Shown: piece by piece, positions 1 to 64,000 of the stretch
Numbering within the stretch: position 1 is the stretch's first letter
Layout of the letters: every line of letters begins with the position of its first letter
Virus record (IMG/VR): IMGVR_UViG_3300043540_000321
Location: 62,001 to 126,000 of that record
Origin: a virus
Strand: one strand, 5' to 3'
DNA length: 64,000 nucleotides
Program-made: the position numbers and the translations under genes
The notes under the pieces: generated by a model
Seen by the model: only the letters and a program-made list of their open reading frames with translations
Databases searched by the model: none
Told to the model about the DNA's origin: nothing

Positions 1-3000
1 ATGGACTGAAGTCCAATAGAGAGCTGAGCTTTCTTTTTCTGAGTGTCAAAACGAACAACTGCTGGTATCTGAAAGAAGGGAGTGGTAATTTGGGAAACGA
101 CTGAATAGACTCGATGCCCGCTGCTATCTGGACGAAGATACTGGCGAGCCAAGAACAAACCCATTGCAGAGTTCACATAGTCTCCCATCGATCGAGCCCG
201 CTCTAGACCTCGAACGGAGAGATACTCGAAGCGAGAGGACAGCATCGCGTCAGTGCTGCCCACTTGAAAACTGCTTTCCCGGTTGTAGGCCAGGTTCAAC
301 AGATAGGCGGTGCCCATTGCAACGCCTTTGGCGGCAATACCGGCTACGAATGCTCCAACGAGAGCAGCCTGCATATTAAACCGGAGAGCTGTGCGACGCA
401 TCATCGTCGAAGAGAAGCTCTCCTGCAATGTGCGATAAACCGCCCGGATCTGAGAAGACTTCTCTCGACTGGTAATCACCCGGGTGCTTTCAAGGATGGG
501 TCCCTCAGCGGCATCTGCAATCTCGCGCTGCCGAGCGGTCAGGTCTTTCTGAAACCCTCTTAGGCTATCCAGCCGATCGATGAACCCACCGGGGCGGTCG
601 CCCACGTCCACAAAAGAAGGAAGCAGTAACCCGGTGGTCAGTCCAGCCCCCAGTTGAACACCGGCTGTCATCCAGCGGGGCAACACTCCGCTGAACTGAA
701 ACTTAGCGACCGTTCCATCATCGGTATCGAGAGCTTGCCGCGCTCTGATCTGAGTGATCAGGTTGGCTCCCAGTGGTTTTAATAAAAGGTCGTCCAGAAA
801 CTGGTCCGCGACGATGATCATCCCAACCGTCGTCAGAGTCCGTCGTACCTGACCGACTCTTCGACCCGCCGGAGTGTCAACCGTTTTATAGGGATTCTCA
901 GAGGCCGCAAAGGTTACATCGAGAGCGTGAAACGGGCTCTGTTCTAAGAGCTGTCGCTGTTCAACAAGGGTATTTCGATACTCGTGAAAGCGAGAGTCCT
1001 GGAGCAGACCCTCGATCTCAGCCGTCCGACTTTGATACGTTTGGGCGGAGTGCTCGTAGAGTTGAACTAGAGACTCCTCAGCGGTACTGGCCAGAGGAGG
1101 GACTGAGGCCACTGGGGTTTGAACCATCCCTTGAAGCAGACTTCGCTCTATCCGAGCGATCTGCTGTTCATTGCGCCAGGCCTTGACCACCTTCTTGACG
1201 TTCTCAGCCGGACTGGATATGAACTTACCCACGCGCTGATAGAAGTACTCAGTCCATTTGACCGCATCTTCAAAAGACATCATGTCTCGGACGGTCATGT
1301 GGTGCCTGGGGTCAAAGTCTTCCAGACCTAAGACTCTTCGGAGAGGAGGTGTCCAATAGGCGATGTTCGCGGGCAGGAGCGCAGCGACCTCATCGTAACT
1401 GCGTGCGATCTGCCGAACCCTCTCCGTACCCACATTTCTGAAAACAGGAGTGTAAACATTTGGGTTGTCCGGTCGCTGTTGAAACTCGATAAGAGGCATG
1501 AGACCAACGGTCTCTTCCACCCGCCTGACAGCAGCCTGATACATCCGATGGTGAGAGACCCCGACATCGTAAGGATTGAACAGCTCTAGGAACTGACTGG
1601 TCAGAGACCCAAAGCGGGCAGTGTCGAACCGCCGCATCTGTGTCATCCAGGAAAAGAGCCCTTCTTCAGATAGCTTGATGCTGGTCAGACGACCTTCGTG
1701 CGTCTTAGCTACCCGTGATAGGTCGATCTTGCGAACGTCGTTCTCAATGATGGCCGCATAGAGTTTATCAGCGAAGTTATCGTGGCGAATTTCTGGGTCT
1801 TTGATTACCTCCGAGATAGCTCCGCCGATCGCGTCTCCAAAAGTCAACGATTGAAGACGAGGTAGAGCCTTGGTCAGCTCTGACCCCATCCAATTTCGAG
1901 CGGTAATATCTTGGGGCAGGGTGATCAGTAGATTGAAGTAGTCCGCCTCGAACGCCGCCTTAAGGTACTGTACTGGAAGGTTCACCCCGACATAGAAGGC
2001 TGTCGTCTTGGCTACCCCGGCTACCGTCGCATAGAGCTGCGTCGCCATCTTCTCAGCCGGACCGGCCCCAGGGGCAGCCTGGTACTGAGTCCCCATCATT
2101 CGGTTGACAGACCCCCGGTCTTTCTTCTCCTGCTCCTTTCGCTTTTCACGGTACTCATCGAAACCTAGCGCCCAGTCGATGAAACGACCCGCTCCAGTTA
2201 CAGCCGAGCCGATGAACCCGAAACCATTCTGGTAAGCATTAGCTCCAAAAACTTTATTAATTAAGTAACCCAACCCGGGCTGAGAAATTTCTTTGTCCAT
2301 CTGTAAGATGGCACCTGGCACCTTTAGCTCCCCGGTTCTGGCTCGGTACAAGTCAGCGTAGATGCTCACCTTTGGAAGGTGTTTAGCTCCCAAAAATCGT
2401 GTGAAGAACTCCTGGTCCATCACCGTTGGGAAGTAAGGCATCTCTGGCTCCAGACCCTTGTTCTGCGATCGTTTGGTCGCATAGTTCGTGATAGGGTCAG
2501 AAGTGGGAGACATCACCTTGTACAGCTCGCCGCTCCCGAGTAAATACATTCGGCGCTCGATACCATTCATCGGTTGGGCATCGCCGCGAGCGTGATACTC
2601 AATCAGTTGGTAGTCCTTCTCCATAGAGCCTAAGTAGCCCTGGAGTTGCCGAGCCAGCTCCGGATTATTAAGAGCCAGCAGGAGGTCTACAGACCTGTCC
2701 TGTGTAGCAGCAGAGGTAAAGTTGTGTGAGCCCAGGAAGAGGGTGCCTCTATCTCTTCCGACGATAGATAAAGCCTTTGTGTGGAGGAGTAGAGGGTCCT
2801 GCGCCTTAGGCATCACCACTTTAATGCCGGCTGCCGACAGTTGACTCATCGCCACCCGGTGCGTCCATGTATCTGTGGTTGCTCGAGGGTATTTACTGTC
2901 GGGGTTAGAAGTGATGACTGTAACGTTAGCCCCTTTCTTCCGGGCCTCAATTAAAGACGCTACGATCTTGGGGTCGTCCAGGTACGGACCTGAAATCGTT

Positions 3001-3614
3001 ACCGACTCTCCTCGTTTGGTTCTTAATAAATTTGCAACAACGACATCGGTAGCCTGCCCACCGACCAGGACATTCCGGTGAGAGTACGGAATTTCTCCTT
3101 TAAGTGCTGTTGCCTGAACCTCTGCCAAACTCCTTACAGTTTGTGGGTCGCGGATGGCGACGGTTAGGTTGGTTTCAAAGACTTCCTTGGACGCGGACGC
3201 CCCGATTTGCCGAATGCGTTCGCGCAGATCTCTAGGAGCTTGAGCCAGACCGTATTTTGAGAGGTTCCCGGTAGAGATAAAAGCGACCGGGTCGCCTTCT
3301 GATGTCGCCACATAAGTTTTCATGTGGATACGACGCTGTTGTGAAGGGTCGGAGTAAAGCTCGATACCAACTCCTCTTTGAGCTTCCTCTCGCGCAAAGG
3401 CTAAAGTGCGGTCGCCTTCCTCCGTCTGGTTACCAAAATTGACAACCAGTCTACCAGCGGCAGGATTGAGTAGATTCCGATCGTAGGGGACAGAGTAGAG
3501 AGTCGCGGTCATCGAGCCGCGGTCGGCCATAGACAAAAAACGCCGAGTCTCTTCCCCGGCGTCATCACTTAACGCGAAGCGACGAAAACGGTCTCTCTCG
3601 TTTAAGGTCTCCAT
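1..3614 (-). CDS. Large phospholipase-D-like virion protein, C-terminus beyond window
   Basis: The reading frame is open from the ATG at 3614 to the left edge (1204 codons), so the protein is incomplete here. Two HxK motifs typical of the phospholipase D superfamily are visible: H97-M-K99 followed by STGN (114-117), and H278-T-K280 followed by GSHNFT (295-300). The usual Asp after HxK is not clear, so catalysis is uncertain. The remainder (about 330-1204) is helical-looking, with hydrophobic stretches near VQLGAGLTTGLLLP and ALVGAFVAGIAAKG that could insert in membranes. It overlaps the end of the preceding gene by 13 bases and is the last gene seen of the terminase-end operon. The N-terminal layout resembles that of the giant protein at 40-50 kb, so both may be virion-carried, possibly ejected, proteins. 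A tape-measure role is an alternative. Confidence 0.75.
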   Translation of the reverse strand, partial: METLNERDRFRRFALSDDAGEETRRFLSMADRGSMTATLYSVPYDRNLLNPAAGRLVVNFGNQTEEGDRTLAFAREEAQRGVGIELYSDPSQQRRIHMKTYVATSEGDPVAFISTGNLSKYGLAQAPRDLRERIRQIGASASKEVFETNLTVAIRDPQTVRSLAEVQATALKGEIPYSHRNVLVGGQATDVVVANLLRTKRGESVTISGPYLDDPKIVASLIEARKKGANVTVITSNPDSKYPRATTDTWTHRVAMSQLSAAGIKVVMPKAQDPLLLHTKALSIVGRDRGTLFLGSHNFTSAATQDRSVDLLLALNNPELARQLQGYLGSMEKDYQLIEYHARGDAQPMNGIERRMYLLGSGELYKVMSPTSDPITNYATKRSQNKGLEPEMPYFPTVMDQEFFTRFLGAKHLPKVSIYADLYRARTGELKVPGAILQMDKEISQPGLGYLINKVFGANAYQNGFGFIGSAVTGAGRFIDWALGFDEYREKRKEQEKKDRGSVNRMMGTQYQAAPGAGPAEKMATQLYATVAGVAKTTAFYVGVNLPVQYLKAAFEADYFNLLITLPQDITARNWMGSELTKALPRLQSLTFGDAIGGAISEVIKDPEIRHDNFADKLYAAIIENDVRKIDLSRVAKTHEGRLTSIKLSEEGLFSWMTQMRRFDTARFGSLTSQFLELFNPYDVGVSHHRMYQAAVRRVEETVGLMPLIEFQQRPDNPNVYTPVFRNVGTERVRQIARSYDEVAALLPANIAYWTPPLRRVLGLEDFDPRHHMTVRDMMSFEDAVKWTEYFYQRVGKFISSPAENVKKVVKAWRNEQQIARIERSLLQGMVQTPVASVPPLASTAEESLVQLYEHSAQTYQSRTAEIEGLLQDSRFHEYRNTLVEQRQLLEQSPFHALDVTFAASENPYKTVDTPAGRRVGQVRRTLTTVGMIIVADQFLDDLLLKPLGANLITQIRARQALDTDDGTVAKFQFSGVLPRWMTAGVQLGAGLTTGLLLPSFVDVGDRPGGFIDRLDSLRGFQKDLTARQREIADAAEGPILESTRVITSREKSSQIRAVYRTLQESFSSTMMRRTALRFNMQAALVGAFVAGIAAKGVAMGTAYLLNLAYNRESSFQVGSTDAMLSSRFEYLSVRGLERARSMGDYVNSAMGLFLARQYLRPDSSGHRVYSVVSQITTPFFQIPAVVRFDTQKKKAQLSIGLQS

Positions 3615-4240
3615 CGTCTATACGTCTTCTCCGGCTGAGAAATCAGGTCGGCCAGGGTTGCCGCTGCTCGATAGATCACTTCATATTGGGTTCCATTATC
3701 AGGAGGATTGTCGATCCACTTGATGTACTGGTTATCGATGAGTTGCCAGGTACCGGAGTGTCCGATCGCTAGGATTTCAAAGACGGCACCCTGAGTCAGG
3801 ATACAGTCCATGCCCGCGTTGTCGTCATGGATAAGTGTTGTCTTCGTTACACTAGGCACGATCGGCACCGTCCAGGTCATCGTCTCGATGGGAACATGCA
3901 CATTCCGCCCCTGACAGATCTCCACTGTGTAGTAGCTCGACGGAATAAAGACTTCAGAGGGGACGAGCTGCATTTTCACAATCCCATTAGATGGAATGTG
4001 GACAATCGAGGTCGCGGGCAAAACTTGCTCCATCCCCGGCAATCTGGTCGTCGGGTTCTTAATTCTCAAGTAGTAGGGAATATCCTTTCGCTCAGGCTCA
4101 ACAATAGACCCGTCATCCCCAACCAACTGAATCGCCGGTACGAACTTGGCGATTATGGGCGTATATCCAAATCGATAAAGGAATGGAGTAATCCCATACG
4201 GTCTATAAACATCTGGTGGAATCGGGTAAGAGTAGGTCAT
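3602..4240 (-). CDS. Structural protein of unknown function downstream of terminase
   Basis: A 212-residue protein rich in Pro, Ile and Tyr with many predicted beta strands and no membrane segment. Its start overlaps the terminase stop by four bases, which suggests translational coupling, and its end overlaps the start of the phospholipase-D-like gene. I recognise no family. Beta-rich composition and position between terminase and a large virion protein suggest a head, neck or tail component, but this is only inference. Confidence 0.6.
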   Translation of the reverse strand: MTYSYPIPPDVYRPYGITPFLYRFGYTPIIAKFVPAIQLVGDDGSIVEPERKDIPYYLRIKNPTTRLPGMEQVLPATSIVHIPSNGIVKMQLVPSEVFIPSSYYTVEICQGRNVHVPIETMTWTVPIVPSVTKTTLIHDDNAGMDCILTQGAVFEILAIGHSGTWQLIDNQYIKWIDNPPDNGTQYEVIYRAAATLADLISQPEKTYRRWRP

Positions 4241-6051
4241 AGTCCAAAGTCATAAGGGTCTGTGTAGAAGTTTGATCCGCCTCGCGGTTTCCTGAAGTTG
4301 CGCCGACGGGCAGCGATCGCCGCATTTAACTTCTCTCTCGCTTGTGGTTGCATTCCGTAACGCTCATTAAGGAGGTGGGCTGTTTTCGATGAGCGAGCCG
4401 CTCGCGTGACCTGAACTCCCTGCCCGATCATCCCGGCGGCCTGGTCTCGCATAATGCGATCGCACAGCGTCCAGCAGACAGAGACAATCGCATCCGCCAT
4501 ATCCTTACTACCGCCCGGAGCATGATCTATCTTCATCCCTCTAATGAGGCGAACGGTGACCAATTCTGACAATGCTACTGAGCTGAACGGTGAGTCAGCC
4601 GGTAGGATCAACCGCCCTTCATGCAGAAGAGTTCGAGCAAGCGAGTACATTGAGTACTGCAGCCGGTTGGAGAAAAACCGGGCCTCTGCCGGTATTCCGT
4701 GCTGCCGAACCCGTTGCATGGTCTCCGCACTGTTATAGTGGTCGGCTGAGACGAACTGGAGCGGGCGCTTCTCGTGAATGCCCAGGATGACATCTAGAAC
4801 ATTGGTGATGCTGACCTGAGCCTGGTAAGTAGGCTCCCACGCTATTAGACCGTCGATCACGACAATCTGCAGGTCATTGTCATTAAACTCGTTGTGCCCG
4901 AACGCAAGAGCATAGGCATCTGTATTAATGCTGGGGTCGAGGTGGGCCACGGACAGAACAGTTGCTTTCTCAATCGAGATAATGCGGTTCTTAACCAGGT
5001 TGTACCCACCCTCCTCTTCGATGTAGGTCTCAGTGTTGATGCGGTTGGCTCCTCGGAATCCCGCCTGGACTTCTTCGGTATTAAAGAAGGGATTCTCAAC
5101 AGGCTTCCGCAGACCTTCAAATTCTAGAGCAGCCTGTGCCGGGTCAGTTGCATATTCTGAAGCGACCACTGGGTTGTCGCGGGCCGCGTGGATGGGGTTG
5201 ACATCCCACGAGCGCAGACGAAATCCGAGGGATATCGCGTCCAGTTCCGATGCGGCGTACAATCTCTGGATCGCATCGCCCTCATACCAGGCAGAGGACA
5301 ATGCGATCCGCATTGCATCTTCTTTGAAGGTTGTGGTGGCAATACCCAGGTTGCTCCACAGCTCCATCGCGTTGGAGTTCCCATCGGTATCTCGGAAGCG
5401 GGCAGCCTCGTCCAGAACCAGAGCTTTAACCGTACCTCCAACCTGTGCTGAGGACTGGCTGTTACCGGAGTAGATGTAGAGGAGTTTCTCCTCCAGCGAG
5501 ATATACTCCTTTCCGATGAAGAGCTTACCTTGCTCTTGTAGTCGCTTAAAGTATTTGCCATCCCGAATCACACCGCAGACAGCATTGAAAATAGTCCGTT
5601 TCCCCTGAGTCGCCGTTGTGGCGAGCACAATAATAGAGATGGAGGTTGACCGAGCGATACCGTAGTACTCCTGGGGAGACTTCAGCCGACAGAGCTTATA
5701 GAACTCGTAGGCGATGATGATACTCGCGATGGTCGATTTTCCGCTCCGTCGTCCCGACTCAAGGACAAGAAACTGATAGCGCTGTCCGGGTTCCCAGGTT
5801 GTTCGCTTCTGAGATTTCCAATACTCAACGACGGACATCTCTTCGTCCGTCAGCTCGAGGTTGTAGTAGGTCTTCAGAATTGTTCGCTGCTGAAGCGTCA
5901 GCTCAATCCCCAAGTCCAGCTCGTATTTAATAAAGTCGAGGATGTTATAGATACCATCCGCCGACTCGTCAATCTTTTCAGATAGGTCATGAACGAAGTC
6001 TGAAAAGATGTTACCGAAACTGAGTTCCTGATTAGACTTACGTGGCGGCAT
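4237..6051 (-). CDS. terL: Terminase large subunit
   Basis: The ATPase-nuclease motor that packages DNA into the prohead through the portal. Walker A is SGRRSGKST (about 99-107), and Walker B with the catalytic carboxylate is LVLDEA (about 211-216). A C-terminal RNase H-like nuclease is indicated by acidic residues in AHLDPS (D372), VVIDG (D400), VSADHYNS, and the late KDMADA motif. The length of 604 residues fits the family. A strong ribosome binding site, GGGGGAGAG, precedes the ATG. Its location among tail and baseplate genes, far from the portal (36.9-38.4 kb), is unusual because terL commonly sits next to the portal gene. No small terminase was recognised in the window. Confidence 0.95.
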   Translation of the reverse strand: MPPRKSNQELSFGNIFSDFVHDLSEKIDESADGIYNILDFIKYELDLGIELTLQQRTILKTYYNLELTDEEMSVVEYWKSQKRTTWEPGQRYQFLVLESGRRSGKSTIASIIIAYEFYKLCRLKSPQEYYGIARSTSISIIVLATTATQGKRTIFNAVCGVIRDGKYFKRLQEQGKLFIGKEYISLEEKLLYIYSGNSQSSAQVGGTVKALVLDEAARFRDTDGNSNAMELWSNLGIATTTFKEDAMRIALSSAWYEGDAIQRLYAASELDAISLGFRLRSWDVNPIHAARDNPVVASEYATDPAQAALEFEGLRKPVENPFFNTEEVQAGFRGANRINTETYIEEEGGYNLVKNRIISIEKATVLSVAHLDPSINTDAYALAFGHNEFNDNDLQIVVIDGLIAWEPTYQAQVSITNVLDVILGIHEKRPLQFVSADHYNSAETMQRVRQHGIPAEARFFSNRLQYSMYSLARTLLHEGRLILPADSPFSSVALSELVTVRLIRGMKIDHAPGGSKDMADAIVSVCWTLCDRIMRDQAAGMIGQGVQVTRAARSSKTAHLLNERYGMQPQAREKLNAAIAARRRNFRKPRGGSNFYTDPYDFGL

Positions 6052-6060
6052 CTCTCCCCC

Positions 6061-6702
6061 TTACATAGAGACTGCCGACTTCGCAAGGTAGATAGTGTAG
6101 TGGAAAGTCGTCTTTGGACTAACGTTGGACAGGACTAGAAAAAGGTTGCTCCCCTTCAAAAAACTGGCCCGTTCAACAACGGACTCATCATTAATTCGAG
6201 GAGAGCAGTCGAGTGCGCCAGAGCTACACATTGTAGAGACCTGAAAGAGAATGCCGTCCCACGGAATATTCAGCGCGATGGGATAGGCGACCGCCTGAGG
6301 GTTGATAATAGTTCCCGATAGAATCTCGCTATCGTACGTCGGAATCTGCCCGCCAAAGGTCAAGTCAGAAACACCCTGAGTCCTGACAAGAGGGTCTCCC
6401 TCTTGTACTTGTAAGAGGTCAATTTTCCTACCGCTGAAGCTCAACTCAACTTCTACAGCACTAGAGAGGGCGGGGTTAGATAGTAAGATCTCGGACTGAG
6501 TCAACTGGAGAACGTAGGTGTCGGGCGGAAAGAGTTCCGTCTTCTCCAGCAGGTCTCCGGACGAGATTCCATAGGACAGAAAGTCTCTGTTAATAGATGT
6601 TCCCGTGAGAGTAACTTCGCCAAAGTCGGGCACCCCAGAACTTCCTTGCTCTATCAAGGGAGCTTTCGATTTTGAAGTGGCCTTCGGTCTGGCTTTCCGC
6701 AT
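6061..6702 (-). CDS. Hypothetical structural protein
   Basis: A 213-residue protein with a basic N-terminus (RKARPKATSKSK) followed by a Ser/Thr-rich, beta-rich body with no membrane segment. It lies nine bases upstream of the terminase start in the same operon. I do not recognise the family. Composition suggests a virion accessory or tail protein. Confidence 0.55.
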   Translation of the reverse strand: MRKARPKATSKSKAPLIEQGSSGVPDFGEVTLTGTSINRDFLSYGISSGDLLEKTELFPPDTYVLQLTQSEILLSNPALSSAVEVELSFSGRKIDLLQVQEGDPLVRTQGVSDLTFGGQIPTYDSEILSGTIINPQAVAYPIALNIPWDGILFQVSTMCSSGALDCSPRINDESVVERASFLKGSNLFLVLSNVSPKTTFHYTIYLAKSAVSM

Positions 6703-6710
6703 ACCTGTGT

Positions 6711-7100
6711 TTAGAGTTCTGTAAGAACGATTTGACCCGGAGCAATCGTAAAGATGTCTCCCGCGCTCAGGGTTTTAGTGAGTGTCCACGCCCCTGTATA
6801 CAGAGGGTTTGCCGCATTGGTATTGCCGTCGAATAAAGCAAAGTACGAAATATTCCACGTCTGGCCGTTCGGTACCGCCGCCAGTTGAATGGAGTTTGTG
6901 TTGGAGACTTGGTTCCCTGCCCGAGTCCAAGATAAAATCTGGACTAGCGTGGTTATAGGGGAAGGTGAGGAATACGTTAAGTTAGCGCCCGGGTCTGAAC
7001 TGTAGAGAGCCAACCACCATTGGGTTGGCTGGGCGTAAGAAGAACCACCAAAGATATGATTGATCAGAGAGGTCCCCAGAAAATTGCTTTTTCCAGACAT
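6711..7100 (-). CDS. Small tail/fibre-type protein (LYSSDPG family)
   Basis: A 129-residue protein with the pattern SYAQPTQWWLALYSSDPG near the N-terminus and a later ISYFALFD. This resembles a widespread family of small phage tail or fibre proteins whose members carry a Leu-Tyr-x-x-Asp-Pro core. It probably decorates the fibre or baseplate. The gene is in the minus-strand structural operon, nine bases before the next gene. Role in detail is unknown. Confidence 0.65.
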   Translation of the reverse strand: MSGKSNFLGTSLINHIFGGSSYAQPTQWWLALYSSDPGANLTYSSPSPITTLVQILSWTRAGNQVSNTNSIQLAAVPNGQTWNISYFALFDGNTNAANPLYTGAWTLTKTLSAGDIFTIAPGQIVLTEL

Positions 7101-7179
7101 AGCTTACGGAGAGTGCAAGTCTCTATAAGCCTAGAAAAGAAGCTATATAGAAAAGTAACCAAGCAAAAGACTCGAAACC

Positions 7180-7314
7180 ATGAGAACAGAGTACTTAGTC
7201 AACGGCAACTGGATTGGCTCAGAAGACTTGGTCACTGAGGCAGAAAAAGTCTTCGAGAAGTTATTACGGGAGCTCCCTGTTCGTTGGCTAATCGCAGCCA
7301 ACCAGACCAGTTAG
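7180..7314 (+). CDS. Possible 44-residue plus-strand small protein
   Basis: A short open frame from the ATG at 7180 to TAG at 7312-7314, encoding an amphipathic protein (starts MRTEYLVNGNW, Glu/Leu-rich middle). It fills the only sizeable non-coding gap between 7100 and 7311 and ends convergently on the stop of the fibre gene on the other strand. Other small plus-strand genes occupy similar gaps in this genome, which supports it. No convincing Shine-Dalgarno sequence precedes it, so translation is uncertain. Confidence 0.42.
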   Translation: MRTEYLVNGNWIGSEDLVTEAEKVFEKLLRELPVRWLIAANQTS

Positions 7315-8783
7315 CTGTTGTTGCCCTGAACTACCGCTTTACCCGTACAGGTTGTTTTGGTTGTGGTGACCGTATACTCGTTGTTACCCAGGTAAAGAGG
7401 ACCGCCGAACTCAACAAGGGGTAGTGGCTCGATCGAGAGCATAACATCTGGCATTGGGTGAGACATCCATTCCAGAACATCGTGGGGTGAGTAGACCTTG
7501 GTGATGACGGTCGAGAAGTACTGAATAGACCCGGAGCGCCCGGTAACAACGGCTCTTCCGGTGACTTGAGCTGAGAAGGAGTCTGTAGCTATGAAAGTCG
7601 AGTAGCCTATAGCCCTTCCGGTGATGATACCGGTGCCGTAAGCACGAACGATGCCCTTAGCCGAGGTTACCGCTCTTCCAATGACGAGGGCTGGACTCGA
7701 GACAGAACTTCGACCAAACACAACGGCCCGGCCGACAACTTGTGCTCGACCACTGGAATCGCCTCTGCCTGATATGAATGTCTTTCCTTGAGTAGTCGAA
7801 GCATTTGTGAACTTTCGGTTCACATATCCACGACCGCTCACCACCGCCTTCCCGGTGACTTTATCTGGAACGCTCAAGACAAAATCAGCTTCAACCCGAA
7901 GAGGCAAGTTAGAGGACTTCGGAGCGGTAGATGCTGTTGGAAAGGAACTGGACGTTGGTAACTGAGCTGTATTTGAGCTGGAGAGATTAATAAACCAGGT
8001 GTCGTATTTAGACCGGAGAACTTTTAGCAGCCCAGACCCTTGAAGATTAGCCAGGTCTAACTGGGCAGTGACGCCATCTCTCACGAGAAGAAAACTCCAC
8101 CATCCAGATTGGAAAGGTTGAAGATAAATAGTCTGGTCTGACCCTCGGTGAACTGAAACCTGGATGTCTCGGCTGGCTGCGATCGCATCTTTAGAGAGAG
8201 GCTCCGTCCAGGCTCCCGGAACGAATTGGATAATGACCTCGTCAGTCGGCAGAAGATAGCGACAGGACACAAACAGCTCATTGGGAAGACTGAAGCTCAA
8301 CAGGCTGTTGCGCTCAGCCACCCACTGCCCAATGCGTGCCTTAATCTTTTCGGATTCGAGTTGGTTACAGATCCACAAAAGTCCGATCGTCGGTCCCGTA
8401 TCCGTGTAGAAGTGGATATGCAGGAAAGACCCGTGTTGAGCGTTGAATAAGACTTCAACTTCAGCATCGTCATCTCCGAACAGCCCGGTACTTGAAGCTC
8501 GCTGGTATAGATAGCGGAGCTTGTTGTCCATTACGGTGTAGACGGTCCCGGGTCTATATCCAAAGTCGGTCAGCTCAACCGTTGGGTACCATGCCTTAAC
8601 GACAACGACAAACCCAGGAAAGGTGACGAGATACTCCAAATCTGCGTCCGTCAGCAACTGCAGAACATTATTAATATCCCCAAACGCCAGCGATGCTTCC
8701 TGTATGAACGACACCAGACTGACAGGAATTCGCGTAATGTTCGAAATATTCGTCGAAGAGGTGGGTACGAGAGTATCTGTCAT
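7311..8783 (-). CDS. Fibre-like protein with GRAVV repeats
   Basis: A 490-residue protein. Residues about 1-260 look globular and beta-rich. From about 300 to 440 there are degenerate repeats built on a G-R-A/G-x-V pattern (SGRGYV, VGRAVVFGRSS, IGRAVTSAKG, TGRAIGYS, TGRAVVTGRS), which in phages is typical of extended beta-helical or collagen-like fibre shafts. A short C-terminal domain follows. The start overlaps the upstream stop as ATGA. A tail fibre or baseplate-attached adhesin is likely. The receptor is unknown. Confidence 0.65.
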   Translation of the reverse strand: MTDTLVPTSSTNISNITRIPVSLVSFIQEASLAFGDINNVLQLLTDADLEYLVTFPGFVVVVKAWYPTVELTDFGYRPGTVYTVMDNKLRYLYQRASSTGLFGDDDAEVEVLFNAQHGSFLHIHFYTDTGPTIGLLWICNQLESEKIKARIGQWVAERNSLLSFSLPNELFVSCRYLLPTDEVIIQFVPGAWTEPLSKDAIAASRDIQVSVHRGSDQTIYLQPFQSGWWSFLLVRDGVTAQLDLANLQGSGLLKVLRSKYDTWFINLSSSNTAQLPTSSSFPTASTAPKSSNLPLRVEADFVLSVPDKVTGKAVVSGRGYVNRKFTNASTTQGKTFISGRGDSSGRAQVVGRAVVFGRSSVSSPALVIGRAVTSAKGIVRAYGTGIITGRAIGYSTFIATDSFSAQVTGRAVVTGRSGSIQYFSTVITKVYSPHDVLEWMSHPMPDVMLSIEPLPLVEFGGPLYLGNNEYTVTTTKTTCTGKAVVQGNNS

Positions 8784-9730
8784 GTTCCGGGTGCCGAAGT
8801 AGGACTGGATGTCGGTCGACTAACCGACGTGGAAATTGTAAGGGACGGGTAGTTTGTCCCCAAAACCATAGAATTATTTTTAGTTAGAAGTAATTGGATC
8901 TCATAAAAAACGCGGTCGGTGCGAACAAGGAACAGGTCAAATAACTTTATCAGCCCGGTGTATCTCAGCTCCTCGTTATAGTTTGAGGTCAGGCTGCCGA
9001 CATTAATGGTGACGGTCACTTCTCGATTGGCGTTAACAACCTGATCCTGAAATGACTGGGCTGTACTCAGTGCCGAAGGGGTGCGAAGTGCGGGGAAATT
9101 CCCTGGGCTACCGTAGAGAACACTGTCTGGAGAAGTCGGCGTAGACCCCTCAGTACCGACGAACAAACCGACCAGGGTCAGGAGGGTATCTTCTATGCCG
9201 AGCGGCTGATAAACCGGGAAACTTCCTGGAATCATAAACCGTTTCAAGTTCATCTGCTGCTTTATTGATATCCCCGGTCTGACTCGCGGGACATCTCTGA
9301 TGATATGAGCCCTAAAGTTTGTCTCGATCGCGGGTAACAGGCTGAAGTAATAGGTCTGAGGTGTCCCGGTTGAATCGACATACGCGACACTGAAACCGGT
9401 GGATTTGTTGAAGCTAAGACCGGGGTCGAGAACCTGTCCGTTAGTCGTTGAGACAGGATAAGGAGTGAGCTCTGCTGATGGATTCTTGTAGAGGGATAGC
9501 GCGGAACCAAGTCCGAGAGGGCCGGCTGCTGGAAACCAGGTCGGACTGTAGGGGGCTGGTTTAACAATCTGCTGTGTGACCGTATTTGCAGACAGCCCAG
9601 ATGTCCCAGACGTTGGTTTAGGAACCAAGTCAGCCTGCTGAAGCTCGCTCACGATAGTACTGAGAGGGAGCGAAGACTGCCCTCCCAGGTAACCATACAG
9701 CACTGAAGCTATCTGAGCGATATCCGACAT
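8780..9730 (-). CDS. Baseplate-associated protein, function unknown
   Basis: A 316-residue protein with a Ser/Pro/Thr-rich C-terminus (SVSRPTSSPTSAPGT). The central segment holds beta-strand patterns such as VTVTINVGSL and a hydrophobic helix-like GLIKLFDLFLV. It follows a 181-residue baseplate wedge-like gene by one base, has a GGGAG ribosome binding site, and overlaps the fibre gene after it. Position between wedge and fibre genes suggests a baseplate-to-fibre connector. No family was recognised with confidence. Confidence 0.55.
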   Translation of the reverse strand: MSDIAQIASVLYGYLGGQSSLPLSTIVSELQQADLVPKPTSGTSGLSANTVTQQIVKPAPYSPTWFPAAGPLGLGSALSLYKNPSAELTPYPVSTTNGQVLDPGLSFNKSTGFSVAYVDSTGTPQTYYFSLLPAIETNFRAHIIRDVPRVRPGISIKQQMNLKRFMIPGSFPVYQPLGIEDTLLTLVGLFVGTEGSTPTSPDSVLYGSPGNFPALRTPSALSTAQSFQDQVVNANREVTVTINVGSLTSNYNEELRYTGLIKLFDLFLVRTDRVFYEIQLLLTKNNSMVLGTNYPSLTISTSVSRPTSSPTSAPGT

Positions 9731-9731
9731 T

Positions 9732-10277
9732 TCAATACTCCCGAATCATTTGAATGACGTGGTCCGAGTTTCCAGTAAATGTAACTGGAGAGTGGACGCT
9801 TATCCTCTCTACGAAATAAGAGGTGACATTTGCGGGCGCAACAAAGACTCCCGGACCTAGATTGGGCAAGTTGATGCCGACGATATTCAAGTCAGAGCAG
9901 AGCGCTCGAATTCGATAACTGCTACCTGGAGTAATATTCGTACTGCGAATAACGGTCTCCAGGAACACGGTGTTGGCCTTTGCGCTGACCAGGCTGTTGT
10001 AAGAAGACTGATAATCTATTGAAGTGAATCGTCCAGACGCCGTGTAGATCAAACCGCTTGCGTCGGGGTAGACCAAAGCGCAGGTATGCACATACCAGAA
10101 TCCTAAGATCTCCGGTATTTGATTGACGGAGGGAGGCGGGTAGGGCGGGCTGTTGTCATCCGGCCAAGCAGAAGTCTTCCCGATAGCGACCCAGTACCCA
10201 GTTGGAGAGGAGTAGTATCTCTTCACAAAGTCTGAGGCTGTCCGGCAACGCGCTTGGATTGTGGTAACTTCTGCCAT
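9732..10277 (-). CDS. Baseplate wedge protein (gp53-like or related)
   Basis: A 181-residue protein whose N-terminal part has the pattern YWVAIGKTSAWPDDNSPPYP. Many myovirus baseplate proteins carry such an IGkTtpWpDe-n-PP motif. The rest is beta-rich. It lies two bases downstream of the large wedge gene and one base upstream of the next gene, inside the baseplate block. Exact orthology to T4 gp53 or another wedge subunit is not established. Confidence 0.6.
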   Translation of the reverse strand: MAEVTTIQARCRTASDFVKRYYSSPTGYWVAIGKTSAWPDDNSPPYPPPSVNQIPEILGFWYVHTCALVYPDASGLIYTASGRFTSIDYQSSYNSLVSAKANTVFLETVIRSTNITPGSSYRIRALCSDLNIVGINLPNLGPGVFVAPANVTSYFVERISVHSPVTFTGNSDHVIQMIREY

Positions 10278-10279
10278 AG

Positions 10280-12706
10280 CTAGGGTCTCAAGGGTAGGAA
10301 ATAACTTCTACTTGATAGGGTCTCCGCGCTCGTAAGGACGACGGTGTAGTTCAGACCCACACCAGCCGGCACAAATTCTTTGAAGAGTTGGTCCACCTCC
10401 GGTGCGGTCTCCCTGGCATAAATGGTTAGAGTCGATAGAGGACTATTGGCAACAGAGACTTCCTTTGTAGAGGACAACGGCAGGAGTGTTGGGTATCGGA
10501 TAGCCGGGATGGTCAATTGAACCCCATCGGTCGAGAGGGCGGTATGATCATCTGGTGAGTTGTTCCAGGTAACTGGACTGGAAGACCCAGACCTGTAAGA
10601 AAGAATTTGAGGGTCGAGGATCTCAATATCGGTCACGCCATAGAGACTGGCTGCCGAGTACAAACCCTCTAATGTGCTGCCCACTGTCGATATACGTCGG
10701 ATCAATAGAGCGGTCGAGAAGTCGTCGGACTGGAACGGGTCACGAGAAAGTCCATAGAGGGCTAACCATTGGTCGACCGCCCAACCCTGCGAGGTGTGGA
10801 TAGTCAGGCTGTCGTTTGCCATCGCGTACATCAGGTACCAGCCAAAGGTGGAGTGCGCGATGGCATAGAACAAAGAGCCAATACGCCCGGTGTAGGCATA
10901 CAAATCTTCTACTCCAGGCCAGCGATAGCCAAATGGGAACATTCGACAGCACTCCAGATAGACAAAAGTGCTGAATGAGAGGGCATCGTAGGCGTGCAGA
11001 TTGAACATGGGTTTAATAAAAATATCTGCATCGGGTATCGAGAGCAAGGACATCCAGAATGTAGGGACCAGTTCAGGAGCTAACCCGGAGCTGGTCTGGA
11101 AGTAATACAGAGATGGAAGGGTGCTACTCCAACTAATAAAGTGGTTGCTCACCGTTCGAGTTGGCGTAGTGATTTTCCTTTGGTCCGCCAGGAGTAAAAC
11201 GTAGAGCCACAAACCCCGAATGAAATCGTTAGTCTGGGTTGCTGTAACGCTTGCTGTGACCTGGTTGATTAGACTCGGTAGCGTGTCTGTCTCTACTCCA
11301 TAGACCAGGTTCCAGAGCAATTTGTAGAGAGAAGGCATTTGATAAGGCGAAGGGTACAGCTCCTCCTCGTCCAGACTTCGAATTCTCGATGAGGCGATGT
11401 AAAGCTTTGCGGCTGCCTCATGGACATTCTGGTCGTAACTTATGGACAAATAGCGATGGAGAAACAGACTGGAAACGATCGTCGCGGATAGGTCAAGGTC
11501 GGTCAGGCAGTTGCCGGCCGAGTCGAACCCGGTGTAGGTTGCCCAGGTCGTTGGGTCAACAGACAACTGAACAACCCCAGCCAATTGCTTAAGAAGACTA
11601 TCTATACCGGCGGGAAGACTCTGAATCTGAGTAGCTGGGCGGTCTCGTAAATTCTGAACCGCATGGACCACGGCCAGACCCAGCCAGGCATTAGCCAACG
11701 TATCTCGTGCATTCGACAGACTGAAGGTCGTGTCTGCTCTATTTAATAAAGTCGGCAGTCCGATCGGAGCGTTTTGCTTGTCGAGCTGCTGCCGGATAAA
11801 ACACAGCTCCCTCAAGATGGACTTAACCAACTCATCTTCACCGAGCTCGCAGAGGGACAGGATGGTCAAGGATGTCTCGATAAGGTGTGCCGTTCCCATT
11901 GTGAAAGGGTCAAGGCGCGAGGCGGGCAAATACCCCCGAGAACCATCTGGTATCCACAATTGAGAAATGGCTGAGTTATTCAGATTCCAGGTAACCGTAG
12001 TGCAGCCTTGAGGAACGTCTTCGAACGTTAACTGATAATCGGTTCCCGAAGCTTGCACCTCATCAACTACTGTCGAGGTGTTATTAAAATACGCTAGAGT
12101 TCGGTCCGCCGTAAGATGGAGTCCAGATAAGTCCTGAGGAAAAGTAGTGGAGTCCACCGTAACATCCTGATCAGCCGTGAGCGCTCGAAATATTGTTCCG
12201 CCTGTGCCCACCTGGTTGTAAGTCGTCGGGTCTACCCACCAGGGAATCTGAACAACCTGAACTGTTTTAATGTTCTGATCTGGATACGGTCCGGTCGGGA
12301 CGGTCTCCATACTAACGGAGGGGTAAGTATTCGACCAGACGACTTGAGTCAGGCTGTAAGTGAAGCTCGCCTGCAGGGCAGGATAGGATGCCAGAACAGG
12401 TGTTGAAAAAGTTGAGTTGTAGCCATGAATGGGTTGGGTGATGGCGTCTGCGGTACCTGCAAATGCCGAGATAGAAAAGGTAGCCGACGCATCAAGTAGA
12501 GTAACACCCGTTGGAATTGAGATGCTAATAGTACCCGGAGCCTGGTTCCCGGTAATCAAAAATGAGAGATTGTTCTCCTGGTGACTTTCTGGCCTCAGCC
12601 AGTTGTTTGCAGGTTCGATGTTCTCAATCCAGTAAACGATGTCTGTCCCAGAGCAGTACTGCGCCAGGTGCGAAAGGAAGAAAGTGTAAGGCTTTGAGAC
12701 AGGCAT
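10280..12706 (-). CDS. Large baseplate wedge protein with tail protein I-like C-terminal part
   Basis: An 808-residue protein. The N-terminal third is beta-rich. A helical middle (about 265-560, including LIETSLTILSLCELGEDEL) has alpha-alpha repeat character. Near 620-700, WAVDQWLALYGLSRDPFQSD followed by a short helix and DIEILD resembles the core of tail protein I/wedge subunits (leucine-rich helix, G-x-x-R, acidic D/E-S-D). It is six bases downstream of the J-like gene, which matches the usual J-then-I order in Mu/P2-type baseplates. The long middle part is unusual for protein I. Confidence 0.6.
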   Translation of the reverse strand: MPVSKPYTFFLSHLAQYCSGTDIVYWIENIEPANNWLRPESHQENNLSFLITGNQAPGTISISIPTGVTLLDASATFSISAFAGTADAITQPIHGYNSTFSTPVLASYPALQASFTYSLTQVVWSNTYPSVSMETVPTGPYPDQNIKTVQVVQIPWWVDPTTYNQVGTGGTIFRALTADQDVTVDSTTFPQDLSGLHLTADRTLAYFNNTSTVVDEVQASGTDYQLTFEDVPQGCTTVTWNLNNSAISQLWIPDGSRGYLPASRLDPFTMGTAHLIETSLTILSLCELGEDELVKSILRELCFIRQQLDKQNAPIGLPTLLNRADTTFSLSNARDTLANAWLGLAVVHAVQNLRDRPATQIQSLPAGIDSLLKQLAGVVQLSVDPTTWATYTGFDSAGNCLTDLDLSATIVSSLFLHRYLSISYDQNVHEAAAKLYIASSRIRSLDEEELYPSPYQMPSLYKLLWNLVYGVETDTLPSLINQVTASVTATQTNDFIRGLWLYVLLLADQRKITTPTRTVSNHFISWSSTLPSLYYFQTSSGLAPELVPTFWMSLLSIPDADIFIKPMFNLHAYDALSFSTFVYLECCRMFPFGYRWPGVEDLYAYTGRIGSLFYAIAHSTFGWYLMYAMANDSLTIHTSQGWAVDQWLALYGLSRDPFQSDDFSTALLIRRISTVGSTLEGLYSAASLYGVTDIEILDPQILSYRSGSSSPVTWNNSPDDHTALSTDGVQLTIPAIRYPTLLPLSSTKEVSVANSPLSTLTIYARETAPEVDQLFKEFVPAGVGLNYTVVLTSAETLSSRSYFLPLRP

Positions 12707-12712
12707 AGAACG

Positions 12713-13816
12713 TTAAACAGTGTCATAAGTAATCCAGGCGTTCTCGGTTCGAACGACTCCTGTTGAGTTCGGAGTAACAACGGCTGAAGGGGATAAAACA
12801 CTCAGACTGATGACATTCGAACTGACGGAGCTAAGAGACTGGAGATAACTCTGAAGTAGAGCGGGCGTAAGAGGTTGACCCAGACCTAACGTCATCAAGT
12901 AAGTGTGAATCTGCGCGATCAAGGTATCGGTTAATGCTTGCAGGTCAACCCCATTTTTGGGTTTGCAATAGATGTTGACATCTGTGTAAGTCCGAGTCGC
13001 CTGGTAGACCGAAATAAGAACTCCAGCCGGTTTAACATTGGCTGCGATCGCTAGAAGGCTAGAAAGTTCGGTTGAGAGTAGAGTTGACTCACTATCAACC
13101 CATACTTCTATCACCCCGGGAGAAGGAACTCTCAAAGCGGCCCACTCCACACTGGACTGAGCTAGGATAGCTGCCTTGATCGCTTGATCGCTGCACGAGC
13201 CCTTCGCCTGAATGAATTGTAGAATCCGCGCTCTGAAGAGAGCGTCACTCTCCGGCTGCAGCCCGCCGGTCAGGTCTCCGCAGTAAGCTCCGGCTGTCGT
13301 GCGGTGAGTCCCTACAACAAAACTCCCCTGAGGGAAGGTCGGAGATATCAAGGAAGTTCCGGCCTGAAAGTTCGCCAATTCAGTAGGTAGGAGAGCCTGG
13401 ACTGGAACAGCGGTCTGAGCGACAGATGAGATAGAGTACCCGGTGATTCCTGTTCCCTGAACCTGAACCTGAAGTCCAGAACTGGGTTCAGTTAAGACCA
13501 CTCCGGGGTTAAGAACAAACCCATCCTTGAGACTCTGCGCCAGTACGGAGCCTGTGGCATAAGTTCCCGTTTTCCGAACCAGCGATGGGTCCAGGTCAGC
13601 CGCCCGTTGGTCCAAGGTAGAACCCTGTGCGGTTTGCAGAAACATGCCGCTGGTCAGATTTAATAAATTCTGGTCCTCCGCAACTTGCCCTGCTGCAAAG
13701 GACCGGATGAGTGCTGTGAAGATAGACCCCTCAGAGAGGTCTGCCGGAATACCGCTCTGAGCCAGAAATGTTGTTATGACAGATTCAATCGTCGCGAGAT
13801 CTCGAGAGATAAACAT
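12713..13816 (-). CDS. Baseplate J-like protein
   Basis: A 367-residue wedge component of contractile baseplates. Typical features of the J/gp6 family are the N-terminal helix with GSIFTALIRSFA, then LDQRAADLDPSLVRKTGTYATG, the segment GGLQPESDALFRARILQF, and IKAAILAQSSVEWA before the C-terminal beta domain (VEVWVDSE-type stretch). It follows the gp25/W-like gene by five bases and precedes the I-like gene, the conserved W-J-I order. Confidence 0.88.
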   Translation of the reverse strand: MFISRDLATIESVITTFLAQSGIPADLSEGSIFTALIRSFAAGQVAEDQNLLNLTSGMFLQTAQGSTLDQRAADLDPSLVRKTGTYATGSVLAQSLKDGFVLNPGVVLTEPSSGLQVQVQGTGITGYSISSVAQTAVPVQALLPTELANFQAGTSLISPTFPQGSFVVGTHRTTAGAYCGDLTGGLQPESDALFRARILQFIQAKGSCSDQAIKAAILAQSSVEWAALRVPSPGVIEVWVDSESTLLSTELSSLLAIAANVKPAGVLISVYQATRTYTDVNIYCKPKNGVDLQALTDTLIAQIHTYLMTLGLGQPLTPALLQSYLQSLSSVSSNVISLSVLSPSAVVTPNSTGVVRTENAWITYDTV

Positions 13817-13821
13817 CGGAG

Positions 13822-14220
13822 CTAATTAGGGAGTGTGAATTGAACCTGCTGCGTTTCAGAACTCGACCCGTTAATTCGATAGGCAACAGAAACACCGACC
13901 TGCTGAGAGGAAAGATCGCTTGAAGCTTGAACAGAAGAGACTGTGACTCGACTCTCACCAGCCGCACAATCAGCAATAGCCTGGCGCACACCTTCAATGT
14001 TGACGGGTACGAGCGGAGCGCTGAGATAGTCATAGACCTTGTCCCCGTAGCTCCCTCCTGTCAGCTCTAGACCCGCAGGCCCTCTTACCCAACGAGCATA
14101 CCCATTTACAGGTGTTGAAAGACGACGGAGCAATGCCTCCTGAATCATTGCATCGTCAGCGATCGTAGAGAAGTCTAGGCTCTCCTTACTCTGTACACCT
14201 AAGTAAATGTCTTCTGTCAT
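13822..14220 (-). CDS. Baseplate wedge protein, gp25/W-like
   Basis: A 132-residue protein beginning MTEDIYLGVQSKESLDFS; the frame is open further upstream but the ATG at 14220 overlaps the previous stop as ATGA, so this start is chosen. GYARWVRGPAGLEL and YGDKVYDYLS match the small lysozyme-like fold of gp25/gpW wedge proteins that precede J in many baseplate operons. It probably binds the sheath end or wedge core. The family call is by pattern and gene order. Confidence 0.7.
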   Translation of the reverse strand: MTEDIYLGVQSKESLDFSTIADDAMIQEALLRRLSTPVNGYARWVRGPAGLELTGGSYGDKVYDYLSAPLVPVNIEGVRQAIADCAAGESRVTVSSVQASSDLSSQQVGVSVAYRINGSSSETQQVQFTLPN

Positions 14221-14855
14221 AACAAGTTGAGCGGAGACGTGGAGTCTGGTAGGTACCCCCACGATAAGGTCGGAGACGGTGCGGATAGTGACCAGAAACA
14301 CTGGTCGGTCGCTTTGACTGAAGCGTAGTTCTGATCGATCGAGATTGCGACCAGGTTGTACTGACCAGCCGCCCATTGACCAGAATGGCTGAAGTGGACT
14401 TCCCCAGGGTTAACTGTGTCTCGACCTTGAACAATCAGTGTCGAATCACTCCCATCAGGAGAGTAGTAGAGTTTCCATCGAACGAACCCAATGGGCTGAC
14501 CTACGCGACAGAGAACGGACAGAGCGCAGAAGTCGGAGGATGTAAAGGCGATCGTCGAGACTACAGTGGAGTCAGCAATAAGAGGATTCCAGGCTCGACT
14601 CACAGTAGCGTATGCCGGTGTCCCGCTCAACGCAGTTAGTCGAAAAGTTGTTAGCTGACTCGTTGAGGATAAGACAATCCCCTTGCCGACGGCGTTGTCT
14701 TTAGCATCGAAGAGATTAACCTGCAACCCTGCCTTTGGAGGTTCTAAGGGAACAAAAGTCCAGATGTTGCCTTTCTGCGACTGGACTGGCGTGCGGTCTG
14801 GATAAATGCTGGATGAGGTTATAGTCTGAGCACTAACGGGTAAAAATCGATTCAT
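14217..14855 (-). CDS. Hypothetical baseplate-region protein
   Basis: A 212-residue beta-rich protein (many alternating hydrophobic/Ser-Thr stretches, for example LTTFRLTALSG and FVRWKLYYSPDG) that may hold one or two immunoglobulin-like domains. A good ribosome binding site (AGGAGG, rc of 14863-14868 region) precedes the ATG. It overlaps both neighbours by four bases. Ig-like accessory domains are common in baseplates and fibres, but the function is not known. Confidence 0.55.
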   Translation of the reverse strand: MNRFLPVSAQTITSSSIYPDRTPVQSQKGNIWTFVPLEPPKAGLQVNLFDAKDNAVGKGIVLSSTSQLTTFRLTALSGTPAYATVSRAWNPLIADSTVVSTIAFTSSDFCALSVLCRVGQPIGFVRWKLYYSPDGSDSTLIVQGRDTVNPGEVHFSHSGQWAAGQYNLVAISIDQNYASVKATDQCFWSLSAPSPTLSWGYLPDSTSPLNLL

Positions 14856-16348
14856 CGAGATCCTCCTGTCAAAAACGTCCCCAAGTTTTGTGACCCAGCC
14901 TTCGGGTCGGGGACTGAGGGGGTAAGAGGAGAGACCTGACTCGCTGGTTGTGGGGTGACAGGGCTGGTCTTAGGATATGGAGCGACATCTGTCATCGCCT
15001 GGATTGTCTGTGGGGTCATGCTCAAAGGAGTTGGTGGGGTCACCGTTGTCACCGTCGACTGTCGTGGACCACAATTAATAAAAGTTGGGCTGCCTCGAAG
15101 AATCAGGACACTAGAAGACGCCAGGCTCACAGAGGTACCTGTTCCAATGACGGGACCTCCAGACGAGAACCCAACGCCTGTGTCCGAAAAGAGGTTGATA
15201 GACCCACCCACACCACTGATATTGACGGGGCCAGAAAGACAGGCGAGATTTAAGGCTATCGTTTTAGCGACTACATCCGTATTAAGAGCAGAAGTTGTCG
15301 CTAAGCGACCCAGGTTCGTTTGAAATAAGGCATCCTTCTGAATATTGGCAGACAGCGTGCCGTAGTTCGTCGCGGAGTTACTTCGAGTTGGATGAAGAGG
15401 AGTCGCACTGGCCTGCCCAACCTGGAGGTTGAGCACATCCGAGTAAAGATTGCAGCTCCCAGTGTTCACAGCCAGATTAGCAGCTGCGATCGCCATCTGG
15501 TCTTGAGAATACAGAGAGAGATTACCGCCCATCGCCACCCACTGGTCTTCAGCTCGAGTGAAATGGTGCTGGAAACTTCCCTGATAGAGGTCAGCCGTTG
15601 TGTGATTGAACCTCGTCTGAGTCACTATCTGCTGAGAGCTGAACAAAGTCGCCGGAGAGTTGACTGAGAAGATAGAGGCTGTGTTGAACCGAGCCTGCCC
15701 TACGTTATGCTGGTGAACTGCATTATTGTTCACAACCGTGTTCCCATAGGCATAATCTGCTTGCAGGGCTCGAGTCGTATCGGTCACCATCTTGCCGGCC
15801 TCGTTTAAGAGGGAGACATAACGACCAATCCCGGTACGAACTGAGGTTGGCATCAGTTGCAGTAACGTATTGACCTCCGAGTTCGCAACGCTCTTGTCTG
15901 AGTGAACCAGTTGAAGGACTTTGATGACCCAGGACTCTAAGGTGTTGACCTGTTTCACCAAAGACCCCAATAAACTTTGGATGGCATTCGACGGAGTGCT
16001 GTTATGTAGGCTGGCTGAGTTAGGTGAGGGCAGCCCCAAACTGGCGTAGATAGCCGGGCCTGATGACCCCGTCGGCATGAGGCTAGATGGAAAAAGGTCT
16101 ATGCTCTCCTCGGTGTAGTAAGACCGGTACATCTCAGTCACGATCGTGACAGCGGCATCGTGCAGAGGAATCACCCGGATCGAGGGAGACTCTACGGTCG
16201 TTCCTTCTGGGAGCTGGTTCACTTCGACTGTGGATGTCCAGGCCTGAAACCCAACATTCTGAGTCACCTCACCTGAGGTCGTCGGTGGTATAGCCAGAGC
16301 GACATAAGTGGGAGAAATATCTGTGAATCCTGTAGGTGAGTAACTCAA
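14852..16348 (-). CDS. Probable central spike protein with beta-prism-like repeats
   Basis: A 498-residue protein. An N-terminal domain (1-200) includes a helix-rich piece (NTLESWVIKVLQLV). Residues about 210-420 contain successive short beta strands with patterns such as HQHNVGQARFNTAS, TRFNHTTADLYQGS and NLSLYSQDQMAI, similar in style to the triple-stranded beta-prism of VgrG/gp5 spikes. The C-terminus is Pro/Thr-rich. It follows the OB-fold and hub genes, and a PAAR tip protein is encoded at 50.8 kb, so a spike shaft role is plausible. The function is inferred from pattern and context. Confidence 0.5.
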   Translation of the reverse strand: MSYSPTGFTDISPTYVALAIPPTTSGEVTQNVGFQAWTSTVEVNQLPEGTTVESPSIRVIPLHDAAVTIVTEMYRSYYTEESIDLFPSSLMPTGSSGPAIYASLGLPSPNSASLHNSTPSNAIQSLLGSLVKQVNTLESWVIKVLQLVHSDKSVANSEVNTLLQLMPTSVRTGIGRYVSLLNEAGKMVTDTTRALQADYAYGNTVVNNNAVHQHNVGQARFNTASIFSVNSPATLFSSQQIVTQTRFNHTTADLYQGSFQHHFTRAEDQWVAMGGNLSLYSQDQMAIAAANLAVNTGSCNLYSDVLNLQVGQASATPLHPTRSNSATNYGTLSANIQKDALFQTNLGRLATTSALNTDVVAKTIALNLACLSGPVNISGVGGSINLFSDTGVGFSSGGPVIGTGTSVSLASSSVLILRGSPTFINCGPRQSTVTTVTPPTPLSMTPQTIQAMTDVAPYPKTSPVTPQPASQVSPLTPSVPDPKAGSQNLGTFLTGGSR

Positions 16349-17493
16349 GGCATGAACTCCGACAATCGAGAGGGTCCAACTTTAGGAATAACCGGGTTCT
16401 GGTTGTGCTGCAGAAGCTGAGCAGCCGTTAGAAAGATCCGATAGGACAGACCGCTCGCTTCATACAACGTATTGAAGAGTCCCAGGGCAGCATAGGCGTC
16501 GTAGGCTGTTGACAGAGCTGTAGCTATAGCGGTGCGATCGCTCTCATACACGCCCGCCGTCTGAAACACAACGAACGGGGCGTTAATAATATCGTCCGAA
16601 ACTGTAGATGTTAGGTACTCAGCCGCCGTGAGGAGTCCGTCTAGAGCTAAGGCTTGATAGATCAAAGGAACACCGGCTGGAGGACACAGGGCGAGCCCAT
16701 TATTAATAATCTGCTGCGCGGTAGGTAGCCCGACCAGTTTGTATTGAGCCGCCGCTGTTGAGTTGGTATAGACCGTCAACACTTCAATCAATTCATCCGT
16801 AATCTCTCCGAGGACTAGACGTTGGAACAGCATCTGCCAATCATCTGGGACGACCAGAGACTGGTTGAACAATCGAGCTAAATCAGGAGCTGTTGAGTTT
16901 AGGGTTCCGGCGGCCAGACCATTCAATAGAGCGGTGTAGGTGATTGCCAGAGGGGGAGACACTTGAAGTTTATTAAAAACCGCTCTCTGCTTGCCTGCTG
17001 GGGTCAGAGTGGCATCAATGCCCAGGTCAGCCCAAAAGTAATTGAGAGCCTTGCGAAGGACCTGAGTGACATAGAGTCCGTTACCGCCGTCGGAGTGGGT
17101 ATACATCGAAAAGGCAACTGACCCACACAACCCATAGAAACCGTTGCCCGGAGCACTCACACTTGGCCAAAAATTCGCGCCGTAAGTTGTCCAATATCTT
17201 TGAGCTGTCGTAGTTAACTCAGTGTAAGTGGAGTCTCGCGTTTGAGTGCAGCGTATTGCAGCCGCGATCGCCAGGGAAAGAATCAGGTCTCTGTAGGCCA
17301 GAACGGTATAGCTACTCTGTTGATAGGAAGAAAAATATTCTAAGTAAAGTTGAACCATTCTCGCCCGACCTTGCAGCAAGGTTCGCGCTGAGGTTTTTTG
17401 TACAAAAAATGTAGAAGGGTCCTCTACCCCAAATCGATAAACGTTCGGGTCGTATCCCAGGGTAAGAGCAAAAGGTCCGAGAGTATCAGTCAT
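16345..17493 (-). CDS. Hypothetical baseplate-region protein
   Basis: A 382-residue, Ala/Leu/Tyr-rich protein with long predicted helices (for example YRDLILSLAIAAAIRC and SYRIFLTAAQLLQ) and a NGFYGLCGSVAFSMYTH stretch. It overlaps the OB-fold gene by eight bases and the spike-like gene by four, so translation is likely coupled. No family was recognised. It might be a scaffold or adaptor within the baseplate. Confidence 0.5.
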   Translation of the reverse strand: MTDTLGPFALTLGYDPNVYRFGVEDPSTFFVQKTSARTLLQGRARMVQLYLEYFSSYQQSSYTVLAYRDLILSLAIAAAIRCTQTRDSTYTELTTTAQRYWTTYGANFWPSVSAPGNGFYGLCGSVAFSMYTHSDGGNGLYVTQVLRKALNYFWADLGIDATLTPAGKQRAVFNKLQVSPPLAITYTALLNGLAAGTLNSTAPDLARLFNQSLVVPDDWQMLFQRLVLGEITDELIEVLTVYTNSTAAAQYKLVGLPTAQQIINNGLALCPPAGVPLIYQALALDGLLTAAEYLTSTVSDDIINAPFVVFQTAGVYESDRTAIATALSTAYDAYAALGLFNTLYEASGLSYRIFLTAAQLLQHNQNPVIPKVGPSRLSEFMP

Positions 17494-19486
17494 GAAGTAG
17501 TGGGCTCATCTGAACAAGAGTTTGTTTAAGGATGTCGTAGGTCTGAATGTAGGCTCGAACATCGAGTCCGGTCGAGAGAAACACAAAGAGGACAAGGGCG
17601 TCGAGAGTCCTTCCTTGAGACAGCACATTTAATGCCGGATAGAACGGGTGCTGAACGCTCTCCAGCCAGGCCAAAAATGCAGCGATGTCTACCCAGTTGG
17701 TGGCATCGTCCGGCACACTCATCGATAAATTACTCAAGTAACTACTGACAACGGGACTGGTTGGGTCTGCGATCGCCTCCTGGAGAGTCGTAAGAACGGG
17801 ACTGGGCACAGGCGGACACTGAAGAACGGACGGTTTTACGGCCAGTTGAGCGAGCTGAGTTGCCGATGTAAACTTCTCGTCCGGAGTTGACCCGTCGATC
17901 GCACCTAACTTAAGAAGTTGGAGGGTGACCGCCACAGATTGAGCCTTCGTGCCCGTCGCGGCCGCCAGTTTAATAAAACTCAAGATAGACCCGTCGCTGA
18001 GCAGGTCATTGAGGTTGGTCGTTATCTGCACAGCCTTCGACTGAGGAACTCCCAGACGGACGAGTAGAGAGAGAAGAGCTTGCTCTGGGGCGGACGAGAA
18101 ATTGAAATTGCTGCTAGTCGATGCCATCAAGGCTGGCAGAGGGTGATTGACGATCGGCTTGTAGACAACGGGCGGGCTGAGCGGATCGGAGCTAGAGGCC
18201 GTCAGCTCTGGATAGCTCGTGTAGATCGTCATCTGCTCCCAGGTATCTACCTCGTAGTATCGTCGTTGGATGGTTGAGTCAACCTGGGCGAGTACTCCGC
18301 CGCTGATGATATTCCCCTCACCGGTTAGGGGTGTGGATGGGGTTTGAACGATACTGCCTGACGACAGGCTACCAGATATCGAAAGGCGTCCGGTACTGAA
18401 GTCAAAACTAATGGATAGAGAGATAGATAAGTTAGCCGGCAGGTTGAGCTGGATGCCGACCTGGACACAGCCGAACTTGTTGTAGGTTCCCCAGACAGCC
18501 TCGATTACAGCGACGGCCGTCTTCAATGATTTCAAGAAATTGAGCTGCAGCCCAGCCTCTTTAGACGCCTTCGTTAGTCCCTGCAACGCAGAGTTAACGG
18601 TGTTGAGAATATTGCCTACGGCATCTGCACCAGGGAGTTGAGAAGGACTTAACCCAGTTGTAAGAGACGGAGAGTTAGAGGAAGAGAGGACACCTTGACG
18701 ACTCGCGTCGGGGTGTGGAGTTTGAATCTCGATACGCCCCCCTATCGCTGTCCGCCAGTAGGCTAGGCTCTCTGCAATCTTCAGCTCTGCTCGTTGGACA
18801 TCTTTGAGTGCCTGGTGCATGGGCATATCGGCCAAGGACTGGCGCGGACCCTCCACCTTCTTGACTTCGTTCTGACCGGCCTCGATTCTCTGTCCGGCGA
18901 AGTACCAGTAGACGTTGCTACTGCTGTCAACGACCATCCGAGTCCCAGGCACCTCTGCCCCAGTCGATGAGTTCTGGGGTTGAAGAGGGGAAGAGTTTCT
19001 CAGAATAAGTGGGTAGACAGTACTCTCCGCCTCACCATTGACCGCCAATACTTCTGGAGGGAGTGGGCGAGGGTAGATATACAGCCCAGTAACATCCTTC
19101 GTGTCGATGTCTGGAAACCGTCCATTCTGCCACTCGCTGACCTGCCCATTAATAAAAAACGAGTCGTCAATATAGGGTTGACTGGTGCCACCCCGCATGA
19201 AGGAGACCTTAACGGGCTGCCCTGGACGCAACGGCATCGGGCAGAATCCAACCCCATTTGCTTGAGTGAACGCCCCGGGGATGCTGCGCGGAACATCTCT
19301 CAGCATGACATTGCCCATCTCTGGAACGACTACGTTGTAGGCATTGGTCATGCGATTAATGTCCGAGACATCCGCGACGTAGCCCCACACACTGTTTTGA
19401 AGTGGGACATGAACCCTCTGGTTCTGGGTGGAGGTGACTAAACTTTTAGTCTGCTGATACTCCCGAAAGACGTTGCTAATCTCCAT
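17486..19486 (-). CDS. Baseplate OB-fold spike/hub-associated protein
   Basis: A 666-residue protein. Residues about 30-130 (VWGYVADVSD, YNVVVPEMG, PLRPGQPVKVSFM) show the OB-fold pattern of gp5/gpV-type spike N-terminal domains. A further region contains SGSLSSGSIV-type beta repeats, and the C-terminal 200 residues are helical (LLSLLVRLGVPQSKAVQ). It is one base downstream of the hub gene. It probably joins hub and central spike. The C-terminal helical part has no assignment. Confidence 0.6.
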   Translation of the reverse strand: MEISNVFREYQQTKSLVTSTQNQRVHVPLQNSVWGYVADVSDINRMTNAYNVVVPEMGNVMLRDVPRSIPGAFTQANGVGFCPMPLRPGQPVKVSFMRGGTSQPYIDDSFFINGQVSEWQNGRFPDIDTKDVTGLYIYPRPLPPEVLAVNGEAESTVYPLILRNSSPLQPQNSSTGAEVPGTRMVVDSSSNVYWYFAGQRIEAGQNEVKKVEGPRQSLADMPMHQALKDVQRAELKIAESLAYWRTAIGGRIEIQTPHPDASRQGVLSSSNSPSLTTGLSPSQLPGADAVGNILNTVNSALQGLTKASKEAGLQLNFLKSLKTAVAVIEAVWGTYNKFGCVQVGIQLNLPANLSISLSISFDFSTGRLSISGSLSSGSIVQTPSTPLTGEGNIISGGVLAQVDSTIQRRYYEVDTWEQMTIYTSYPELTASSSDPLSPPVVYKPIVNHPLPALMASTSSNFNFSSAPEQALLSLLVRLGVPQSKAVQITTNLNDLLSDGSILSFIKLAAATGTKAQSVAVTLQLLKLGAIDGSTPDEKFTSATQLAQLAVKPSVLQCPPVPSPVLTTLQEAIADPTSPVVSSYLSNLSMSVPDDATNWVDIAAFLAWLESVQHPFYPALNVLSQGRTLDALVLFVFLSTGLDVRAYIQTYDILKQTLVQMSPLLHD

Positions 19487-19487
19487 G

Positions 19488-21242
19488 TCAAAAAGGCGTA
19501 GATAGGGCTAACTCAGTCTGGAACCCCTGGTTTTCGACGTTGAACCGATGAATGATCGCCTCCACTCGATAGAGCGTAGGTGGGTCTGACAACGGGTTCA
19601 TCTGAGAGGCGGCATTACAGATAAGAGCATCGGGATTCTTCTGGTCGCTGCCCGCAATCTTCATCGTGACGCTACTGCCGTCGTACAGAGGTAAGGTAAC
19701 TTCAGCTCCTTGCTGAACATCGCCGCTGGCTCCGGCATTCTTGAGAGATTCCTCAGCATAGGTTTTCAAGTTGGTGTTGTAGCGGGCATCGAAGTCCAGA
19801 AACTGCTGTCGGTCCTGGTTGGCTCCCTGCAATCCGTACTGAGGTAGTATGGCCGAGCCGATGACCTGAACCACCTCGCCTGGAGTGATCGACGGGTCAC
19901 CCAGTACGATCGCCGTGGCCGCTCGAGTCTCCTTCGCTAAGATTCGAGCGGCATTGAGAGCAACGACGGCTGCTTCCTCGGCTGTTGTAATCGTCGGGTC
20001 ATAGATGCGGGCAAACTTACAGGCATAGTTCGTGTTCGCAAGAGCCTGTGGGCGAACACGAAGGTGAAGTGTCCAGTCGTCCTGGGCCCCACCTTGGGCA
20101 GCCGGTGCGTTCTTATGCACCCAGAAGTTCGTCTTCAACCCAATTGACGATCGCTCCGATCGGAATGCCATCAACATCTGGTTCACGTCCGGCGGCGACA
20201 TATTGTATCCGCCGACCAGATTGCCGTTCGGAGGAGTGACATTGAAGAAGTACGTGCGGAAGAACCGTTTTGGATCGGACAGCCCGGTCGCGTCATTAGC
20301 CCGAGGACTATAGTAAAAGTTCCCGTCCCGATGATCTTGAAAGACCTCTGTCGGGTAGACCTCTTGAGAGGCTAAGAATTTCAAGACATCGATTGGTACC
20401 TGCTGGTTGACCAGGAAATTCGGAGACTGCTGTAAATTGATCGCCGCCCGGGTTGTAAAGATTCGGAAGGAAGGGTTCTCGGGAACCTGAAGCGAGGTCG
20501 TTCGCGTCGTGGCCGGGAGAGGCCCGCCCTTCTGGTACCAGACGTTTGCCGGGGGAATCCCGTCTAGGTTTAGTGTTCCCTGGTCGCCTTTCTCTGCCCG
20601 GGCGAGGTCGTAAAGATACTCTTTGTCCCAGAGGATACTTTTTCCGCAGAGAGAGCATGATATTGTGGGGTCGTCAACTTGCTGACCTGTAGGCTTAGTG
20701 TTAGCCTCTACCTGACCGATTCCTCGCTGAGCAATCTCCAATATCAGGTCAGACCGATAAGGCATATCGCCAGAATTCTCATCGACGGCCGGATTATAGG
20801 TCACGGAAGTATCCATCAGATACTTCATCCGGTCTCGAAGTTGCAAGGTAACCGTATACCCACCGTGAACCGACTGAGTATCCTGGACGTTCTCTATAAC
20901 GCCCACGAATACTCTTAAAAGAGACGTGCCCAAATCGCTCTGAGTAACGGGCCTGAACTGGTTCAGGTAGCCTATCCAGAGGCAAACCTCTTTCTCGATG
21001 TCCAACTTATCAAGAGGGAATGCGAGAGGTAAACCCGTTTGGTTATCTGTCCCCACAAGGATCACATATCCCGTAGATGCAGACCAGAAGCGGGTACACA
21101 TTGTCTTGAACCCACTTACCTTCCAGGGAGTAGCGTTCGAGCAGATTATGTTACCAGTCAAATCCGTCACTACTCCCAAAGGAATGGAGGCGGAACGAAA
21201 ATGGCACTGATCTCCCAGTTCGGGTCGAAAGGTAGCCGTCAT
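19488..21242 (-). CDS. Baseplate hub protein (gpD/gp27-like)
   Basis: A 584-residue protein. The N-terminal part has beta domains with LRVFVGVIENVQD and VTLQLRDRMKYLMD, typical of the hub that closes the tube end. A central CSLCG motif may be half of a metal site. Near the C-terminus, LGDPSITPGEVVQVIG and YRVEAIIHRFNVENQGF match late-control D/gp27 hub proteins, where such segments form the last tube-like ring domain. It is the first gene of the baseplate block, separated from the tube gene by a small plus-strand gene. Confidence 0.75.
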   Translation of the reverse strand: MTATFRPELGDQCHFRSASIPLGVVTDLTGNIICSNATPWKVSGFKTMCTRFWSASTGYVILVGTDNQTGLPLAFPLDKLDIEKEVCLWIGYLNQFRPVTQSDLGTSLLRVFVGVIENVQDTQSVHGGYTVTLQLRDRMKYLMDTSVTYNPAVDENSGDMPYRSDLILEIAQRGIGQVEANTKPTGQQVDDPTISCSLCGKSILWDKEYLYDLARAEKGDQGTLNLDGIPPANVWYQKGGPLPATTRTTSLQVPENPSFRIFTTRAAINLQQSPNFLVNQQVPIDVLKFLASQEVYPTEVFQDHRDGNFYYSPRANDATGLSDPKRFFRTYFFNVTPPNGNLVGGYNMSPPDVNQMLMAFRSERSSIGLKTNFWVHKNAPAAQGGAQDDWTLHLRVRPQALANTNYACKFARIYDPTITTAEEAAVVALNAARILAKETRAATAIVLGDPSITPGEVVQVIGSAILPQYGLQGANQDRQQFLDFDARYNTNLKTYAEESLKNAGASGDVQQGAEVTLPLYDGSSVTMKIAGSDQKNPDALICNAASQMNPLSDPPTLYRVEAIIHRFNVENQGFQTELALSTPF

Positions 21243-21336
21243 TTAATTATCCAGTCTCTGTCTCCATCCATTATTCATTTTGATGGAAGTCAGAAACCAT
21301 GCGTTCGGAAGCACCGATTAGAGGAGAAACTAAACG

Positions 21337-21561
21337 ATGACTACTCTCAAAGAAGTTGAAGGCGTTATTAAAAAAGGTCCGGGGTCTGAATACCTCTGCG
21401 AGACAGAGGAAGGACTTCGGTATTTTATTCACCCAGTTACAATCAAGTCCGGAGTTGCTACCGGACAGAAAATACGAGGTAAAGCCCATGTATACCTCGT
21501 TCCATTTAATGGTCGAAACGGGAACCTATTACCCGAGACGGCTGAGATTCTTCCGGGTTAA
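21337..21561 (+). CDS. Small plus-strand protein, OB/SH3-like composition
   Basis: A 74-residue protein preceded by a good ribosome binding site (AGAGGAG, nine bases before the ATG). It is beta-rich with Gly turns (VIKKGPGSEY, KIRGKAHVYLVPF), reminiscent of small OB- or SH3-like barrels, although no family is certain. It is convergent with the tube gene, overlapping its stop by four bases, and lies between tube and hub genes on the opposite strand, as a moron would. Confidence 0.65.
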   Translation: MTTLKEVEGVIKKGPGSEYLCETEEGLRYFIHPVTIKSGVATGQKIRGKAHVYLVPFNGRNGNLLPETAEILPG

Positions 21562-22343
21562 CCGATAGACACACCGGCTGGACGACCCAGGCTAGCCCCA
21601 CTTGTTGGATTAGCGGCATTCGCTACGGGCAGAGCAGAGCTTGCATTCACACCTCGGAGGGTGACCCCAGCCCAGACGCTGGTACGATTGACCTCTTCGA
21701 TGCCTTCGGCCAAACCTTCCCAGCGGTTGGCGATCACACTTCGTCCAGCCATTGCCCCGATCGTAAGTGAGTCAACCTTACAGTAAGTCAACATCAGTTG
21801 CCCCGCAGCTTGTCGGTTTGGATTCCAACTGGTAGGCCCAGAATTTAAGAACAACTCACCGTTACCGATAGTTCCGGTGGTGGTGTTGTAGAGTTGCGGG
21901 TTCTGGCTGTATTGACCAGCCGTCGATGAGCTATTGCTGGCTTGCTGTAACTCAGGAGCATCCAGCTCAAATGTGATCTGGAACCGCGCCATGCGACTCA
22001 AACGCATTTCACGGGTGAGGGCGCTGATGCCGAAAGTCTGTTGGAGAATCCGGCTGTCGAGCTGACCGCGTTCAAGCACCCAGCCGATCTGCATTTCCCC
22101 ATCCAGATAGCGAGGGACGCGGTTGTTGAACTCCATGTACGGTTCAGTCGCGTTCCGAATCGTTATTTGGATGGATGTGAAGCGTCCAACCAGGGTATAG
22201 TTACCCGTGGCCTGGTCCAGGACCCACACATCGGCGTCATATCCCTGTAAGGGGTCTAGTAGAGCGTCGTTGACCGCGGCTGCGCCAATGATGCTTACCG
22301 GGTTGCCGTCGCTAGAAGTGATTGAAGTAACGTTGTTAAACAT
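21558..22343 (-). CDS. Tail tube protein
   Basis: A 261-residue protein immediately downstream of the sheath gene, the usual sheath-tube order. Beta-strand-rich with VGRFTSIQITIRNATEPY and RMARFQITFELDAPE, and a long insertion rich in Ser/Thr/Asn in the middle. It forms the rigid inner tube through which DNA passes. No classical Shine-Dalgarno precedes the ATG. Instead two copies of the leader word shared with the capsid gene lie seven bases upstream. Confidence 0.7.
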   Translation of the reverse strand: MFNNVTSITSSDGNPVSIIGAAAVNDALLDPLQGYDADVWVLDQATGNYTLVGRFTSIQITIRNATEPYMEFNNRVPRYLDGEMQIGWVLERGQLDSRILQQTFGISALTREMRLSRMARFQITFELDAPELQQASNSSSTAGQYSQNPQLYNTTTGTIGNGELFLNSGPTSWNPNRQAAGQLMLTYCKVDSLTIGAMAGRSVIANRWEGLAEGIEEVNRTSVWAGVTLRGVNASSALPVANAANPTSGASLGRPAGVSIG

Positions 22344-22350
22344 GAGGCTA

Positions 22351-22367
22351 TGCGGGTAATGCGGGTA
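22351..22367 (-). promoter_or_regulatory. Leader motif TACCCGCA, two copies, upstream of tail tube start
   Basis: On the minus strand the leader reads TACCCGCA twice in tandem, the second ending seven bases before the ATG. The same word occurs 7-9 bases before the fibre gene (27660) and capsid gene (33612), all of which lack a purine-rich ribosome binding site. Whether it acts in translation or transcription is unknown. Confidence 0.4.
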
Positions 22368-22383
22368 GGGTTAAGAGCCGGGC

Positions 22384-25185
22384 TTATGCTCCAGAAGCAG
22401 ACGCCTGGATGCTAAAGTCAGTGGTCAGATCGCGGACTAGAGAAACATGGATGTAATCTGCCGGGTAGACCGGGGTGTAGGTGATGGTGATGTTCATCGT
22501 CCCCGTGGCGATAGTCTGAGGCGTGTTATTGCTTTCGTCACAAATGGTTGGGCTGTAGCCGTAGATCATTCCCTGACGTTGTAAGAACCGCAGGTAAGCA
22601 TCACAACCCGAAGCAGCCTTACTGCGAACCGCTGCGATGTTTGGAGCCGACCGTATCCAGATCAAGTTAGCGCTCAAGTCCATCACGATCTGGTCGCGCA
22701 TCCTTGAAACCGAGATGTACCGCTGGTTAGGGTCGAGGCTCGTTGTACGCCCATTCAAGAACTTATAAACACTCAGCCCTGGGTCGTAGTAGAGGACTTC
22801 GAGGCCGGCCCGAGTCATAGTGTCCAGATAAACTGGAGTATTCTTAGAGTCAACGGACAGAACTCCGCTGACCGCTTGTCCCTGTGAAATGTTCGCAGGC
22901 GAGATGTGGGGAGGGGTGTTCGCCAGGACGCCAGTGTAAAACCCAACAGGTGAGATCTGGTTGGAACCCAGGTATTGAACTCCGACCATAGTGGAATAGC
23001 CGGATACGAGGATGAGTCGCTCCGATGCGAGTCCAGAGGGTATACTCGCCGCCTGGGCTGCAGTGACTTGGGGCGGTGCCGCTAATACGGCGAAGCGCAG
23101 ACCGTTAACTGTGGTAGACCGCTCGGCCTGAGCAAGTAGTTCGGCGATCGCCAGTTCGTACTGCCCCTGCCCAGTATTCACACCAGCTAGGGTGATGAAC
23201 GCGCAATCCGTTCCCTCCAGGTCGGCGATGGCGTTAATGAAGTCTTGCTCAGAGGGTGGAGTCACGCTGTAGTTAACCGGTTCATAACCGCCCTTCAGAG
23301 ACAGACTTTGTAAGTACGAAGCGCCCTGATAGTTGGCGCTCATCGGATTGTTCGTAATCGATGCGGATAGGAATGAAGAAGGAGGCGCGACTCTCTGGGG
23401 AGTCAGGTCGTAGGTGCTCTGAGCAACGGTCTGTCCCTTCGCCACCATCACCGGCACAAAGTACGCTCGGAGGACCGGACTTCCCAGAGTCTCTAGATAA
23501 AGACCGGTGTTAGGGTCTACCGAGTAGTTATTGAGGGTCAACGTCTGGGTTGGAATTGGAACGTTGAAGTTCTGCGAGCTGGTGTCCGTAATCTGGATCT
23601 GAAATTGTCCAGGAGGCAGGGGCACTACGGTGACCTGAATGCCATTCCCGTAGACACCCGGAGACGTTGCCTCTAAGTAAACCAGAGGGTTGCCATTAAT
23701 GTCATAGAGATAAAGGTGGGCGTGCTTCATCCCATCCTTCCCGCCAGCCATAGCGATCGCGGTGGAAAAGAGGTTGTTGATGTTCTGGAACAGAAGGTCG
23801 GTGGCGGTTCCCGATGAGTAAGTCGGAGTTAGCGTGTAGAAAATCCGGTTCGCTTCTAACCCCGAGAAATAAGAGTTAAAGGTTAGGGAGTACGGCAGCA
23901 GCAAGTTGTTCACAGTCACATCTGCAAACAAAGAATTCATGATCGTGTTAGACACGATCGCAACTTGAAGTTGCTCCAAAATTTGAGCTGCCGATAAACC
24001 CGATTGAAAAGCGGCGGTGGTGTTTGGAAACCCAGAAGCGGCGGTGTTGATTTCTCCAATGGAAACGGACCCTTGGATGAATGGGACCGAGAATGCAGCC
24101 GTCGGAGAGACAACGGTCTGAGACGCAGATTGGGTGTTGGTAATGGAAACGTGGATTCCAGTGTCTAGTAAACCCAACACGTTGTTCGGATTATTAAATA
24201 AATAAACGGGCTGATACCCAGAATTGTTCACAGGAACCGTCAGGAACCCGTCTGCTAACCCGATGGCGTTACTATAACTCTTCGTGCTTAGTAAGGTAGA
24301 GGGAGCCGGAGAGTTTCCATCCCCGTTTCTAAAGGTGTAGGAGAAAATAAAGTACTGAGGCGCTGAGCCACTTGCAGAAACTGTAACAGAAGTCGTTGCG
24401 TTGCCGGAGACTCCAGTCACAGCGCCTTGAGCGATTACTCCGTATACCCCGCTACTCACCTGGAAAGGATAGCTGAGGATGAGGAGCCCCACATTACCTG
24501 AACCAAAACTAATACCTGCGGCTGACGTAGAGAGCAGAAGTCCAGGCTTGGCGTTCGCGTTGAGAACTGTTCCCGCTGCCCCACTCGCTGTCACGATCTG
24601 AATGGACGTGCTACCCGCGATGTTTGCAACAGAAGCAGCGAATGCGGGACTCGCTGTAACCTGGGCTGGATTAACTTGTTCTACGACTTGAAAGTCCAAA
24701 TATCCCAGTCCAGAGAACCCCGGGATGTTTAACACCTGGGTTGGGTCAGTGGCGACAGTTGCCCCAATATAGTTACCTGTTTTAACTAAAGGGCTGCCAA
24801 TATAGGAGGCAGCGAAGTTTAGACCAACTGTTCTAGAGGCTCCGCTACCGACAACGGGTTGAACTAATGCACCTTGAGAAGAGACAAAGAAAACACTTCC
24901 CGATGAAGGAGTTGCCGAGGGCATCACTCGGCTGATCATAAAGTTGGTCGCTCCCTGAAGCATCGCTTGCCGAACCAGCAACGCTCCCGGGGAGGTGTCC
25001 TCCCCGTACAAATAGGCAAAGTCCTGCCTCGACTTGATAAGAGTGGGGGTGTCTGGCCCTCGAGAGAACACTCCAGCTACACCAATCGTGTTGCGCCAGT
25101 TAGGGGTGTAGGGAGTAGGACCAACAATTGTTTCGGAGAAACTAACGTTGGGAAAGGCGTAAGTAGTAGAACCGGAGAGAACCAT
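22384..25185 (-). CDS. Tail sheath protein
   Basis: A 933-residue contractile sheath subunit. The N-terminus (YAFPNVSFSETIVGPTPYTP, then TIGVAGVFSRGP and LIKSRQDFAYLYGE) follows the family pattern. The C-terminal part has the conserved sheath core: ASERLILVSGY, a segment with DLSANLIWIRSAPNI, and the final beta strand FSIQASASGA. Large inserted domains of about 400 residues in the middle, rich in Ser/Thr/Asn, make it longer than the T4 sheath. Such insertions project from the tail surface. It fixes the phage as a myovirus. Confidence 0.92.
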   Translation of the reverse strand: MVLSGSTTYAFPNVSFSETIVGPTPYTPNWRNTIGVAGVFSRGPDTPTLIKSRQDFAYLYGEDTSPGALLVRQAMLQGATNFMISRVMPSATPSSGSVFFVSSQGALVQPVVGSGASRTVGLNFAASYIGSPLVKTGNYIGATVATDPTQVLNIPGFSGLGYLDFQVVEQVNPAQVTASPAFAASVANIAGSTSIQIVTASGAAGTVLNANAKPGLLLSTSAAGISFGSGNVGLLILSYPFQVSSGVYGVIAQGAVTGVSGNATTSVTVSASGSAPQYFIFSYTFRNGDGNSPAPSTLLSTKSYSNAIGLADGFLTVPVNNSGYQPVYLFNNPNNVLGLLDTGIHVSITNTQSASQTVVSPTAAFSVPFIQGSVSIGEINTAASGFPNTTAAFQSGLSAAQILEQLQVAIVSNTIMNSLFADVTVNNLLLPYSLTFNSYFSGLEANRIFYTLTPTYSSGTATDLLFQNINNLFSTAIAMAGGKDGMKHAHLYLYDINGNPLVYLEATSPGVYGNGIQVTVVPLPPGQFQIQITDTSSQNFNVPIPTQTLTLNNYSVDPNTGLYLETLGSPVLRAYFVPVMVAKGQTVAQSTYDLTPQRVAPPSSFLSASITNNPMSANYQGASYLQSLSLKGGYEPVNYSVTPPSEQDFINAIADLEGTDCAFITLAGVNTGQGQYELAIAELLAQAERSTTVNGLRFAVLAAPPQVTAAQAASIPSGLASERLILVSGYSTMVGVQYLGSNQISPVGFYTGVLANTPPHISPANISQGQAVSGVLSVDSKNTPVYLDTMTRAGLEVLYYDPGLSVYKFLNGRTTSLDPNQRYISVSRMRDQIVMDLSANLIWIRSAPNIAAVRSKAASGCDAYLRFLQRQGMIYGYSPTICDESNNTPQTIATGTMNITITYTPVYPADYIHVSLVRDLTTDFSIQASASGA

Positions 25186-25307
25186 GACGCCACTTGGTAA
25201 TAGGACTAGCTTGTAGTCTATTCAAAGAGGCTGTTTGATATGTGCCCGTTGTTGATAAAGTCCATCCTTTAATAAACGAACCGTTCAATATAATTCCCTG
25301 GAGTGAG

Positions 25308-25676
25308 ATGTACGGACAGCCCCTGAGAAGAAATTCAACAGATAACCCTCGAAATCGAGCAGGATACAAAGACGGACTGGCTGGACTTCCTGCCGAGTTT
25401 ACGGAACGAGAAGATCCTCAATATTTCATCGGTCATTGCGCTGGTCGAGCTGACTATCAAAAGTTGTTGAAAGTGAGAGAGCGGATGCGGCGGGAGGAGC
25501 GAATGGAGAGTGGATATGACGACGCCTATCGTTGCCTTCCTCCACAAGCTGCAGATGAGTTCTACCTTCACGGGTACGACGACTACTACCGCCGTTATCC
25601 CTATGCTCTCTTAAATCCGATACGAGCACTCTGGATGATCGCGGTCTGGATATTAAAGAGGAGAACGGGGTTCTAA
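25308..25676 (+). CDS. Small plus-strand protein with C-terminal hydrophobic segment
   Basis: A 122-residue protein. The frame is open from 25242, but the ATG at 25308 has GGAG at suitable distance and is preferred. The body is rich in Arg, Tyr and acidic residues (RERMRREERMES, YDDYYRRYPY) and ends with a short hydrophobic helix (IRALWMIAVWILKRR) flanked by basic residues, so it may be tail-anchored in the membrane. It overlaps the fibre gene stop on the other strand. A TATAAT at 25289-25294 is close upstream but has no good -35 partner. Function unknown. Confidence 0.6.
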   Translation: MYGQPLRRNSTDNPRNRAGYKDGLAGLPAEFTEREDPQYFIGHCAGRADYQKLLKVRERMRREERMESGYDDAYRCLPPQAADEFYLHGYDDYYRRYPYALLNPIRALWMIAVWILKRRTGF

Positions 25677-26563
25677 CCCATTACCCAACCTGACATACAA
25701 ACGTTGGCTGAGTTTGTTGAGATCGCAACCGCCGGAACTGAAATGGCGTTCGTGACGAAAGTGACATTTTCTATCATTGTAAGATTGTGCAGTCCGGCTG
25801 CCAGGCGATTTGTTTTGAGGGAGGCTGATGCCACACTGTAGCCGCTGTTGGGAGTAACAACGCCTCCGCTCGCTGACCCTACAGCGGCAACAGATGTTGA
25901 GTTATCTCCAATGACGGCATAGTATCCTGCGCCTGCATCGGGTACTTGCACACTTGCCGTTAGGTAGGCATCGACATGCGTCCCAGCTAGTCCAAGTAAG
26001 ACGCTGCACTGGTTAGAGGAGGAGTTTCGCATCTGACGGGTTCCGGTGGCTGCAATAGTGTAGGTGCCAGCAGTATCCGCCCTCCGAAACGGAATCGGGA
26101 CCTGATTGTAGGCGTTCCAGACATAGACATTCTGGAGGCTAAGCTCAGTTGTGCCGGTACCCGTGGTGTAAAACGACCCGAGATACAAATGGTTGTCGGT
26201 CGACTTGACCCACAACCCATCTACGAAACTCAATGTCGTAGCTCGGGTTGTGGTGTTCGTCCAGACCAGGGATTCGAGGGTGAGGGTCCCACCGTTGTCA
26301 TAGACAAATACGTCGTAGACTTTACTGGCGGTTAGCCCCGATAGCGACAGACTTAACTCACTGAACTTATAGCCCTTAATCCCCCCGACAGAGTCAGAGC
26401 TCTGGATCAAAGGCAGATCGTTTCCTATGTAAGGAGTGTAGTAGAGCGTAACTTTCGCGGTCTGGTCTGAGGTTGTAACTGGAGTAGCGGATACTAAGGT
26501 CAGTCGACCTCCTATCTGAGCTCCGTTAAAGGCATTTCCGACCGAGTTGATAATACCGCCCAT
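25673..26563 (-). CDS. Tail fibre-type protein
   Basis: A 296-residue protein rich in Gly, Ser, Thr and Val. An N-terminal part matches the style of fibre tip or adhesin domains (SLSLSGLTASKVYDVFVYDN, TLSFVDGLWVKSTDN). The last 100 residues hold Ser/Val repeats. It lies 17 bases after the collar-like fibre gene and before the sheath gene. Probably a receptor-binding or fibre tip protein. Confidence 0.6.
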   Translation of the reverse strand: MGGIINSVGNAFNGAQIGGRLTLVSATPVTTSDQTAKVTLYYTPYIGNDLPLIQSSDSVGGIKGYKFSELSLSLSGLTASKVYDVFVYDNGGTLTLESLVWTNTTTRATTLSFVDGLWVKSTDNHLYLGSFYTTGTGTTELSLQNVYVWNAYNQVPIPFRRADTAGTYTIAATGTRQMRNSSSNQCSVLLGLAGTHVDAYLTASVQVPDAGAGYYAVIGDNSTSVAAVGSASGGVVTPNSGYSVASASLKTNRLAAGLHNLTMIENVTFVTNAISVPAVAISTNSANVCMSGWVMG

Positions 26564-26580
26564 TAGTACCTCAGTAGAGA

Positions 26581-27660
26581 TTAGACGTACGCGATGTTCC
26601 CAAACGAATCGATCACTTGCCAGTTAGTGTTTGCTACCGTGCAAAATAGAGTGACGCAGTCGTATTGGTTCGAGGAGCTAATAGACCCTCCCGTTCCGGC
26701 CGTGGTGGCAACCTTACCGAAGTTTATTTGCTGCCCAGCGTTCTGGCCGATAGACCAGCTTCCATTCGTTCCAATAACTCGAATCATGGACCCTTGAGCC
26801 GCAGTTACAGGCAACGTAAAGGCGCAGGCTCCGGAGTAGGCCTGGACATAGTTGGTATTGATAGCCATTGCCTGAGTCGCCGCCGTCACGTTGACCGTAG
26901 GCATTGGAATGTAAGGGAGGGTTTGCCAGGTTTGGTCTCCACGCAGATAGGAAGAAGAGTTCGCTGTACCTGAGCCCAACCGTGCCGTCCCGATCGTACC
27001 GGTGGTGATGAAGCTGGCATCCATTGTCGTGTCGGACAACTGAATCCAGTTCGAGTCCGTAGTAGCGGGCGCGGCTTGCAGGATATAGGCGACGCCTGTA
27101 TCAGTCTGTTTGGCAACGTCCCCGACGTTTGCAGTAAGAGCCAGACGAGCGGTGCTGTTGGCGACGACGTAGGTCGCGTTGATCGCAATACTTGGAATGA
27201 CGGCATTGGGAAGCAGACCGCCCGCACCGAGCACAGGAACACAACCCGATGTGGTGCCTGTGTTGACATAGGCCGCAGTACCTAGCCCCAACATCGTTTT
27301 AGCGGTTGAAACAGGTATCTCAGCGATCGCGCCAGCAGACCCAGACGAGTTCCCTAAGAACACGGTCCCAACGGAAGTGTTCTGCATCTTCGCGTAGGTC
27401 ACTGCATTGGACGCGATTGTCGGTGAGGGGTAAGTACCCGTGAGGTCGCCGCCAGCGGCACCCCCGGGAGAGGGTCCAGTCACCCAGGCGGGGAGACCAC
27501 TACTCACCACTAACGCCTGACCTGCACTTCCAATTGGGAGTCGAGCCAGGTATCCGTTCGAGTTGAGATAGTAGATATCTCCAGTGGTATCGCTTCCGAT
27601 CTGAACGGCTATGTTCGCGCCGACAAGGGTATTGTTCCAGTTGTTTTGATACTTAGTCAT
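26581..27660 (-). CDS. Tail fibre protein
   Basis: A 359-residue protein with GGDLTGTYPSPTI, a sequence common in tail fibres and often seen near trimerisation or collar segments, then a fibre body with Ala/Thr-rich strands. The C-terminal 100 residues (FTLPVTAAQGSMIRVIG, GQNAGQQINFG) resemble a head domain repeated in many phage tail proteins. The ATG is preceded by the CCCGCA leader word rather than a Shine-Dalgarno sequence. Confidence 0.75.
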   Translation of the reverse strand: MTKYQNNWNNTLVGANIAVQIGSDTTGDIYYLNSNGYLARLPIGSAGQALVVSSGLPAWVTGPSPGGAAGGDLTGTYPSPTIASNAVTYAKMQNTSVGTVFLGNSSGSAGAIAEIPVSTAKTMLGLGTAAYVNTGTTSGCVPVLGAGGLLPNAVIPSIAINATYVVANSTARLALTANVGDVAKQTDTGVAYILQAAPATTDSNWIQLSDTTMDASFITTGTIGTARLGSGTANSSSYLRGDQTWQTLPYIPMPTVNVTAATQAMAINTNYVQAYSGACAFTLPVTAAQGSMIRVIGTNGSWSIGQNAGQQINFGKVATTAGTGGSISSSNQYDCVTLFCTVANTNWQVIDSFGNIAYV

Positions 27661-27667
27661 AGAGCAG

Positions 27668-27675
27668 TGCGGGTG
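27668..27675 (-). promoter_or_regulatory. Leader motif CACCCGCA upstream of fibre start
   Basis: On the minus strand CACCCGCA ends seven bases before the fibre ATG at 27660, the same spacing as in the tube leader. See the tube and capsid entries for the shared motif. Confidence 0.35.
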
Positions 27676-27714
27676 GTATGAGAGTAATAGAGTTGTTGGG
27701 TAATAAGCTCAAAG

Positions 27715-27801
27715 ATCCTTGAAACCTTTGCCCCATAAGCGTTTCGGCGATTTTCATACAAAATCCTTGAAATTCAGTCTGCATAGGCATTTCAGCGATT
27801 T
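27715..27801. repeat. Two tandem degenerate 39-base direct repeats, period 48
   Basis: Copies at 27715-27753 and 27763-27801 share ATCCTTGAAA at the left end and (plus strand) ATARGCRTTTCRGCGATTT at the right end, with divergent middles. They fill most of the intergenic stretch 27661-27831 between two minus-strand genes. The conserved ends suggest a protein-binding or recombination site. The function is unknown. Confidence 0.6.
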
Positions 27802-27831
27802 CTCTCGTTATTTCCCAACAGGTCTAATCAA

Positions 27832-28398
27832 TCAAGCGAAGGCAAAATTTCCACTTAGGATGTTTGCGAACCATTTACTCTCCCCTAGATAAGAGAGCAT
27901 GATGGCATCGCCAACAGCGTAAGCGTCTATTCTTCCGACAGCACCATAAGTCGTGGTGACATCTCCGAGTTGAATAACGTTGCCTGGGTTTTGAATGATG
28001 CGAAAGACAGAAGGTCCGACGTTATAAATCGCAATCTCCGCCCCCAATCCTCCTTGCTGAGGCAACTCAGGCAAAGTCAACATGCACATCGTTAGACTCT
28101 GCACAAAGTAGGCATTCCCGATATCCATCGTGCAGTTAGTCTGTTGCAGAATTGGTTTAAGGTTCGATGCAGATAACGTTGCCTGAGCTAGAGAGACCTG
28201 TGCTAATTGATTGGCAACCGCTCTAAGTTCGTCAGTGATATCCTTCAGGCTAATTTGGTCAGACGGTGCTGAGTCCTCTTGCTCATTCTGAGGTAGCGTT
28301 GGTGTTACTACAACCGGAGCTTGCAAAGGATATCTATCGCTCGACCAGGTGAAGCGACCGCGGGTGTTAATCGTGAAGTTAACGTCTCTAAAAGGCAT
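27832..28398 (-). CDS. Hypothetical structural protein
   Basis: A 188-residue protein from the ATG at 28398; an upstream GTG at 28422 would add eight residues. It has a Pro/Thr/Gln-rich N-terminal third, a helix (DITDELRAVANQLAQVSLAQ), and a C-terminal beta domain (AVGRIDAYAVGDAIMLSYLG) that resembles short phage fibre or receptor-binding head domains. It sits between a neck-type gene and the fibres. Probably a fibre or collar component. Confidence 0.55.
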   Translation of the reverse strand: MPFRDVNFTINTRGRFTWSSDRYPLQAPVVVTPTLPQNEQEDSAPSDQISLKDITDELRAVANQLAQVSLAQATLSASNLKPILQQTNCTMDIGNAYFVQSLTMCMLTLPELPQQGGLGAEIAIYNVGPSVFRIIQNPGNVIQLGDVTTTYGAVGRIDAYAVGDAIMLSYLGESKWFANILSGNFAFA

Positions 28399-28439
28399 AC
28401 TGCAGACGGAGCTCTGTCTCACTCTTGCACCGGACGAGT

Positions 28440-28459
28440 AAAAAAAAGTAACCTTTACT
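28440..28459 (-). terminator. Possible weak intrinsic terminator
   Basis: On the minus strand AGTAA-AGG-TTACT is followed by a run of seven T's, just at the stop of the gene at 28458. The stem is only five base pairs, so termination would be partial at best. Confidence 0.33.
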
Positions 28460-29198
28460 ATCCGTGCAGGTCTTTAGCCCAGTCGTTGCTTGGATAGAAG
28501 CAGACCTCCCAGATGATATAGGCACTGTGCAAAACCAGGTCCGTATTGTCTCTTGTCCAAGAACTGGTCGGGAAGTCCGCCGATACCACCTGGGTCGACT
28601 TGATCGCATAGGGTTGTAAGGTATAAAGACTTGCCAGAGCCAATCGAATCAGTTCGATATATTGCCTCAAGATCACCTCCGCAGGCAGTATCTCTATCTG
28701 AATCGATTGTTGTAAGAGCTGCACGGCTGAAGGTTTAGAGTAGTTCCAGCGAGATAGTTGCGCCTCTGATGCCAGATTTCCTTGAGACTCATCCAGAATG
28801 GGCGACCCGTCAATATATTGAGCGAGGTTGTAGGTAACGGTCTGAAACTCTCCGAATGTCCCATCCAGGTACTGAAGCTCGATGACCAGGTTCGCAGTCG
28901 CCTCATCATGAGACCCGAAGGTGTGCGACCCTAGCGTATAAGGTTTGTACTGTATTGAAGCTCGTCGAGGCCCTGGGGGCGATGACCCTCTGGTTTTGCG
29001 CCCAGTGTAGTCTGGATATACTGAGCAGACAAGTCCTGGGGTTTCCAACTCATATCCGCCGTACGATCGCCACTTACTGATTGTGATCGGATTGTTGTTG
29101 GTGTCGTAAATCTTAGGGTCTTTTAATAAAGGATGTGAGGCCAGCCCCACCAAGGTAGCCCTGATCAACTGCTCAAATGTAGGGATAAACCGCTGCAT
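28458..29198 (-). CDS. Hypothetical neck or tail-completion protein
   Basis: A 246-residue protein, one base downstream of the 544-residue gene. Patterns such as YGGYELETPGLVCSVYPD, ATANLVIELQYLDG and IWEVCFYPSNDW resemble neck or tail-terminator-type proteins in contractile phages. This is inferred from position between head and tail genes and from size; no diagnostic motif was seen. Confidence 0.5.
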   Translation of the reverse strand: MQRFIPTFEQLIRATLVGLASHPLLKDPKIYDTNNNPITISKWRSYGGYELETPGLVCSVYPDYTGRKTRGSSPPGPRRASIQYKPYTLGSHTFGSHDEATANLVIELQYLDGTFGEFQTVTYNLAQYIDGSPILDESQGNLASEAQLSRWNYSKPSAVQLLQQSIQIEILPAEVILRQYIELIRLALASLYTLQPYAIKSTQVVSADFPTSSWTRDNTDLVLHSAYIIWEVCFYPSNDWAKDLHG

Positions 29199-29199
29199 C

Positions 29200-30834
29200 T
29201 TAGGTCATTAGGTCCTGGTAGATCGTGTTTATCTTCTCTCGGACATATCGCATATTCTCCGAGACATTCTTGCGGAGAAATAACGGAGCCTTTGTCGCTC
29301 CGGTTCCCAGACGAGCGCTGGTGCCTGCAAAGAGAACGGAGTGGAAGGCGGATTCTATCCGAACCGATCGCGGTCGGTTGCTTGGAGTCGAGAACGGTCC
29401 ATTCAGGTCGCCAACCGATAGCAAAATGTCGGGCGGCAGTTGTGTAATATCTAGAACCATCCAGGTCTCTGGATTAGTCGCAGAGTAAGCGACCAACTGT
29501 AGACCCACTAAAGCGTCCCGAGCCGTTGGTGGGTCATTTCTGACCAGAGCTCCCAACGCTCGAGTGTCCGACTTCATCTGAAACATTGTGTTTAATAATG
29601 CTTCTGCGATCAGAGAGGGGCGCAGTGAGTCTAGCTGAGCCTGCTGTACAGGGTCGTTGCACACCGTCCTGTAAATCGGGATAGAGATGTCTTCCTCCAT
29701 CGTCGGCGCGACTCGAAAACTGAGGAAAGACTGGTTCTCCCACTGTGAGGCTGGGATAGGATTTCCAAACGCATCGAGTGGATTGCCATTCCCATCTACT
29801 TTTGCTCTCTGGAAGTAGAGGACGTTGGGCTGAGGTTGAGCGTTGTTAAGAGAGGTGAGAGATGTGGAGGTCACCTTCCCTTGTTGCGTTGCTAGGAATA
29901 AAGAGTTCAGCGTCTCACCTGTCATCATGTCCGGAGTGACTCCCCAGTTAAAGGGAAGTAAAGCACTTGGATTACTCTGAAGAGTAATTCGCAGCATAAT
30001 GACCTCAAAGTTGACCTCGAGCTGTCGTGTGCGGGGCTTGAAGTCAATGCGGTGATGGAGGCTCGATTGAGACAGAACAGGAGCTGCAATAATATTGGCG
30101 GCTTTACTCACCAGGGTCAAACCATTGATCGCGTCGGCAATATCCCCGATGATACGTCCTGTGCTAAACGTGCCGGTGTAAGTCCCGACCGTTGTCCAAG
30201 TCGAAGACTCGGCTGAGTTCGGTACATAGATCTCAACCTTAAGTCGGTCGTTGTTGATATTTGGGGAAGTCGCCTGAAAGAAAAATGAGTGTGGTTGTAA
30301 CTCATCTCCAGCCTTCGAGGCGGACAATGCTGCTTGCAGGTCGTGAACTTCAGTGAGACGTTCAAGATCTTTCAGGGCAGACGAGTAGAGAAAGGCTGAG
30401 TGTTCCTGCTGCTCTTTAATCTGAGCAAGTTGTCCTATCAGATGAGAGGCAGTAAGTGTGATGCTGATCTGGCGAACCCCTTCAGAGAAGATGTTCAGGT
30501 CTGGATTTACATACTGAGCGGCACCCGGGTCAGTCGCTCCGAACATGACCTGTTTGACCGTCTCCATTGTTGGAAACAGGCGGACCCCGTTCGCCTTATC
30601 TCTCGCGCCAGCCAGAATTAGAGCAATCTTAGGGTCGGCAATCTCGGTGGCGGTCAGGTAGATCTCCCGGGCAGTCTTCGATTTTAATAGCACCGAATAG
30701 CTCTGTACCAGAGAGACATACTGCGCCAGGTCTGGCGACGCAGTCAGCAACTGAGCGTCCGTCGCTTGGCTGATGTTAATACCAGCCAAAGTCGGGGACG
30801 AGATAAGAAATCGGTCTCCAAAATCTACCGTCAT
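29200..30834 (-). CDS. Virion protein of unknown function between head and neck genes
   Basis: A 544-residue protein with a helical N-terminal half (SYSVLLKSKTAREIYLTATE, ISITLTASHLIGQLAQIKEQ) and a beta-rich centre. FLRKNVSENMRYVREKIN at the C-terminus is helical. It follows an intrinsic terminator, so it may be made at a lower level than capsid. Position suggests a neck, collar or head-tail adaptor protein. No family was recognised. Confidence 0.55.
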   Translation of the reverse strand: MTVDFGDRFLISSPTLAGINISQATDAQLLTASPDLAQYVSLVQSYSVLLKSKTAREIYLTATEIADPKIALILAGARDKANGVRLFPTMETVKQVMFGATDPGAAQYVNPDLNIFSEGVRQISITLTASHLIGQLAQIKEQQEHSAFLYSSALKDLERLTEVHDLQAALSASKAGDELQPHSFFFQATSPNINNDRLKVEIYVPNSAESSTWTTVGTYTGTFSTGRIIGDIADAINGLTLVSKAANIIAAPVLSQSSLHHRIDFKPRTRQLEVNFEVIMLRITLQSNPSALLPFNWGVTPDMMTGETLNSLFLATQQGKVTSTSLTSLNNAQPQPNVLYFQRAKVDGNGNPLDAFGNPIPASQWENQSFLSFRVAPTMEEDISIPIYRTVCNDPVQQAQLDSLRPSLIAEALLNTMFQMKSDTRALGALVRNDPPTARDALVGLQLVAYSATNPETWMVLDITQLPPDILLSVGDLNGPFSTPSNRPRSVRIESAFHSVLFAGTSARLGTGATKAPLFLRKNVSENMRYVREKINTIYQDLMT

Positions 30835-30842
30835 AAGAAGTG

Positions 30843-30866
30843 AAAAACCCAGCCTTAACGGCTGGG
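30843..30866 (-). terminator. Intrinsic terminator in the structural operon
   Basis: On the minus strand CCCAGCC-GTTAA-GGCTGGG (seven base pairs) is followed directly by TTTTT. It lies between the 171-residue gene and the 544-residue gene, so it probably lowers transcription after the capsid gene group. Confidence 0.8.
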
Positions 30867-30899
30867 ACTACAAGTACCGCTCCTACCCACCCAGTTTAA

Positions 30900-31415
30900 T
30901 TAGGCTCGCTCGGCAAGGATGCGATCGGCCTCTTGCTGAACAGCGGTGTACTGCGGAAAGGCGTTTTTCACCGCTTCAACCTGAGCATAGTCCACGGGGG
31001 ACTGCTGTCCCAGATTGGTTAGGTAAGACCTAACCTGAGTCCAGTGAGTGTCTGGAGGAAGGGGAGCCGAAGGAACGTCTTGGACAACTGGTTGAGTCTC
31101 GACGGGGGGAATTGGCTCAGATGGCTCAGCCGCTGCCTCAGCCGGGGGATTCTCCTGATAAACATCTTGTAATTGTTCGTTTGGAGGAACTTGCAGAGGC
31201 TCGTGTGGCTCGGATGAAGCAACTTCACACTCAGCGGGCGAGTCGTCTTCCATAGAGATCAGATGAAGATACTCACTCCCTGGAATCGACCGACGAAACA
31301 GAGCCTCCCCCTGACTGTCGAAGAACTCGACATGAGATGCCGGGGATAGTCGATGAACAACCCCGGCTACGCTCAGGGTCGTTTTAGCTGTGACCAGAAA
31401 AGTATATTTCTTCAT
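30900..31415 (-). CDS. Hypothetical head protein with Pro/Glu-rich linker
   Basis: A 171-residue protein. A small N-terminal beta domain (1-60: YTFLVTAKTTLSVAG, HVEFFDSQGEALF) is followed by a long Pro/Glu/Ala-rich linker (about 65-120) and a helical C-terminus (YAQVEAVKNAFPQY). This layout is seen in head-decoration or head-tail connector proteins. It lies seven bases after the 252-residue gene. Confidence 0.55.
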   Translation of the reverse strand: MKKYTFLVTAKTTLSVAGVVHRLSPASHVEFFDSQGEALFRRSIPGSEYLHLISMEDDSPAECEVASSEPHEPLQVPPNEQLQDVYQENPPAEAAAEPSEPIPPVETQPVVQDVPSAPLPPDTHWTQVRSYLTNLGQQSPVDYAQVEAVKNAFPQYTAVQQEADRILAERA

Positions 31416-31422
31416 GACTTAA

Positions 31423-32181
31423 TTAGATGAGGCTGAGCTGGTCGTCTCCGTAGGGCACAACCGTAACTGTCGATGCACCGCCGGAGTTGGTCGCGATGGT
31501 CACGGTAGCAATCAGAACACTACAACTCTTGCGAAGAGCCGCCTGAGATTGCTTACTGACATACGGAGGGAAGTTACTGAACCAGTAAAGGTCAGACTCC
31601 TGAGTCAGGCTAAAGCTCTTGTTGTTCGAGGTGCTTGCGTCGATCGCCGATTTGATCGCATTGAGCGGGTGGTTGTTATGACCCCACGCTGGAGGAGCGG
31701 TGATGGCATCATAGGATGCCCAGGAGCTCCCGTTGTATTGAAAGATGTCTACAACCAGATTGTGCGACGGTGCTCCATTATTCGGAGTGACCGTTTGAGT
31801 TTGGATGTAGATATCATTCGTATTTGGGCTACCAGGTGCCGAACTCAGAGCGGGGATAACTCGCTGAGGGTTAAGGTAGACAGGCACCACGTAAGAAGTG
31901 TTGTTACCGTTAATCGCGACGCCAGTGCCCAGAGGCAGCAACTTCAGACCTGCGATAGCAGCGTTTAGAGTTACCAACTGCCCGTCGAGGCGGGCACTAC
32001 CTGCACTGATGTTTAGGTTGAGAGTATCTACTGGCTGCCCAGCACCACCACTGGCGCTTAGGGGGGTATTGGCGGCGGTAGCAACTAAACCTGAGACGAT
32101 ACCTGTATACGGGTAAGCGCTCAGACCTCCGCGTTCGCCGCGAGGTAGCATTTGATAATTGAACCGAGGCCCAGATGTCAT
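31423..32181 (-). CDS. Putative capsid-associated structural protein
   Basis: A 252-residue protein directly downstream of the capsid gene with a strong ribosome binding site (AAGGAGAAAG). Ser/Thr/Asn/Gly-rich beta patterns (VDTLNLNISAGSARLDG, SYVVPVYLNPQR) are typical of decoration or head-fibre proteins. Position fits a decoration protein; not proven. Confidence 0.6.
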   Translation of the reverse strand: MTSGPRFNYQMLPRGERGGLSAYPYTGIVSGLVATAANTPLSASGGAGQPVDTLNLNISAGSARLDGQLVTLNAAIAGLKLLPLGTGVAINGNNTSYVVPVYLNPQRVIPALSSAPGSPNTNDIYIQTQTVTPNNGAPSHNLVVDIFQYNGSSWASYDAITAPPAWGHNNHPLNAIKSAIDASTSNNKSFSLTQESDLYWFSNFPPYVSKQSQAALRKSCSVLIATVTIATNSGGASTVTVVPYGDDQLSLI

Positions 32182-32214
32182 TTGACTTTCTCCTTGCCTT
32201 TATTCTTGTGACGA

Positions 32215-33612
32215 TTAGAACGTACCGTAGCTGAGGTCTGCCTGGAGGATCAGGTTGGTGGTGATGTCGTTTGCGTTTGCAACGTTCAGCAGACAGATCC
32301 ACTGAGGGTAGGTTGCAAAAGGCAGGAACGCATTCCCCAACTGAACCGTTCGACCCGGAGCAGCAGGTGGCATCTGGTCTGGGCCTGTCCGCATCCACAT
32401 ACCAGGAGACCCATCAGGAGCTTCCCCAATGCATTGTTGAGTGAAACCAAGACTGACAGATTTGTCTTGGTAGTGATGCGTGGCGACAACTGCAACCAGG
32501 TTAGGCGGCCACAACTTCTCGATCTGATTGGTTACAGGGTCGCGGTACAGAGTGTCGAGCAGACGAATATTCAAACCGGCGATGCTGGTGATATCGCCCT
32601 CTGCGTTGATTTGTACCGAAGGGTTTTCGCGGAATGCCGAAGCAGCAGAACCAGCCGCGCCTGTTGGGTACTGTGGCAGTACGATACCGACGGTGCCACT
32701 GTAGGCTTTGATCAGCTCGTTCTCTTGAATGATCGTGTACAAGTCACGACTCATAACCAGCTCTGTGTACACGTTTTTGTTGGTGTTCAACAGATACTGC
32801 TTCAATAGCCGCAGACAACGGGGAATATTAGCCCGAGGATGAGTCCAGGGAATAGCGAAGTTGTAATTTGTGTCGGCGAAGAAGAGCGCTTCTGTTCGAC
32901 CCTTGCTATTCGTCAGGTTTTCAGCCGCCGTGTAGGCCTGGTCACCTACAGTGATTGTGCCGTTGGCGGCCAACGTAGCGTTCCAACCGTTGTATTGGAA
33001 GTAGTTGTGCGCCGGAATGTGGGTGGAGACGTTAATAGCCACGTTAGTCCGGGGGTCGGTATAGTTGATACCCCCCTGAAGAACCTGAGCCTGGAGCACC
33101 ATCTTGGTGCGGTTGTGCCGAGCAACCAGACGACGGATGCGGCGTTGCATAATCCGCATTGGAGGGTCTTGCTCGTTCATGGTCCCAACTGCACGCAGTT
33201 GGTTGATGAACCCTTGATCCAGGAAGTCGTCTTCCCGAACGAACGCCGGTTGGAAGTACCGACGTTGGATACGCTCGGGTTCCAGGAAGTTACCGGCGGG
33301 AACGCCCATACGGACGATAGGCATAATGCCCAGACCTTCCCGCACGGTTTCAATCACGACCGTTTTTTCGTTGATCGTCTCGTCAGGGAACATATCTCCC
33401 AGACCCTTGTCTTCAATCTGCTCGTAGCTACGAGCCAGCTTTGTCAATTGAAGACCACCCAGCGCTGGCATATCCCCAACATACTCGTAGGGAGTGCTAA
33501 TAGGGTCGTACTGGGTGTACTGCTGGTACTGAATAGAAGGAACAGTTTGGACCGGGTCAGCGAATTGCTGAGGAGACTGGGCGGTGCCAGCCTGTAAAGT
33601 TTGAGTTGTCAT
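32215..33612 (-). CDS. Major capsid protein
   Basis: A 465-residue HK97/lambda-E-type capsid protein. Characteristic features are VREDDFLDQGFINQLRAVGT, VLQAQVLQGGINYTDPRTN, ENLTNSKGRTEALFFA, and the P-domain-like TELVMSRDLYTIIQENE region. It follows the protease-scaffold gene, the usual protease-scaffold-capsid order. The leader lacks a purine-rich ribosome binding site but carries the TACCCGCA word nine bases upstream. Confidence 0.9.
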   Translation of the reverse strand: MTTQTLQAGTAQSPQQFADPVQTVPSIQYQQYTQYDPISTPYEYVGDMPALGGLQLTKLARSYEQIEDKGLGDMFPDETINEKTVVIETVREGLGIMPIVRMGVPAGNFLEPERIQRRYFQPAFVREDDFLDQGFINQLRAVGTMNEQDPPMRIMQRRIRRLVARHNRTKMVLQAQVLQGGINYTDPRTNVAINVSTHIPAHNYFQYNGWNATLAANGTITVGDQAYTAAENLTNSKGRTEALFFADTNYNFAIPWTHPRANIPRCLRLLKQYLLNTNKNVYTELVMSRDLYTIIQENELIKAYSGTVGIVLPQYPTGAAGSAASAFRENPSVQINAEGDITSIAGLNIRLLDTLYRDPVTNQIEKLWPPNLVAVVATHHYQDKSVSLGFTQQCIGEAPDGSPGMWMRTGPDQMPPAAPGRTVQLGNAFLPFATYPQWICLLNVANANDITTNLILQADLSYGTF

Positions 33613-33621
33613 CTTTCAGCG

Positions 33622-33629
33622 TGCGGGTA
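33622..33629 (-). promoter_or_regulatory. Leader motif TACCCGCA upstream of capsid start
   Basis: On the minus strand TACCCGCA ends nine bases before the capsid ATG at 33612. It is shared with the tube and fibre leaders. Confidence 0.4.
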
Positions 33630-33655
33630 GAGGTAGGTTAGGGATGAAATCTCGA

Positions 33656-35512
33656 CTAGGACAGTTGCTTTTGAAGAGCTCGAGCCTTTTTCTGAGCTTC
33701 AGCCAGAGCGAGGTTCTGCTTGATGATGTCCTCGTACGGGTTGTACTGCTCATCAGCCAGTTGCTGAGGACCCACCTGAGTGGTGACCCCGTACTGAGTC
33801 AGAGCAGTTTTCTTGAACTGTTCGGACATTTGCTCCAGGGTGGAGAAGATGACCTCCTCCTGAGCACCCAGATTCCCGGCTTCAATGAGCTGGCGATACT
33901 GGTTCTTCACGTCCACTGGTAGAGTCAGACGTTCCAGACGGCGGAGCTTCTCAGCTAACACCTGTTGATTGATCCGTTGCTCATACGCACTCAGTTGAGT
34001 GGTAAGAGTTTGGACCTGGGTGCTCAGGGTTTGAACCTGACCTTGAGCCTCTGCTAGAGCCTGTTCGTAGGACTCTTTCAGCTCGGTGACCTGGGCTAGA
34101 ATCTCTGCCTTTTCCGTTGCGGAGAGCGTCTGAGGAGTACCAGGAGCAGGAGCAGCAGCGGCCGGAGCGGGAGTAGTCGCAGCCGGCGCAGTTTCGGTAG
34201 ACTGTGCCTGAGGCTCAGTCGCGGGCGGAGAAGATAAGAGTTCGTTTGCCATAGTTCTAGATGGGTCGGTTAAGGATAGGTCGTAGGTAAAAAACTGAGT
34301 GTTTTCAGAAAGAGCCCTCACATGCGGTAGTCCAGTAAGGAAAGGTCGATTGGTCAACGCCATACCAATTAGAGTCGTGCCGATTGGTTGTCCGGTCTCT
34401 TTGGACTTGTAGCCCCGGACGAATTCTCCGGAGGAGTAGCGGAACTTACCGGCCTTAACATCCATATAGGTCTGGTCGTCAACAACATCCCAGTACCCAT
34501 AGAGGACATCGCCCTCTTGAGTCAGGCTGAGAAGATAACCCTCAGAAGGATGTCCCTCCAACGAAGAACTGTCGATAGGGTGTCCTTTGAACAGCGGAGG
34601 CTCAAACCCCAGCGCCTTTGAAGAGAAGTTTTGGATAATCTCGTCAAAGTCTTTTTGTGTGAAGCTCAGGTTCCCGTATTTCGGATGAACCCAGCTACCC
34701 AGTCGGGCAATAGGGATTTTCAACTGACGAGACTCAACCGTGGGGTCCAACTGAGCTGAAGGGTTGATACCTCCTGTCGTTCCTGTGTTGGTCGACGCAG
34801 AAGGTAGTTGGTCAAGTTCGTCCAGAGGAAGATGGTCTTCCAGCGCGATCGGTTGAGTAACGGGCGCTTCTGCCAGCGCGTTTGACAATGCCTGTTTGGG
34901 AGAGTTGTCCGAATACTCCATCGCTGCCCACTCGTTTATGTTAGGGCTGGACATCCCGGTATAAATGAAGTTGAGGTACTGCGCGAGGAGAATATCGTTT
35001 GAGCTGCTCTTATCATCTTGGCCGTTTGAGAGAACGACTTCAATTTCAAACTCTCCTTCTCGCGGGGGCGTACCGATTGCCTTCGTGGTAAAAGAGACCT
35101 TAGACGGGGGATGCTTGAGATCGCTTGCCTTGCCGTAGAGCCTTTTCATGAAGAGCTCTACATGGTAAAACCTGGTAAACGTGAAGACGGCTGACAGCCC
35201 ACTCTTAGATGATTGCCAAGGGCCGGCCACTTGGTCTACCGTTACGCCTGCTAGAATCTCTTTCAGCGGTAGAGAAATTAAGTCCTTCTCGGAGAACTTC
35301 TCGGACAAAGATTTCAAGAGTTCTGGCTTTAAGACCAGACTCAGAACAGACTCATTAAACAGTTGAGGTGCTACCGGAGCTCCTGGCTTGACCGGTAGTT
35401 CTGACTCGGTCGGTTGAGCAGGTTCAGATGCCGTCACCGGAGGGGGAGGAGTAATCGTCACCGCCGTCGACTGAGGATTTGCTAAGAGTTCGAGAACTGC
35501 CGTGTCTGACAT
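33656..35512 (-). CDS. Prohead protease fused to scaffold (Mu I-like)
   Basis: A 618-residue protein. Residues about 245-400 (LKIPIARLGSWVHP, FKGHPIDSSSLEGHPSEGYL, AGKFRYSSGEFVRGY, TTLIGMALTNRPFL) match the Mu gpI-type prohead protease domain. Residue M421 starts a Pro/Ala-rich linker and a long coiled coil (about 460-560) that fits a scaffold; an internal start there could give a separate scaffold product, as in Mu, although no good ribosome binding site is visible. The N-terminal 240 residues are an extra domain not normal for the family. It precedes the capsid gene. Confidence 0.82.
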   Translation of the reverse strand: MSDTAVLELLANPQSTAVTITPPPPVTASEPAQPTESELPVKPGAPVAPQLFNESVLSLVLKPELLKSLSEKFSEKDLISLPLKEILAGVTVDQVAGPWQSSKSGLSAVFTFTRFYHVELFMKRLYGKASDLKHPPSKVSFTTKAIGTPPREGEFEIEVVLSNGQDDKSSSNDILLAQYLNFIYTGMSSPNINEWAAMEYSDNSPKQALSNALAEAPVTQPIALEDHLPLDELDQLPSASTNTGTTGGINPSAQLDPTVESRQLKIPIARLGSWVHPKYGNLSFTQKDFDEIIQNFSSKALGFEPPLFKGHPIDSSSLEGHPSEGYLLSLTQEGDVLYGYWDVVDDQTYMDVKAGKFRYSSGEFVRGYKSKETGQPIGTTLIGMALTNRPFLTGLPHVRALSENTQFFTYDLSLTDPSRTMANELLSSPPATEPQAQSTETAPAATTPAPAAAAPAPGTPQTLSATEKAEILAQVTELKESYEQALAEAQGQVQTLSTQVQTLTTQLSAYEQRINQQVLAEKLRRLERLTLPVDVKNQYRQLIEAGNLGAQEEVIFSTLEQMSEQFKKTALTQYGVTTQVGPQQLADEQYNPYEDIIKQNLALAEAQKKARALQKQLS

Positions 35513-35554
35513 GGAATGCAGAGTGGGGTCATTGTCACTTAATTTTGAAAAAAT

Positions 35555-35582
35555 TTGAGTTGTGGTGGTTGTGCAATATTTA
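35555..35582 (+). promoter_or_regulatory. Possible promoter of the 35.6-36.9 kb plus-strand genes
   Basis: TTGAGT (35555-35560) and TATTTA (35577-35582) are 16 bases apart in an AT-rich stretch between divergent genes. They are placed about 30 bases upstream of the start at 35613. This is a weak match to sigma-70 boxes. Confidence 0.3.
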
Positions 35583-35612
35583 CATCCATTCGTACATGAA
35601 AAAAGGAGTCTT

Positions 35613-36281
35613 ATGTTGTATCCGCTCGCGAACTTGCTGGCGCAACATGACCTTCAAGGTAGGGCGGTCGTCACTGATTTGACCTACCTTGGGGGTGTTT
35701 TAAGGGGTAATGTGAAATTACTTGGCAGCGACCAGCTCAACAGCCCGCTTGGATCTCTCAGTCGAGAGCGAGTGTTTGAAGTCAAGTTGAGGCGAGGTCT
35801 TGAGGAGATTTACTCCAACGAAGTCCTCATTATGGAGATGATGGGCATCGACCCGACTCAATTGCCTGACAAAGACGGAATCGCATTCGGCAATTATCTC
35901 GTCCACGAGTTCGTAGACGAGCTAGATATAATCGGAGCTGCTTATGAAAACGAGTCTCTGACTTACTTCGTGAGCGGTACTCGCGTCAACTTCTCTATTA
36001 ACAGAACTACGGAAAGATGGCGTTGGATATTCGAGGGAGACCTGCTGCCGATAGAAGCACTGACCGTTGTAAGGTCTCTTCGGAAAGGCTACAAAGTGGT
36101 GGAGCAAAAAGGTCTAGGCATCAGCGTTATCACCCCATCTCGAATGGAGAGAACCACGACTCCTAGATGTCAGTGCCAAGACCGAATGAGGTTTCACATG
36201 TGCATCCATCAAATGCTGAGCGATGCCTACGTGAAGCATCGGAGGGAATTTATTAAAGCCGGAGTTGCCCAATTAATATAA
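35613..36281 (+). CDS. SWIM-type zinc finger protein
   Basis: A 222-residue protein. The ATG at 35613 has a strong ribosome binding site (AAAAAAGGAG); the frame is open further upstream but without one. C186-x-C188 followed by C197-x-H199 fits the CxCx(n)CxH SWIM zinc finger, found in proteins that bind DNA or partner proteins. The N-terminal part has mixed alpha/beta character with VFEVKLRRGLEEIY and a TERWRWIFEGDLLP segment. It lies on the plus strand between protease and portal genes, with the next gene 12 bases downstream. A regulatory or host-takeover role is inferred. Confidence 0.65.
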   Translation: MLYPLANLLAQHDLQGRAVVTDLTYLGGVLRGNVKLLGSDQLNSPLGSLSRERVFEVKLRRGLEEIYSNEVLIMEMMGIDPTQLPDKDGIAFGNYLVHEFVDELDIIGAAYENESLTYFVSGTRVNFSINRTTERWRWIFEGDLLPIEALTVVRSLRKGYKVVEQKGLGISVITPSRMERTTTPRCQCQDRMRFHMCIHQMLSDAYVKHRREFIKAGVAQLI

Positions 36282-36293
36282 GGAGAAAAGAAA

Positions 36294-36869
36294 ATGGGAT
36301 GTTTTGATTCTACGTGTGCGTTTACTCGAACAGCCGTTGGAAGTGGAGACGAGATACTTATCGTGGCTCTCGATCCAAAGTCTTACTGCTGTTCCGGAGG
36401 TGGATTTACGACTTATGATTTGTCGAATAATGCTGGTTACTACAAGCGGGTGAAGACCAGCGAGGATATGCCCAACCCGGTCAGCCCTTTCAGATTTCTG
36501 GGAATTGGACACTACAATTCCTACGGAACGATCGACGAGTTTGACAACGACGCTGGCCTCGAACAAGAAGAGAGAAGCTGGTGGGATTACCAATTCATTG
36601 TCCACAGAGAGGTGGCTGAAGGTCTGCTCAACAAGAAGTTAGACCCAAACAATCTGGAAGATGATGTCATTAGGTTGATTGAGATAGCTTACTTGGCTCG
36701 CGTCCAACTTCATGGAAACGACCTTCTAGGCGTTCAGCACGCCGATAAGGCAGAAAGAGTTCTACAACTTAAGCTGCTCGGGTTGGCTACAACAATCCTG
36801 GAGCGAGAGTTAGAAATGCTAGAGGATGATGAAGAGGATGATGACGATTGGTACGACGATGAAGATTAA
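36294..36869 (+). CDS. Acidic hypothetical protein
   Basis: A 191-residue protein with a good ribosome binding site (AAGGAG, nine bases before the ATG), co-directional with the SWIM protein gene. Cysteines near the N-terminus (C3, C8, then YCCSGGG) might bind metal. The C-terminal 20 residues are almost all acidic (EDDEEDDDDWYDDED). No family was recognised. The acidic tail could mimic DNA or bind basic proteins. It overlaps the portal stop on the other strand by four bases. Confidence 0.62.
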   Translation: MGCFDSTCAFTRTAVGSGDEILIVALDPKSYCCSGGGFTTYDLSNNAGYYKRVKTSEDMPNPVSPFRFLGIGHYNSYGTIDEFDNDAGLEQEERSWWDYQFIVHREVAEGLLNKKLDPNNLEDDVIRLIEIAYLARVQLHGNDLLGVQHADKAERVLQLKLLGLATTILERELEMLEDDEEDDDDWYDDED

Positions 36870-38431
36870 AGTGAAGTTGGATTAGGGTCCGTGTTCTGAT
36901 CTGCTGACTTATTCTTAGGAGCAGAGGTTCCTATAGGACGGCCAGCTCCGACTCCCTGACCTTTCACACTCCCTCTCTTCGTGCCGCCGGATTTCTTCTT
37001 AGAACTCGAGGCGGCGGGTGCAGGGGCGGGTGGTGGCATTTTAGGAACAATGAGCATTTTGTTCACAAAGTCACGATCCGCTGGCTCTTGCGGGCGGATG
37101 GGGGAGTCTACCATCTCACGGACCATCTTCCAGTCATCTGGGTTCATTGGGTTAAAGTAACCTCGGTCGGTCAATCCGCTAATCATCTGCATCAACGCGA
37201 CTCGATCTTCGGGTCGCGTTGTTTGTCTAATGTCCATGCGGGGGCAGATGCCCGCAGAGTCGCGCCCCCGAAACGCATCTTTAATCAACCGATGGAAAGT
37301 CTGGGAGAGGATGGGTCGGATGTACTCTGCGTGGATACTGGTCAGGATGCGATTGAACAACTCCATCTGACGCTGGGTCATCTTACCGTCAGAGCGAGGG
37401 TCGTTTGAGACCAGACCGTAAGGAACGAGCAGCGCCCGCGCAATCTCCTGGTTGCACAGCTCCATCGCATCAATATACATCGACCCGACATTATTTCCCG
37501 AGGTCACAATATCGACCTTTGGAATCATATGCGGGTCAACCTGGGGCAGCAGCAGAACGTTGCCGCCTCCAGTAAAAGCTTCGTTCGTAAGTTGTCGTTC
37601 GATCAACTCTTGCGTTGTCAGGTTGCGTTCCTGCCCTGTTTCAGGGTCTATCTCAACCTGACCTGTGGTATAGACCGGGTAAGTGATCGCAATGATAGGA
37701 TTTCCGTAGCGGTCGAGGGCAACCGAGTACATGTCTGCGAACGCCTCTTTATAAAGGCACCACCGGTAGGCAGACTCTATGAGAGGTACTCCGTAGTAAT
37801 TTCCATATGCCTCGTTTCTAACTAGGTGACAGACTTTCCAGAGAGGGAGCCTAACCTCACCCGCAACCTCCGGGTTTACCCCTGTCTGCCAGATGCCTGA
37901 TTGCAGACCTGTCCAGGAGGGCTCGCCATCCGTTAACCTACCCCGTCGATTGGTCCGCACCAAGATAGAAGCGGGATGGTAAGTGATGAAGTCGCTGATC
38001 CAGAGCTTCCCTTCATCGTCGACATCAAACAGCATTTCGGTTGTGCTGAAACCTGCCCACATGACATCGAAGATCATGCGGAAAAATCGAGAGTACAGAA
38101 AACTGAACCGAAAGAGCTTGTCTTCGGCGTTAAACCCACCCAGTCGTTCGATGTTCTGACGAAGGTACTGCTCAATCTCCGGATCGGGATGGGTAATCTG
38201 CCCCAACGAGGCGAGTAGAGTGTCGATCAAAACAAACAGGCAATAGCTAACCGTGCTGTCTGTCTGTGCGATCGTATGAAACTCTCGCAGTCGCTCAAAA
38301 TGTCGAGGTCTCAGCCAACCCCCGGAGTACCCGATCGCGTAAGCACCGAACTGCTTCATCCGACCGCGTGGGCGCTCGTTTTTATTAAACTTGACGTGAG
38401 CAAGGTTGATTGGAGTTTCCGGCCAGTACAT
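36866..38431 (-). CDS. Portal protein (Mu gp29-like)
   Basis: A 521-residue protein that forms the ring at the DNA-entry vertex and binds terminase and neck. HTIAQTDSTVSYCLFVLID, then ISDFITYHPASI, the YGNYYGVPLIESAYRWCLYK segment, and ALDRYGNPIIAITYP are the typical signature of Mu-type portals. The C-terminus is Lys/Ser/Pro-rich. The protease/scaffold is also of Mu type, which supports the call. The gene begins six bases after the tail chaperone GT frame. Confidence 0.88.
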   Translation of the reverse strand: MYWPETPINLAHVKFNKNERPRGRMKQFGAYAIGYSGGWLRPRHFERLREFHTIAQTDSTVSYCLFVLIDTLLASLGQITHPDPEIEQYLRQNIERLGGFNAEDKLFRFSFLYSRFFRMIFDVMWAGFSTTEMLFDVDDEGKLWISDFITYHPASILVRTNRRGRLTDGEPSWTGLQSGIWQTGVNPEVAGEVRLPLWKVCHLVRNEAYGNYYGVPLIESAYRWCLYKEAFADMYSVALDRYGNPIIAITYPVYTTGQVEIDPETGQERNLTTQELIERQLTNEAFTGGGNVLLLPQVDPHMIPKVDIVTSGNNVGSMYIDAMELCNQEIARALLVPYGLVSNDPRSDGKMTQRQMELFNRILTSIHAEYIRPILSQTFHRLIKDAFRGRDSAGICPRMDIRQTTRPEDRVALMQMISGLTDRGYFNPMNPDDWKMVREMVDSPIRPQEPADRDFVNKMLIVPKMPPPAPAPAASSSKKKSGGTKRGSVKGQGVGAGRPIGTSAPKNKSADQNTDPNPTSL

Positions 38432-38437
38432 TTACTT

Positions 38438-38947
38438 TTAACTTAGAAAACGATTAATTGTGGAACCGACTTGATTCGGGAATTTAAGTTTGGATGACTC
38501 CTCTGCCATTAGTCGTTCGAGCTTCTCCTCTTGCTGTTTGTGAGAATTATTCCGCTGGCGAGCTATCTCTTCTACCTCTAGAGCGATCGCCCTTCGGGTC
38601 AGGTCTGTTAACTCCAGCCAGGTGTCCCATGAAATGGAGACAAACTGATTGATGCTGACCCAGGCTCCAATCTCGTATTTCTTCGCCAAAGTCTTAGCGG
38701 CATCGTCTCTGGCGTAGATGAAATTGGCGAACTGCTTTTCACTCTCAAACTCATTCCCCCGGGGAAACTTAGGGATAGGGGCGCTGAAAACTCGGTTCAA
38801 CGATTGGTAGTAATCTGGTATGCCAAACCCATACCGACGCATGGGGACATTTTGAGTAATCAGGTAGTCGGGGTGGGTTCCGAGGACTTCGATTTGCTGC
38901 TGGATTTTGACGTAGGCCTGGAGTCTTTCACACTGGCCCAAAGAGAC
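38438..38947 (-). CDS. Tail assembly chaperone GT extension (expressed by -1 frameshift)
   Basis: This frame overlaps the end of the G-like gene and has no good start: its first possible start is a TTG at 38941. From the slippery site at 38947-38953 it would add 169 residues to residues 1-223 of G, giving a G-T fusion of about 392 residues. The extension is helical and charged (LEVEEIARQRNNSHKQQ, EEKLERLMAEESSK), as known T domains are. In lambda-type systems G and GT bind the tape-measure protein and recruit tube subunits. It stops six bases before the portal start. Confidence 0.8.
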   Translation of the reverse strand, partial: VSLGQCERLQAYVKIQQQIEVLGTHPDYLITQNVPMRRYGFGIPDYYQSLNRVFSAPIPKFPRGNEFESEKQFANFIYARDDAAKTLAKKYEIGAWVSINQFVSISWDTWLELTDLTRRAIALEVEEIARQRNNSHKQQEEKLERLMAEESSKLKFPNQVGSTINRFLS

Positions 38948-39615
38948 TTTCCCAGGTCAACAACGTTCTTGGCGTCGGTATCGTCGAGAGTGACTGTATT
39001 AATAAAAACGGTCAGAGCATACTGAACGTCCAAAAACCGCCACTTAGATATAGTAGAAATCAGATCTCGAGTGGTCTGAACCGGAGCTCCATCAACAGCG
39101 GCAAGGCTGCCGGCAAACAGCAGCTCATCTAGGTAGTATCCGCAGTCGGAATTATTGCCGGGGTAGACCTTCTCCAACCGAATGCGATCGCCCAAGGTTG
39201 GATTACGGAAAGTGATGGAGTGACTACCAGAAGGCGTATCTGCCGCCGGAATGGTGTAGCTCTGAGAAATGGCGAGCTTAAATTGCATTCCGGTTTGACG
39301 CGCCTGATCGCCCATCTCCTTCTGGAGATAGAACATGCTGGTAAAGACGCCAAGTAGAAACTGGGCATCTAGGTGTTGCATATCTCTGTAGTATCCCATT
39401 GGATCTCGAGGAACTACATTCAATGGATTCCCGTTGATAGCCGTGAGGCACAGGGATAGAAGCAATTCTTGAACGGTGCCATTCTTCTCATCTGTACCAG
39501 CCGCTCGGAGAGCGGCGATTCGGTCCTCGAACAGAGGCTCTCTGAAGCTAACGGAAAAACTCTTCGAGGGAATTTGCTCGGCTTCAATTGTAAAAACAGG
39601 CGGCGTAACAGACAT
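38860..39615 (-). CDS. Tail assembly chaperone G-like, internally duplicated
   Basis: A 251-residue protein. Two homologous halves are visible: FSVSFREPLFEDRIAAL...LLLSLCLTAINGNPLN and HSITFRNPTLGDRIRL...LLFAGSLAAVDGAPVQ, each ending in a Phe/Leu-rich helix (LGVFTSMFYL, YALTVFINTV). The C-terminus is Ser/Lys-rich and disordered. Ribosomes that do not slip at 38947-38953 make this form. It follows the giant protein gene after a plus-strand insert, and therefore the giant protein may be its tape-measure partner. Confidence 0.75.
   Translation of the reverse strand: MSVTPPVFTIEAEQIPSKSFSVSFREPLFEDRIAALRAAGTDEKNGTVQELLLSLCLTAINGNPLNVVPRDPMGYYRDMQHLDAQFLLGVFTSMFYLQKEMGDQARQTGMQFKLAISQSYTIPAADTPSGSHSITFRNPTLGDRIRLEKVYPGNNSDCGYYLDELLFAGSLAAVDGAPVQTTRDLISTISKWRFLDVQYALTVFINTVTLDDTDAKNVVDLGKSLWASVKDSRPTSKSSSKSKSSEPTPTT
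38947..38953 (-). promoter_or_regulatory. Programmed -1 frameshift slippery heptamer GGGAAAG
   Basis: On the minus strand the heptamer lies in the zero frame as G GGA AAG (codons CTG-GGA-AAG), the same heptamer used in lambda G/GT. A slip by -1 enters the downstream frame at GTC and continues open for 169 codons. Confidence 0.8.
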
Positions 39616-39708
39616 ATTTCTTCGTCGTATATCAGTGACTCCAGTCTTACGTCCAAAGAACGCTTAAAAGTATGCGGTGTGACAGTCCGATAAAAGGAGA
39701 AAAGAACG

Positions 39709-40014
39709 ATGACTATGTATTGTGACCTAGAAATTTATTGGGAAGGGTCTGTAATAGCCCTATTAGACGGAGAAACAGACTTCGTCGAACCCTTTATTAA
39801 AACAGTTCGAGAGATTACGTCGGCTAAGATTGACTGGCACCGCTTCGAAGGAATAGCCCGCGTTCTTTGCCTGGTCGATTCTAAGGAAGAGTGGGACACA
39901 GTCTTCAAAACACTTCTATCCGAATACGATAAGCTGCCTGATAGTCAGAAAGACTTGGTCGACAAAGAGTTAAGGATAATGCGAACACATCCCAATTACC
40001 CAGAAGTCGATTAG
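39709..40014 (+). CDS. Small acidic plus-strand protein
   Basis: A 101-residue protein with a strong ribosome binding site (AAAAGGAG, ten bases upstream). Mixed alpha/beta with many Glu/Asp (WEGSVIALLDGETD, VDSKEEWDTVF) and a conserved-looking C-terminal IMRTHPNYPEVD. No family was recognised. It sits between giant and G genes on the opposite strand and overlaps the giant gene stop by four bases. Confidence 0.65.
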   Translation: MTMYCDLEIYWEGSVIALLDGETDFVEPFIKTVREITSAKIDWHRFEGIARVLCLVDSKEEWDTVFKTLLSEYDKLPDSQKDLVDKELRIMRTHPNYPEVD

Positions 40015-43000
40015 CTGTAGCTATCTGAGACCGTTCCCATCAGTTCAGCTCTGCGGCTCGCAGTATCCTCAAACTCAGTTGCAATGGGAGTACTCTCGTC
40101 ATTAATGACGACTAGGCCTCCCATAATGTCCTGCTCAAGCTGTGTAGGAATGGCCGAGATATCAAAGTCGATCCGTTGGTTATCGTCCGTGTCAAGGACT
40201 TCATACTCCTGCTGTTGACTAAAAATATCTCTCAACTCCATCTCAGTTCGGTCGACCTGCTCGCCCGCCTCCTCTAGCAAATCCCCGACTCGGTCTGGGA
40301 TATACTCTCCAATCAGCGTTCTCTGCTGAGTAGCCCCTCTAGCGATCGACAAAGACGCAATCGTACTGAGAACTTCTGCCCCAACCGTAAGTAGAGCGGA
40401 CTTCCCGGACGGGGTCTCGTGTGTGCGACCGCTAAGTTTATCGACAAGGGCGTGAGAGACCGCGTTGATTCCGGCGAACATCGTCTCCTGAGTAAACCCT
40501 TGAACCGCACCCAGCATAAACCCTTCTGTTGCCATTGAGTTCTTGATGCGAGAGAGGGAGAATGCCACAGCAGCATCCTGAGAGTGTCCAGATAGCTGAG
40601 CGGTGGCCGTATCTTTCTGACTGCTCAACATCGCTACAGCCTGAAGGGTATCGAACCCGAACTGCCACATCCGATCGTCGAACTTAGCCCCAGCTCCAGC
40701 CGCCGCCAGCAGAAGGGGCGCGGTAAATGCCCCAAACATACTGGCATGTCGTTCGGACTTCTCCATCGCTCGAAGGTTCTCCACCGGAGTCTTTCGATCG
40801 AGAGGCGCGGCTGAAAGTTCAGTCAACTTCTCCTGAACATTTCGAAGAACCTGGTTTGCTTCAGGAGTCGTTCGGACAACCCCCATCTGCTGCACCTTGT
40901 CAAAGTTGATCTCCCCATGCTCATAGATGCCCGCCAACTGTCTTCGCATAGACTCGGCATAGCGTATCGAGTTCTCATCCTGCTCATGTAAACTCCCAAG
41001 GCTCTCTAGCTGGTCGAAGAGACCGTAGACCCCCTGAGAAATAGCTCCGGATGTTTTCTGGAGAACAGCAAGAGGGGTACGACCACCTGGAGACGTGAGC
41101 ATCGCTTCTGTCAAGATGGCCTGCTCCCCACGACTTAACCCAGGGAGTCCAACTCCCATCAGTTGAGCCGCTCGCTGTTGGTTAGTGGGTGACATGGCCG
41201 ATAACTGGTCGTAACCCCTCAGTCCCTGAAACTCAGCCAACTTGTAGTAGGCCATATAGAGGGCATCGGAGGGCATCAGTTGTTGCCCTCGCTGCAACAT
41301 TCGGATGTAAGCGTTGTAGGTATCGATGTTGGCCCCTATCATTCGTTCGGTAATGTCACCTGACCCAAACCGAACTCTGGAGGTCGCTTGGAAACTCTCT
41401 CGCAAGCCTTTAATCTGATCTACGGAGAGAACACCGAACTCTTTATTTCGATGCTGAATTTTAAGGAGAGTGGACTCTTGCACCAAGCGCTCGTTTAGCT
41501 GCCCCAGGTCAGAAGTCGCAGACCGCTGCTGCTCATACTCGGAGACCAGGTCATAATACTGACGGTCTATGCCAGACAGTTTATTGCTGTCAGCCTCCGC
41601 GTGAAAGTCTCTCAACTGGTCAACATAGAATTGCTTAAAGTCAGATGAGAGAGTGGAGCTGATAAAGGCGGCCTGCGATCGCTCGAGTAAACCCTGGATC
41701 TGAAGTGCTGCGAAGTCTGCGACATTAGAAGCTCGACGCGACAACCTTGCTCGACGATACTCTTTCTCCAGCCCAGGCTGTTCCACGAACCGTTTGTGCA
41801 GGTCGGTCTCGTCATCCGACATGGCGAACTCAGCCAACCGAAGCAGGGCACCGAAACCCGTTATCCCCGGATCGTGAACCTGACCTTCTCTTAAACGAGC
41901 GGCTGTTCCTTCCAATCCAGGTGGCGTTGAGATGTCTGGACCCAGTCGAGTCGAGACGACCTTCTTAATTAGGTCTATGCGGTCGCGGTCGGTCTCCGCC
42001 TCTTCGATGAGTTGAGATAGGGGTTTGCCATTGGCATCTGCCTGGCGGAGAATGCCGATCAAACCTTTCTCCGATTTCTCCTTCAAGGCATCTCGAATGA
42101 GCTGCTGCATCGTACCGAGAGTCCCAACGGTACCACTGTAATTCTCCAGCAACATTCCTCGGAGTGAGGACGTGTTATCCATCAATTTCTCTCGAAGTCC
42201 GCGGATCTCCTTCCGACGACGAACGTCTCCTTCTCGCTGCTGCATAGCCAGAAGGTTAGTGTCCAACGTTTGCTTGAATGATTCTGCTCCCGTTGTTTGC
42301 AAGCCAGCCGAGATAGACTGACCCATGATCGCCCTGTCTAACAGGGGAATTAATACGTTGTAGGTCTTTCCAATCAGCTCGGTACCGGCCTGCCCGATAG
42401 TTGCTTGTAACCCCTCCATCTCAAAAGGATTAACAATTGTACCGGCTGCCTTCTTCAGACTTTTATTAATTTGCTCAACGCCCATCGCCACGTTCGCCTG
42501 AAATGCAAAGTAGTCTCTGGACTTACTCAAAAATCCCTCGAGAGTGTCACTTCTAGAATGTGTAGTCAGGGCAGACCACTGACTGCGAATGTCTTCAGGC
42601 AATTGACTGAAGCGGGCGTCTTTCTCCAACCCAGACAACTCTGGCGAGAAGGGAACGCCTCCTTGTAGAGGGTCAAAGAACTTCTGTAGAGCTGCGAGTC
42701 TTTCCTCCGTTTTATGAAGATGTGAGCGGGCATCCTCTATCTGAGGCATTGTGCCGGAAAGCTGCTGAACCATTGCCATCAACGTTCCAGTTGAGACCTT
42801 CTGCTCGTTATTGATGATGAAGTCTGGAAAGGCTACATAGCTGCCAACCCACTTCCGTACGTCTTTCAGAGCGCGAGATGGTGTTCGATCAAGATGAAGA
42901 CTATTTTTATTAACCTCTTCGATACCTTCTGTCAGTTGTTGATAGTGCGTCTCAAGCTCGCCTCTCAGGATTTCAGCCTGTTCGCTAAGAGAGCTCATCT

Positions 43001-46000
43001 TATATAGATGCCCGGCGTCATCGATATCAATATCGAGGTGACGATCAACTTCCGCTTCTATTCGTGTTAGTTGCCGGGTCTTGCGGGCAATATCTTTCTG
43101 AATCCCATGAAGCTCAGCCGCCCGCTTCGTTGTGTTGGTCAGCAAGAATTGGTAGGCGTCCCCATCATAGTCACCAAGCATTGAAAGCAGTCGACCGACC
43201 GCCGGAGCCGCCATCATAGTTCGAGACCGCTCTGTGTTGGGTATCAGCCCACCTCCGGCCTGTCGTACTCTGTCCTGGATAGTCGAAAGGTCTACGGCGT
43301 TATAGACATTCGTTTCGTTTGTCAGTCCGGCTGACCCCGCCGGAGCACCCCCTCTTCGAACGGCCCCTTTCGAAAGGGCCAGCACGTTAGACAGCTCGGA
43401 AGTCCTGCTGTTTAATAAATCCTGTACCCGCGCCTGCGGCAGGTTAGTCATCGCACTGATAGTTGCCGCCTTAAGGTCTAGAACCTGTGTGGCAGATAAC
43501 TTTCTCTCTCGAATGCTCTGCTGGGCACTTTCAAACATCAAATCGAGAGAGTGCCGAGACATGATGCCCGATTTGTCGTCTAGCTCCGGTCCTTTTAACC
43601 CGATCGAGTTAATCAACTTCCGGGTGACTTCCAACATTCGAGCCCCGTGCTCCGGCGATCGCAGGGAACTCTGCTCGATCAGGTTGAACTGAGCGCTGAG
43701 CATCTGCCCAAAGTTCCGATCTTCAACCAAGGCGTGGAACCTCTTGCCCAGTCCCACCTCATCTGGATCCAGGGCAAAAGAACCGACGGCGATGCCAACC
43801 GCACCTTCGAAAGTTTGGCGGTCGCCCATCGCCTTACGAACAAAGTCTGTCCCCAACAAATGGACCAGACCTAAACGACTATTTTCTAAACTATCCTGGA
43901 AGGTCTCTAACTTCCTCTTCTCTGCCTCACTAATGATGGCCCCGGGCTGCATGAGTCGTCCGCGCAATTCCTCTGTCTCAACCAATTGGCGGCGAACGTC
44001 AACTTGGTGGCGCAAACCTTCATCGATATATTGCGGGAAGATGAAGCTGATAGACCGGAGGATGTCCGTTCCCATCAACACACCAAGAGATGGTTTATAG
44101 CGCTGGGGGTCTAAAAGTGAAACGCGATAGCGCCCATCATTTGTAGATTCAAGTGAGAATTTAGGCAGAACAATCTGCTTCGTTGTTCTTACCTCAGATA
44201 GGAGTGCTCTGACCTGTCCATCCCAGGGAACTTTCTCCTGCCTCTCAGATAACTCTGTTTCAAGATGCAGGGCTCCTTCAACGAACTGTTTATAAAGATT
44301 GGTATTTAGGTTTTCTCTAATCGCATTAGCCTGGCGATCGCTAAGCTCCTTCAACCGAGATTGGACCTTACGCCGGATGACTTCATCATCCGAACTCAAG
44401 GGGACACCCACCAGGCGATGACTTCCCTGACTTAATTCGCTAATGACTTTGTAGTGACGCTCAAGCTCTGAGATCGCCCGCCCGCCCTGACCAGACTCAA
44501 CAAAATCTTGGAAGGAGACGGATTCCTCACCGGTAGCTCGTCGGACTCTTCGATCGGCGACAAAACGAGAGTAGGAGTCTGAGACTAACTTTGTGACTAT
44601 CTCCATCGGTGAGAGGCGGCGGTCACCGTCTTTTGCGTACGTCTCACTTAGATGGAGTTGTTTCATTAAGCGCTTCGTCTGCAGCCGGCCCGCCGGGGAG
44701 TCTTGGTCGGAAAAATAAGGTACTCCGTAAGTCCGACTTAAGGTAACGCCCCGTTCTTCAAGGTGGGTCTGCCCTTCCCCGGCAAAGGTCGTAGCTATCT
44801 GCTGCAAATTAATAAATCTTAGGAGGTATCCTCGCTCAGTACCTGGGCGCGTACCAACGCCTCGAATGGCGTCGTTGAGCAGACCCATCTTGTAGCCGAG
44901 AGATGTGTACCCCAGAAGGAATCGTTGAGTATCTAGATGGAATCGACTGGTAAATCCAGGTTCATCTGATGGGAGCGCGAGGCGATACTCCATCGCGGCG
45001 TTTGGGTCTTGCAGTCCGAGAGTCAACGACCCTGACAATACGGCAAATGCTTTATGTACTTGCTGTGCTCCGTCTCCAGCGATCGGCTTGAAGGCTCGCA
45101 GATAGGCTGAACTCAATCCAGTCAGGTATTGATACTCCAGGGCAACTTCGTCTTTGCTGCCCGCAGGAACGAGCGACCTGGAGACAGACATGTCTCGAAG
45201 GTCTTGAATGATGAAATCGTTCTTGATGTGAGCTTGTAAAAGCTCCATCGTCGACTTGACTTTGTGCCGGGGGTCGTCTGGTTTAAGCGACAGGTTTGCG
45301 TTCGCGGCGACCGCGTCCACCATATTGCGATAACCCGGATCGGTGTAGTACCGGTCTATGTCAGATAGATCTTGCTCAAATAAGGTGCCGACACTGGCTC
45401 CTGGAGCCGTAGACCGTCCAAAGATTTGTTTCGATATAAAGGCGGTGTGTGCCAACAGCCCAGCCCCTCGAACGATGAGACTTCCTTCGTTCAGCCCCAC
45501 CCGACCCTGACTGAATCGAATAGAGTGAGCTGGGTCAGAAACAGCCGCCGTAATGAGTTTGCCTGCTTGACGTTTCAGGTGCTTAGAAGCACCTTCATCT
45601 CCCCTCAATGCTTTAATGACAGTCTGCTTCAGGCTAGATAAACTGCCGGTTTGGACATCTTTATCCGCGTTCACACCATCGGCGAGTAGGGTTAGCCCCA
45701 AGGCAACTTTCCCTAAGGTGGATGCCGGACGTCCCTCGTCATCTACTTTGGCAAAGTCGGTGCCCTGAACCATTGCGATCGCATGAGCAACAAACTCTAA
45801 GTTCGACCGTTTCAAATTTCTCTGTAGCTCAGTCTTGACCGTTTCATCCCCCAGAAAAAGAAGGGATAAAGACCGAGCCAGTTCTTGACCCGGAAGACTT
45901 TGTAACGCTTCCCGACTCGATCGCTGACTCAGAAGGTAGATGCCTGACTCATAGTTGAATCCCTTAAAGTGAGAGAACCCAAACAACCCGTAGACCTTTT

Positions 46001-49000
46001 CACCTCGAACAGGCTCTGGCATTAAAGACCCTGGGTCTCGCTTGGAGAAGGTTTGCTGAATGTCTTTGAAGAGAGACTCTTCTATAACGGTGAATGGCCC
46101 CTTAACCAGCCCGGCACCGGCTGGACGCGAGCCACTACCCGCTCTCCACACCGCCATTGCATCAGTAGTAACTGAGATGAGTCCACTCTGAGATACATTA
46201 ACGTGGGGATCTTCGGTAATAACCGAAACACCTTCCTGATGACGTTTGCCGAACGCACCGAATTTTACAGTGAGGGTTTGTCGCCTTCTGCCCCACATCG
46301 TCTCTGCAAATGATGCCGCTTCCTCAAGCTCAATAAGACCTTCGCGACTGAACTGGGCCGTCCTTTGATAATCACCTTTTTCTTGATCATAGTTATAAAG
46401 ACCTTCCTTCAAATAAAGTTTGAGTTCGCCCCGGTCTCGTTTTAAGAGGTAGTGCGCGTAGCGTCCGCCGTCAAACTGCTCCAGCTCTGTCTGGAGTTGG
46501 GTGTCTCGGATGCTTGGATTTTCGGCTGTCCTCTCAGCTAGAAGTTGAGATACCCTTTGATTCTCTGCTTCAATAGGAGCCCCGATGACTACACTGCCCT
46601 TCGCGAGATAACGGCTGAGTATACCAATAGTCTCAGTTTGAGACTTAATCTGCTTACTTGAGACTTTAACCGTGACTCGTTGAGGGTCGCCCAGGTCAAG
46701 CTTGTAGCCTGAGTTAACCCAGCTCGAGTCGCCCACTAATGAGACTCCTCCAATAAGAGCAACTCGCTTCATAGCCCTGGGACCTATAACCCCGTGGTAA
46801 GCGTTGTTTGGGTCCATCTCAGCCTGGCGGAAGTACTCTTGAACCTTCTCGAAATCTCCGTTGTATTGAGACGCTACTCTCTTAACCTCTGCAAACTGCA
46901 TAGCGGGGAGAACTTCACGAAGGCGACCAGACACCAGAGAGTCAGCCTTCAACTCTGCCACGCTATGAGAGAGCGATCGCACCTTATCGGCCATCTCACT
47001 ACTGATATCGATGGCTGGGCGGCTGCCTCCCACGTTCTTCAAACGTTGTGGGATCTGTTCGGGTTTCGGGAAGGGGAGCAAGAACATCGTGTCTTGCTCC
47101 TCGGTGATTGCCTGGGCCGATCGCTTACTGACTAATAAAGTCTGGAGTTGCTGAACCTCCTTTGACCACTGCTCTCGACTAACAGAAGCTAGACCGGCAG
47201 TGCCCTTCAAGAACTTTTCCATGTCATGGGCCGTCGCCGCTCCGATGCTGATGTCAGAGTCCACCACCGTTAGCTGTCTTAGCCCGCCATACGCTGTAAT
47301 CTTCAGCGGTTTTGCTTGAGTCACCGCACCTACCGCTCGGTAGAACTCCCCTGCTTCTCCCAGACGAGTACCAGACTTCACCTCAGCCGGGTCTAAGACA
47401 CCGGCTGCAATAACTCGGTCATAGGTCGTGTCTAATGGGAATTTACTCTCTTGAGAGTAAACTGGCAGACGAGCCACTGCTTGCAGCCCCGAGTATCCAA
47501 GCTCGTGAGCAGCCAGGAAGGGAGCCGCCAGGTCAGAGACAATTCGATAGGTCTGAGTGGACTGGGCCGCGAAGAACTTTCTTCGGTTCTCATCGGAACG
47601 AAGGAGAAGTTTTAACTTCAGGTCTTGGAAGAGATTCTGCTCATCGAGAAGAAGGACATCCGTCAATCGATGCTGAGCGAACAAATCTCCCTGGTGTTGA
47701 AGGAGCTCATCGAAAACGACCCGGAGATAATTCTGTCGCTTGGAAAAGTCCGCCTCGGACAGCGTGCGCGTGTAATCTTCTATTGGAGAATCGACTCCTG
47801 CTGCCAACACCCGCTGCGCCTGGTACACAGTAGATGAAGGGGAGATTCCTAATTCTTTAGACGCGGACTTAATACCAGACATCATCGTCCGCAGGTTCGC
47901 TCGTCCCTGTCCGGACTCGACAGCCTGGGCTACTTCTGGAGCAACCATCGCCAAAGATTCCGCGATGATGTCGCGTGCCGCCGCATGTAAATCTCCCGGA
48001 CGCTCCTGAACCATTCGGTTGAACAGAGAGTTCACCAGAGAGTATCTGGACTGATAGCTCAGCTCTCGAGACACCGTAGCTATGAAGGACACGGCAGTCT
48101 CCATTCCAGAAAGTTGGGTAGACTTTCCAGGTTGAATCTTACGTCCGAACAGAGAGATAGGAGAGGACGATTTGTTCGCAAAGACAGACCCAGGAATGAG
48201 CTTGTTCTGATCGACCAGGATTACGTTTCCGTGGCGATCGACTGTCAAGTTGATTATGAGAGAGCCGGATATGGAGTCAACACCTCGAACACGAACCTTC
48301 AGTCCAGTCTGTGAAGCTGGGGAGTCTGGGCCGGTCTTAAGAGTGTATCGCCCCTCAACCTCGATGACTGAGCCTCCAATTTCACGATTCAGTTTCTCCA
48401 GAGCTTGTCGGAGCTGCTCCACCTGAGAGACGTCCGCGTTACGCTCAGCCAAGAATCCCGTCTTGTATAACGTCTGCCCGCGGTCCATCTTTTTGAGCAG
48501 GTCGCCCGCAGATAGCACGTTATAGTGCTGCTCCAGTTTTGACTTCTGCTTCAACTCCTGCAGATAGCCGTCCGGGTCCAGCCGTTTCTGAACTGGGCGG
48601 TGCTCGTCGCGATAGCGGCCCGCACCAACTGCGACTACCGTGTCCAGGTTGATGGGAGATTCTGGGTCGAAATCTGTGAACGTTCGCTTCGCTGCATTCA
48701 GAGCGTTATTAAAATATTCATCCTGGAAGCGATTGAGCTGCGAGACTGGAATCAATGAATCGGCGGAGAAGTTTGCAGACCCCACACTTAAGAACATCAA
48801 CTTCTGGTCAGTCCCTCCAAAAATTGAGATGGATTTGTCATGTTGATAGCCCGTCGTCGCCGTCCGGATCGAACCCGTGTCTATGAGCAGTCGAATAAAG
48901 GTCTCATCAACTCCAAGTGCCTGCGTGCTCCCTCCAAACTTTGCATCTCGAAGTGAGTCGAAGAACCCAGACAGCCGAGAGTTATCGGTAACGATCGTCA

Positions 49001-50198
49001 GTCGCTTCTGCTCTGCCAGAGTACGAACCGCCTGGATCAAGTCCTGAGCATACCCTCTCGATCTCAATATGAGACTCAACTCGCCCATTGAGATAACAAC
49101 CTGATCGCCGTTGGCGACTGAGTTTGGATCGAATGCAGCCGTTCTCAATGCACTGGTGATGCGACCGTAAATCTCGGACTCCACGTAGAGGAACCCCCGA
49201 CTGGTGCCGTCGGCTGCCATCTGTTTTCTGAGACCACCGGGCTGGTAAGAGAACTGCTGAGTCGACCTCGCCATCCGAGTAATCGTGTCAGTCAACGTCA
49301 TGATCTCGCCAGCGATCGCTGCTTCCGTCTGTGTCGACCGCTCCGTCTCAGAGCTAAGAGCATTCCGCGTTGATGGTCGATTGAAGACCATCAGGGTCTC
49401 AAGCGAGTTGTTGTTCGCCAGGGCGGGCGTGATGTTCTGGGAACCGATGAACGCTCGATATCCTCTGCGATCGTCTCCGGCATAACCGATCTTCGGGTGG
49501 AAGGAGGCTGTTGCATCCACTCCAACGATCGGACTCTCCTGGAGTCCACGTTGTTGTTGAAGTAGCTGGCCGACATCCAGTGAGAGTCGGTTTCCAGCGA
49601 GGATCTGCCCAGTCGTCTCCCAGTCCTTCCGAACCGTTGCCGGATCGCCTGGAGCATATCTCAAGTCCTGCGTGACGATCGACCAGGGACTCCTGCGGCT
49701 CGTTAGAGAAGAGACGATAGACTCCTGTTGAAACTGAAAGAAGACTGCTTGCAGCGTACCCGGCTGGAAGAGGGCACGGTACTCCTCAACACCTGGTCGT
49801 GGTATGAACCCGGTGGGTGGGGTATGTGCCTGACCTGCCAGTTGAGACGGGCGGGCAAAGTTATTGACGGTGGGAGCCGAATTTATTAAACGCTGGGCCA
49901 GACCTGAAAAGACCTGCCCCGCCTGTTGAGAAGGTCTTTGAAAAGAAGTTGCCTGAGTGTCTGCGATAATGCCCAGACCATCCCTGGCAAAGCGTTGAGT
50001 GATCCGGAATGGGTCGCCCTGCTCCGTCTGCAGATAGTCCGAGACAAAGTCGTCAACGGGTGAGGTGAAGGCTGACCGAGTACCGCCGTACCCGGCAGGC
50101 GGAGTGTCTGGACTACCCTCCGACCCAGACTGAGACTCGGGGTTGAGAGGTAGCCCTTCTTCGTCATACCCACCGTAAGGAAGCTCTTCTTCGTCCAT
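40011..50198 (-). CDS. Giant virion protein: phospholipase-D-like N-terminus and DxDGD polymerase-like motif
   Basis: At 3395 residues this is by far the largest gene. After an acidic tip, a short duplicated element (FQRPSQQAGQ about 87, FARPSQLAGQ about 114) precedes a phospholipase-D-like domain with H234-P-K236/GSQN (252-255) and H453-D-K455/GSAN (473-476). The long middle is helical and charged. At 2343-2347 lies DYDGD in the context LGDYDGDAYQFLL, like the Mg-binding loop of two-barrel RNA polymerases (QDE-1, YonO, crAss-phage polymerase; bacterial beta-prime NADFDGD). The C-terminus has hydrophobic, perhaps membrane-active, segments (AFTAPLLLAAAGAGAK). A virion-packaged injected polymerase and/or tape-measure is inferred; only one polymerase motif is seen, so this remains a hypothesis. 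It starts three bases after the small gene upstream. Confidence 0.85.
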   Translation of the reverse strand: MDEEELPYGGYDEEGLPLNPESQSGSEGSPDTPPAGYGGTRSAFTSPVDDFVSDYLQTEQGDPFRITQRFARDGLGIIADTQATSFQRPSQQAGQVFSGLAQRLINSAPTVNNFARPSQLAGQAHTPPTGFIPRPGVEEYRALFQPGTLQAVFFQFQQESIVSSLTSRRSPWSIVTQDLRYAPGDPATVRKDWETTGQILAGNRLSLDVGQLLQQQRGLQESPIVGVDATASFHPKIGYAGDDRRGYRAFIGSQNITPALANNNSLETLMVFNRPSTRNALSSETERSTQTEAAIAGEIMTLTDTITRMARSTQQFSYQPGGLRKQMAADGTSRGFLYVESEIYGRITSALRTAAFDPNSVANGDQVVISMGELSLILRSRGYAQDLIQAVRTLAEQKRLTIVTDNSRLSGFFDSLRDAKFGGSTQALGVDETFIRLLIDTGSIRTATTGYQHDKSISIFGGTDQKLMFLSVGSANFSADSLIPVSQLNRFQDEYFNNALNAAKRTFTDFDPESPINLDTVVAVGAGRYRDEHRPVQKRLDPDGYLQELKQKSKLEQHYNVLSAGDLLKKMDRGQTLYKTGFLAERNADVSQVEQLRQALEKLNREIGGSVIEVEGRYTLKTGPDSPASQTGLKVRVRGVDSISGSLIINLTVDRHGNVILVDQNKLIPGSVFANKSSSPISLFGRKIQPGKSTQLSGMETAVSFIATVSRELSYQSRYSLVNSLFNRMVQERPGDLHAAARDIIAESLAMVAPEVAQAVESGQGRANLRTMMSGIKSASKELGISPSSTVYQAQRVLAAGVDSPIEDYTRTLSEADFSKRQNYLRVVFDELLQHQGDLFAQHRLTDVLLLDEQNLFQDLKLKLLLRSDENRRKFFAAQSTQTYRIVSDLAAPFLAAHELGYSGLQAVARLPVYSQESKFPLDTTYDRVIAAGVLDPAEVKSGTRLGEAGEFYRAVGAVTQAKPLKITAYGGLRQLTVVDSDISIGAATAHDMEKFLKGTAGLASVSREQWSKEVQQLQTLLVSKRSAQAITEEQDTMFLLPFPKPEQIPQRLKNVGGSRPAIDISSEMADKVRSLSHSVAELKADSLVSGRLREVLPAMQFAEVKRVASQYNGDFEKVQEYFRQAEMDPNNAYHGVIGPRAMKRVALIGGVSLVGDSSWVNSGYKLDLGDPQRVTVKVSSKQIKSQTETIGILSRYLAKGSVVIGAPIEAENQRVSQLLAERTAENPSIRDTQLQTELEQFDGGRYAHYLLKRDRGELKLYLKEGLYNYDQEKGDYQRTAQFSREGLIELEEAASFAETMWGRRRQTLTVKFGAFGKRHQEGVSVITEDPHVNVSQSGLISVTTDAMAVWRAGSGSRPAGAGLVKGPFTVIEESLFKDIQQTFSKRDPGSLMPEPVRGEKVYGLFGFSHFKGFNYESGIYLLSQRSSREALQSLPGQELARSLSLLFLGDETVKTELQRNLKRSNLEFVAHAIAMVQGTDFAKVDDEGRPASTLGKVALGLTLLADGVNADKDVQTGSLSSLKQTVIKALRGDEGASKHLKRQAGKLITAAVSDPAHSIRFSQGRVGLNEGSLIVRGAGLLAHTAFISKQIFGRSTAPGASVGTLFEQDLSDIDRYYTDPGYRNMVDAVAANANLSLKPDDPRHKVKSTMELLQAHIKNDFIIQDLRDMSVSRSLVPAGSKDEVALEYQYLTGLSSAYLRAFKPIAGDGAQQVHKAFAVLSGSLTLGLQDPNAAMEYRLALPSDEPGFTSRFHLDTQRFLLGYTSLGYKMGLLNDAIRGVGTRPGTERGYLLRFINLQQIATTFAGEGQTHLEERGVTLSRTYGVPYFSDQDSPAGRLQTKRLMKQLHLSETYAKDGDRRLSPMEIVTKLVSDSYSRFVADRRVRRATGEESVSFQDFVESGQGGRAISELERHYKVISELSQGSHRLVGVPLSSDDEVIRRKVQSRLKELSDRQANAIRENLNTNLYKQFVEGALHLETELSERQEKVPWDGQVRALLSEVRTTKQIVLPKFSLESTNDGRYRVSLLDPQRYKPSLGVLMGTDILRSISFIFPQYIDEGLRHQVDVRRQLVETEELRGRLMQPGAIISEAEKRKLETFQDSLENSRLGLVHLLGTDFVRKAMGDRQTFEGAVGIAVGSFALDPDEVGLGKRFHALVEDRNFGQMLSAQFNLIEQSSLRSPEHGARMLEVTRKLINSIGLKGPELDDKSGIMSRHSLDLMFESAQQSIRERKLSATQVLDLKAATISAMTNLPQARVQDLLNSRTSELSNVLALSKGAVRRGGAPAGSAGLTNETNVYNAVDLSTIQDRVRQAGGGLIPNTERSRTMMAAPAVGRLLSMLGDYDGDAYQFLLTNTTKRAAELHGIQKDIARKTRQLTRIEAEVDRHLDIDIDDAGHLYKMSSLSEQAEILRGELETHYQQLTEGIEEVNKNSLHLDRTPSRALKDVRKWVGSYVAFPDFIINNEQKVSTGTLMAMVQQLSGTMPQIEDARSHLHKTEERLAALQKFFDPLQGGVPFSPELSGLEKDARFSQLPEDIRSQWSALTTHSRSDTLEGFLSKSRDYFAFQANVAMGVEQINKSLKKAAGTIVNPFEMEGLQATIGQAGTELIGKTYNVLIPLLDRAIMGQSISAGLQTTGAESFKQTLDTNLLAMQQREGDVRRRKEIRGLREKLMDNTSSLRGMLLENYSGTVGTLGTMQQLIRDALKEKSEKGLIGILRQADANGKPLSQLIEEAETDRDRIDLIKKVVSTRLGPDISTPPGLEGTAARLREGQVHDPGITGFGALLRLAEFAMSDDETDLHKRFVEQPGLEKEYRRARLSRRASNVADFAALQIQGLLERSQAAFISSTLSSDFKQFYVDQLRDFHAEADSNKLSGIDRQYYDLVSEYEQQRSATSDLGQLNERLVQESTLLKIQHRNKEFGVLSVDQIKGLRESFQATSRVRFGSGDITERMIGANIDTYNAYIRMLQRGQQLMPSDALYMAYYKLAEFQGLRGYDQLSAMSPTNQQRAAQLMGVGLPGLSRGEQAILTEAMLTSPGGRTPLAVLQKTSGAISQGVYGLFDQLESLGSLHEQDENSIRYAESMRRQLAGIYEHGEINFDKVQQMGVVRTTPEANQVLRNVQEKLTELSAAPLDRKTPVENLRAMEKSERHASMFGAFTAPLLLAAAGAGAKFDDRMWQFGFDTLQAVAMLSSQKDTATAQLSGHSQDAAVAFSLSRIKNSMATEGFMLGAVQGFTQETMFAGINAVSHALVDKLSGRTHETPSGKSALLTVGAEVLSTIASLSIARGATQQRTLIGEYIPDRVGDLLEEAGEQVDRTEMELRDIFSQQQEYEVLDTDDNQRIDFDISAIPTQLEQDIMGGLVVINDESTPIATEFEDTASRRAELMGTVSDSYS

Positions 50199-50201
50199 TA
50201 A

Positions 50202-50468
50202 TTAGAAGCGTGTCGCCGGAAACAAAATGGCGGAGATTTGAGAATAGAGAATACTGAGTTGGTTGATTTCGTGCGCGGTGAACCCCTCCTGCTTAGACTT
50301 GTCTTTGAGACGAAAGATTAATGCCTGAATATCATTCAGGTCGTAGAATCGAATTAGAAATGCGATCGCCTGACTCTCTGTCATGGATGTTTCCTGACAG
50401 AACCTAGAAAGCCAGATTCTATTTCCGTCTCGAGTGGGCGGGGTCTTATCTGCATAGAAAGGGATCAT
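50202..50468 (-). CDS. Small hypothetical protein preceding the giant gene
   Basis: An 88-residue protein; an internal Met within the motif SMTESQAIAF could be an alternative start. The rest is helical (FLIRFYDLNDIQALIFRL, INQLSILYSQISAILF). It starts 18 bases from the divergent plus-strand gene and ends three bases before the giant gene, so the two are probably coupled. It might be a chaperone or activator of the giant protein, but this is guesswork. Confidence 0.6.
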   Translation of the reverse strand: MIPFYADKTPPTRDGNRIWLSRFCQETSMTESQAIAFLIRFYDLNDIQALIFRLKDKSKQEGFTAHEINQLSILYSQISAILFPATRF

Positions 50469-50485
50469 TACACTACCTATTACCT

Positions 50486-50830
50486 ATGGAACCTTGCATT
50501 AATCCGATTGAAATGCTGGTGTTGGACACGCGCAAGAAGGGACTACTTCACAGATTAAAGTTCTTGTGGAGCGTTTTGGTGGGCGACGATGTCGTCCTCT
50601 CTAACGGGAAAGCGACCCTCTACGTCAAGAATGGCCGACTTACTGTAGTCGCTGAAACGATTATCTTTCGGTACAAACTTTTGGCAATCAACTGCGACGA
50701 AGGCTATATCCAGGAGCGACTCGAGGAATTCAACACCGTAGAAGGGGCGACTCGGAAGGAGCTGCCGTACAAATCGACCGCGATCGGGGCTAACGCCGAG
50801 GAGGAAGAGTGGACAGCTTGCGAGCGCTAA
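50486..50830 (+). CDS. Hypothetical protein at head of the PAAR-lysis operon
   Basis: A 114-residue protein, mixed alpha/beta, with a basic segment (KKGLLHRLKFLW) and an acidic C-terminus. NGKATLYVKNGRLTVVAE forms a beta-hairpin pattern. Its end overlaps the PAAR gene by 22 bases. Divergent from the giant gene cluster with only 17 bases between starts, so promoters must lie inside the neighbouring genes. No clear ribosome binding site. Function unknown, possibly spike-associated. Confidence 0.6.
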   Translation: MEPCINPIEMLVLDTRKKGLLHRLKFLWSVLVGDDVVLSNGKATLYVKNGRLTVVAETIIFRYKLLAINCDEGYIQERLEEFNTVEGATRKELPYKSTAIGANAEEEEWTACER

Positions 50831-51117
50831 GGGTTGGCGACCCTGTTCAATGCACCTGTGCCTGCAACGGTTCTATCTGCCCCAACGGGGTCGTCCTTCA
50901 AGGAAGTTCGACGACGTTTGTGGACAATCGCCCACTGGCCCGTGTAGGTGACATGTGTTCGAACTGCTGCGGTTCTTGCTGTCCCTGTCCGAATCCCATA
51001 CTCACTGGGAGCCCGTCCACCTTTGTGGATAACCGACCCGCCGCTACGAAAGAGAGCTTGATCCGCTGTGGGTTTGCTCAAAATGCTTCAACAACGACGT
51101 TCATAGGTAAGTCATGA
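50809..51117 (+). CDS. PAAR spike-tip protein, cysteine-rich
   Basis: A 102-residue protein. Repeated GVVLQGSSTTFVDNRPLARVGD and GSPSTFVDNRPAA segments are the PAAR pattern, which folds into the conical tip on the central spike of contractile tails. Ten or more cysteines (CTCACNG, CSNCCGSCCPCP) probably bind an iron or zinc ion, as in other tips. The gene lies on the plus strand, away from the baseplate block, and is coupled by ATGA overlap to the next tiny gene. Confidence 0.85.
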   Translation: MDSLRALRVGDPVQCTCACNGSICPNGVVLQGSSTTFVDNRPLARVGDMCSNCCGSCCPCPNPILTGSPSTFVDNRPAATKESLIRCGFAQNASTTTFIGKS

Positions 51118-51248
51118 ATTTTCTACAAGAATTATTTAGAACGGTTTTCATCATCTCACTCTCTACAGGAGCATTGCTTCTATACGCATACCTCGTGATC
51201 GACCAACCCATCTGCGACTCTTTGTTGTCCTATTTCTTCTGTAAATAG
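51114..51248 (+). CDS. 44-residue single-membrane-span protein
   Basis: The ATG overlaps the PAAR stop (ATGA) and the TAG is followed immediately by the ATG of the next gene, so translation is probably coupled. The sequence is a membrane helix (RTVFIISLSTGALLLYAYLV) with two Cys in the short C-terminal part. It could be a holin-like, spike-attachment or membrane-fusion peptide; no evidence discriminates. Confidence 0.6.
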   Translation: MNFLQELFRTVFIISLSTGALLLYAYLVIDQPICDSLLSYFFCK

Positions 51249-52247
51249 ATGCTTGACCTACTGGATACCAACGTCATTGACCCGTTTGCGGAAGACCCTA
51301 CCTACACCTGGACATCGACTGAGCAGTATCGAAGTCGAGCGGACGGGTCCATCCTGGAGAGGCGATTTTCAGAACTGAGTCTCTCCACACAGCTATCTTT
51401 AGGCCTGGTGACAGGTACTCCACCTGGGTATCAGGTCAGTCTTACAAACCCTCAATACTTCTACTACACTCTGACAAATCCTCTTACAGAAACTGTATCG
51501 ATAGGCTATCGATACGCCCCTGGCGCTCAAGCGTATAACAACTTCTGGGGATGGAGGCAGTTGGTGAACTACTACTACAAAAACAGCATTTACGCCGACC
51601 TGCTGGTGAACGAATACGTCTGGCAGTTGCGATCGCTCCCTTCTTCGGGAGGGACACCGCAGGATCTCCTATATCAATTCAATGGAGCCGGACAGGTCGT
51701 CTCATCTCAAACCACCTCCACTGATTCACTCACCCTAAACCTGGGTCAGACCTGGGGTGTGAGATTGATGATGACTCGAGCAGACCTGGCAACTGTCTCT
51801 GTTATGTCTGCTTCGTCGAACGGTTCGACAATTGCGACCGTTCCAATGGCGCTGCGATATGATGTGCCGGCCCCGCCCCTGGCGAACCCCGCGTTCTCCT
51901 CGGATTTATTAATAAAGGCGGCCACTCCGACTCTTCTGACCTACCCCTACCTGAAAATCCAATTGAGCATCACCCGTCCCTACATCTCCAGTGGTGGCAG
52001 TGGCGGCAGTGGTGGCAGTGGTAGCGGAACAGCCACCATACAGGCGGTCGACGAGCTGAGGATCTTCACCTACGGAGTCTATAACTCGATGAATGTCCCG
52101 CTGTACGACCTACAAGACAATGGTTGGATTACGCATCCGACAGGAACGAGCGATGTAGCTCGATTAAAACCTCCTGGAAAAGCATATTTGTCAGACACCT
52201 ACAATACCCCCGCTCAGACCTTTACAGCAAATGCAATGTGGCGATAA
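51249..52247 (+). CDS. Virion protein with Gly-Ser linker
   Basis: A 332-residue protein. Residues about 10-255 are Tyr/Ser/Thr-rich beta strands (YQVSLTNPQYFYYTLTN, VSIGYRYAPGAQ). A flexible linker of Gly-Gly-Ser repeats (about 255-267) connects a short C-terminal domain (AVDELRIFTYGVYNSMN). Modular structure and the neighbouring PAAR gene suggest a tail tip, head-fibre or capsid surface protein. No family was recognised. Confidence 0.6.
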   Translation: MLDLLDTNVIDPFAEDPTYTWTSTEQYRSRADGSILERRFSELSLSTQLSLGLVTGTPPGYQVSLTNPQYFYYTLTNPLTETVSIGYRYAPGAQAYNNFWGWRQLVNYYYKNSIYADLLVNEYVWQLRSLPSSGGTPQDLLYQFNGAGQVVSSQTTSTDSLTLNLGQTWGVRLMMTRADLATVSVMSASSNGSTIATVPMALRYDVPAPPLANPAFSSDLLIKAATPTLLTYPYLKIQLSITRPYISSGGSGGSGGSGSGTATIQAVDELRIFTYGVYNSMNVPLYDLQDNGWITHPTGTSDVARLKPPGKAYLSDTYNTPAQTFTANAMWR

Positions 52248-52460
52248 ATGGCAAGGAAGAAAGAAAAAGAGTTTATAGGTTGGAAAATTACAACTCACAG
52301 AACGCAAAACTATAAAGTCCAAGACCTGGTTCACTGCCAGTGCGGCGGAGAGCGCTGGGTTTATCGATGGAGCTGGGCTGGAAATGGTTTAGCTCAATGC
52401 CCAACATGCGGAAAGTGGTGGAAGTACGAAAGGAAATTTCAATCAGAGGAACCGAAATGA
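52248..52460 (+). CDS. Small zinc-ribbon protein
   Basis: A 70-residue basic protein with HCQCGG and QCPTCGKWW, together a four-cysteine zinc ribbon. Such domains occur in transcription-related and ribosome-associated proteins and in some phage regulators. It starts directly after the stop of the preceding gene and overlaps the next start by four bases. Confidence 0.7.
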   Translation: MARKKEKEFIGWKITTHRTQNYKVQDLVHCQCGGERWVYRWSWAGNGLAQCPTCGKWWKYERKFQSEEPK

Positions 52461-52765
52461 TCGATAAACGCTGGTATGAGGCAACCGTTCAAGAGGCTGC
52501 CCATTTTATTAATCAGTCTCATCCCATCAAGGTGAGACTTTCTACACAATGGACCGACCCAGACTATCCTCTCGGGGAGATAGAGTTTACGGCGACCCAC
52601 GCATTTAGCAGCTTGGATTCATATAAGCTATATTCAGACGAGCTGAAGGCGTGGACTTTACCTATTCCAGGAGATGTTTCGATCGAGGTGGACAACCCCT
52701 TCGTAACAGCTAACATCCCAACCCGTCCTTTCTCAGAGACCTATCGAGGAGTTTCGATCGAGTAA
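52457..52765 (+). CDS. Hypothetical protein
   Basis: A 102-residue protein starting at the ATGA overlap with the zinc-ribbon gene; the frame is open upstream but this ATG is the coupled one. Mixed alpha/beta with IKVRLSTQWTDPDYP and LGEIEFTATHAF. No recognised family. Its stop overlaps the dNMP kinase start as TAATG. Confidence 0.6.
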   Translation: MIDKRWYEATVQEAAHFINQSHPIKVRLSTQWTDPDYPLGEIEFTATHAFSSLDSYKLYSDELKAWTLPIPGDVSIEVDNPFVTANIPTRPFSETYRGVSIE

Positions 52766-53412
52766 TGTTAAAGCGTAGAATGTTCCCCCTTATCGTCGGG
52801 TTCGCAGGAGCGTCCGAAGTCGGTAAAGATAAGGCCGCTGACTATATGGTTGAGCAGTTCGGATACGAGAAGTACGAACTTAAAACAGACCTTATCAAAG
52901 AGGTTAACAAGCAATACGACCTCGACCCCTATAAGTTGAGAGGGCAAACACCGGAGGATAAGAAATGGCGGAGGCAACCTCAGCCGACCCTAGCTGGGAG
53001 ATGTCCTCTGGACATAATGATCGATATTGGCGAGAGGAGGCGGGAGCTCAATCCTACTTACTGGTTAGACTTACTGATGGCATCTCTGCGGGAGCCTTTA
53101 GAGAAGCAACCGATCGTCATCTCTGATGTGAGAAGGTTTGCAGAAGCAGACCGAATCCGCCAGCTAGGTCTACTGCTTTATCTTGAGCGGGGGAACCCTA
53201 CTTTTAGTAAGGCTGAGCGAGAGCTGGAGCAGGTCAAGCAGATCGCTTTTCGTGTGATCAACAATAACGAGTCCTTAGGCGCGTTGTATGTCCGGATCAA
53301 TGGAAGTTTAAGACTATGGGCATCTCGAACGTTATCGTCGCAACCATCGGAGGAGTCGCCGCTATATTCGGCAGCACGGCGATCGCATTTGCTGTCTTTG
53401 CATTCGCCCTGA
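52765..53412 (+). CDS. Deoxynucleoside monophosphate kinase (T4 gp1-like)
   Basis: A 215-residue P-loop kinase that would phosphorylate dNMPs from host DNA breakdown for phage replication. P-loop GASEVGKDK is at 15-23; QPIVISDVRRFAEADRIR around 115-132 gives the Walker B-like strand and catalytic/adenine-binding region of the dNMP kinase family; KLRGQTPEDKKWRRQ is a plausible lid or NMP-binding part. The last 30 residues overlap the next gene. Length fits the family. Confidence 0.8.
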   Translation: MLKRRMFPLIVGFAGASEVGKDKAADYMVEQFGYEKYELKTDLIKEVNKQYDLDPYKLRGQTPEDKKWRRQPQPTLAGRCPLDIMIDIGERRRELNPTYWLDLLMASLREPLEKQPIVISDVRRFAEADRIRQLGLLLYLERGNPTFSKAERELEQVKQIAFRVINNNESLGALYVRINGSLRLWASRTLSSQPSEESPLYSAARRSHLLSLHSP

Positions 53413-53540
53413 AGCCGGGAGAGTGTGTCAAGTTGACTGTCCTCGGGCAGGAGCAAAGTGCTTGCAAGACTACTGTCCTGAGGTCATCATTCTATCCGCC
53501 GTCCTCGCCATCTCCGGCACCGAATGATACGGGTAATTAG
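53316..53540 (+). CDS. Small membrane protein, holin-like
   Basis: A 74-residue protein with a single membrane helix (VIVATIGGVAAIFGSTAIAFAVFAFAL broken by Gly) and a Cys/Pro/Ser-rich tail. It overlaps the kinase gene by about 97 bases and the lysozyme-like gene by 17. Holin, antiholin or spanin-like roles are possible given the endolysin next to it; no diagnostic motif. Confidence 0.55.
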   Translation: MGISNVIVATIGGVAAIFGSTAIAFAVFAFALKPGECVKLTVLGQEQSACKTTVLRSSFYPPSSPSPAPNDTGN

Positions 53541-54219
53541 ACGAATTTGCATCGGGATTTTATTAATCGGCGTTACCGCCCGTCCAGAAGTTCAAACCCC
53601 GACTAAAGCGATCGCAAATCGCGGTGAACAATTCCTGAAAGAATGGAATCATCTCTTTAAGGGAGGCCCCGAATCACTGGTGGCTCGTGCCGTCGGCCAT
53701 GCGGAAGGTACTCGAACTGCGAATGGAGGGAAAACCCGCGCTTTCTATGGGCATACCGACCTCGGTAACGGAGTCTGGAACCTCGGTAGTTTCTCCTTCC
53801 AGCACTGCCGCGATGCTGCCTACAAATGCTCTACTCCTGAACAGGCGGATAAGTTTCAATTGAAGCGACTCTGGGGTCAGGCTGTGAAGCTTCAAGAGGA
53901 TGCCAAGAAGCAGGGGTTAACTCTAACCACAGAGGAGGCTCTTAATGGGATAGACCTAGCCAACCAGGCTCCTCTTGCTGCCCTCGCCGCCCAGGGCGGT
54001 TACATTGAACTGTTGAAAAAGGCCAAGAGTGACGGGAAGAAAGGAGATGCGGCGATCCTGTGGGCACGAGTCAATTCCTACTGGGATGGTAAGAGAAAAA
54101 AATGGGCTGCTTCTGGTCTGGGAAATACCGAGGCGAGAATTACTCACGACCAGAAGAGGCGGATGGACAGTATCACAGATGCCGTTGCTGAGTACCGACA
54201 ACAGCAGCAGCAGAATTAA
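53524..54219 (+). CDS. Lysozyme-like endolysin with N-terminal membrane signal
   Basis: A 231-residue protein. A short hydrophobic segment (ICIGILLIGVTA, 8-19) may be a signal-arrest-release helix or signal peptide. VARAVGHAEGTRTANG places a likely catalytic Glu at E61, followed by FYGHTDLGNGVWNLGSFSFQ, which resembles lysozyme-like proteins found in cyanobacteria and their phages. The C-terminus is helical and Gln-rich. It would cleave peptidoglycan at lysis. The family was recognised by pattern, not searched. Confidence 0.6.
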   Translation: MIRVIRRICIGILLIGVTARPEVQTPTKAIANRGEQFLKEWNHLFKGGPESLVARAVGHAEGTRTANGGKTRAFYGHTDLGNGVWNLGSFSFQHCRDAAYKCSTPEQADKFQLKRLWGQAVKLQEDAKKQGLTLTTEEALNGIDLANQAPLAALAAQGGYIELLKKAKSDGKKGDAAILWARVNSYWDGKRKKWAASGLGNTEARITHDQKRRMDSITDAVAEYRQQQQQN

Positions 54220-54658
54220 TCAAAAATTCACCGATAGGGTCTTTCCACCTCAGAGATCAATATTCGATAATGGAAGTGAAGTCTATTCACGTTCTACTGT
54301 GACGACAACTCAAACAGCAAATAAGCTTGAACTGGTAAACCAAATTCTATCCAGAATGGGTACCCGGTCAGGCTGGATTATTAAAGTATTGGGTCAGCGC
54401 AGAGGAGTCGAGGACATTATCGTTCTATCGCTAGAGAAGCCTGTATCCTCTCTAGTGAGTGAGCGAAGAGTTCGGGTTGAGGTTCCAAAGTCTTCGATAG
54501 GCAGTAGCCTACCTAAGGCCATTGCCTTAGCCATTATTAATAGCTGTAAGCAGGTCTCCCCTCGAGGGGTACATCATATTCCAGGGACTACCGTTATGGG
54601 CCAGACTAACGAGTCCGTGACGATTCGCCTTGAACAGAAACAATTAAATGTCCGATAA
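54179..54658 (+). CDS. Hypothetical protein
   Basis: A 159-residue protein from an ATG at 54179 that overlaps the lysozyme gene end; the frame is open still further upstream, but that part is a shadow of the lysozyme. The body (GWIIKVLGQRRGVEDIIV, VSPRGVHHIPGTTVMG) is alpha/beta. Beyond 54220 it does not overlap other genes, which supports its reality. The ribosome binding site is poor and the true start is uncertain. Confidence 0.5.
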   Translation: MPLLSTDNSSSRINQKFTDRVFPPQRSIFDNGSEVYSRSTVTTTQTANKLELVNQILSRMGTRSGWIIKVLGQRRGVEDIIVLSLEKPVSSLVSERRVRVEVPKSSIGSSLPKAIALAIINSCKQVSPRGVHHIPGTTVMGQTNESVTIRLEQKQLNVR

Positions 54659-54684
54659 TTAAGCCAAGAGTAGAAGAAGAACAG

Positions 54685-54720
54685 GAGGGACGCTAAACTA
54701 AAGGCGGTCCCTCTTTATTT
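54685..54720 (+). terminator. Intrinsic terminator
   Basis: GAGGGAC (54685-54691) pairs with GTCCCTC (54707-54713) and is followed by TTTATTT. It lies only six bases before the next ATG, which itself has no ribosome binding site apart from the AGGAGG at 54683-54688 on the far side of the hairpin. The hairpin may therefore also regulate translation. Confidence 0.6.
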
Positions 54721-54726
54721 TCAGTT

Positions 54727-55464
54727 ATGAAGAAATTTATCGCGGCTATCATCGCCTTTGTTTCCATCATTTCCCTTGCCCTTCCTATTGCAGGACTGTA
54801 TGGGCTGATTCCTTTCCCAGTACCTTCGGCGGTCGCCGCTACAACTCCGGCTGAGTCACCTAAACCAGAAGTGACAGCCAACCCAGTTGAACTGACCGAA
54901 GAGGACAAGGCGGCTATGGAGAAGCAACTGAACACTTTGTTCATTCCAATGAGTCAGATCATCGCCCAGGCAAAGTTTGATGCCAAAGTGGATATGACAC
55001 TGGCTACAGACACCAACCCACTCGGCGAGAAGAAATTCAAAGATAACGAATGCGTTCTTCGTTACCCAGCCGGTGTTGCGGTCGCTCAAGCACTCAGTCA
55101 AGCCCAACAAGGAGGATACGAGGTCACCCTTCGAGATTGCTACCATGCGAGCAGCATCAGCAAAGAGCTGAACACCCTGCTCCCAGAGTTGTATCCCGAT
55201 GGCGAAAACTCCTCTTACTCCAAGGCACTGACTGTAGACTTGAGTCTGTCTAAAGACGGCAAGTCTTTAGACATGGGCAGCGAGTACAATGTCCTTCCCA
55301 CTGGCGATCTCACTGATGAGCAGAAGGCTAACCAGAAGATTCTGGCAGACCTGTTTGCTGGGACAAACATGACTCAGGATGAGAAGGCCTGGTGGAGGTT
55401 CACCCTTCAAAGTTTGAACAGTTCGGATAATCCCGACATCAAAGCTCTGGATCTTCCTGTCTAG
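54727..55464 (+). CDS. VanX/VanY-like paralogue without catalytic residues (pseudoenzyme)
   Basis: A 245-residue secreted or membrane-anchored protein (signal helix IAAIIAFVSIISLALPIAGL, then a Pro-rich linker). It aligns by eye with the dipeptidase gene at 56319: RDCYHASS (137-143) to YDCYRPHS, SSYSKALTVDLSLSKDGKSL to SNHNRGTAVDVGLYKEGQEL, and KAWWRFTL to TEWWHFDF. The zinc ligands (H to Y164, H to R224), catalytic Glu (to A221) and substrate Arg (to H140) are all replaced; the Asp ligand (D171) remains. It probably binds, but does not cut, a cell wall peptide, or controls the active enzyme. Confidence 0.8.
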   Translation: MKKFIAAIIAFVSIISLALPIAGLYGLIPFPVPSAVAATTPAESPKPEVTANPVELTEEDKAAMEKQLNTLFIPMSQIIAQAKFDAKVDMTLATDTNPLGEKKFKDNECVLRYPAGVAVAQALSQAQQGGYEVTLRDCYHASSISKELNTLLPELYPDGENSSYSKALTVDLSLSKDGKSLDMGSEYNVLPTGDLTDEQKANQKILADLFAGTNMTQDEKAWWRFTLQSLNSSDNPDIKALDLPV

Positions 55465-55489
55465 TTTGACTATCCAATAACCTGTCTAG

Positions 55490-55513
55490 TACGCCCCTGA
55501 ATTCAGGGGCGTA
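55490..55513. terminator. Perfect palindromic hairpin between the VanX-like paralogue and protease genes
   Basis: A 24-base perfect palindrome centred on GAATTC, with arms TACGCCCCTGAA and TTCAGGGGCGTA. No T-run follows, so it may be a transcript 3-prime stabiliser or a processing hairpin more than a terminator. Confidence 0.5.
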
Positions 55514-55539
55514 TTCGCTAAATACCCAATAAAGAGAAG

Positions 55540-56307
55540 ATGAGTTTAATCCTGACAATCCTTGTGATCCTTATCGCAATGTCCGTTCATGAGTTCGGAC
55601 ATTTTATACCCGCAAAGTTATTCGGCTGCAGAGTGTACGAATACTCTATTGGGGCTGGCCCAGCGCTAATTAAAAAGAAGTGGGGAGAAACGATTTACTC
55701 TATTCGCCCTGTACCGATCGCTGCCTATGTGTATATCAACCAGGACGACCTAAACGGTCAGCCTTACTGGAAGACCGCCGTCATCCTTTTAGGAGGAGTA
55801 ACCGGGAATATTTTGTTGGCCTATTTAGGCTGCTACCTCCTGTTCACAATAGTTGGCTACTCTCCGATTGAAGCGATTAAAGGCGGTTTCGACGAGCTTG
55901 GTCAGTTTCTATCGTGGCAGGGGAACAGTATGCTGAGCCTGCTGAAAGCTCCTCTAAAATCTGTAGCTGACTTAGAAGGTCCAATTGGAATTATCAAATC
56001 GGGCTCAAAAACTATAGGTGCAACCGTAACTCTCAATGGAGTCAAGACATCCTGGCTGAACCGAACTCTTATCAGCACGATCGTCTTCTCCAATTTTATC
56101 AACGTCGCTCTCGCCTACTTCAATTTATTACCGGTGCCTGTCCTGGATGGAGGGCGGTTTCTGGTGAGAACGATAGAGGCAATCATCCGTAGAAAACTAC
56201 CCGAAAAGGTGACGGTAGGCGCACTGTATTTCGGTGGTTTTATGGTGCTGGGATTATTTATGTTCACGACTCTTAAAGACGTGGCGAATCTGTTTATTCA
56301 TAGATAA
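55540..56307 (+). CDS. Site-2 protease-like intramembrane metalloprotease (M50)
   Basis: A 255-residue polytopic membrane protein. The zinc-binding motif HEFGH (17-21) lies in the first membrane helix, and the second motif PVPVLDGGRF (D203) in a later one, the characteristic pair of the M50/S2P family. LLGGVTGNILLAYLG and LFMFTTLKDVANLFI are further membrane helices. A good ribosome binding site (AAGAGAAG) is present. It is between the two VanX-like genes. In bacteria such enzymes cut membrane-anchored regulators. In a phage the gene is unusual; release of the neighbouring membrane-anchored proteins is one possibility. Confidence 0.88.
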   Translation: MSLILTILVILIAMSVHEFGHFIPAKLFGCRVYEYSIGAGPALIKKKWGETIYSIRPVPIAAYVYINQDDLNGQPYWKTAVILLGGVTGNILLAYLGCYLLFTIVGYSPIEAIKGGFDELGQFLSWQGNSMLSLLKAPLKSVADLEGPIGIIKSGSKTIGATVTLNGVKTSWLNRTLISTIVFSNFINVALAYFNLLPVPVLDGGRFLVRTIEAIIRRKLPEKVTVGALYFGGFMVLGLFMFTTLKDVANLFIHR

Positions 56308-56318
56308 AAGGAAATATC

Positions 56319-56981
56319 ATGGGCCTACTTTTAAGATTTGGTGGGATTTGTCTTCTTGCCATCCTTATTGCGATTTACGCAACGCCTCCTAAGAGAGTGA
56401 AGACCCTCAACCCGAAGTTGGCGTCCCCCCTAGCCCCTGCCAAAAAGATTATTAATAAATCCCTGGTCGATGTTGGAGACCTGGTGCCGACGGCTCGAAT
56501 TGCCATGAAGTACGCCACCACGGATAACTTCACTGGAACTCAGTTATATAAGAATGCGCGTTGCCTCGTAGTGCAACCTACCGCGATCGCTCTGGCTGCT
56601 GCTCAGAAAAGAGCAGAACAGCAGGGGCTAAGTCTCGTATTCTACGACTGCTACAGACCTCACTCAGTCCAGCAACAAATGTGGGCTAAGGTACCTGACT
56701 CGCGGTATGTGGCTAACCCAAACCCAGGCTCAAATCATAACCGAGGTACAGCCGTGGACGTTGGGCTGTATAAGGAAGGTCAGGAGCTCGATATGGGCTC
56801 GCCTTTCGACTCGTTCGCTGAACAGTCGCACCGTAATGCCAGAATCACAACGGAGCAACAAAAGAACCGAGATTTACTTAAAGAAATTATGGGTCCGCAG
56901 TTCACCACCGTTCAGACGGAGTGGTGGCACTTCGATTTTGTCGGGGCAAAGAATTACCCCGTACTAAACGACCCGCTATAA
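56319..56981 (+). CDS. D-Ala-D-Ala dipeptidase/carboxypeptidase (VanX family), membrane-anchored
   Basis: A 220-residue protein. An N-terminal hydrophobic helix (GGICLLAILIAIYA) directs it to the periplasm. It has the family's zinc site: SNHNRGTAVD (H140, D147) and EWWHF (catalytic E201, H204), plus the substrate-binding Arg in YDCYRPHS (R113). It would cut D-Ala-D-Ala or cell wall peptides, fitting a lysis function. A ribosome binding site (AAGGAAA) is present, eleven bases after the protease gene. Confidence 0.9.
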   Translation: MGLLLRFGGICLLAILIAIYATPPKRVKTLNPKLASPLAPAKKIINKSLVDVGDLVPTARIAMKYATTDNFTGTQLYKNARCLVVQPTAIALAAAQKRAEQQGLSLVFYDCYRPHSVQQQMWAKVPDSRYVANPNPGSNHNRGTAVDVGLYKEGQELDMGSPFDSFAEQSHRNARITTEQQKNRDLLKEIMGPQFTTVQTEWWHFDFVGAKNYPVLNDPL

Positions 56982-57012
56982 GTTTGGAGCAAAGTCAGTC
57001 CTCGCTCCTAAT

Positions 57013-57040
57013 GGGGAGATTCACGAGTTGGTCTCCCCTT
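57013..57040 (+). terminator. Hairpin after VanX-family gene
   Basis: GGGGAGA (57013-57019) pairs with TCTCCCC (57032-57038), followed only by TT. Probably a weak terminator or 3-prime end hairpin before the next gene. Confidence 0.55.
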
Positions 57041-57067
57041 CCTAATCCTCTCTTCAATCCGACCTTT

Positions 57068-57514
57068 ATGAGCACCCAATTAGACGATACAGAAGACTGC
57101 CCTGGTTCTATGAATCAGCTCGACAGCCTGAGCCTATTCCACAAGATGCTGGCCAACTCCTCAGTACAGTGCGGCTGTTGCGATCGCATTCTATCAATCT
57201 GGTACATCGGACCGGGGTGTCGTTTCATTCCCAGGCATAAACCACCTAAGAAGATAGACCTCCCGGTCAATGTCCGTGAACTCAGCTACTGCATCAGTCA
57301 AAGTCTCCTCAACACAGATTATTACCTGATGGGGGTGCCTATAGAGTTGAAGGGTGAAATCCTATTCATAGTCATCTCACTTCTTGACCCAGACTTGCAA
57401 GAGCTTAAGTATCGAAAGGCGTATACCCGGTTAGAACTCTCTCATTCCTGCCTTCCACCCAACGAACTTATAGTTCAAGATCTTAAGGAAGCACTAAACA
57501 AACCCATCCTATAA
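57068..57514 (+). CDS. Hypothetical protein with CGCC motif
   Basis: A 148-residue protein from the ATG at 57068; the frame is open upstream but overlaps the dipeptidase gene in another frame, so this start is preferred although no ribosome binding site is clear. VQCGCCDRI might be part of a metal site. The remainder is alpha/beta (VRELSYCISQSLL, GEILFIVISLLDPD). It closes the 50.5-57.5 kb operon. No recognised family. Confidence 0.5.
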   Translation: MSTQLDDTEDCPGSMNQLDSLSLFHKMLANSSVQCGCCDRILSIWYIGPGCRFIPRHKPPKKIDLPVNVRELSYCISQSLLNTDYYLMGVPIELKGEILFIVISLLDPDLQELKYRKAYTRLELSHSCLPPNELIVQDLKEALNKPIL

Positions 57515-57550
57515 AAATATAAAGTTTGGAGTCGAAAGACGATCCTCAAC

Positions 57551-57588
57551 AGGGAGCTTCTTCTGCGCGTGAACAGAGGCTCCCTTTT
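57551..57588 (+). terminator. Intrinsic terminator closing the lysis operon
   Basis: AGGGAGC (57551-57557) and GCTCCCT (57579-57585) form a seven base pair stem with a long loop, followed by a T-run. The stretch 57515-57794 contains no gene: only this terminator, an AT-rich stretch and the inverted repeat below. Confidence 0.7.
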
Positions 57589-57672
57589 CTCTTCCTATTA
57601 TCCTCTTGCTAGAAAAAATCCATTGGAAAAAATGACGCGGATTTGAGAGAGGGGTTGATTTGATCGATCCGA

Positions 57673-57723
57673 CCACCCCCGCCACTTATTGCAGATTAAT
57701 TTGCAACAAGTAGCGGGAGGTGG
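57673..57723. repeat. Long imperfect inverted repeat before the ribozyme operon
   Basis: Arms pair as CCACC/GGTGG, CCCGC/GCGGG, ACTT/AAGT and TTGCA/TGCAA around an eight-base loop, with a bulge and two mismatches. It lies 71 bases upstream of the 57795 gene. It may be a terminator-like, operator or origin structure; there is no T-run. Confidence 0.6.
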
Positions 57724-57794
57724 GTTCGCTTTCGCGACGTGTGCGTTGAAGCAAAGGGTCGATTAATTACTACCACTACGATTGGAGAGTCAAT

Positions 57795-58355
57795 ATGTTA
57801 CTCAGTGATAAGCCTTTTGTTATAGACAGAGGCAATGTACAGGCTATGAAAGCACATAGCCAGATAGGTAAACAGCGAGCCGCTCAAGGTCTCGAGGATT
57901 GGAATACACCTGAGGAGCTGAGAGGCAAAGAGGTTGAGCAATGTGTAGCTCGATTGTTAAATACCTGCTTGCAGGTAGACCAGGTAAAGCGAGCTAATAG
58001 GGGGTCTGTCTTAGATGACGAGGTCAAGGTTGACCTCCTAGTCTATGTAGGGAATGAGGTACAGGGGTTCCAAGTAAAGACTTCTCAAGCGGCAGCAGAG
58101 AGGTTTCATATGGAACACCCTGAAGTTCCATGTATCTGGTATGCAGGAACTAATAGACTCCAGCTCTGTGTAGCCATCGCTCAACTGCTTCACACAAAGA
58201 TGAAGCCAGTAGTTAAGAACGCTCTAATGAAGTTCGACCTACTGAAGTCTAAGAAAGTTAGCAATCCATCCGCACTGAGAAACCTCTTCAGTAAAGACGA
58301 GCAAACAGTCTGTGTTGTACTCGGACTACTTACTGAAAGAGCGTTTTCTAGCTAA
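57795..58355 (+). CDS. PD-(D/E)XK nuclease-like protein
   Basis: A 186-residue protein with a ribosome binding site GGAGAG. GKEVEQCVARLL carries candidate acids E46/E48, then VKVDLLV gives D80 and GFQVKTS gives Q93-x-K95, the E...D...QxK layout of the PD-(D/E)XK nuclease fold (Holliday junction resolvases, restriction-like enzymes). The C-terminal part is helical and basic. It starts the operon with ribozyme leaders. Substrate and role (recombination, host DNA degradation) are unknown. Confidence 0.65.
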   Translation: MLLSDKPFVIDRGNVQAMKAHSQIGKQRAAQGLEDWNTPEELRGKEVEQCVARLLNTCLQVDQVKRANRGSVLDDEVKVDLLVYVGNEVQGFQVKTSQAAAERFHMEHPEVPCIWYAGTNRLQLCVAIAQLLHTKMKPVVKNALMKFDLLKSKKVSNPSALRNLFSKDEQTVCVVLGLLTERAFSS

Positions 58356-58361
58356 CCCATA

Positions 58362-58388
58362 TAGGGGAAGACCAATAGTCTTCCCCTA
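58362..58388 (+). terminator. Perfect hairpin abutting ribozyme copy 1
   Basis: TAGGGGAAGAC (58362-58372) pairs fully with GTCTTCCCCTA (58378-58388), loop CAATA. The next base begins stem III of the ribozyme fold. There is no T-run, so it may serve as a 3-prime end structure after ribozyme cleavage rather than a classical terminator. Confidence 0.7.
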
Positions 58389-58440
58389 CTCCGTCGCTGG
58401 GTATTGGTAGCCCAGCTTGAAAAGTTACTTCGAAACGGAG
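58389..58440 (+). ncRNA. Type III hammerhead ribozyme-like fold, copy 1 (variant core)
   Basis: Stem III is CTCCGT/ACGGAG (58389-58394 and 58435-58440); the site is GTC with C17 at 58395; stem I is GCTGGG/CCCAGC (58396-58401, 58411-58416); the core reads TTGAAAA where CTGANGA is canonical (C3U and G8A, which could still pair as U-A); GAAA is at 58432-58435. The stem I loop GGTA (58406-58409) can pair with TACT (58426-58429) of the stem II loop. ACGGAG of stem III overlaps the ribosome binding site of the 58447 gene. Activity is uncertain because of the core changes. Confidence 0.7.
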
Positions 58441-58446
58441 GATTTT

Positions 58447-58656
58447 ATGGACAGCAAACTACTACAACTAATCGCCCTTTCTCAAACTACTGAAGTTGAT
58501 ACGACTCAAACGGTCTATCAACTCAAAGTTAAAGGAATTCCCTGTGGACTCTTTAACGAGATAGGCGATGCAGAAAACGCAGCCGAAGACGCTGGGTTCG
58601 ATTGTCGCGACTACCAAATAGTCGTCTTCTCAGAACCGGACGTTAAAGCCTGCTAA
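58447..58656 (+). CDS. Small hypothetical protein
   Basis: A 69-residue acidic protein from the ATG at 58447, five bases after a CGGAGG ribosome binding site; the frame is open from a TTG inside the ribozyme fold but that is not used. It has a small alpha/beta pattern (QTVYQLKVKGIPCGLF, ENAAEDAGFDCRDYQIVVF) that resembles a ferredoxin-like or DNA-mimic mini-protein; no family is recognised. A similar start pattern (xxLPAEG...) is seen in the next gene, so they may be distant relatives. Confidence 0.65.
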   Translation: MDSKLLQLIALSQTTEVDTTQTVYQLKVKGIPCGLFNEIGDAENAAEDAGFDCRDYQIVVFSEPDVKAC

Positions 58657-58661
58657 GACTT

Positions 58662-58689
58662 AGTCCTGCGATCGAACGATCGCAGGACT
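58662..58689 (+). terminator. Perfect hairpin abutting ribozyme copy 2
   Basis: AGTCCTGCGATCG (58662-58674) pairs fully with CGATCGCAGGACT (58677-58689) around AA. It stands one base before stem III of copy 2. It includes a HIP1-like GCGATCG half and ends without a T-run. Confidence 0.7.
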
Positions 58690-58690
58690 T

Positions 58691-58744
58691 CTCCGTCGCT
58701 GGGTCTGGTAGCCCAGCTATGACAAGTTACCAAACGAAACGGAG
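58691..58744 (+). ncRNA. Type III hammerhead ribozyme-like fold, copy 2 (degenerate core)
   Basis: Stem III CTCCGT/ACGGAG (58691-58696, 58739-58744), GTC with C17 at 58697, stem I GCTGGG/CCCAGC (58698-58703, 58712-58717) and GAAA are kept. The core reads TATGACAA: an inserted base, C3 to A and G8 to A compared with CTGANGA. The loop TGGTA (58706-58710) pairs fully with TACCA (58728-58732). The fold is preserved more than the catalytic core, so it may be inactive and act only as structure. Confidence 0.62.
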
Positions 58745-58751
58745 GTCTATT

Positions 58752-59060
58752 ATGGCTACCACAACAACAGTTGCAACCGTAAATGAACTTAACTATCTGT
58801 CTGCTCGCCTGCGTGCAGAAGGGTTTGTCGTTAAAGTTCATAAGCTTGAGCAGGGTTGGGAGCTGACACTTTCCGAAGGCGGAAGGCCAAGCTCATTTCA
58901 ACCCAAACAAACGGAAACCGGTGAGGAGATTATCTTCTTTAACCTATCCGAGTTTAAGCGAGGTGAGGCAATGGCTGCCGATCTTCGCGAGCAAGGAATT
59001 GCTTGCAAGTTCGCTAAAGCCAAGAGTGGCAGATGTTGGTATCTCAAAAGACTTGCATAG
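58752..59060 (+). CDS. Small hypothetical protein
   Basis: A 102-residue protein from the ATG at 58752 with CGGAGG in front; the frame opens earlier at an ATG within the ribozyme fold (58719), which is rejected as start. Two similar halves are visible: LSARLRAEGFVVKVHK and MAADLREQGIACKFAK, each followed by a strand ending in Trp (GWELTLS, RCWYLKR), suggesting a duplicated small alpha/beta unit. The function is unknown. Confidence 0.65.
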   Translation: MATTTTVATVNELNYLSARLRAEGFVVKVHKLEQGWELTLSEGGRPSSFQPKQTETGEEIIFFNLSEFKRGEAMAADLREQGIACKFAKAKSGRCWYLKRLA

Positions 59061-59076
59061 TCTACAACAAAACAAA

Positions 59077-59112
59077 CAAAAGAGGAGCTGAAAACAGCTC
59101 CTCTTTTGTTTT
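59077..59112 (+). terminator. Strong intrinsic terminator
   Basis: CAAAAGAGGAGCTG (59077-59090) and CAGCTCCTCTTTTG (59095-59108) form a perfect 14 base pair stem with loop AAAA, followed by TTTT. It contrasts with the three other hairpins because it has the T-run and no ribozyme downstream. Confidence 0.85.
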
Positions 59113-59124
59113 AAGGAGGTCATT

Positions 59125-59283
59125 ATGTTGGAAGCAATCTTGATGGATTTAGCAATTGAATTAGTTGTTGATTGCGTGTTAGGTGCTGTTATTGCAGATG
59201 CTGAATTAGGAATTCTTGAACCTTTCGTCAGTGAAGGGGTAAAGGAGCTCGCTAAGAAGATCTACAAGAATCGCAAAGGCTGA
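59125..59283 (+). CDS. 52-residue hypothetical protein
   Basis: The ATG at 59125 follows an AAGGAGG ribosome binding site at 59113-59119, and the stop TGA is at 59281-59283. The protein is helical with a hydrophobic N-terminal part (LMDLAIELVVDCVLGAVIA) and a basic C-terminus (KKIYKNRKG), so it may be membrane-associated. No family was recognised. Confidence 0.68.
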   Translation: MLEAILMDLAIELVVDCVLGAVIADAELGILEPFVSEGVKELAKKIYKNRKG

Positions 59284-59289
59284 ATTTAT

Positions 59290-59317
59290 AGGGCAGAGAA
59301 AGTAATTTCTCTGCCCT
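59290..59317 (+). terminator. Perfect hairpin abutting ribozyme copy 3
   Basis: AGGGCAGAGAAA (59290-59301) pairs fully with TTTCTCTGCCCT (59306-59317), loop GTAA. The next base starts stem III of copy 3; the T's that follow belong to that stem. Six bases separate it from the preceding stop. Confidence 0.7.
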
Positions 59318-59373
59318 GTTTTGGTCGCTGGGTATTAGTAGCCCAGCCTGACGAGTTACTACGAAACCAAAAC
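59318..59373 (+). ncRNA. Type III hammerhead ribozyme, copy 3 (canonical core)
   Basis: Stem III GTTTTGGT/ACCAAAAC (59318-59325, 59366-59373), cleavage site GTC with C17 at 59326, stem I GCTGGG/CCCAGC (59327-59332, 59342-59347), core CTGACGA (59348-59354), a one-pair stem II with loop TTACTA, and GAAA (59363-59366). The stem I loop TAGTA (59336-59340) pairs with TACTA (59357-59361). All residues required for catalysis in the hammerhead family (C3, G5, A6, G8, A9, G12, A13, A14, C17) are present. Cleavage would occur between 59326 and 59327, leaving the downstream mRNA with a structured 5-prime end. Confidence 0.85.
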
Positions 59374-59390
59374 AAAGCGAGGACAAGATT

Positions 59391-60050
59391 ATGTTGACAA
59401 CTACAAATCTCCAACAACTGAATACTCTGACCGTTATCGTTCTTGAAGCTCAGAACACGGCTGACAATCTACGCCGGAGAGCTATTCGATCGATGACCAA
59501 CTACGACAATTGGACCGCGATTGCATTTGCAGCAGACTGGGCAGAACTAGATAGGAAAGCATACGCTGCCCTGTTCAATAGAAAGAATTACGACTTGCTG
59601 TGCAGCGCGATCGCCCTGGTCGTAACCATCTTCTGGACATGCTACGTGTCTGCGTGTGAAGCGATTGAATACCTGGCTGAAACGACTTCTCCGGTTGCGC
59701 CCAGTGTCTACTACTTCAGCCCACTCTATGTGATGGACCTGGATGACTATGAGGAACTTACTTGCGACCTATGGGCACCACCTGAACTGGATGAAAAGCT
59801 GGTCTGTGATGTTTGGGAGCTCGTTGAAGTCGAACCACTACCGACGGCAAATCCAGATGTAGAGGTTGCGATCACTGTCCAAACAAGTCTTTATCTCCTG
59901 CCGGCTGCTCCTGTTGAAGTTAATGATGTTGAGGATGAAAAGACGACAGTAGCGACTAAGCAGAAGAGGGCAAGCTCGAAGGCAAAAAAGTCCAGCCCAA
60001 AGGGAAAGTCGAGAACTTCCAAATCGAAGTCGACGAAACAGTGTGCATGA
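59391..60050 (+). CDS. Membrane protein with histone-like basic C-terminus
   Basis: A 219-residue protein with a CGAGG ribosome binding site 12 bases upstream. One membrane helix (LLCSAIALVVTIFWTCYV, about 68-86), an acidic middle (DLDDYEELTCDLWAPPELDE), and a 30-residue basic tail of Lys/Ser/Arg (KRASSKAKKSSPKGKSR) that could bind nucleic acid or anionic lipid. The combination is unusual. Its leader has the canonical hammerhead. Function unknown. Confidence 0.68.
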   Translation: MLTTTNLQQLNTLTVIVLEAQNTADNLRRRAIRSMTNYDNWTAIAFAADWAELDRKAYAALFNRKNYDLLCSAIALVVTIFWTCYVSACEAIEYLAETTSPVAPSVYYFSPLYVMDLDDYEELTCDLWAPPELDEKLVCDVWELVEVEPLPTANPDVEVAITVQTSLYLLPAAPVEVNDVEDEKTTVATKQKRASSKAKKSSPKGKSRTSKSKSTKQCA

Positions 60051-60089
60051 AGAAGTTTCACAGTTTTGTAACCAATAAGGAGGCCTATC

Positions 60090-61256
60090 ATGGCTACCAA
60101 CAATTTTGACCAATCAACCCTGTCGATCGTTGATGAACTCTTCAAGTCCTTGTTCAAGGAAGAAGATACAACGATTGAAGTCGCTGGCCGCAAATTTAGG
60201 CCAGCGGTCCTAAAACGGAATACGCTCAACCTTAGCGACGTTCCCAGGACAGTCCGGGAAACATTCTCTTTCCACAAAGACTCGATTGTTCAGCCCAGGG
60301 AACGGGGTCGGCACTCTATCATCGTCACGCTCCTCTCTATGAGGTTCTCTGACGATGGTCAGATGCTGGTTGCAGCTCCTTCTATCCAAGCCGCCACCTA
60401 TAGCGGAACATCTAAGATGTTGCCTGTAGGTGACTGGAACCAGAAGGCGGTACTCACAGGGCGGGACCTTTTCATTCAAGCGGATTTTATGAGCTCGGAT
60501 GATGGTCTCACTATTCTCAACCCTGTTGTTCTGAAACGTCCGTACCCAGCCGGTAAAGATGATGGAAACGTCTCCGTCATGCTGTGCGGTTCGAACAAGA
60601 CAGATAGCAACTGGAAGGAAAAGCACAACCATGCTCGAGACGAATTTAGGAAGGCAGCACTCAATGTTGCCCAGAGGTTAGGCGTCCCTTCCGGAGAACA
60701 GTTCATCATTTGCCTTGTTGGATTTCCGGTTAGGTCGGGAGAAAACAACGGTGAGACTGATTCGTTCTGGGGAGCCATCTTAGAAGGCGGTTACCTTCTG
60801 GGTGGTCGGCGCATCAACCGTGTTAGTAAGGCTCCAGACCCGAACGGCAAGCTAGGTGGTTTGAGAATCTCCTCAGATTTCCAAGTCACCTCCTGTAAAA
60901 CCGTGGCTCAAATGCTCGAAGAACAGTTAGCTGCTCAGTTAGCTACTCGATCTGTTCAGGTCGATCCTAAGTCTGAACCTGAACCTGAGCCAGTGCTTGA
61001 ACAACCTGAACCTGAACCTGAACCTGAACCTGAACCTGAACCTGAACCTGAACCCGTGGTTGAGCCTTCTCAACCACGGCGAGAAAGTCTCTTAGAGAAG
61101 TTGGGTCCGATAACCAATGACTCTGATGAATTTCAACTTCTCGAAGAGTCCTCGGACGATGAGGAAGAAGTGTTCATGGGCAGGGTCGGAAGCATCGCTG
61201 AATTGCTGAAAACCAATATCAAACCGGGCAGAGAGGATAATCCCTTCTGCCCTTAA
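60090..61256 (+). CDS. Hypothetical protein with Glu-Pro repeat
   Basis: A 388-residue protein with a strong AAGGAGG ribosome binding site. A beta-rich domain (1-280: VAGRKFRPAVLKRN, FSFHKDSIVQPRERG, EQFIICLVGFPVRSG) is followed by a Glu-Pro repeat about 300-335, then an acidic C-terminal part (LLEESSDDEEEVFMG) ending in a helix. No family was recognised. The repeat probably is an extended linker. Confidence 0.68.
   Translation: MATNNFDQSTLSIVDELFKSLFKEEDTTIEVAGRKFRPAVLKRNTLNLSDVPRTVRETFSFHKDSIVQPRERGRHSIIVTLLSMRFSDDGQMLVAAPSIQAATYSGTSKMLPVGDWNQKAVLTGRDLFIQADFMSSDDGLTILNPVVLKRPYPAGKDDGNVSVMLCGSNKTDSNWKEKHNHARDEFRKAALNVAQRLGVPSGEQFIICLVGFPVRSGENNGETDSFWGAILEGGYLLGGRRINRVSKAPDPNGKLGGLRISSDFQVTSCKTVAQMLEEQLAAQLATRSVQVDPKSEPEPEPVLEQPEPEPEPEPEPEPEPEPVVEPSQPRRESLLEKLGPITNDSDEFQLLEESSDDEEEVFMGRVGSIAELLKTNIKPGREDNPFCP
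61005..61052 (+). repeat. Eight tandem CCTGAA hexamers encoding Pro-Glu
   Basis: Eight perfect CCTGAA units in a row, flanked by degenerate units. They encode the Pro-Glu linker of the preceding entry and are likely to vary in number by slippage. Confidence 0.9.
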
Positions 61257-61265
61257 GGAGGTCAT

Positions 61266-64000
61266 ATGGATACGAAAGTTCTGTGCAAGAACTGGAACGT
61301 ACAAGCTGACCCGTTCTACGCAATGTACAAGAGAACGGGGCATAGCCTTGACGATGTCCAGAGTTTAACACCCGCTGAAGCCGTGCGGGTTGTGTTCGGG
61401 GATGCGGTCGGTGACGCGATCGCTCCTGACGGCGATATCGAAGGCTCACTTCAAAACGTAACTCTGTTTGCTACATGGTGCTACATGTACCTGCGGCAGA
61501 AAGTTTCTACCGTCAACTGTCCCGTGAATCTTGGAGAAGAGTTCTACCTGGAACTCACTTCAGCTCCATTCATGGGTGCTGACTTGCTGTGTCAGATTGG
61601 TCAGCAACTTACAGATGACGCTGTTATTAAGGAAGCTCGCAAGGTGATGGAAACTTTGATCGGAGCAGGAGATAAATACCGTGAAAACCTGAGTCGCTTG
61701 GCTCAAGCATACGGATTGATTCCCTCTGCTATCCGGCAGGGTTTGCTATCCGCCTGTATCTCTAAACTGACAGACCGCAAGGTCCTAACCTTTGCTGCCT
61801 GCCAGAACGTTATCGAAGAGGTTGTTGGTGTAGCTCCCAGCAATCTGGTGTACGTCAACCCTAATTGGATTCGCTTCGGCGACTTCCTGGCTACTGCTCA
61901 GGACGTTGCTGTTGTGCTGAATTGGCTATCCCGCGCATTTAGCGATGTCTTTGAAGTCAAATCCTGCGATGACGGGTTTAACTTCTGGGTTGAAGGTACT
62001 CAGTTTCACTGCACGTCTAAGGACGGCGTGTTCCACATTGAACGCAATCGGCATATCAATGGGATGCTTTTAGTTAATAGCTCGACTGGTCGGCACCCCA
62101 CCGAGCCAGTTGACCCCGAAAACCTGTCGCTCGTAAACAGCTACGGTACGGTCATCTACGCTCTGTTGTATGGAGCGCCTGGTTATGTTAACAAAGGCAA
62201 AGGTTGGGACAGCTTCGTCAACAAAGTCCTGGTCAAAGGAGACGAATATCCTTTGACATCTGAGGATGAAGTTGGACCCGCAGATGGCGATCGTAAGTTT
62301 CACGAACGCTATGTAACGGTAACTCGACCTCAGCCCGTCGACGTTCCGTTTGCGCTCATTCGCTTCACGGACGGCTGGTTTCTCAGTACTCAGTCTGTCT
62401 CTATGAAGACTGGTTATGCCACCGAGTCAGAAAACAGCGTACGCCTACCGCAAAATAGCTCTATTGACAAGGCTGCTCTCTGGGCATTCAACCTAGTTCG
62501 GATGCCAAGCGGAGCTCTTATTGATGGACGGCGGAGCTGTATTCAACTTCGACACACTCAACAACCAGCCAACTTTGCCAAGGCTATGATGTTGAATCTG
62601 GCCGGCACCGACGATATTCTGCGAGCTGAAGGTTATGCCCGCTCCATCGTTAAGGTTCCAGACGGAAAAGATACCTGGGAACACCTGGGTGAATATCTGA
62701 TCGTTGGCTTGTCTTCGAAGTTAGCCAAGCTGATTAAACGGACAGCATCCGATGCTGCCGTTGTCGCAAAGTTAGAAGATGGGCAGTCTCGTGGGTTCAA
62801 GCGGTTCGGACAGACTAATGAGTCAACTAACAATTGGCTCGTTGAATCTGTTGTCTCTGCACACGCAATCTGGCCGGCTGGTATGGCCTGCTATTGGGGT
62901 GATGAGCCTCAACTGTTGGTTGACCATACGGAGTCCATTCAGTTGCCTTTCAAGGGTGATGTAGATGAGACTACAGTGAGTGTGCCTTATACCGAGTACA
63001 TGGGTGAAGTCTATCTGGAAGATGGATGGTTCAAAGTTACGATGACCACCCCAATTCCAATTGACAAAGGTGGATTGGCTGGAGAAGTCCAGGTGTGCTG
63101 CAACGGAATCGAATATCCGTTTGCTATCACATCCAAGACTCCGGACGCTCAGCTCGTAGGTGTCGAATGGCAAGAACGCCGTGGCTACGGTGACCTCAAG
63201 ACTTTGTTCGTCAAAGTAAGGACTATCACCGTGGAATCCGAAATCAAAGCTCGGAATGGTGTGAAGGCTATGCTGACCCGCTACGACCGTCGGTGCTTGT
63301 CCCTCAATAATGAGGATATCGCTGCTCGTGCGATTTTCTTCAAGGACACAAACAAGTGGCTAGACCTGGCGACTCAAATCTGCGATATCGCTGCTTGCAC
63401 AGCTATCCAGAATAAAGATCCGCAGGGCCTAGCTCTTATTCACTCTGCCAACGCCGCCGCTGGTGTATCTCATAGCGACTATCTGGAATGGTCTCCCGTG
63501 CTCGCTATGATTGGCGTCTATCAACCTCTACTCAACTGGTTCGAGTCCAAGTTTGGTCGCTCGATCTGGTTCAAGTGGGAAGATTCCACTTGTGACTGGA
63601 CGACAGTGCTGCGTCTCATGTACACGAAGCACGACAGTCCGAATGAAGCCGAGCGAGCTGAACCAGTTGCTGGTTGGAGCTATGTCGACCATGACAAGCT
63701 TGACTTTCTACCCAGCACAGCATCTGATGTGCTGGCTATTGCAGACGGTGACTTCGAGGATGAGCATACGAATGTTGTAGTCATCTACCGCGTCGGCGGT
63801 ATTGAATACTTCGTTCAACGTGCTTATTCCTTCGCTGGAACCTCGGCTACCGGACCCGTTTGGCAACCAGTTAAGGCTGAGTTGTCTAGTGTTCGTGCAG
63901 GCGTGACCCAGTCTCCTTTAATGTCTGGAGTTATCCGGGCCGTTGAAGGTAAAGATTTGGACTATGCCACACGACTGGCTGCGGATGGTCTGCAACACGT
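61266..64000 (+). CDS. Large hypothetical protein, C-terminus beyond window
   Basis: Starting at the ATG at 61266, nine bases after the preceding stop and with AAGGAGG in front, the frame stays open to the right edge (911 codons). It is Trp- and Cys-rich with mixed alpha/beta character (FATWCYMYLRQKV, NWIRFGDFLATAQDVAVVLNW, VWQPVKAELSSVRAG). No signal peptide, membrane helix or motif was recognised. Co-transcription with the Pro-Glu repeat protein suggests a shared role. Confidence 0.75.
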   Translation, partial: MDTKVLCKNWNVQADPFYAMYKRTGHSLDDVQSLTPAEAVRVVFGDAVGDAIAPDGDIEGSLQNVTLFATWCYMYLRQKVSTVNCPVNLGEEFYLELTSAPFMGADLLCQIGQQLTDDAVIKEARKVMETLIGAGDKYRENLSRLAQAYGLIPSAIRQGLLSACISKLTDRKVLTFAACQNVIEEVVGVAPSNLVYVNPNWIRFGDFLATAQDVAVVLNWLSRAFSDVFEVKSCDDGFNFWVEGTQFHCTSKDGVFHIERNRHINGMLLVNSSTGRHPTEPVDPENLSLVNSYGTVIYALLYGAPGYVNKGKGWDSFVNKVLVKGDEYPLTSEDEVGPADGDRKFHERYVTVTRPQPVDVPFALIRFTDGWFLSTQSVSMKTGYATESENSVRLPQNSSIDKAALWAFNLVRMPSGALIDGRRSCIQLRHTQQPANFAKAMMLNLAGTDDILRAEGYARSIVKVPDGKDTWEHLGEYLIVGLSSKLAKLIKRTASDAAVVAKLEDGQSRGFKRFGQTNESTNNWLVESVVSAHAIWPAGMACYWGDEPQLLVDHTESIQLPFKGDVDETTVSVPYTEYMGEVYLEDGWFKVTMTTPIPIDKGGLAGEVQVCCNGIEYPFAITSKTPDAQLVGVEWQERRGYGDLKTLFVKVRTITVESEIKARNGVKAMLTRYDRRCLSLNNEDIAARAIFFKDTNKWLDLATQICDIAACTAIQNKDPQGLALIHSANAAAGVSHSDYLEWSPVLAMIGVYQPLLNWFESKFGRSIWFKWEDSTCDWTTVLRLMYTKHDSPNEAERAEPVAGWSYVDHDKLDFLPSTASDVLAIADGDFEDEHTNVVVIYRVGGIEYFVQRAYSFAGTSATGPVWQPVKAELSSVRAGVTQSPLMSGVIRAVEGKDLDYATRLAADGLQH

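What the first reader, a model, noticed from the sequence alone, without database searches (positions are those of the whole stretch)
58362..59373. Three consecutive gene leaders built from a hairpin plus a type III hammerhead ribozyme fold
At 58389, 58691 and 59318 the same fold appears: stem III, GTC, stem I GCTGGG/CCCAGC, core, short stem II, GAAA, stem III. Stem III covaries (CTCCGT/ACGGAG in two copies, GTTTTGGT/ACCAAAAC in the third), and the stem I loop pairs with the stem II loop with compensating changes (TGGTA/TACCA versus TAGTA/TACTA). Each fold is directly preceded (0, 1 and 0 bases) by a perfect 11-13 base pair hairpin with different sequence, and followed by a ribosome binding site and a small gene. 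This looks like ribozyme punctuation of a polycistronic phage mRNA: cutting would give the upstream RNA a hairpin-protected 3-prime end and the downstream RNA a structured 5-prime end. Hammerheads are known in all domains, including phages, but repeated use as operon punctuation coupled to abutting hairpins is, to my knowledge, not described.
Basis: partly seen in the sequence, partly recalled or inferred. Interest (0 to 1): 0.92.

Follow-up and report, generated by a model that had tools for sequence, protein, structure and literature searches.

The report
Three hammerhead ribozymes between phage genes
A large cyanobacterial virus carries three small self-cutting RNAs, each squeezed between the end of one gene and the start of the next, where they probably chop one long message into separate ones; similar arrays are known from other phages, but these belong to a phage branch that the standard RNA library misses, and two of the three have rewired catalytic cores.

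Summary
A covariance model built only from 33 unrelated phage hammerheads finds exactly three sites in the 195-kb record, at 59321 (E=6e-21), 58390 (7e-18) and 58692 (7e-10). They are type III hammerheads with a very short stem II and a loop I/loop II pseudoknot. Rfam misses them at its cut-off (RF00008: 18 bits against 48.5). Copy 1 has C3U+G8A, a swap of the tertiary 3-8 pair. Copy 2 has G8A plus one inserted base. Other phages carry the same swap (L206; L195 with an insertion), and one carries A3-U8 (L268). The phage is a contractile-tailed cyanophage, remotely related to Microcystis phage Ma-LMM01. Each unit reads stop codon, hairpin, ribozyme, ribosome-binding site, start codon. Ribozyme punctuation of phage mRNAs, in tandem, was already proposed and partly tested (Perreault 2011), so that novelty claim fails. 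The abutting hairpin recurs in unrelated phages: 18 of 45 at the exact boundary, against 0-3 at shifted positions. Similar hairpins follow 32% of gene ends without a ribozyme, so it looks like an ordinary gene-end hairpin, precisely placed. Unmasking of the ribosome-binding site by cleavage is only weakly supported. Cleavage could not be tested.

The parts
57795..58355 (+). gene upstream of copy 1 (186 aa; no family match; contains a D...QVK signature reminiscent of PD-(D/E)XK nucleases, by eye only)
   Evidence: no relatives
58362..58388 (+). perfect 11-bp hairpin TAGGGGAAGAC/GTCTTCCCCTA, 6 nt after the upstream stop, abutting stem III of copy 1; no U-tract
58389..58440 (+). hammerhead copy 1 (type III); cleavage predicted between 58395 and 58396; core TTGAAAA (C3U + G8A); stem III 3' strand ACGGAG overlaps the ribosome-binding site
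   Evidence: E=7e-18
58447..58656 (+). small gene after copy 1 (69 aa, unknown)
58662..58689 (+). perfect 12-bp hairpin AGTCCTGCGATC/GATCGCAGGACT abutting copy 2
58690..58745 (+). hammerhead copy 2; cleavage predicted between 58697 and 58698; core TATGACAA (one inserted base + G8A); stem III 3' strand ACGGAGG contains the ribosome-binding site
   Evidence: E=6.6e-10
58752..59060 (+). gene after copy 2 (102 aa, unknown)
59074..59111 (.). 17-bp terminator-like hairpin between the copy 2 gene and the next gene
59125..59283 (+). small gene (52 aa) before copy 3, with its own AAGGAGG ribosome-binding site
59290..59317 (+). perfect 12-bp hairpin AGGGCAGAGAAA/TTTCTCTGCCCT abutting copy 3
59317..59374 (+). 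hammerhead copy 3; cleavage predicted between 59326 and 59327; consensus core CTGACGA...GAAA; pseudoknot TAGTA/TACTA
   Evidence: E=6e-21
59391..60050 (+). gene after copy 3 (219 aa, unknown)

Best explanation
Three paralogous type III hammerhead ribozymes sit as leaders in a forward-strand gene cluster of a cyanophage. Shown: the fold, the loop-loop pseudoknot, the core grammar and the placement (upstream stop codon, hairpin, ribozyme, ribosome-binding site, start codon). Inferred: each self-cleaves in the transcript after C17, at 58395, 58697 and 59326. That would leave the upstream mRNA ending in a stable hairpin plus a 7-9 nt tail with a 2',3'-cyclic phosphate, and the downstream mRNA starting with a 5'-hydroxyl directly at the 7-bp stem I hairpin. 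Such ends should resist 3' exonucleases and 5'-end-dependent RNases (general knowledge of RNA decay, not tested here), so neighbouring genes become separate messages with independent lifetimes. Copy 3 should cut fast, copy 1 measurably (its 3-8 pair is swapped to U-A), and copy 2 slowly or only under some conditions.
For: A model made without these copies finds them at E = 6e-21, 7e-18 and 7e-10 and nothing else in 195 kb. In the 33 relatives 98% of pair cells are paired, 13 of 17 pairs change on both sides, and none of 500 shuffles reaches the covariation score; this includes pseudoknot pairs 17-40 and 19-38. The changed cores recur elsewhere with pairing kept at positions 3-8: U-A in L206, U-A with an insertion in L195, A-U in L268. 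U3-A8 is reported as a natural covariation, and such cores as active in vitro (PMC3088659). 48 of 56 sites have an ORF start within 60 nt downstream. Seven of 30 other phage contigs have two or more R1 matches, one of these second matches being weak. A triple phage-type array is self-cleaving in vitro and in E. coli (PMC3088659).
Against: No cleavage or RNA data. In the predicted fold of copy 1 a 5-bp helix made from core bases competes with the active fold (the program ignores the pseudoknot). Insertions at the stem I/C3 junction strongly slow other hammerheads (PMC3088659), so copy 2 may be dead. A terminator-like hairpin lies between copies 2 and 3, and no promoter match was found on the + strand. 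Close relatives of this locus were not found, so conservation of the array in its own lineage is unknown.
Confidence: 0.72

Rival explanations
1. Ribosome-binding-site gate: in copies 1 and 2 stem III holds the Shine-Dalgarno sequence, so the gene is translated only after the ribozyme has cut and the 5' strand of stem III has left.
For: Shine-Dalgarno sequence inside stem III in copies 1 and 2 and in 14 of 56 sites overall. In Vibrio phage Phriendly the depositors' own ribosome-binding-site annotation (1546-1549) overlaps the matched ribozyme (1496-1548).
Against: Calculated accessibility of the site rises only from 0.20 to 0.36 (copy 1) and 0.05 to 0.24 (copy 2) on cutting; in 12 other such sites the mean goes from 0.36 to 0.45. 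Copy 3 and most relatives have the site outside stem III. Short leaders make some overlap likely anyway.
Confidence: 0.2
2. Structural leaders only: the folds (at least copies 1 and 2) no longer cut and serve as mRNA-stabilising 5' structures, or are decaying duplicates of copy 3.
For: Two of three cores depart from consensus; some core variants and insertions are poorly active or inactive (PMC3088659).
Against: Stem III, pseudoknot, GAAA, A15.1-U16.1 and C17 are all kept in copies 1 and 2, and the 3-8 changes keep pairing (copy 2 if its U is read as position 3), which decay would not favour; the same variants occur in unrelated phages.
Confidence: 0.2
3. The hairpins are (leaky) transcription terminators of the upstream genes, and the ribozymes merely trim the read-through message.
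For: The phage has 30 perfect hairpins with arms of 10 bp or more, many of them 2-25 nt after a stop codon, against 0-3 in shuffles. In the related contigs, hairpins follow 37 of 114 gene ends without a ribozyme.
Against: No U-tract follows the hairpins of copies 1 and 2, and only a partial one follows that of copy 3. This view is compatible with the main explanation rather than opposed to it.
Confidence: 0.35

Closest known systems
Clustered phage and prophage hammerhead ribozymes (Perreault et al. 2011, PMC3088659)
   Same: Tandem hammerheads flanking single small genes; loop I/stem II pseudoknots; stem II of one or two pairs; U3-A8 core covariation; proposed cutting of phage transcripts into gene-length mRNAs; a triple array cleaves in vitro and in E. 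coli.
   Different: Here all three are type III with an abutting upstream hairpin, two of the three cores are changed, and the carrier is a large cyanophage.
Rfam RF00008 Hammerhead_3 (type III hammerhead)
   Same: Same topology and core for copy 3; the only ribozyme family that Rfam reports there at a relaxed threshold.
   Different: 18 bits for copy 3 and 27.9 for L023 against a cut-off of 48.5; the short stem II and pseudoknot loops score poorly in that model.
Pseudoknot hammerhead, crystal structure 8YDC (PMC11300833)
   Same: A pseudoknot between the stem I side hairpin loop and the stem II region stands in for a full stem II.
   Different: That RNA is a designed two-strand construct with stem II replaced by the pseudoknot; here a G10.1-C11.1 pair is kept and the RNA would act in cis.
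Saltern hammerheads with insertions 2a/2b (PMC3088659)
   Same: Inserted bases between stem I and the core, as in copy 2.
   Different: Copy 2 has one inserted base together with G8A, keeping a possible U3-A8 pair.

Membership tests
Type III hammerhead ribozyme | Three-way junction with stem III open-ended and stems I and II closed | tested here: met
   All three copies; covariation in relatives:
Type III hammerhead ribozyme | Consensus core CUGANGA ... GAA | tested here: inconclusive
   Met in copy 3 (CTGACGA). Not met in copy 1 (TTGAAAA) or copy 2 (TATGACAA), where C3-G8 becomes U-A; U3-A8 is a reported natural variant
Type III hammerhead ribozyme | A15.1-U16.1 pair and H at position 17 | tested here: met
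   GTC / GAAAC in all three copies
Type III hammerhead ribozyme | Tertiary contact between loop I and loop II | tested here: met
   Pseudoknot TGGTA/TACCA (copy 2), TAGTA/TACTA (copy 3), about three pairs in copy 1; covarying pairs in relatives
Type III hammerhead ribozyme | Self-cleavage 3' of nucleotide 17 in Mg2+ | not testable with these tools
   needs in vitro transcription
Rfam RF00008 Hammerhead_3 | Score at or above the curated gathering cut-off (48.5 bits) | tested here: not met
   No match at gathering cut-off in the window; 18 bits for copy 3 when searched alone
Tandem phage hammerhead arrays (mRNA punctuation) | Two or more hammerheads on one strand flanking individual genes | tested here: met
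   Three within about 1 kb; 7 of 30 other contigs have two or more matches
Tandem phage hammerhead arrays (mRNA punctuation) | Cleavage of the polycistronic transcript in cells | not testable with these tools
   needs RNA from infected cells

The most novel reading that the evidence does not exclude
A recurrent phage expression unit in which a gene-end hairpin and a hammerhead are fitted edge to edge, so that self-cleavage makes a hairpin-protected 3' end and a 5'-hydroxyl, hairpin-capped 5' end in one step, with cleavage rate (and so message dosage) tuned gene by gene through compensated changes of the core 3-8 pair and junction insertions.
Probability: 0.25. Interest if true: 0.72.

Novelty: new member of a known kind. 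Interest (0 to 1): 0.48.

Why it matters
What bacterial and phage hammerheads are for is still an open question (PMC6155905). This locus gives a natural side-by-side test: a consensus, a pair-swapped and an inserted core in the same 1-kb gene cluster, each between a gene-end hairpin and a start site. The relatives outline a phage branch of type III hammerheads that the standard RNA library misses at its cut-off, and add natural covariation (U3-A8, and A3-U8 in L268) at the active-site pair whose position 8 supplies the general acid.

Tried and rejected
Rfam at gathering cut-off for the window and ten relatives: no hammerhead; a relaxed search of a 4-kb stretch also missed it, while short stretches did show RF00008 below cut-off. 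A hairpin specific to the ribozyme: rejected as a frequency claim, because gene ends without a ribozyme carry hairpins nearly as often (37/114 against 18/45) and with the same lack of U-tract; only the exact juxtaposition stands out. Ribosome-binding-site unmasking as the main function: weak by calculation. Horizontal spread of a fixed ribozyme cassette: the same stem I and nearly the same loop occur in L003, L014, L023 and the window, but conserved columns leave few free bases, so coincidence cannot be excluded; not claimed. Relatives of the locus: proteins at 57795 and 60090 gave none; Ma-LMM01 and the Microcoleus phage lack model matches, and MaMV-DH01 gives only a marginal one (E = 0.05). 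Of 107 contigs holding the bare variant-core pattern only two sites (L195, L206) proved to be hammerheads; the rest look like chance.

Full report
1. What is there. The window is bases 62001-126000 of a 195,211-base virus record. Terminase, tail sheath, portal and head protease families match its proteins. The nearest named phages by terminase and sheath are Microcystis phage Ma-LMM01, its relatives and Microcoleus phage My-WqHQDG, at about 30-34% identity, so it is a contractile-tailed cyanophage without close relatives in that collection. The three elements lie on the + strand, outside the structural gene block (- strand), between small genes with no informative family match.

2. The folds. 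Copy 1 (58389-58440), copy 2 (58690-58745) and copy 3 (59317-59374) have stem III open, then U16.1-C17, a 7-bp stem I with loop ATTGGTA (ATTAGTA in copy 3, CTGGTA in copy 2), the core, a stem II of one to three pairs, GAAA, and stem III closing. Folding energies are far below shuffles (z = -6.3, -5.4, -6.4, hairpins included).

3. Relatives. Pattern scans of viral contigs and one of genome contigs yielded 53 distinct sites outside the window that pass fold filters (one search lists 56 with the window copies). An alignment of 33 of them, without the window copies, is almost gap-free: nnnGTCGnnnGGCATTGGTAGCCnnnCCTGAnGAGTnACCACGAAACnnn. Stem III is 100% paired with all four Watson-Crick types at three positions, stem I is 99.6% paired, and the loop-loop pseudoknot 92%, with changes on both sides at two of its pairs. 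The covariation score is 0.743 against 0.159 for shuffles and at most 0.10 for slid controls. The sites were gathered by patterns that fix most of the core and part of loop II, so the conserved columns are partly a product of the search; stems I and III were required to pair by my filter, so their pairing percentages are inflated, but the variety of pair types and the pseudoknot changes were not imposed pair by pair. The covariance model R1 then finds the window copies at E = 6e-21, 7e-18 and 6.6e-10 and nothing else in the record. This is an out-of-sample confirmation for the window, with rough E-values.

4. The cores. Copy 3 is consensus. Copy 1 has C3U and G8A, the two bases that pair with each other in the active structure; the swap to U3-A8 was reported as a natural covariation, and such cores as active in vitro (PMC3088659). 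L206 shows the same swap in another phage. L195 has a swap plus one inserted base, as copy 2 does (copy 2 reads U-A-UGACAA, so U3-A8 with an inserted A is one reading). L268 has A3 and U8, a third pairing combination. Among sites that look like real members, none without an insertion had a change at only one of the two positions. Insertions at this junction slowed a saltern hammerhead strongly, so copy 2 is the least certain.

5. The unit. Stop codon to hairpin is 4-6 nt, hairpin to ribozyme 0-1 nt, and A15.1 to start codon 12, 13 and 25 nt. Over all sites 48 of 56 have an ORF start within 60 nt, and in about half of the hairpin-bearing ones the hairpin starts within 10 nt of an upstream stop. 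At the exact boundary, 18 of 45 stem-I-distinct relatives have a strong hairpin (score 9 or more), against 0-3 at each of twelve shifted positions and 3.75% at random sites; at score 12 or more it is 12 of 45 against 0.55% at random sites. But gene ends without a ribozyme in the same contigs have such hairpins in 37 of 114 cases somewhere in 60 nt, equally without U-tracts, and the window phage has 30 perfect hairpins, many just after stop codons. I conclude that the hairpin is a general gene-end element and that the ribozyme is placed precisely at its foot.

6. Arrays. Of 30 other phage contigs searched whole, seven have two or more R1 matches, one of them resting on a weak second match that I do not trust (L014, 10442). 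Some members of these arrays (L055 copies b and c, L282, L249, L017) read by eye as type II permutations with the same stem I and pseudoknot grammar; tandem arrays of several hammerhead types are what Perreault et al. described.

7. Mechanism. Most likely the ribozymes separate neighbouring messages and fix both new ends (best explanation; cutting and end protection are inferred). Ribosome-site gating in copies 1 and 2 is possible but weak by calculation. Whether all three act on one transcript is open because of the hairpin at 59074-59111 and the lack of promoter matches on the + strand.

8. Known or new. Punctuation by tandem phage hammerheads was proposed, and cleavage of a triple array shown in vitro and in E. 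coli, in 2011. In the library held here I found no account of hairpins abutting the ribozymes, but that library is partial and I read only a few papers. I file the finding as a new member of a known kind with two unusual cores.

Noticed in passing
L055 (contig range 1743-9388), L282, L249, L017: Arrays that appear to mix or consist of type II permuted hammerheads, each before a small gene, using the same stem I/pseudoknot grammar as the type III family.
   Followed up: partly
L268, - strand, near 2187: Hammerhead with core ATGATTA: A3-U8 in place of C3-G8, with complete stems and pseudoknot.
   Followed up: partly
L348 1496-1548 (Vibrio phage Phriendly, MN062185): Related element in a cultured phage of Vibrio natriegens, with an extra base in the core (CTGAATGA); the deposited ribosome-binding-site annotation overlaps it.
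   Followed up: partly
L023 285-337 (- strand): Rfam Mu-gpT-DE RNA (RF03012) in the same contig as a hammerhead; it too ends in a ribosome-binding site and ATG.
   Followed up: no
whole record G000, mainly window coordinates 55247 onward: 30 perfect hairpins with arms of 10 bp or more (0-3 in shuffles), many just after + strand stop codons and most without U-tract; a few contain GCGATCGC-like palindromes familiar from cyanobacteria.
   Followed up: partly
window 54727-55464 and 56319-56981: Two genes of the peptidase M15 (D-Ala-D-Ala dipeptidase) family on either side of a gene (55540-56307) that looks by eye like a site-2-protease type membrane protein (MSVHEFGH).
   Followed up: no
window 40011-50198 (- strand): A single ORF of 3,395 codons next to the structural genes.
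   Followed up: no
window 60966-61070: Glu-Pro repeat inside the gene 60090-61256 (GAACCT units).
   Followed up: no
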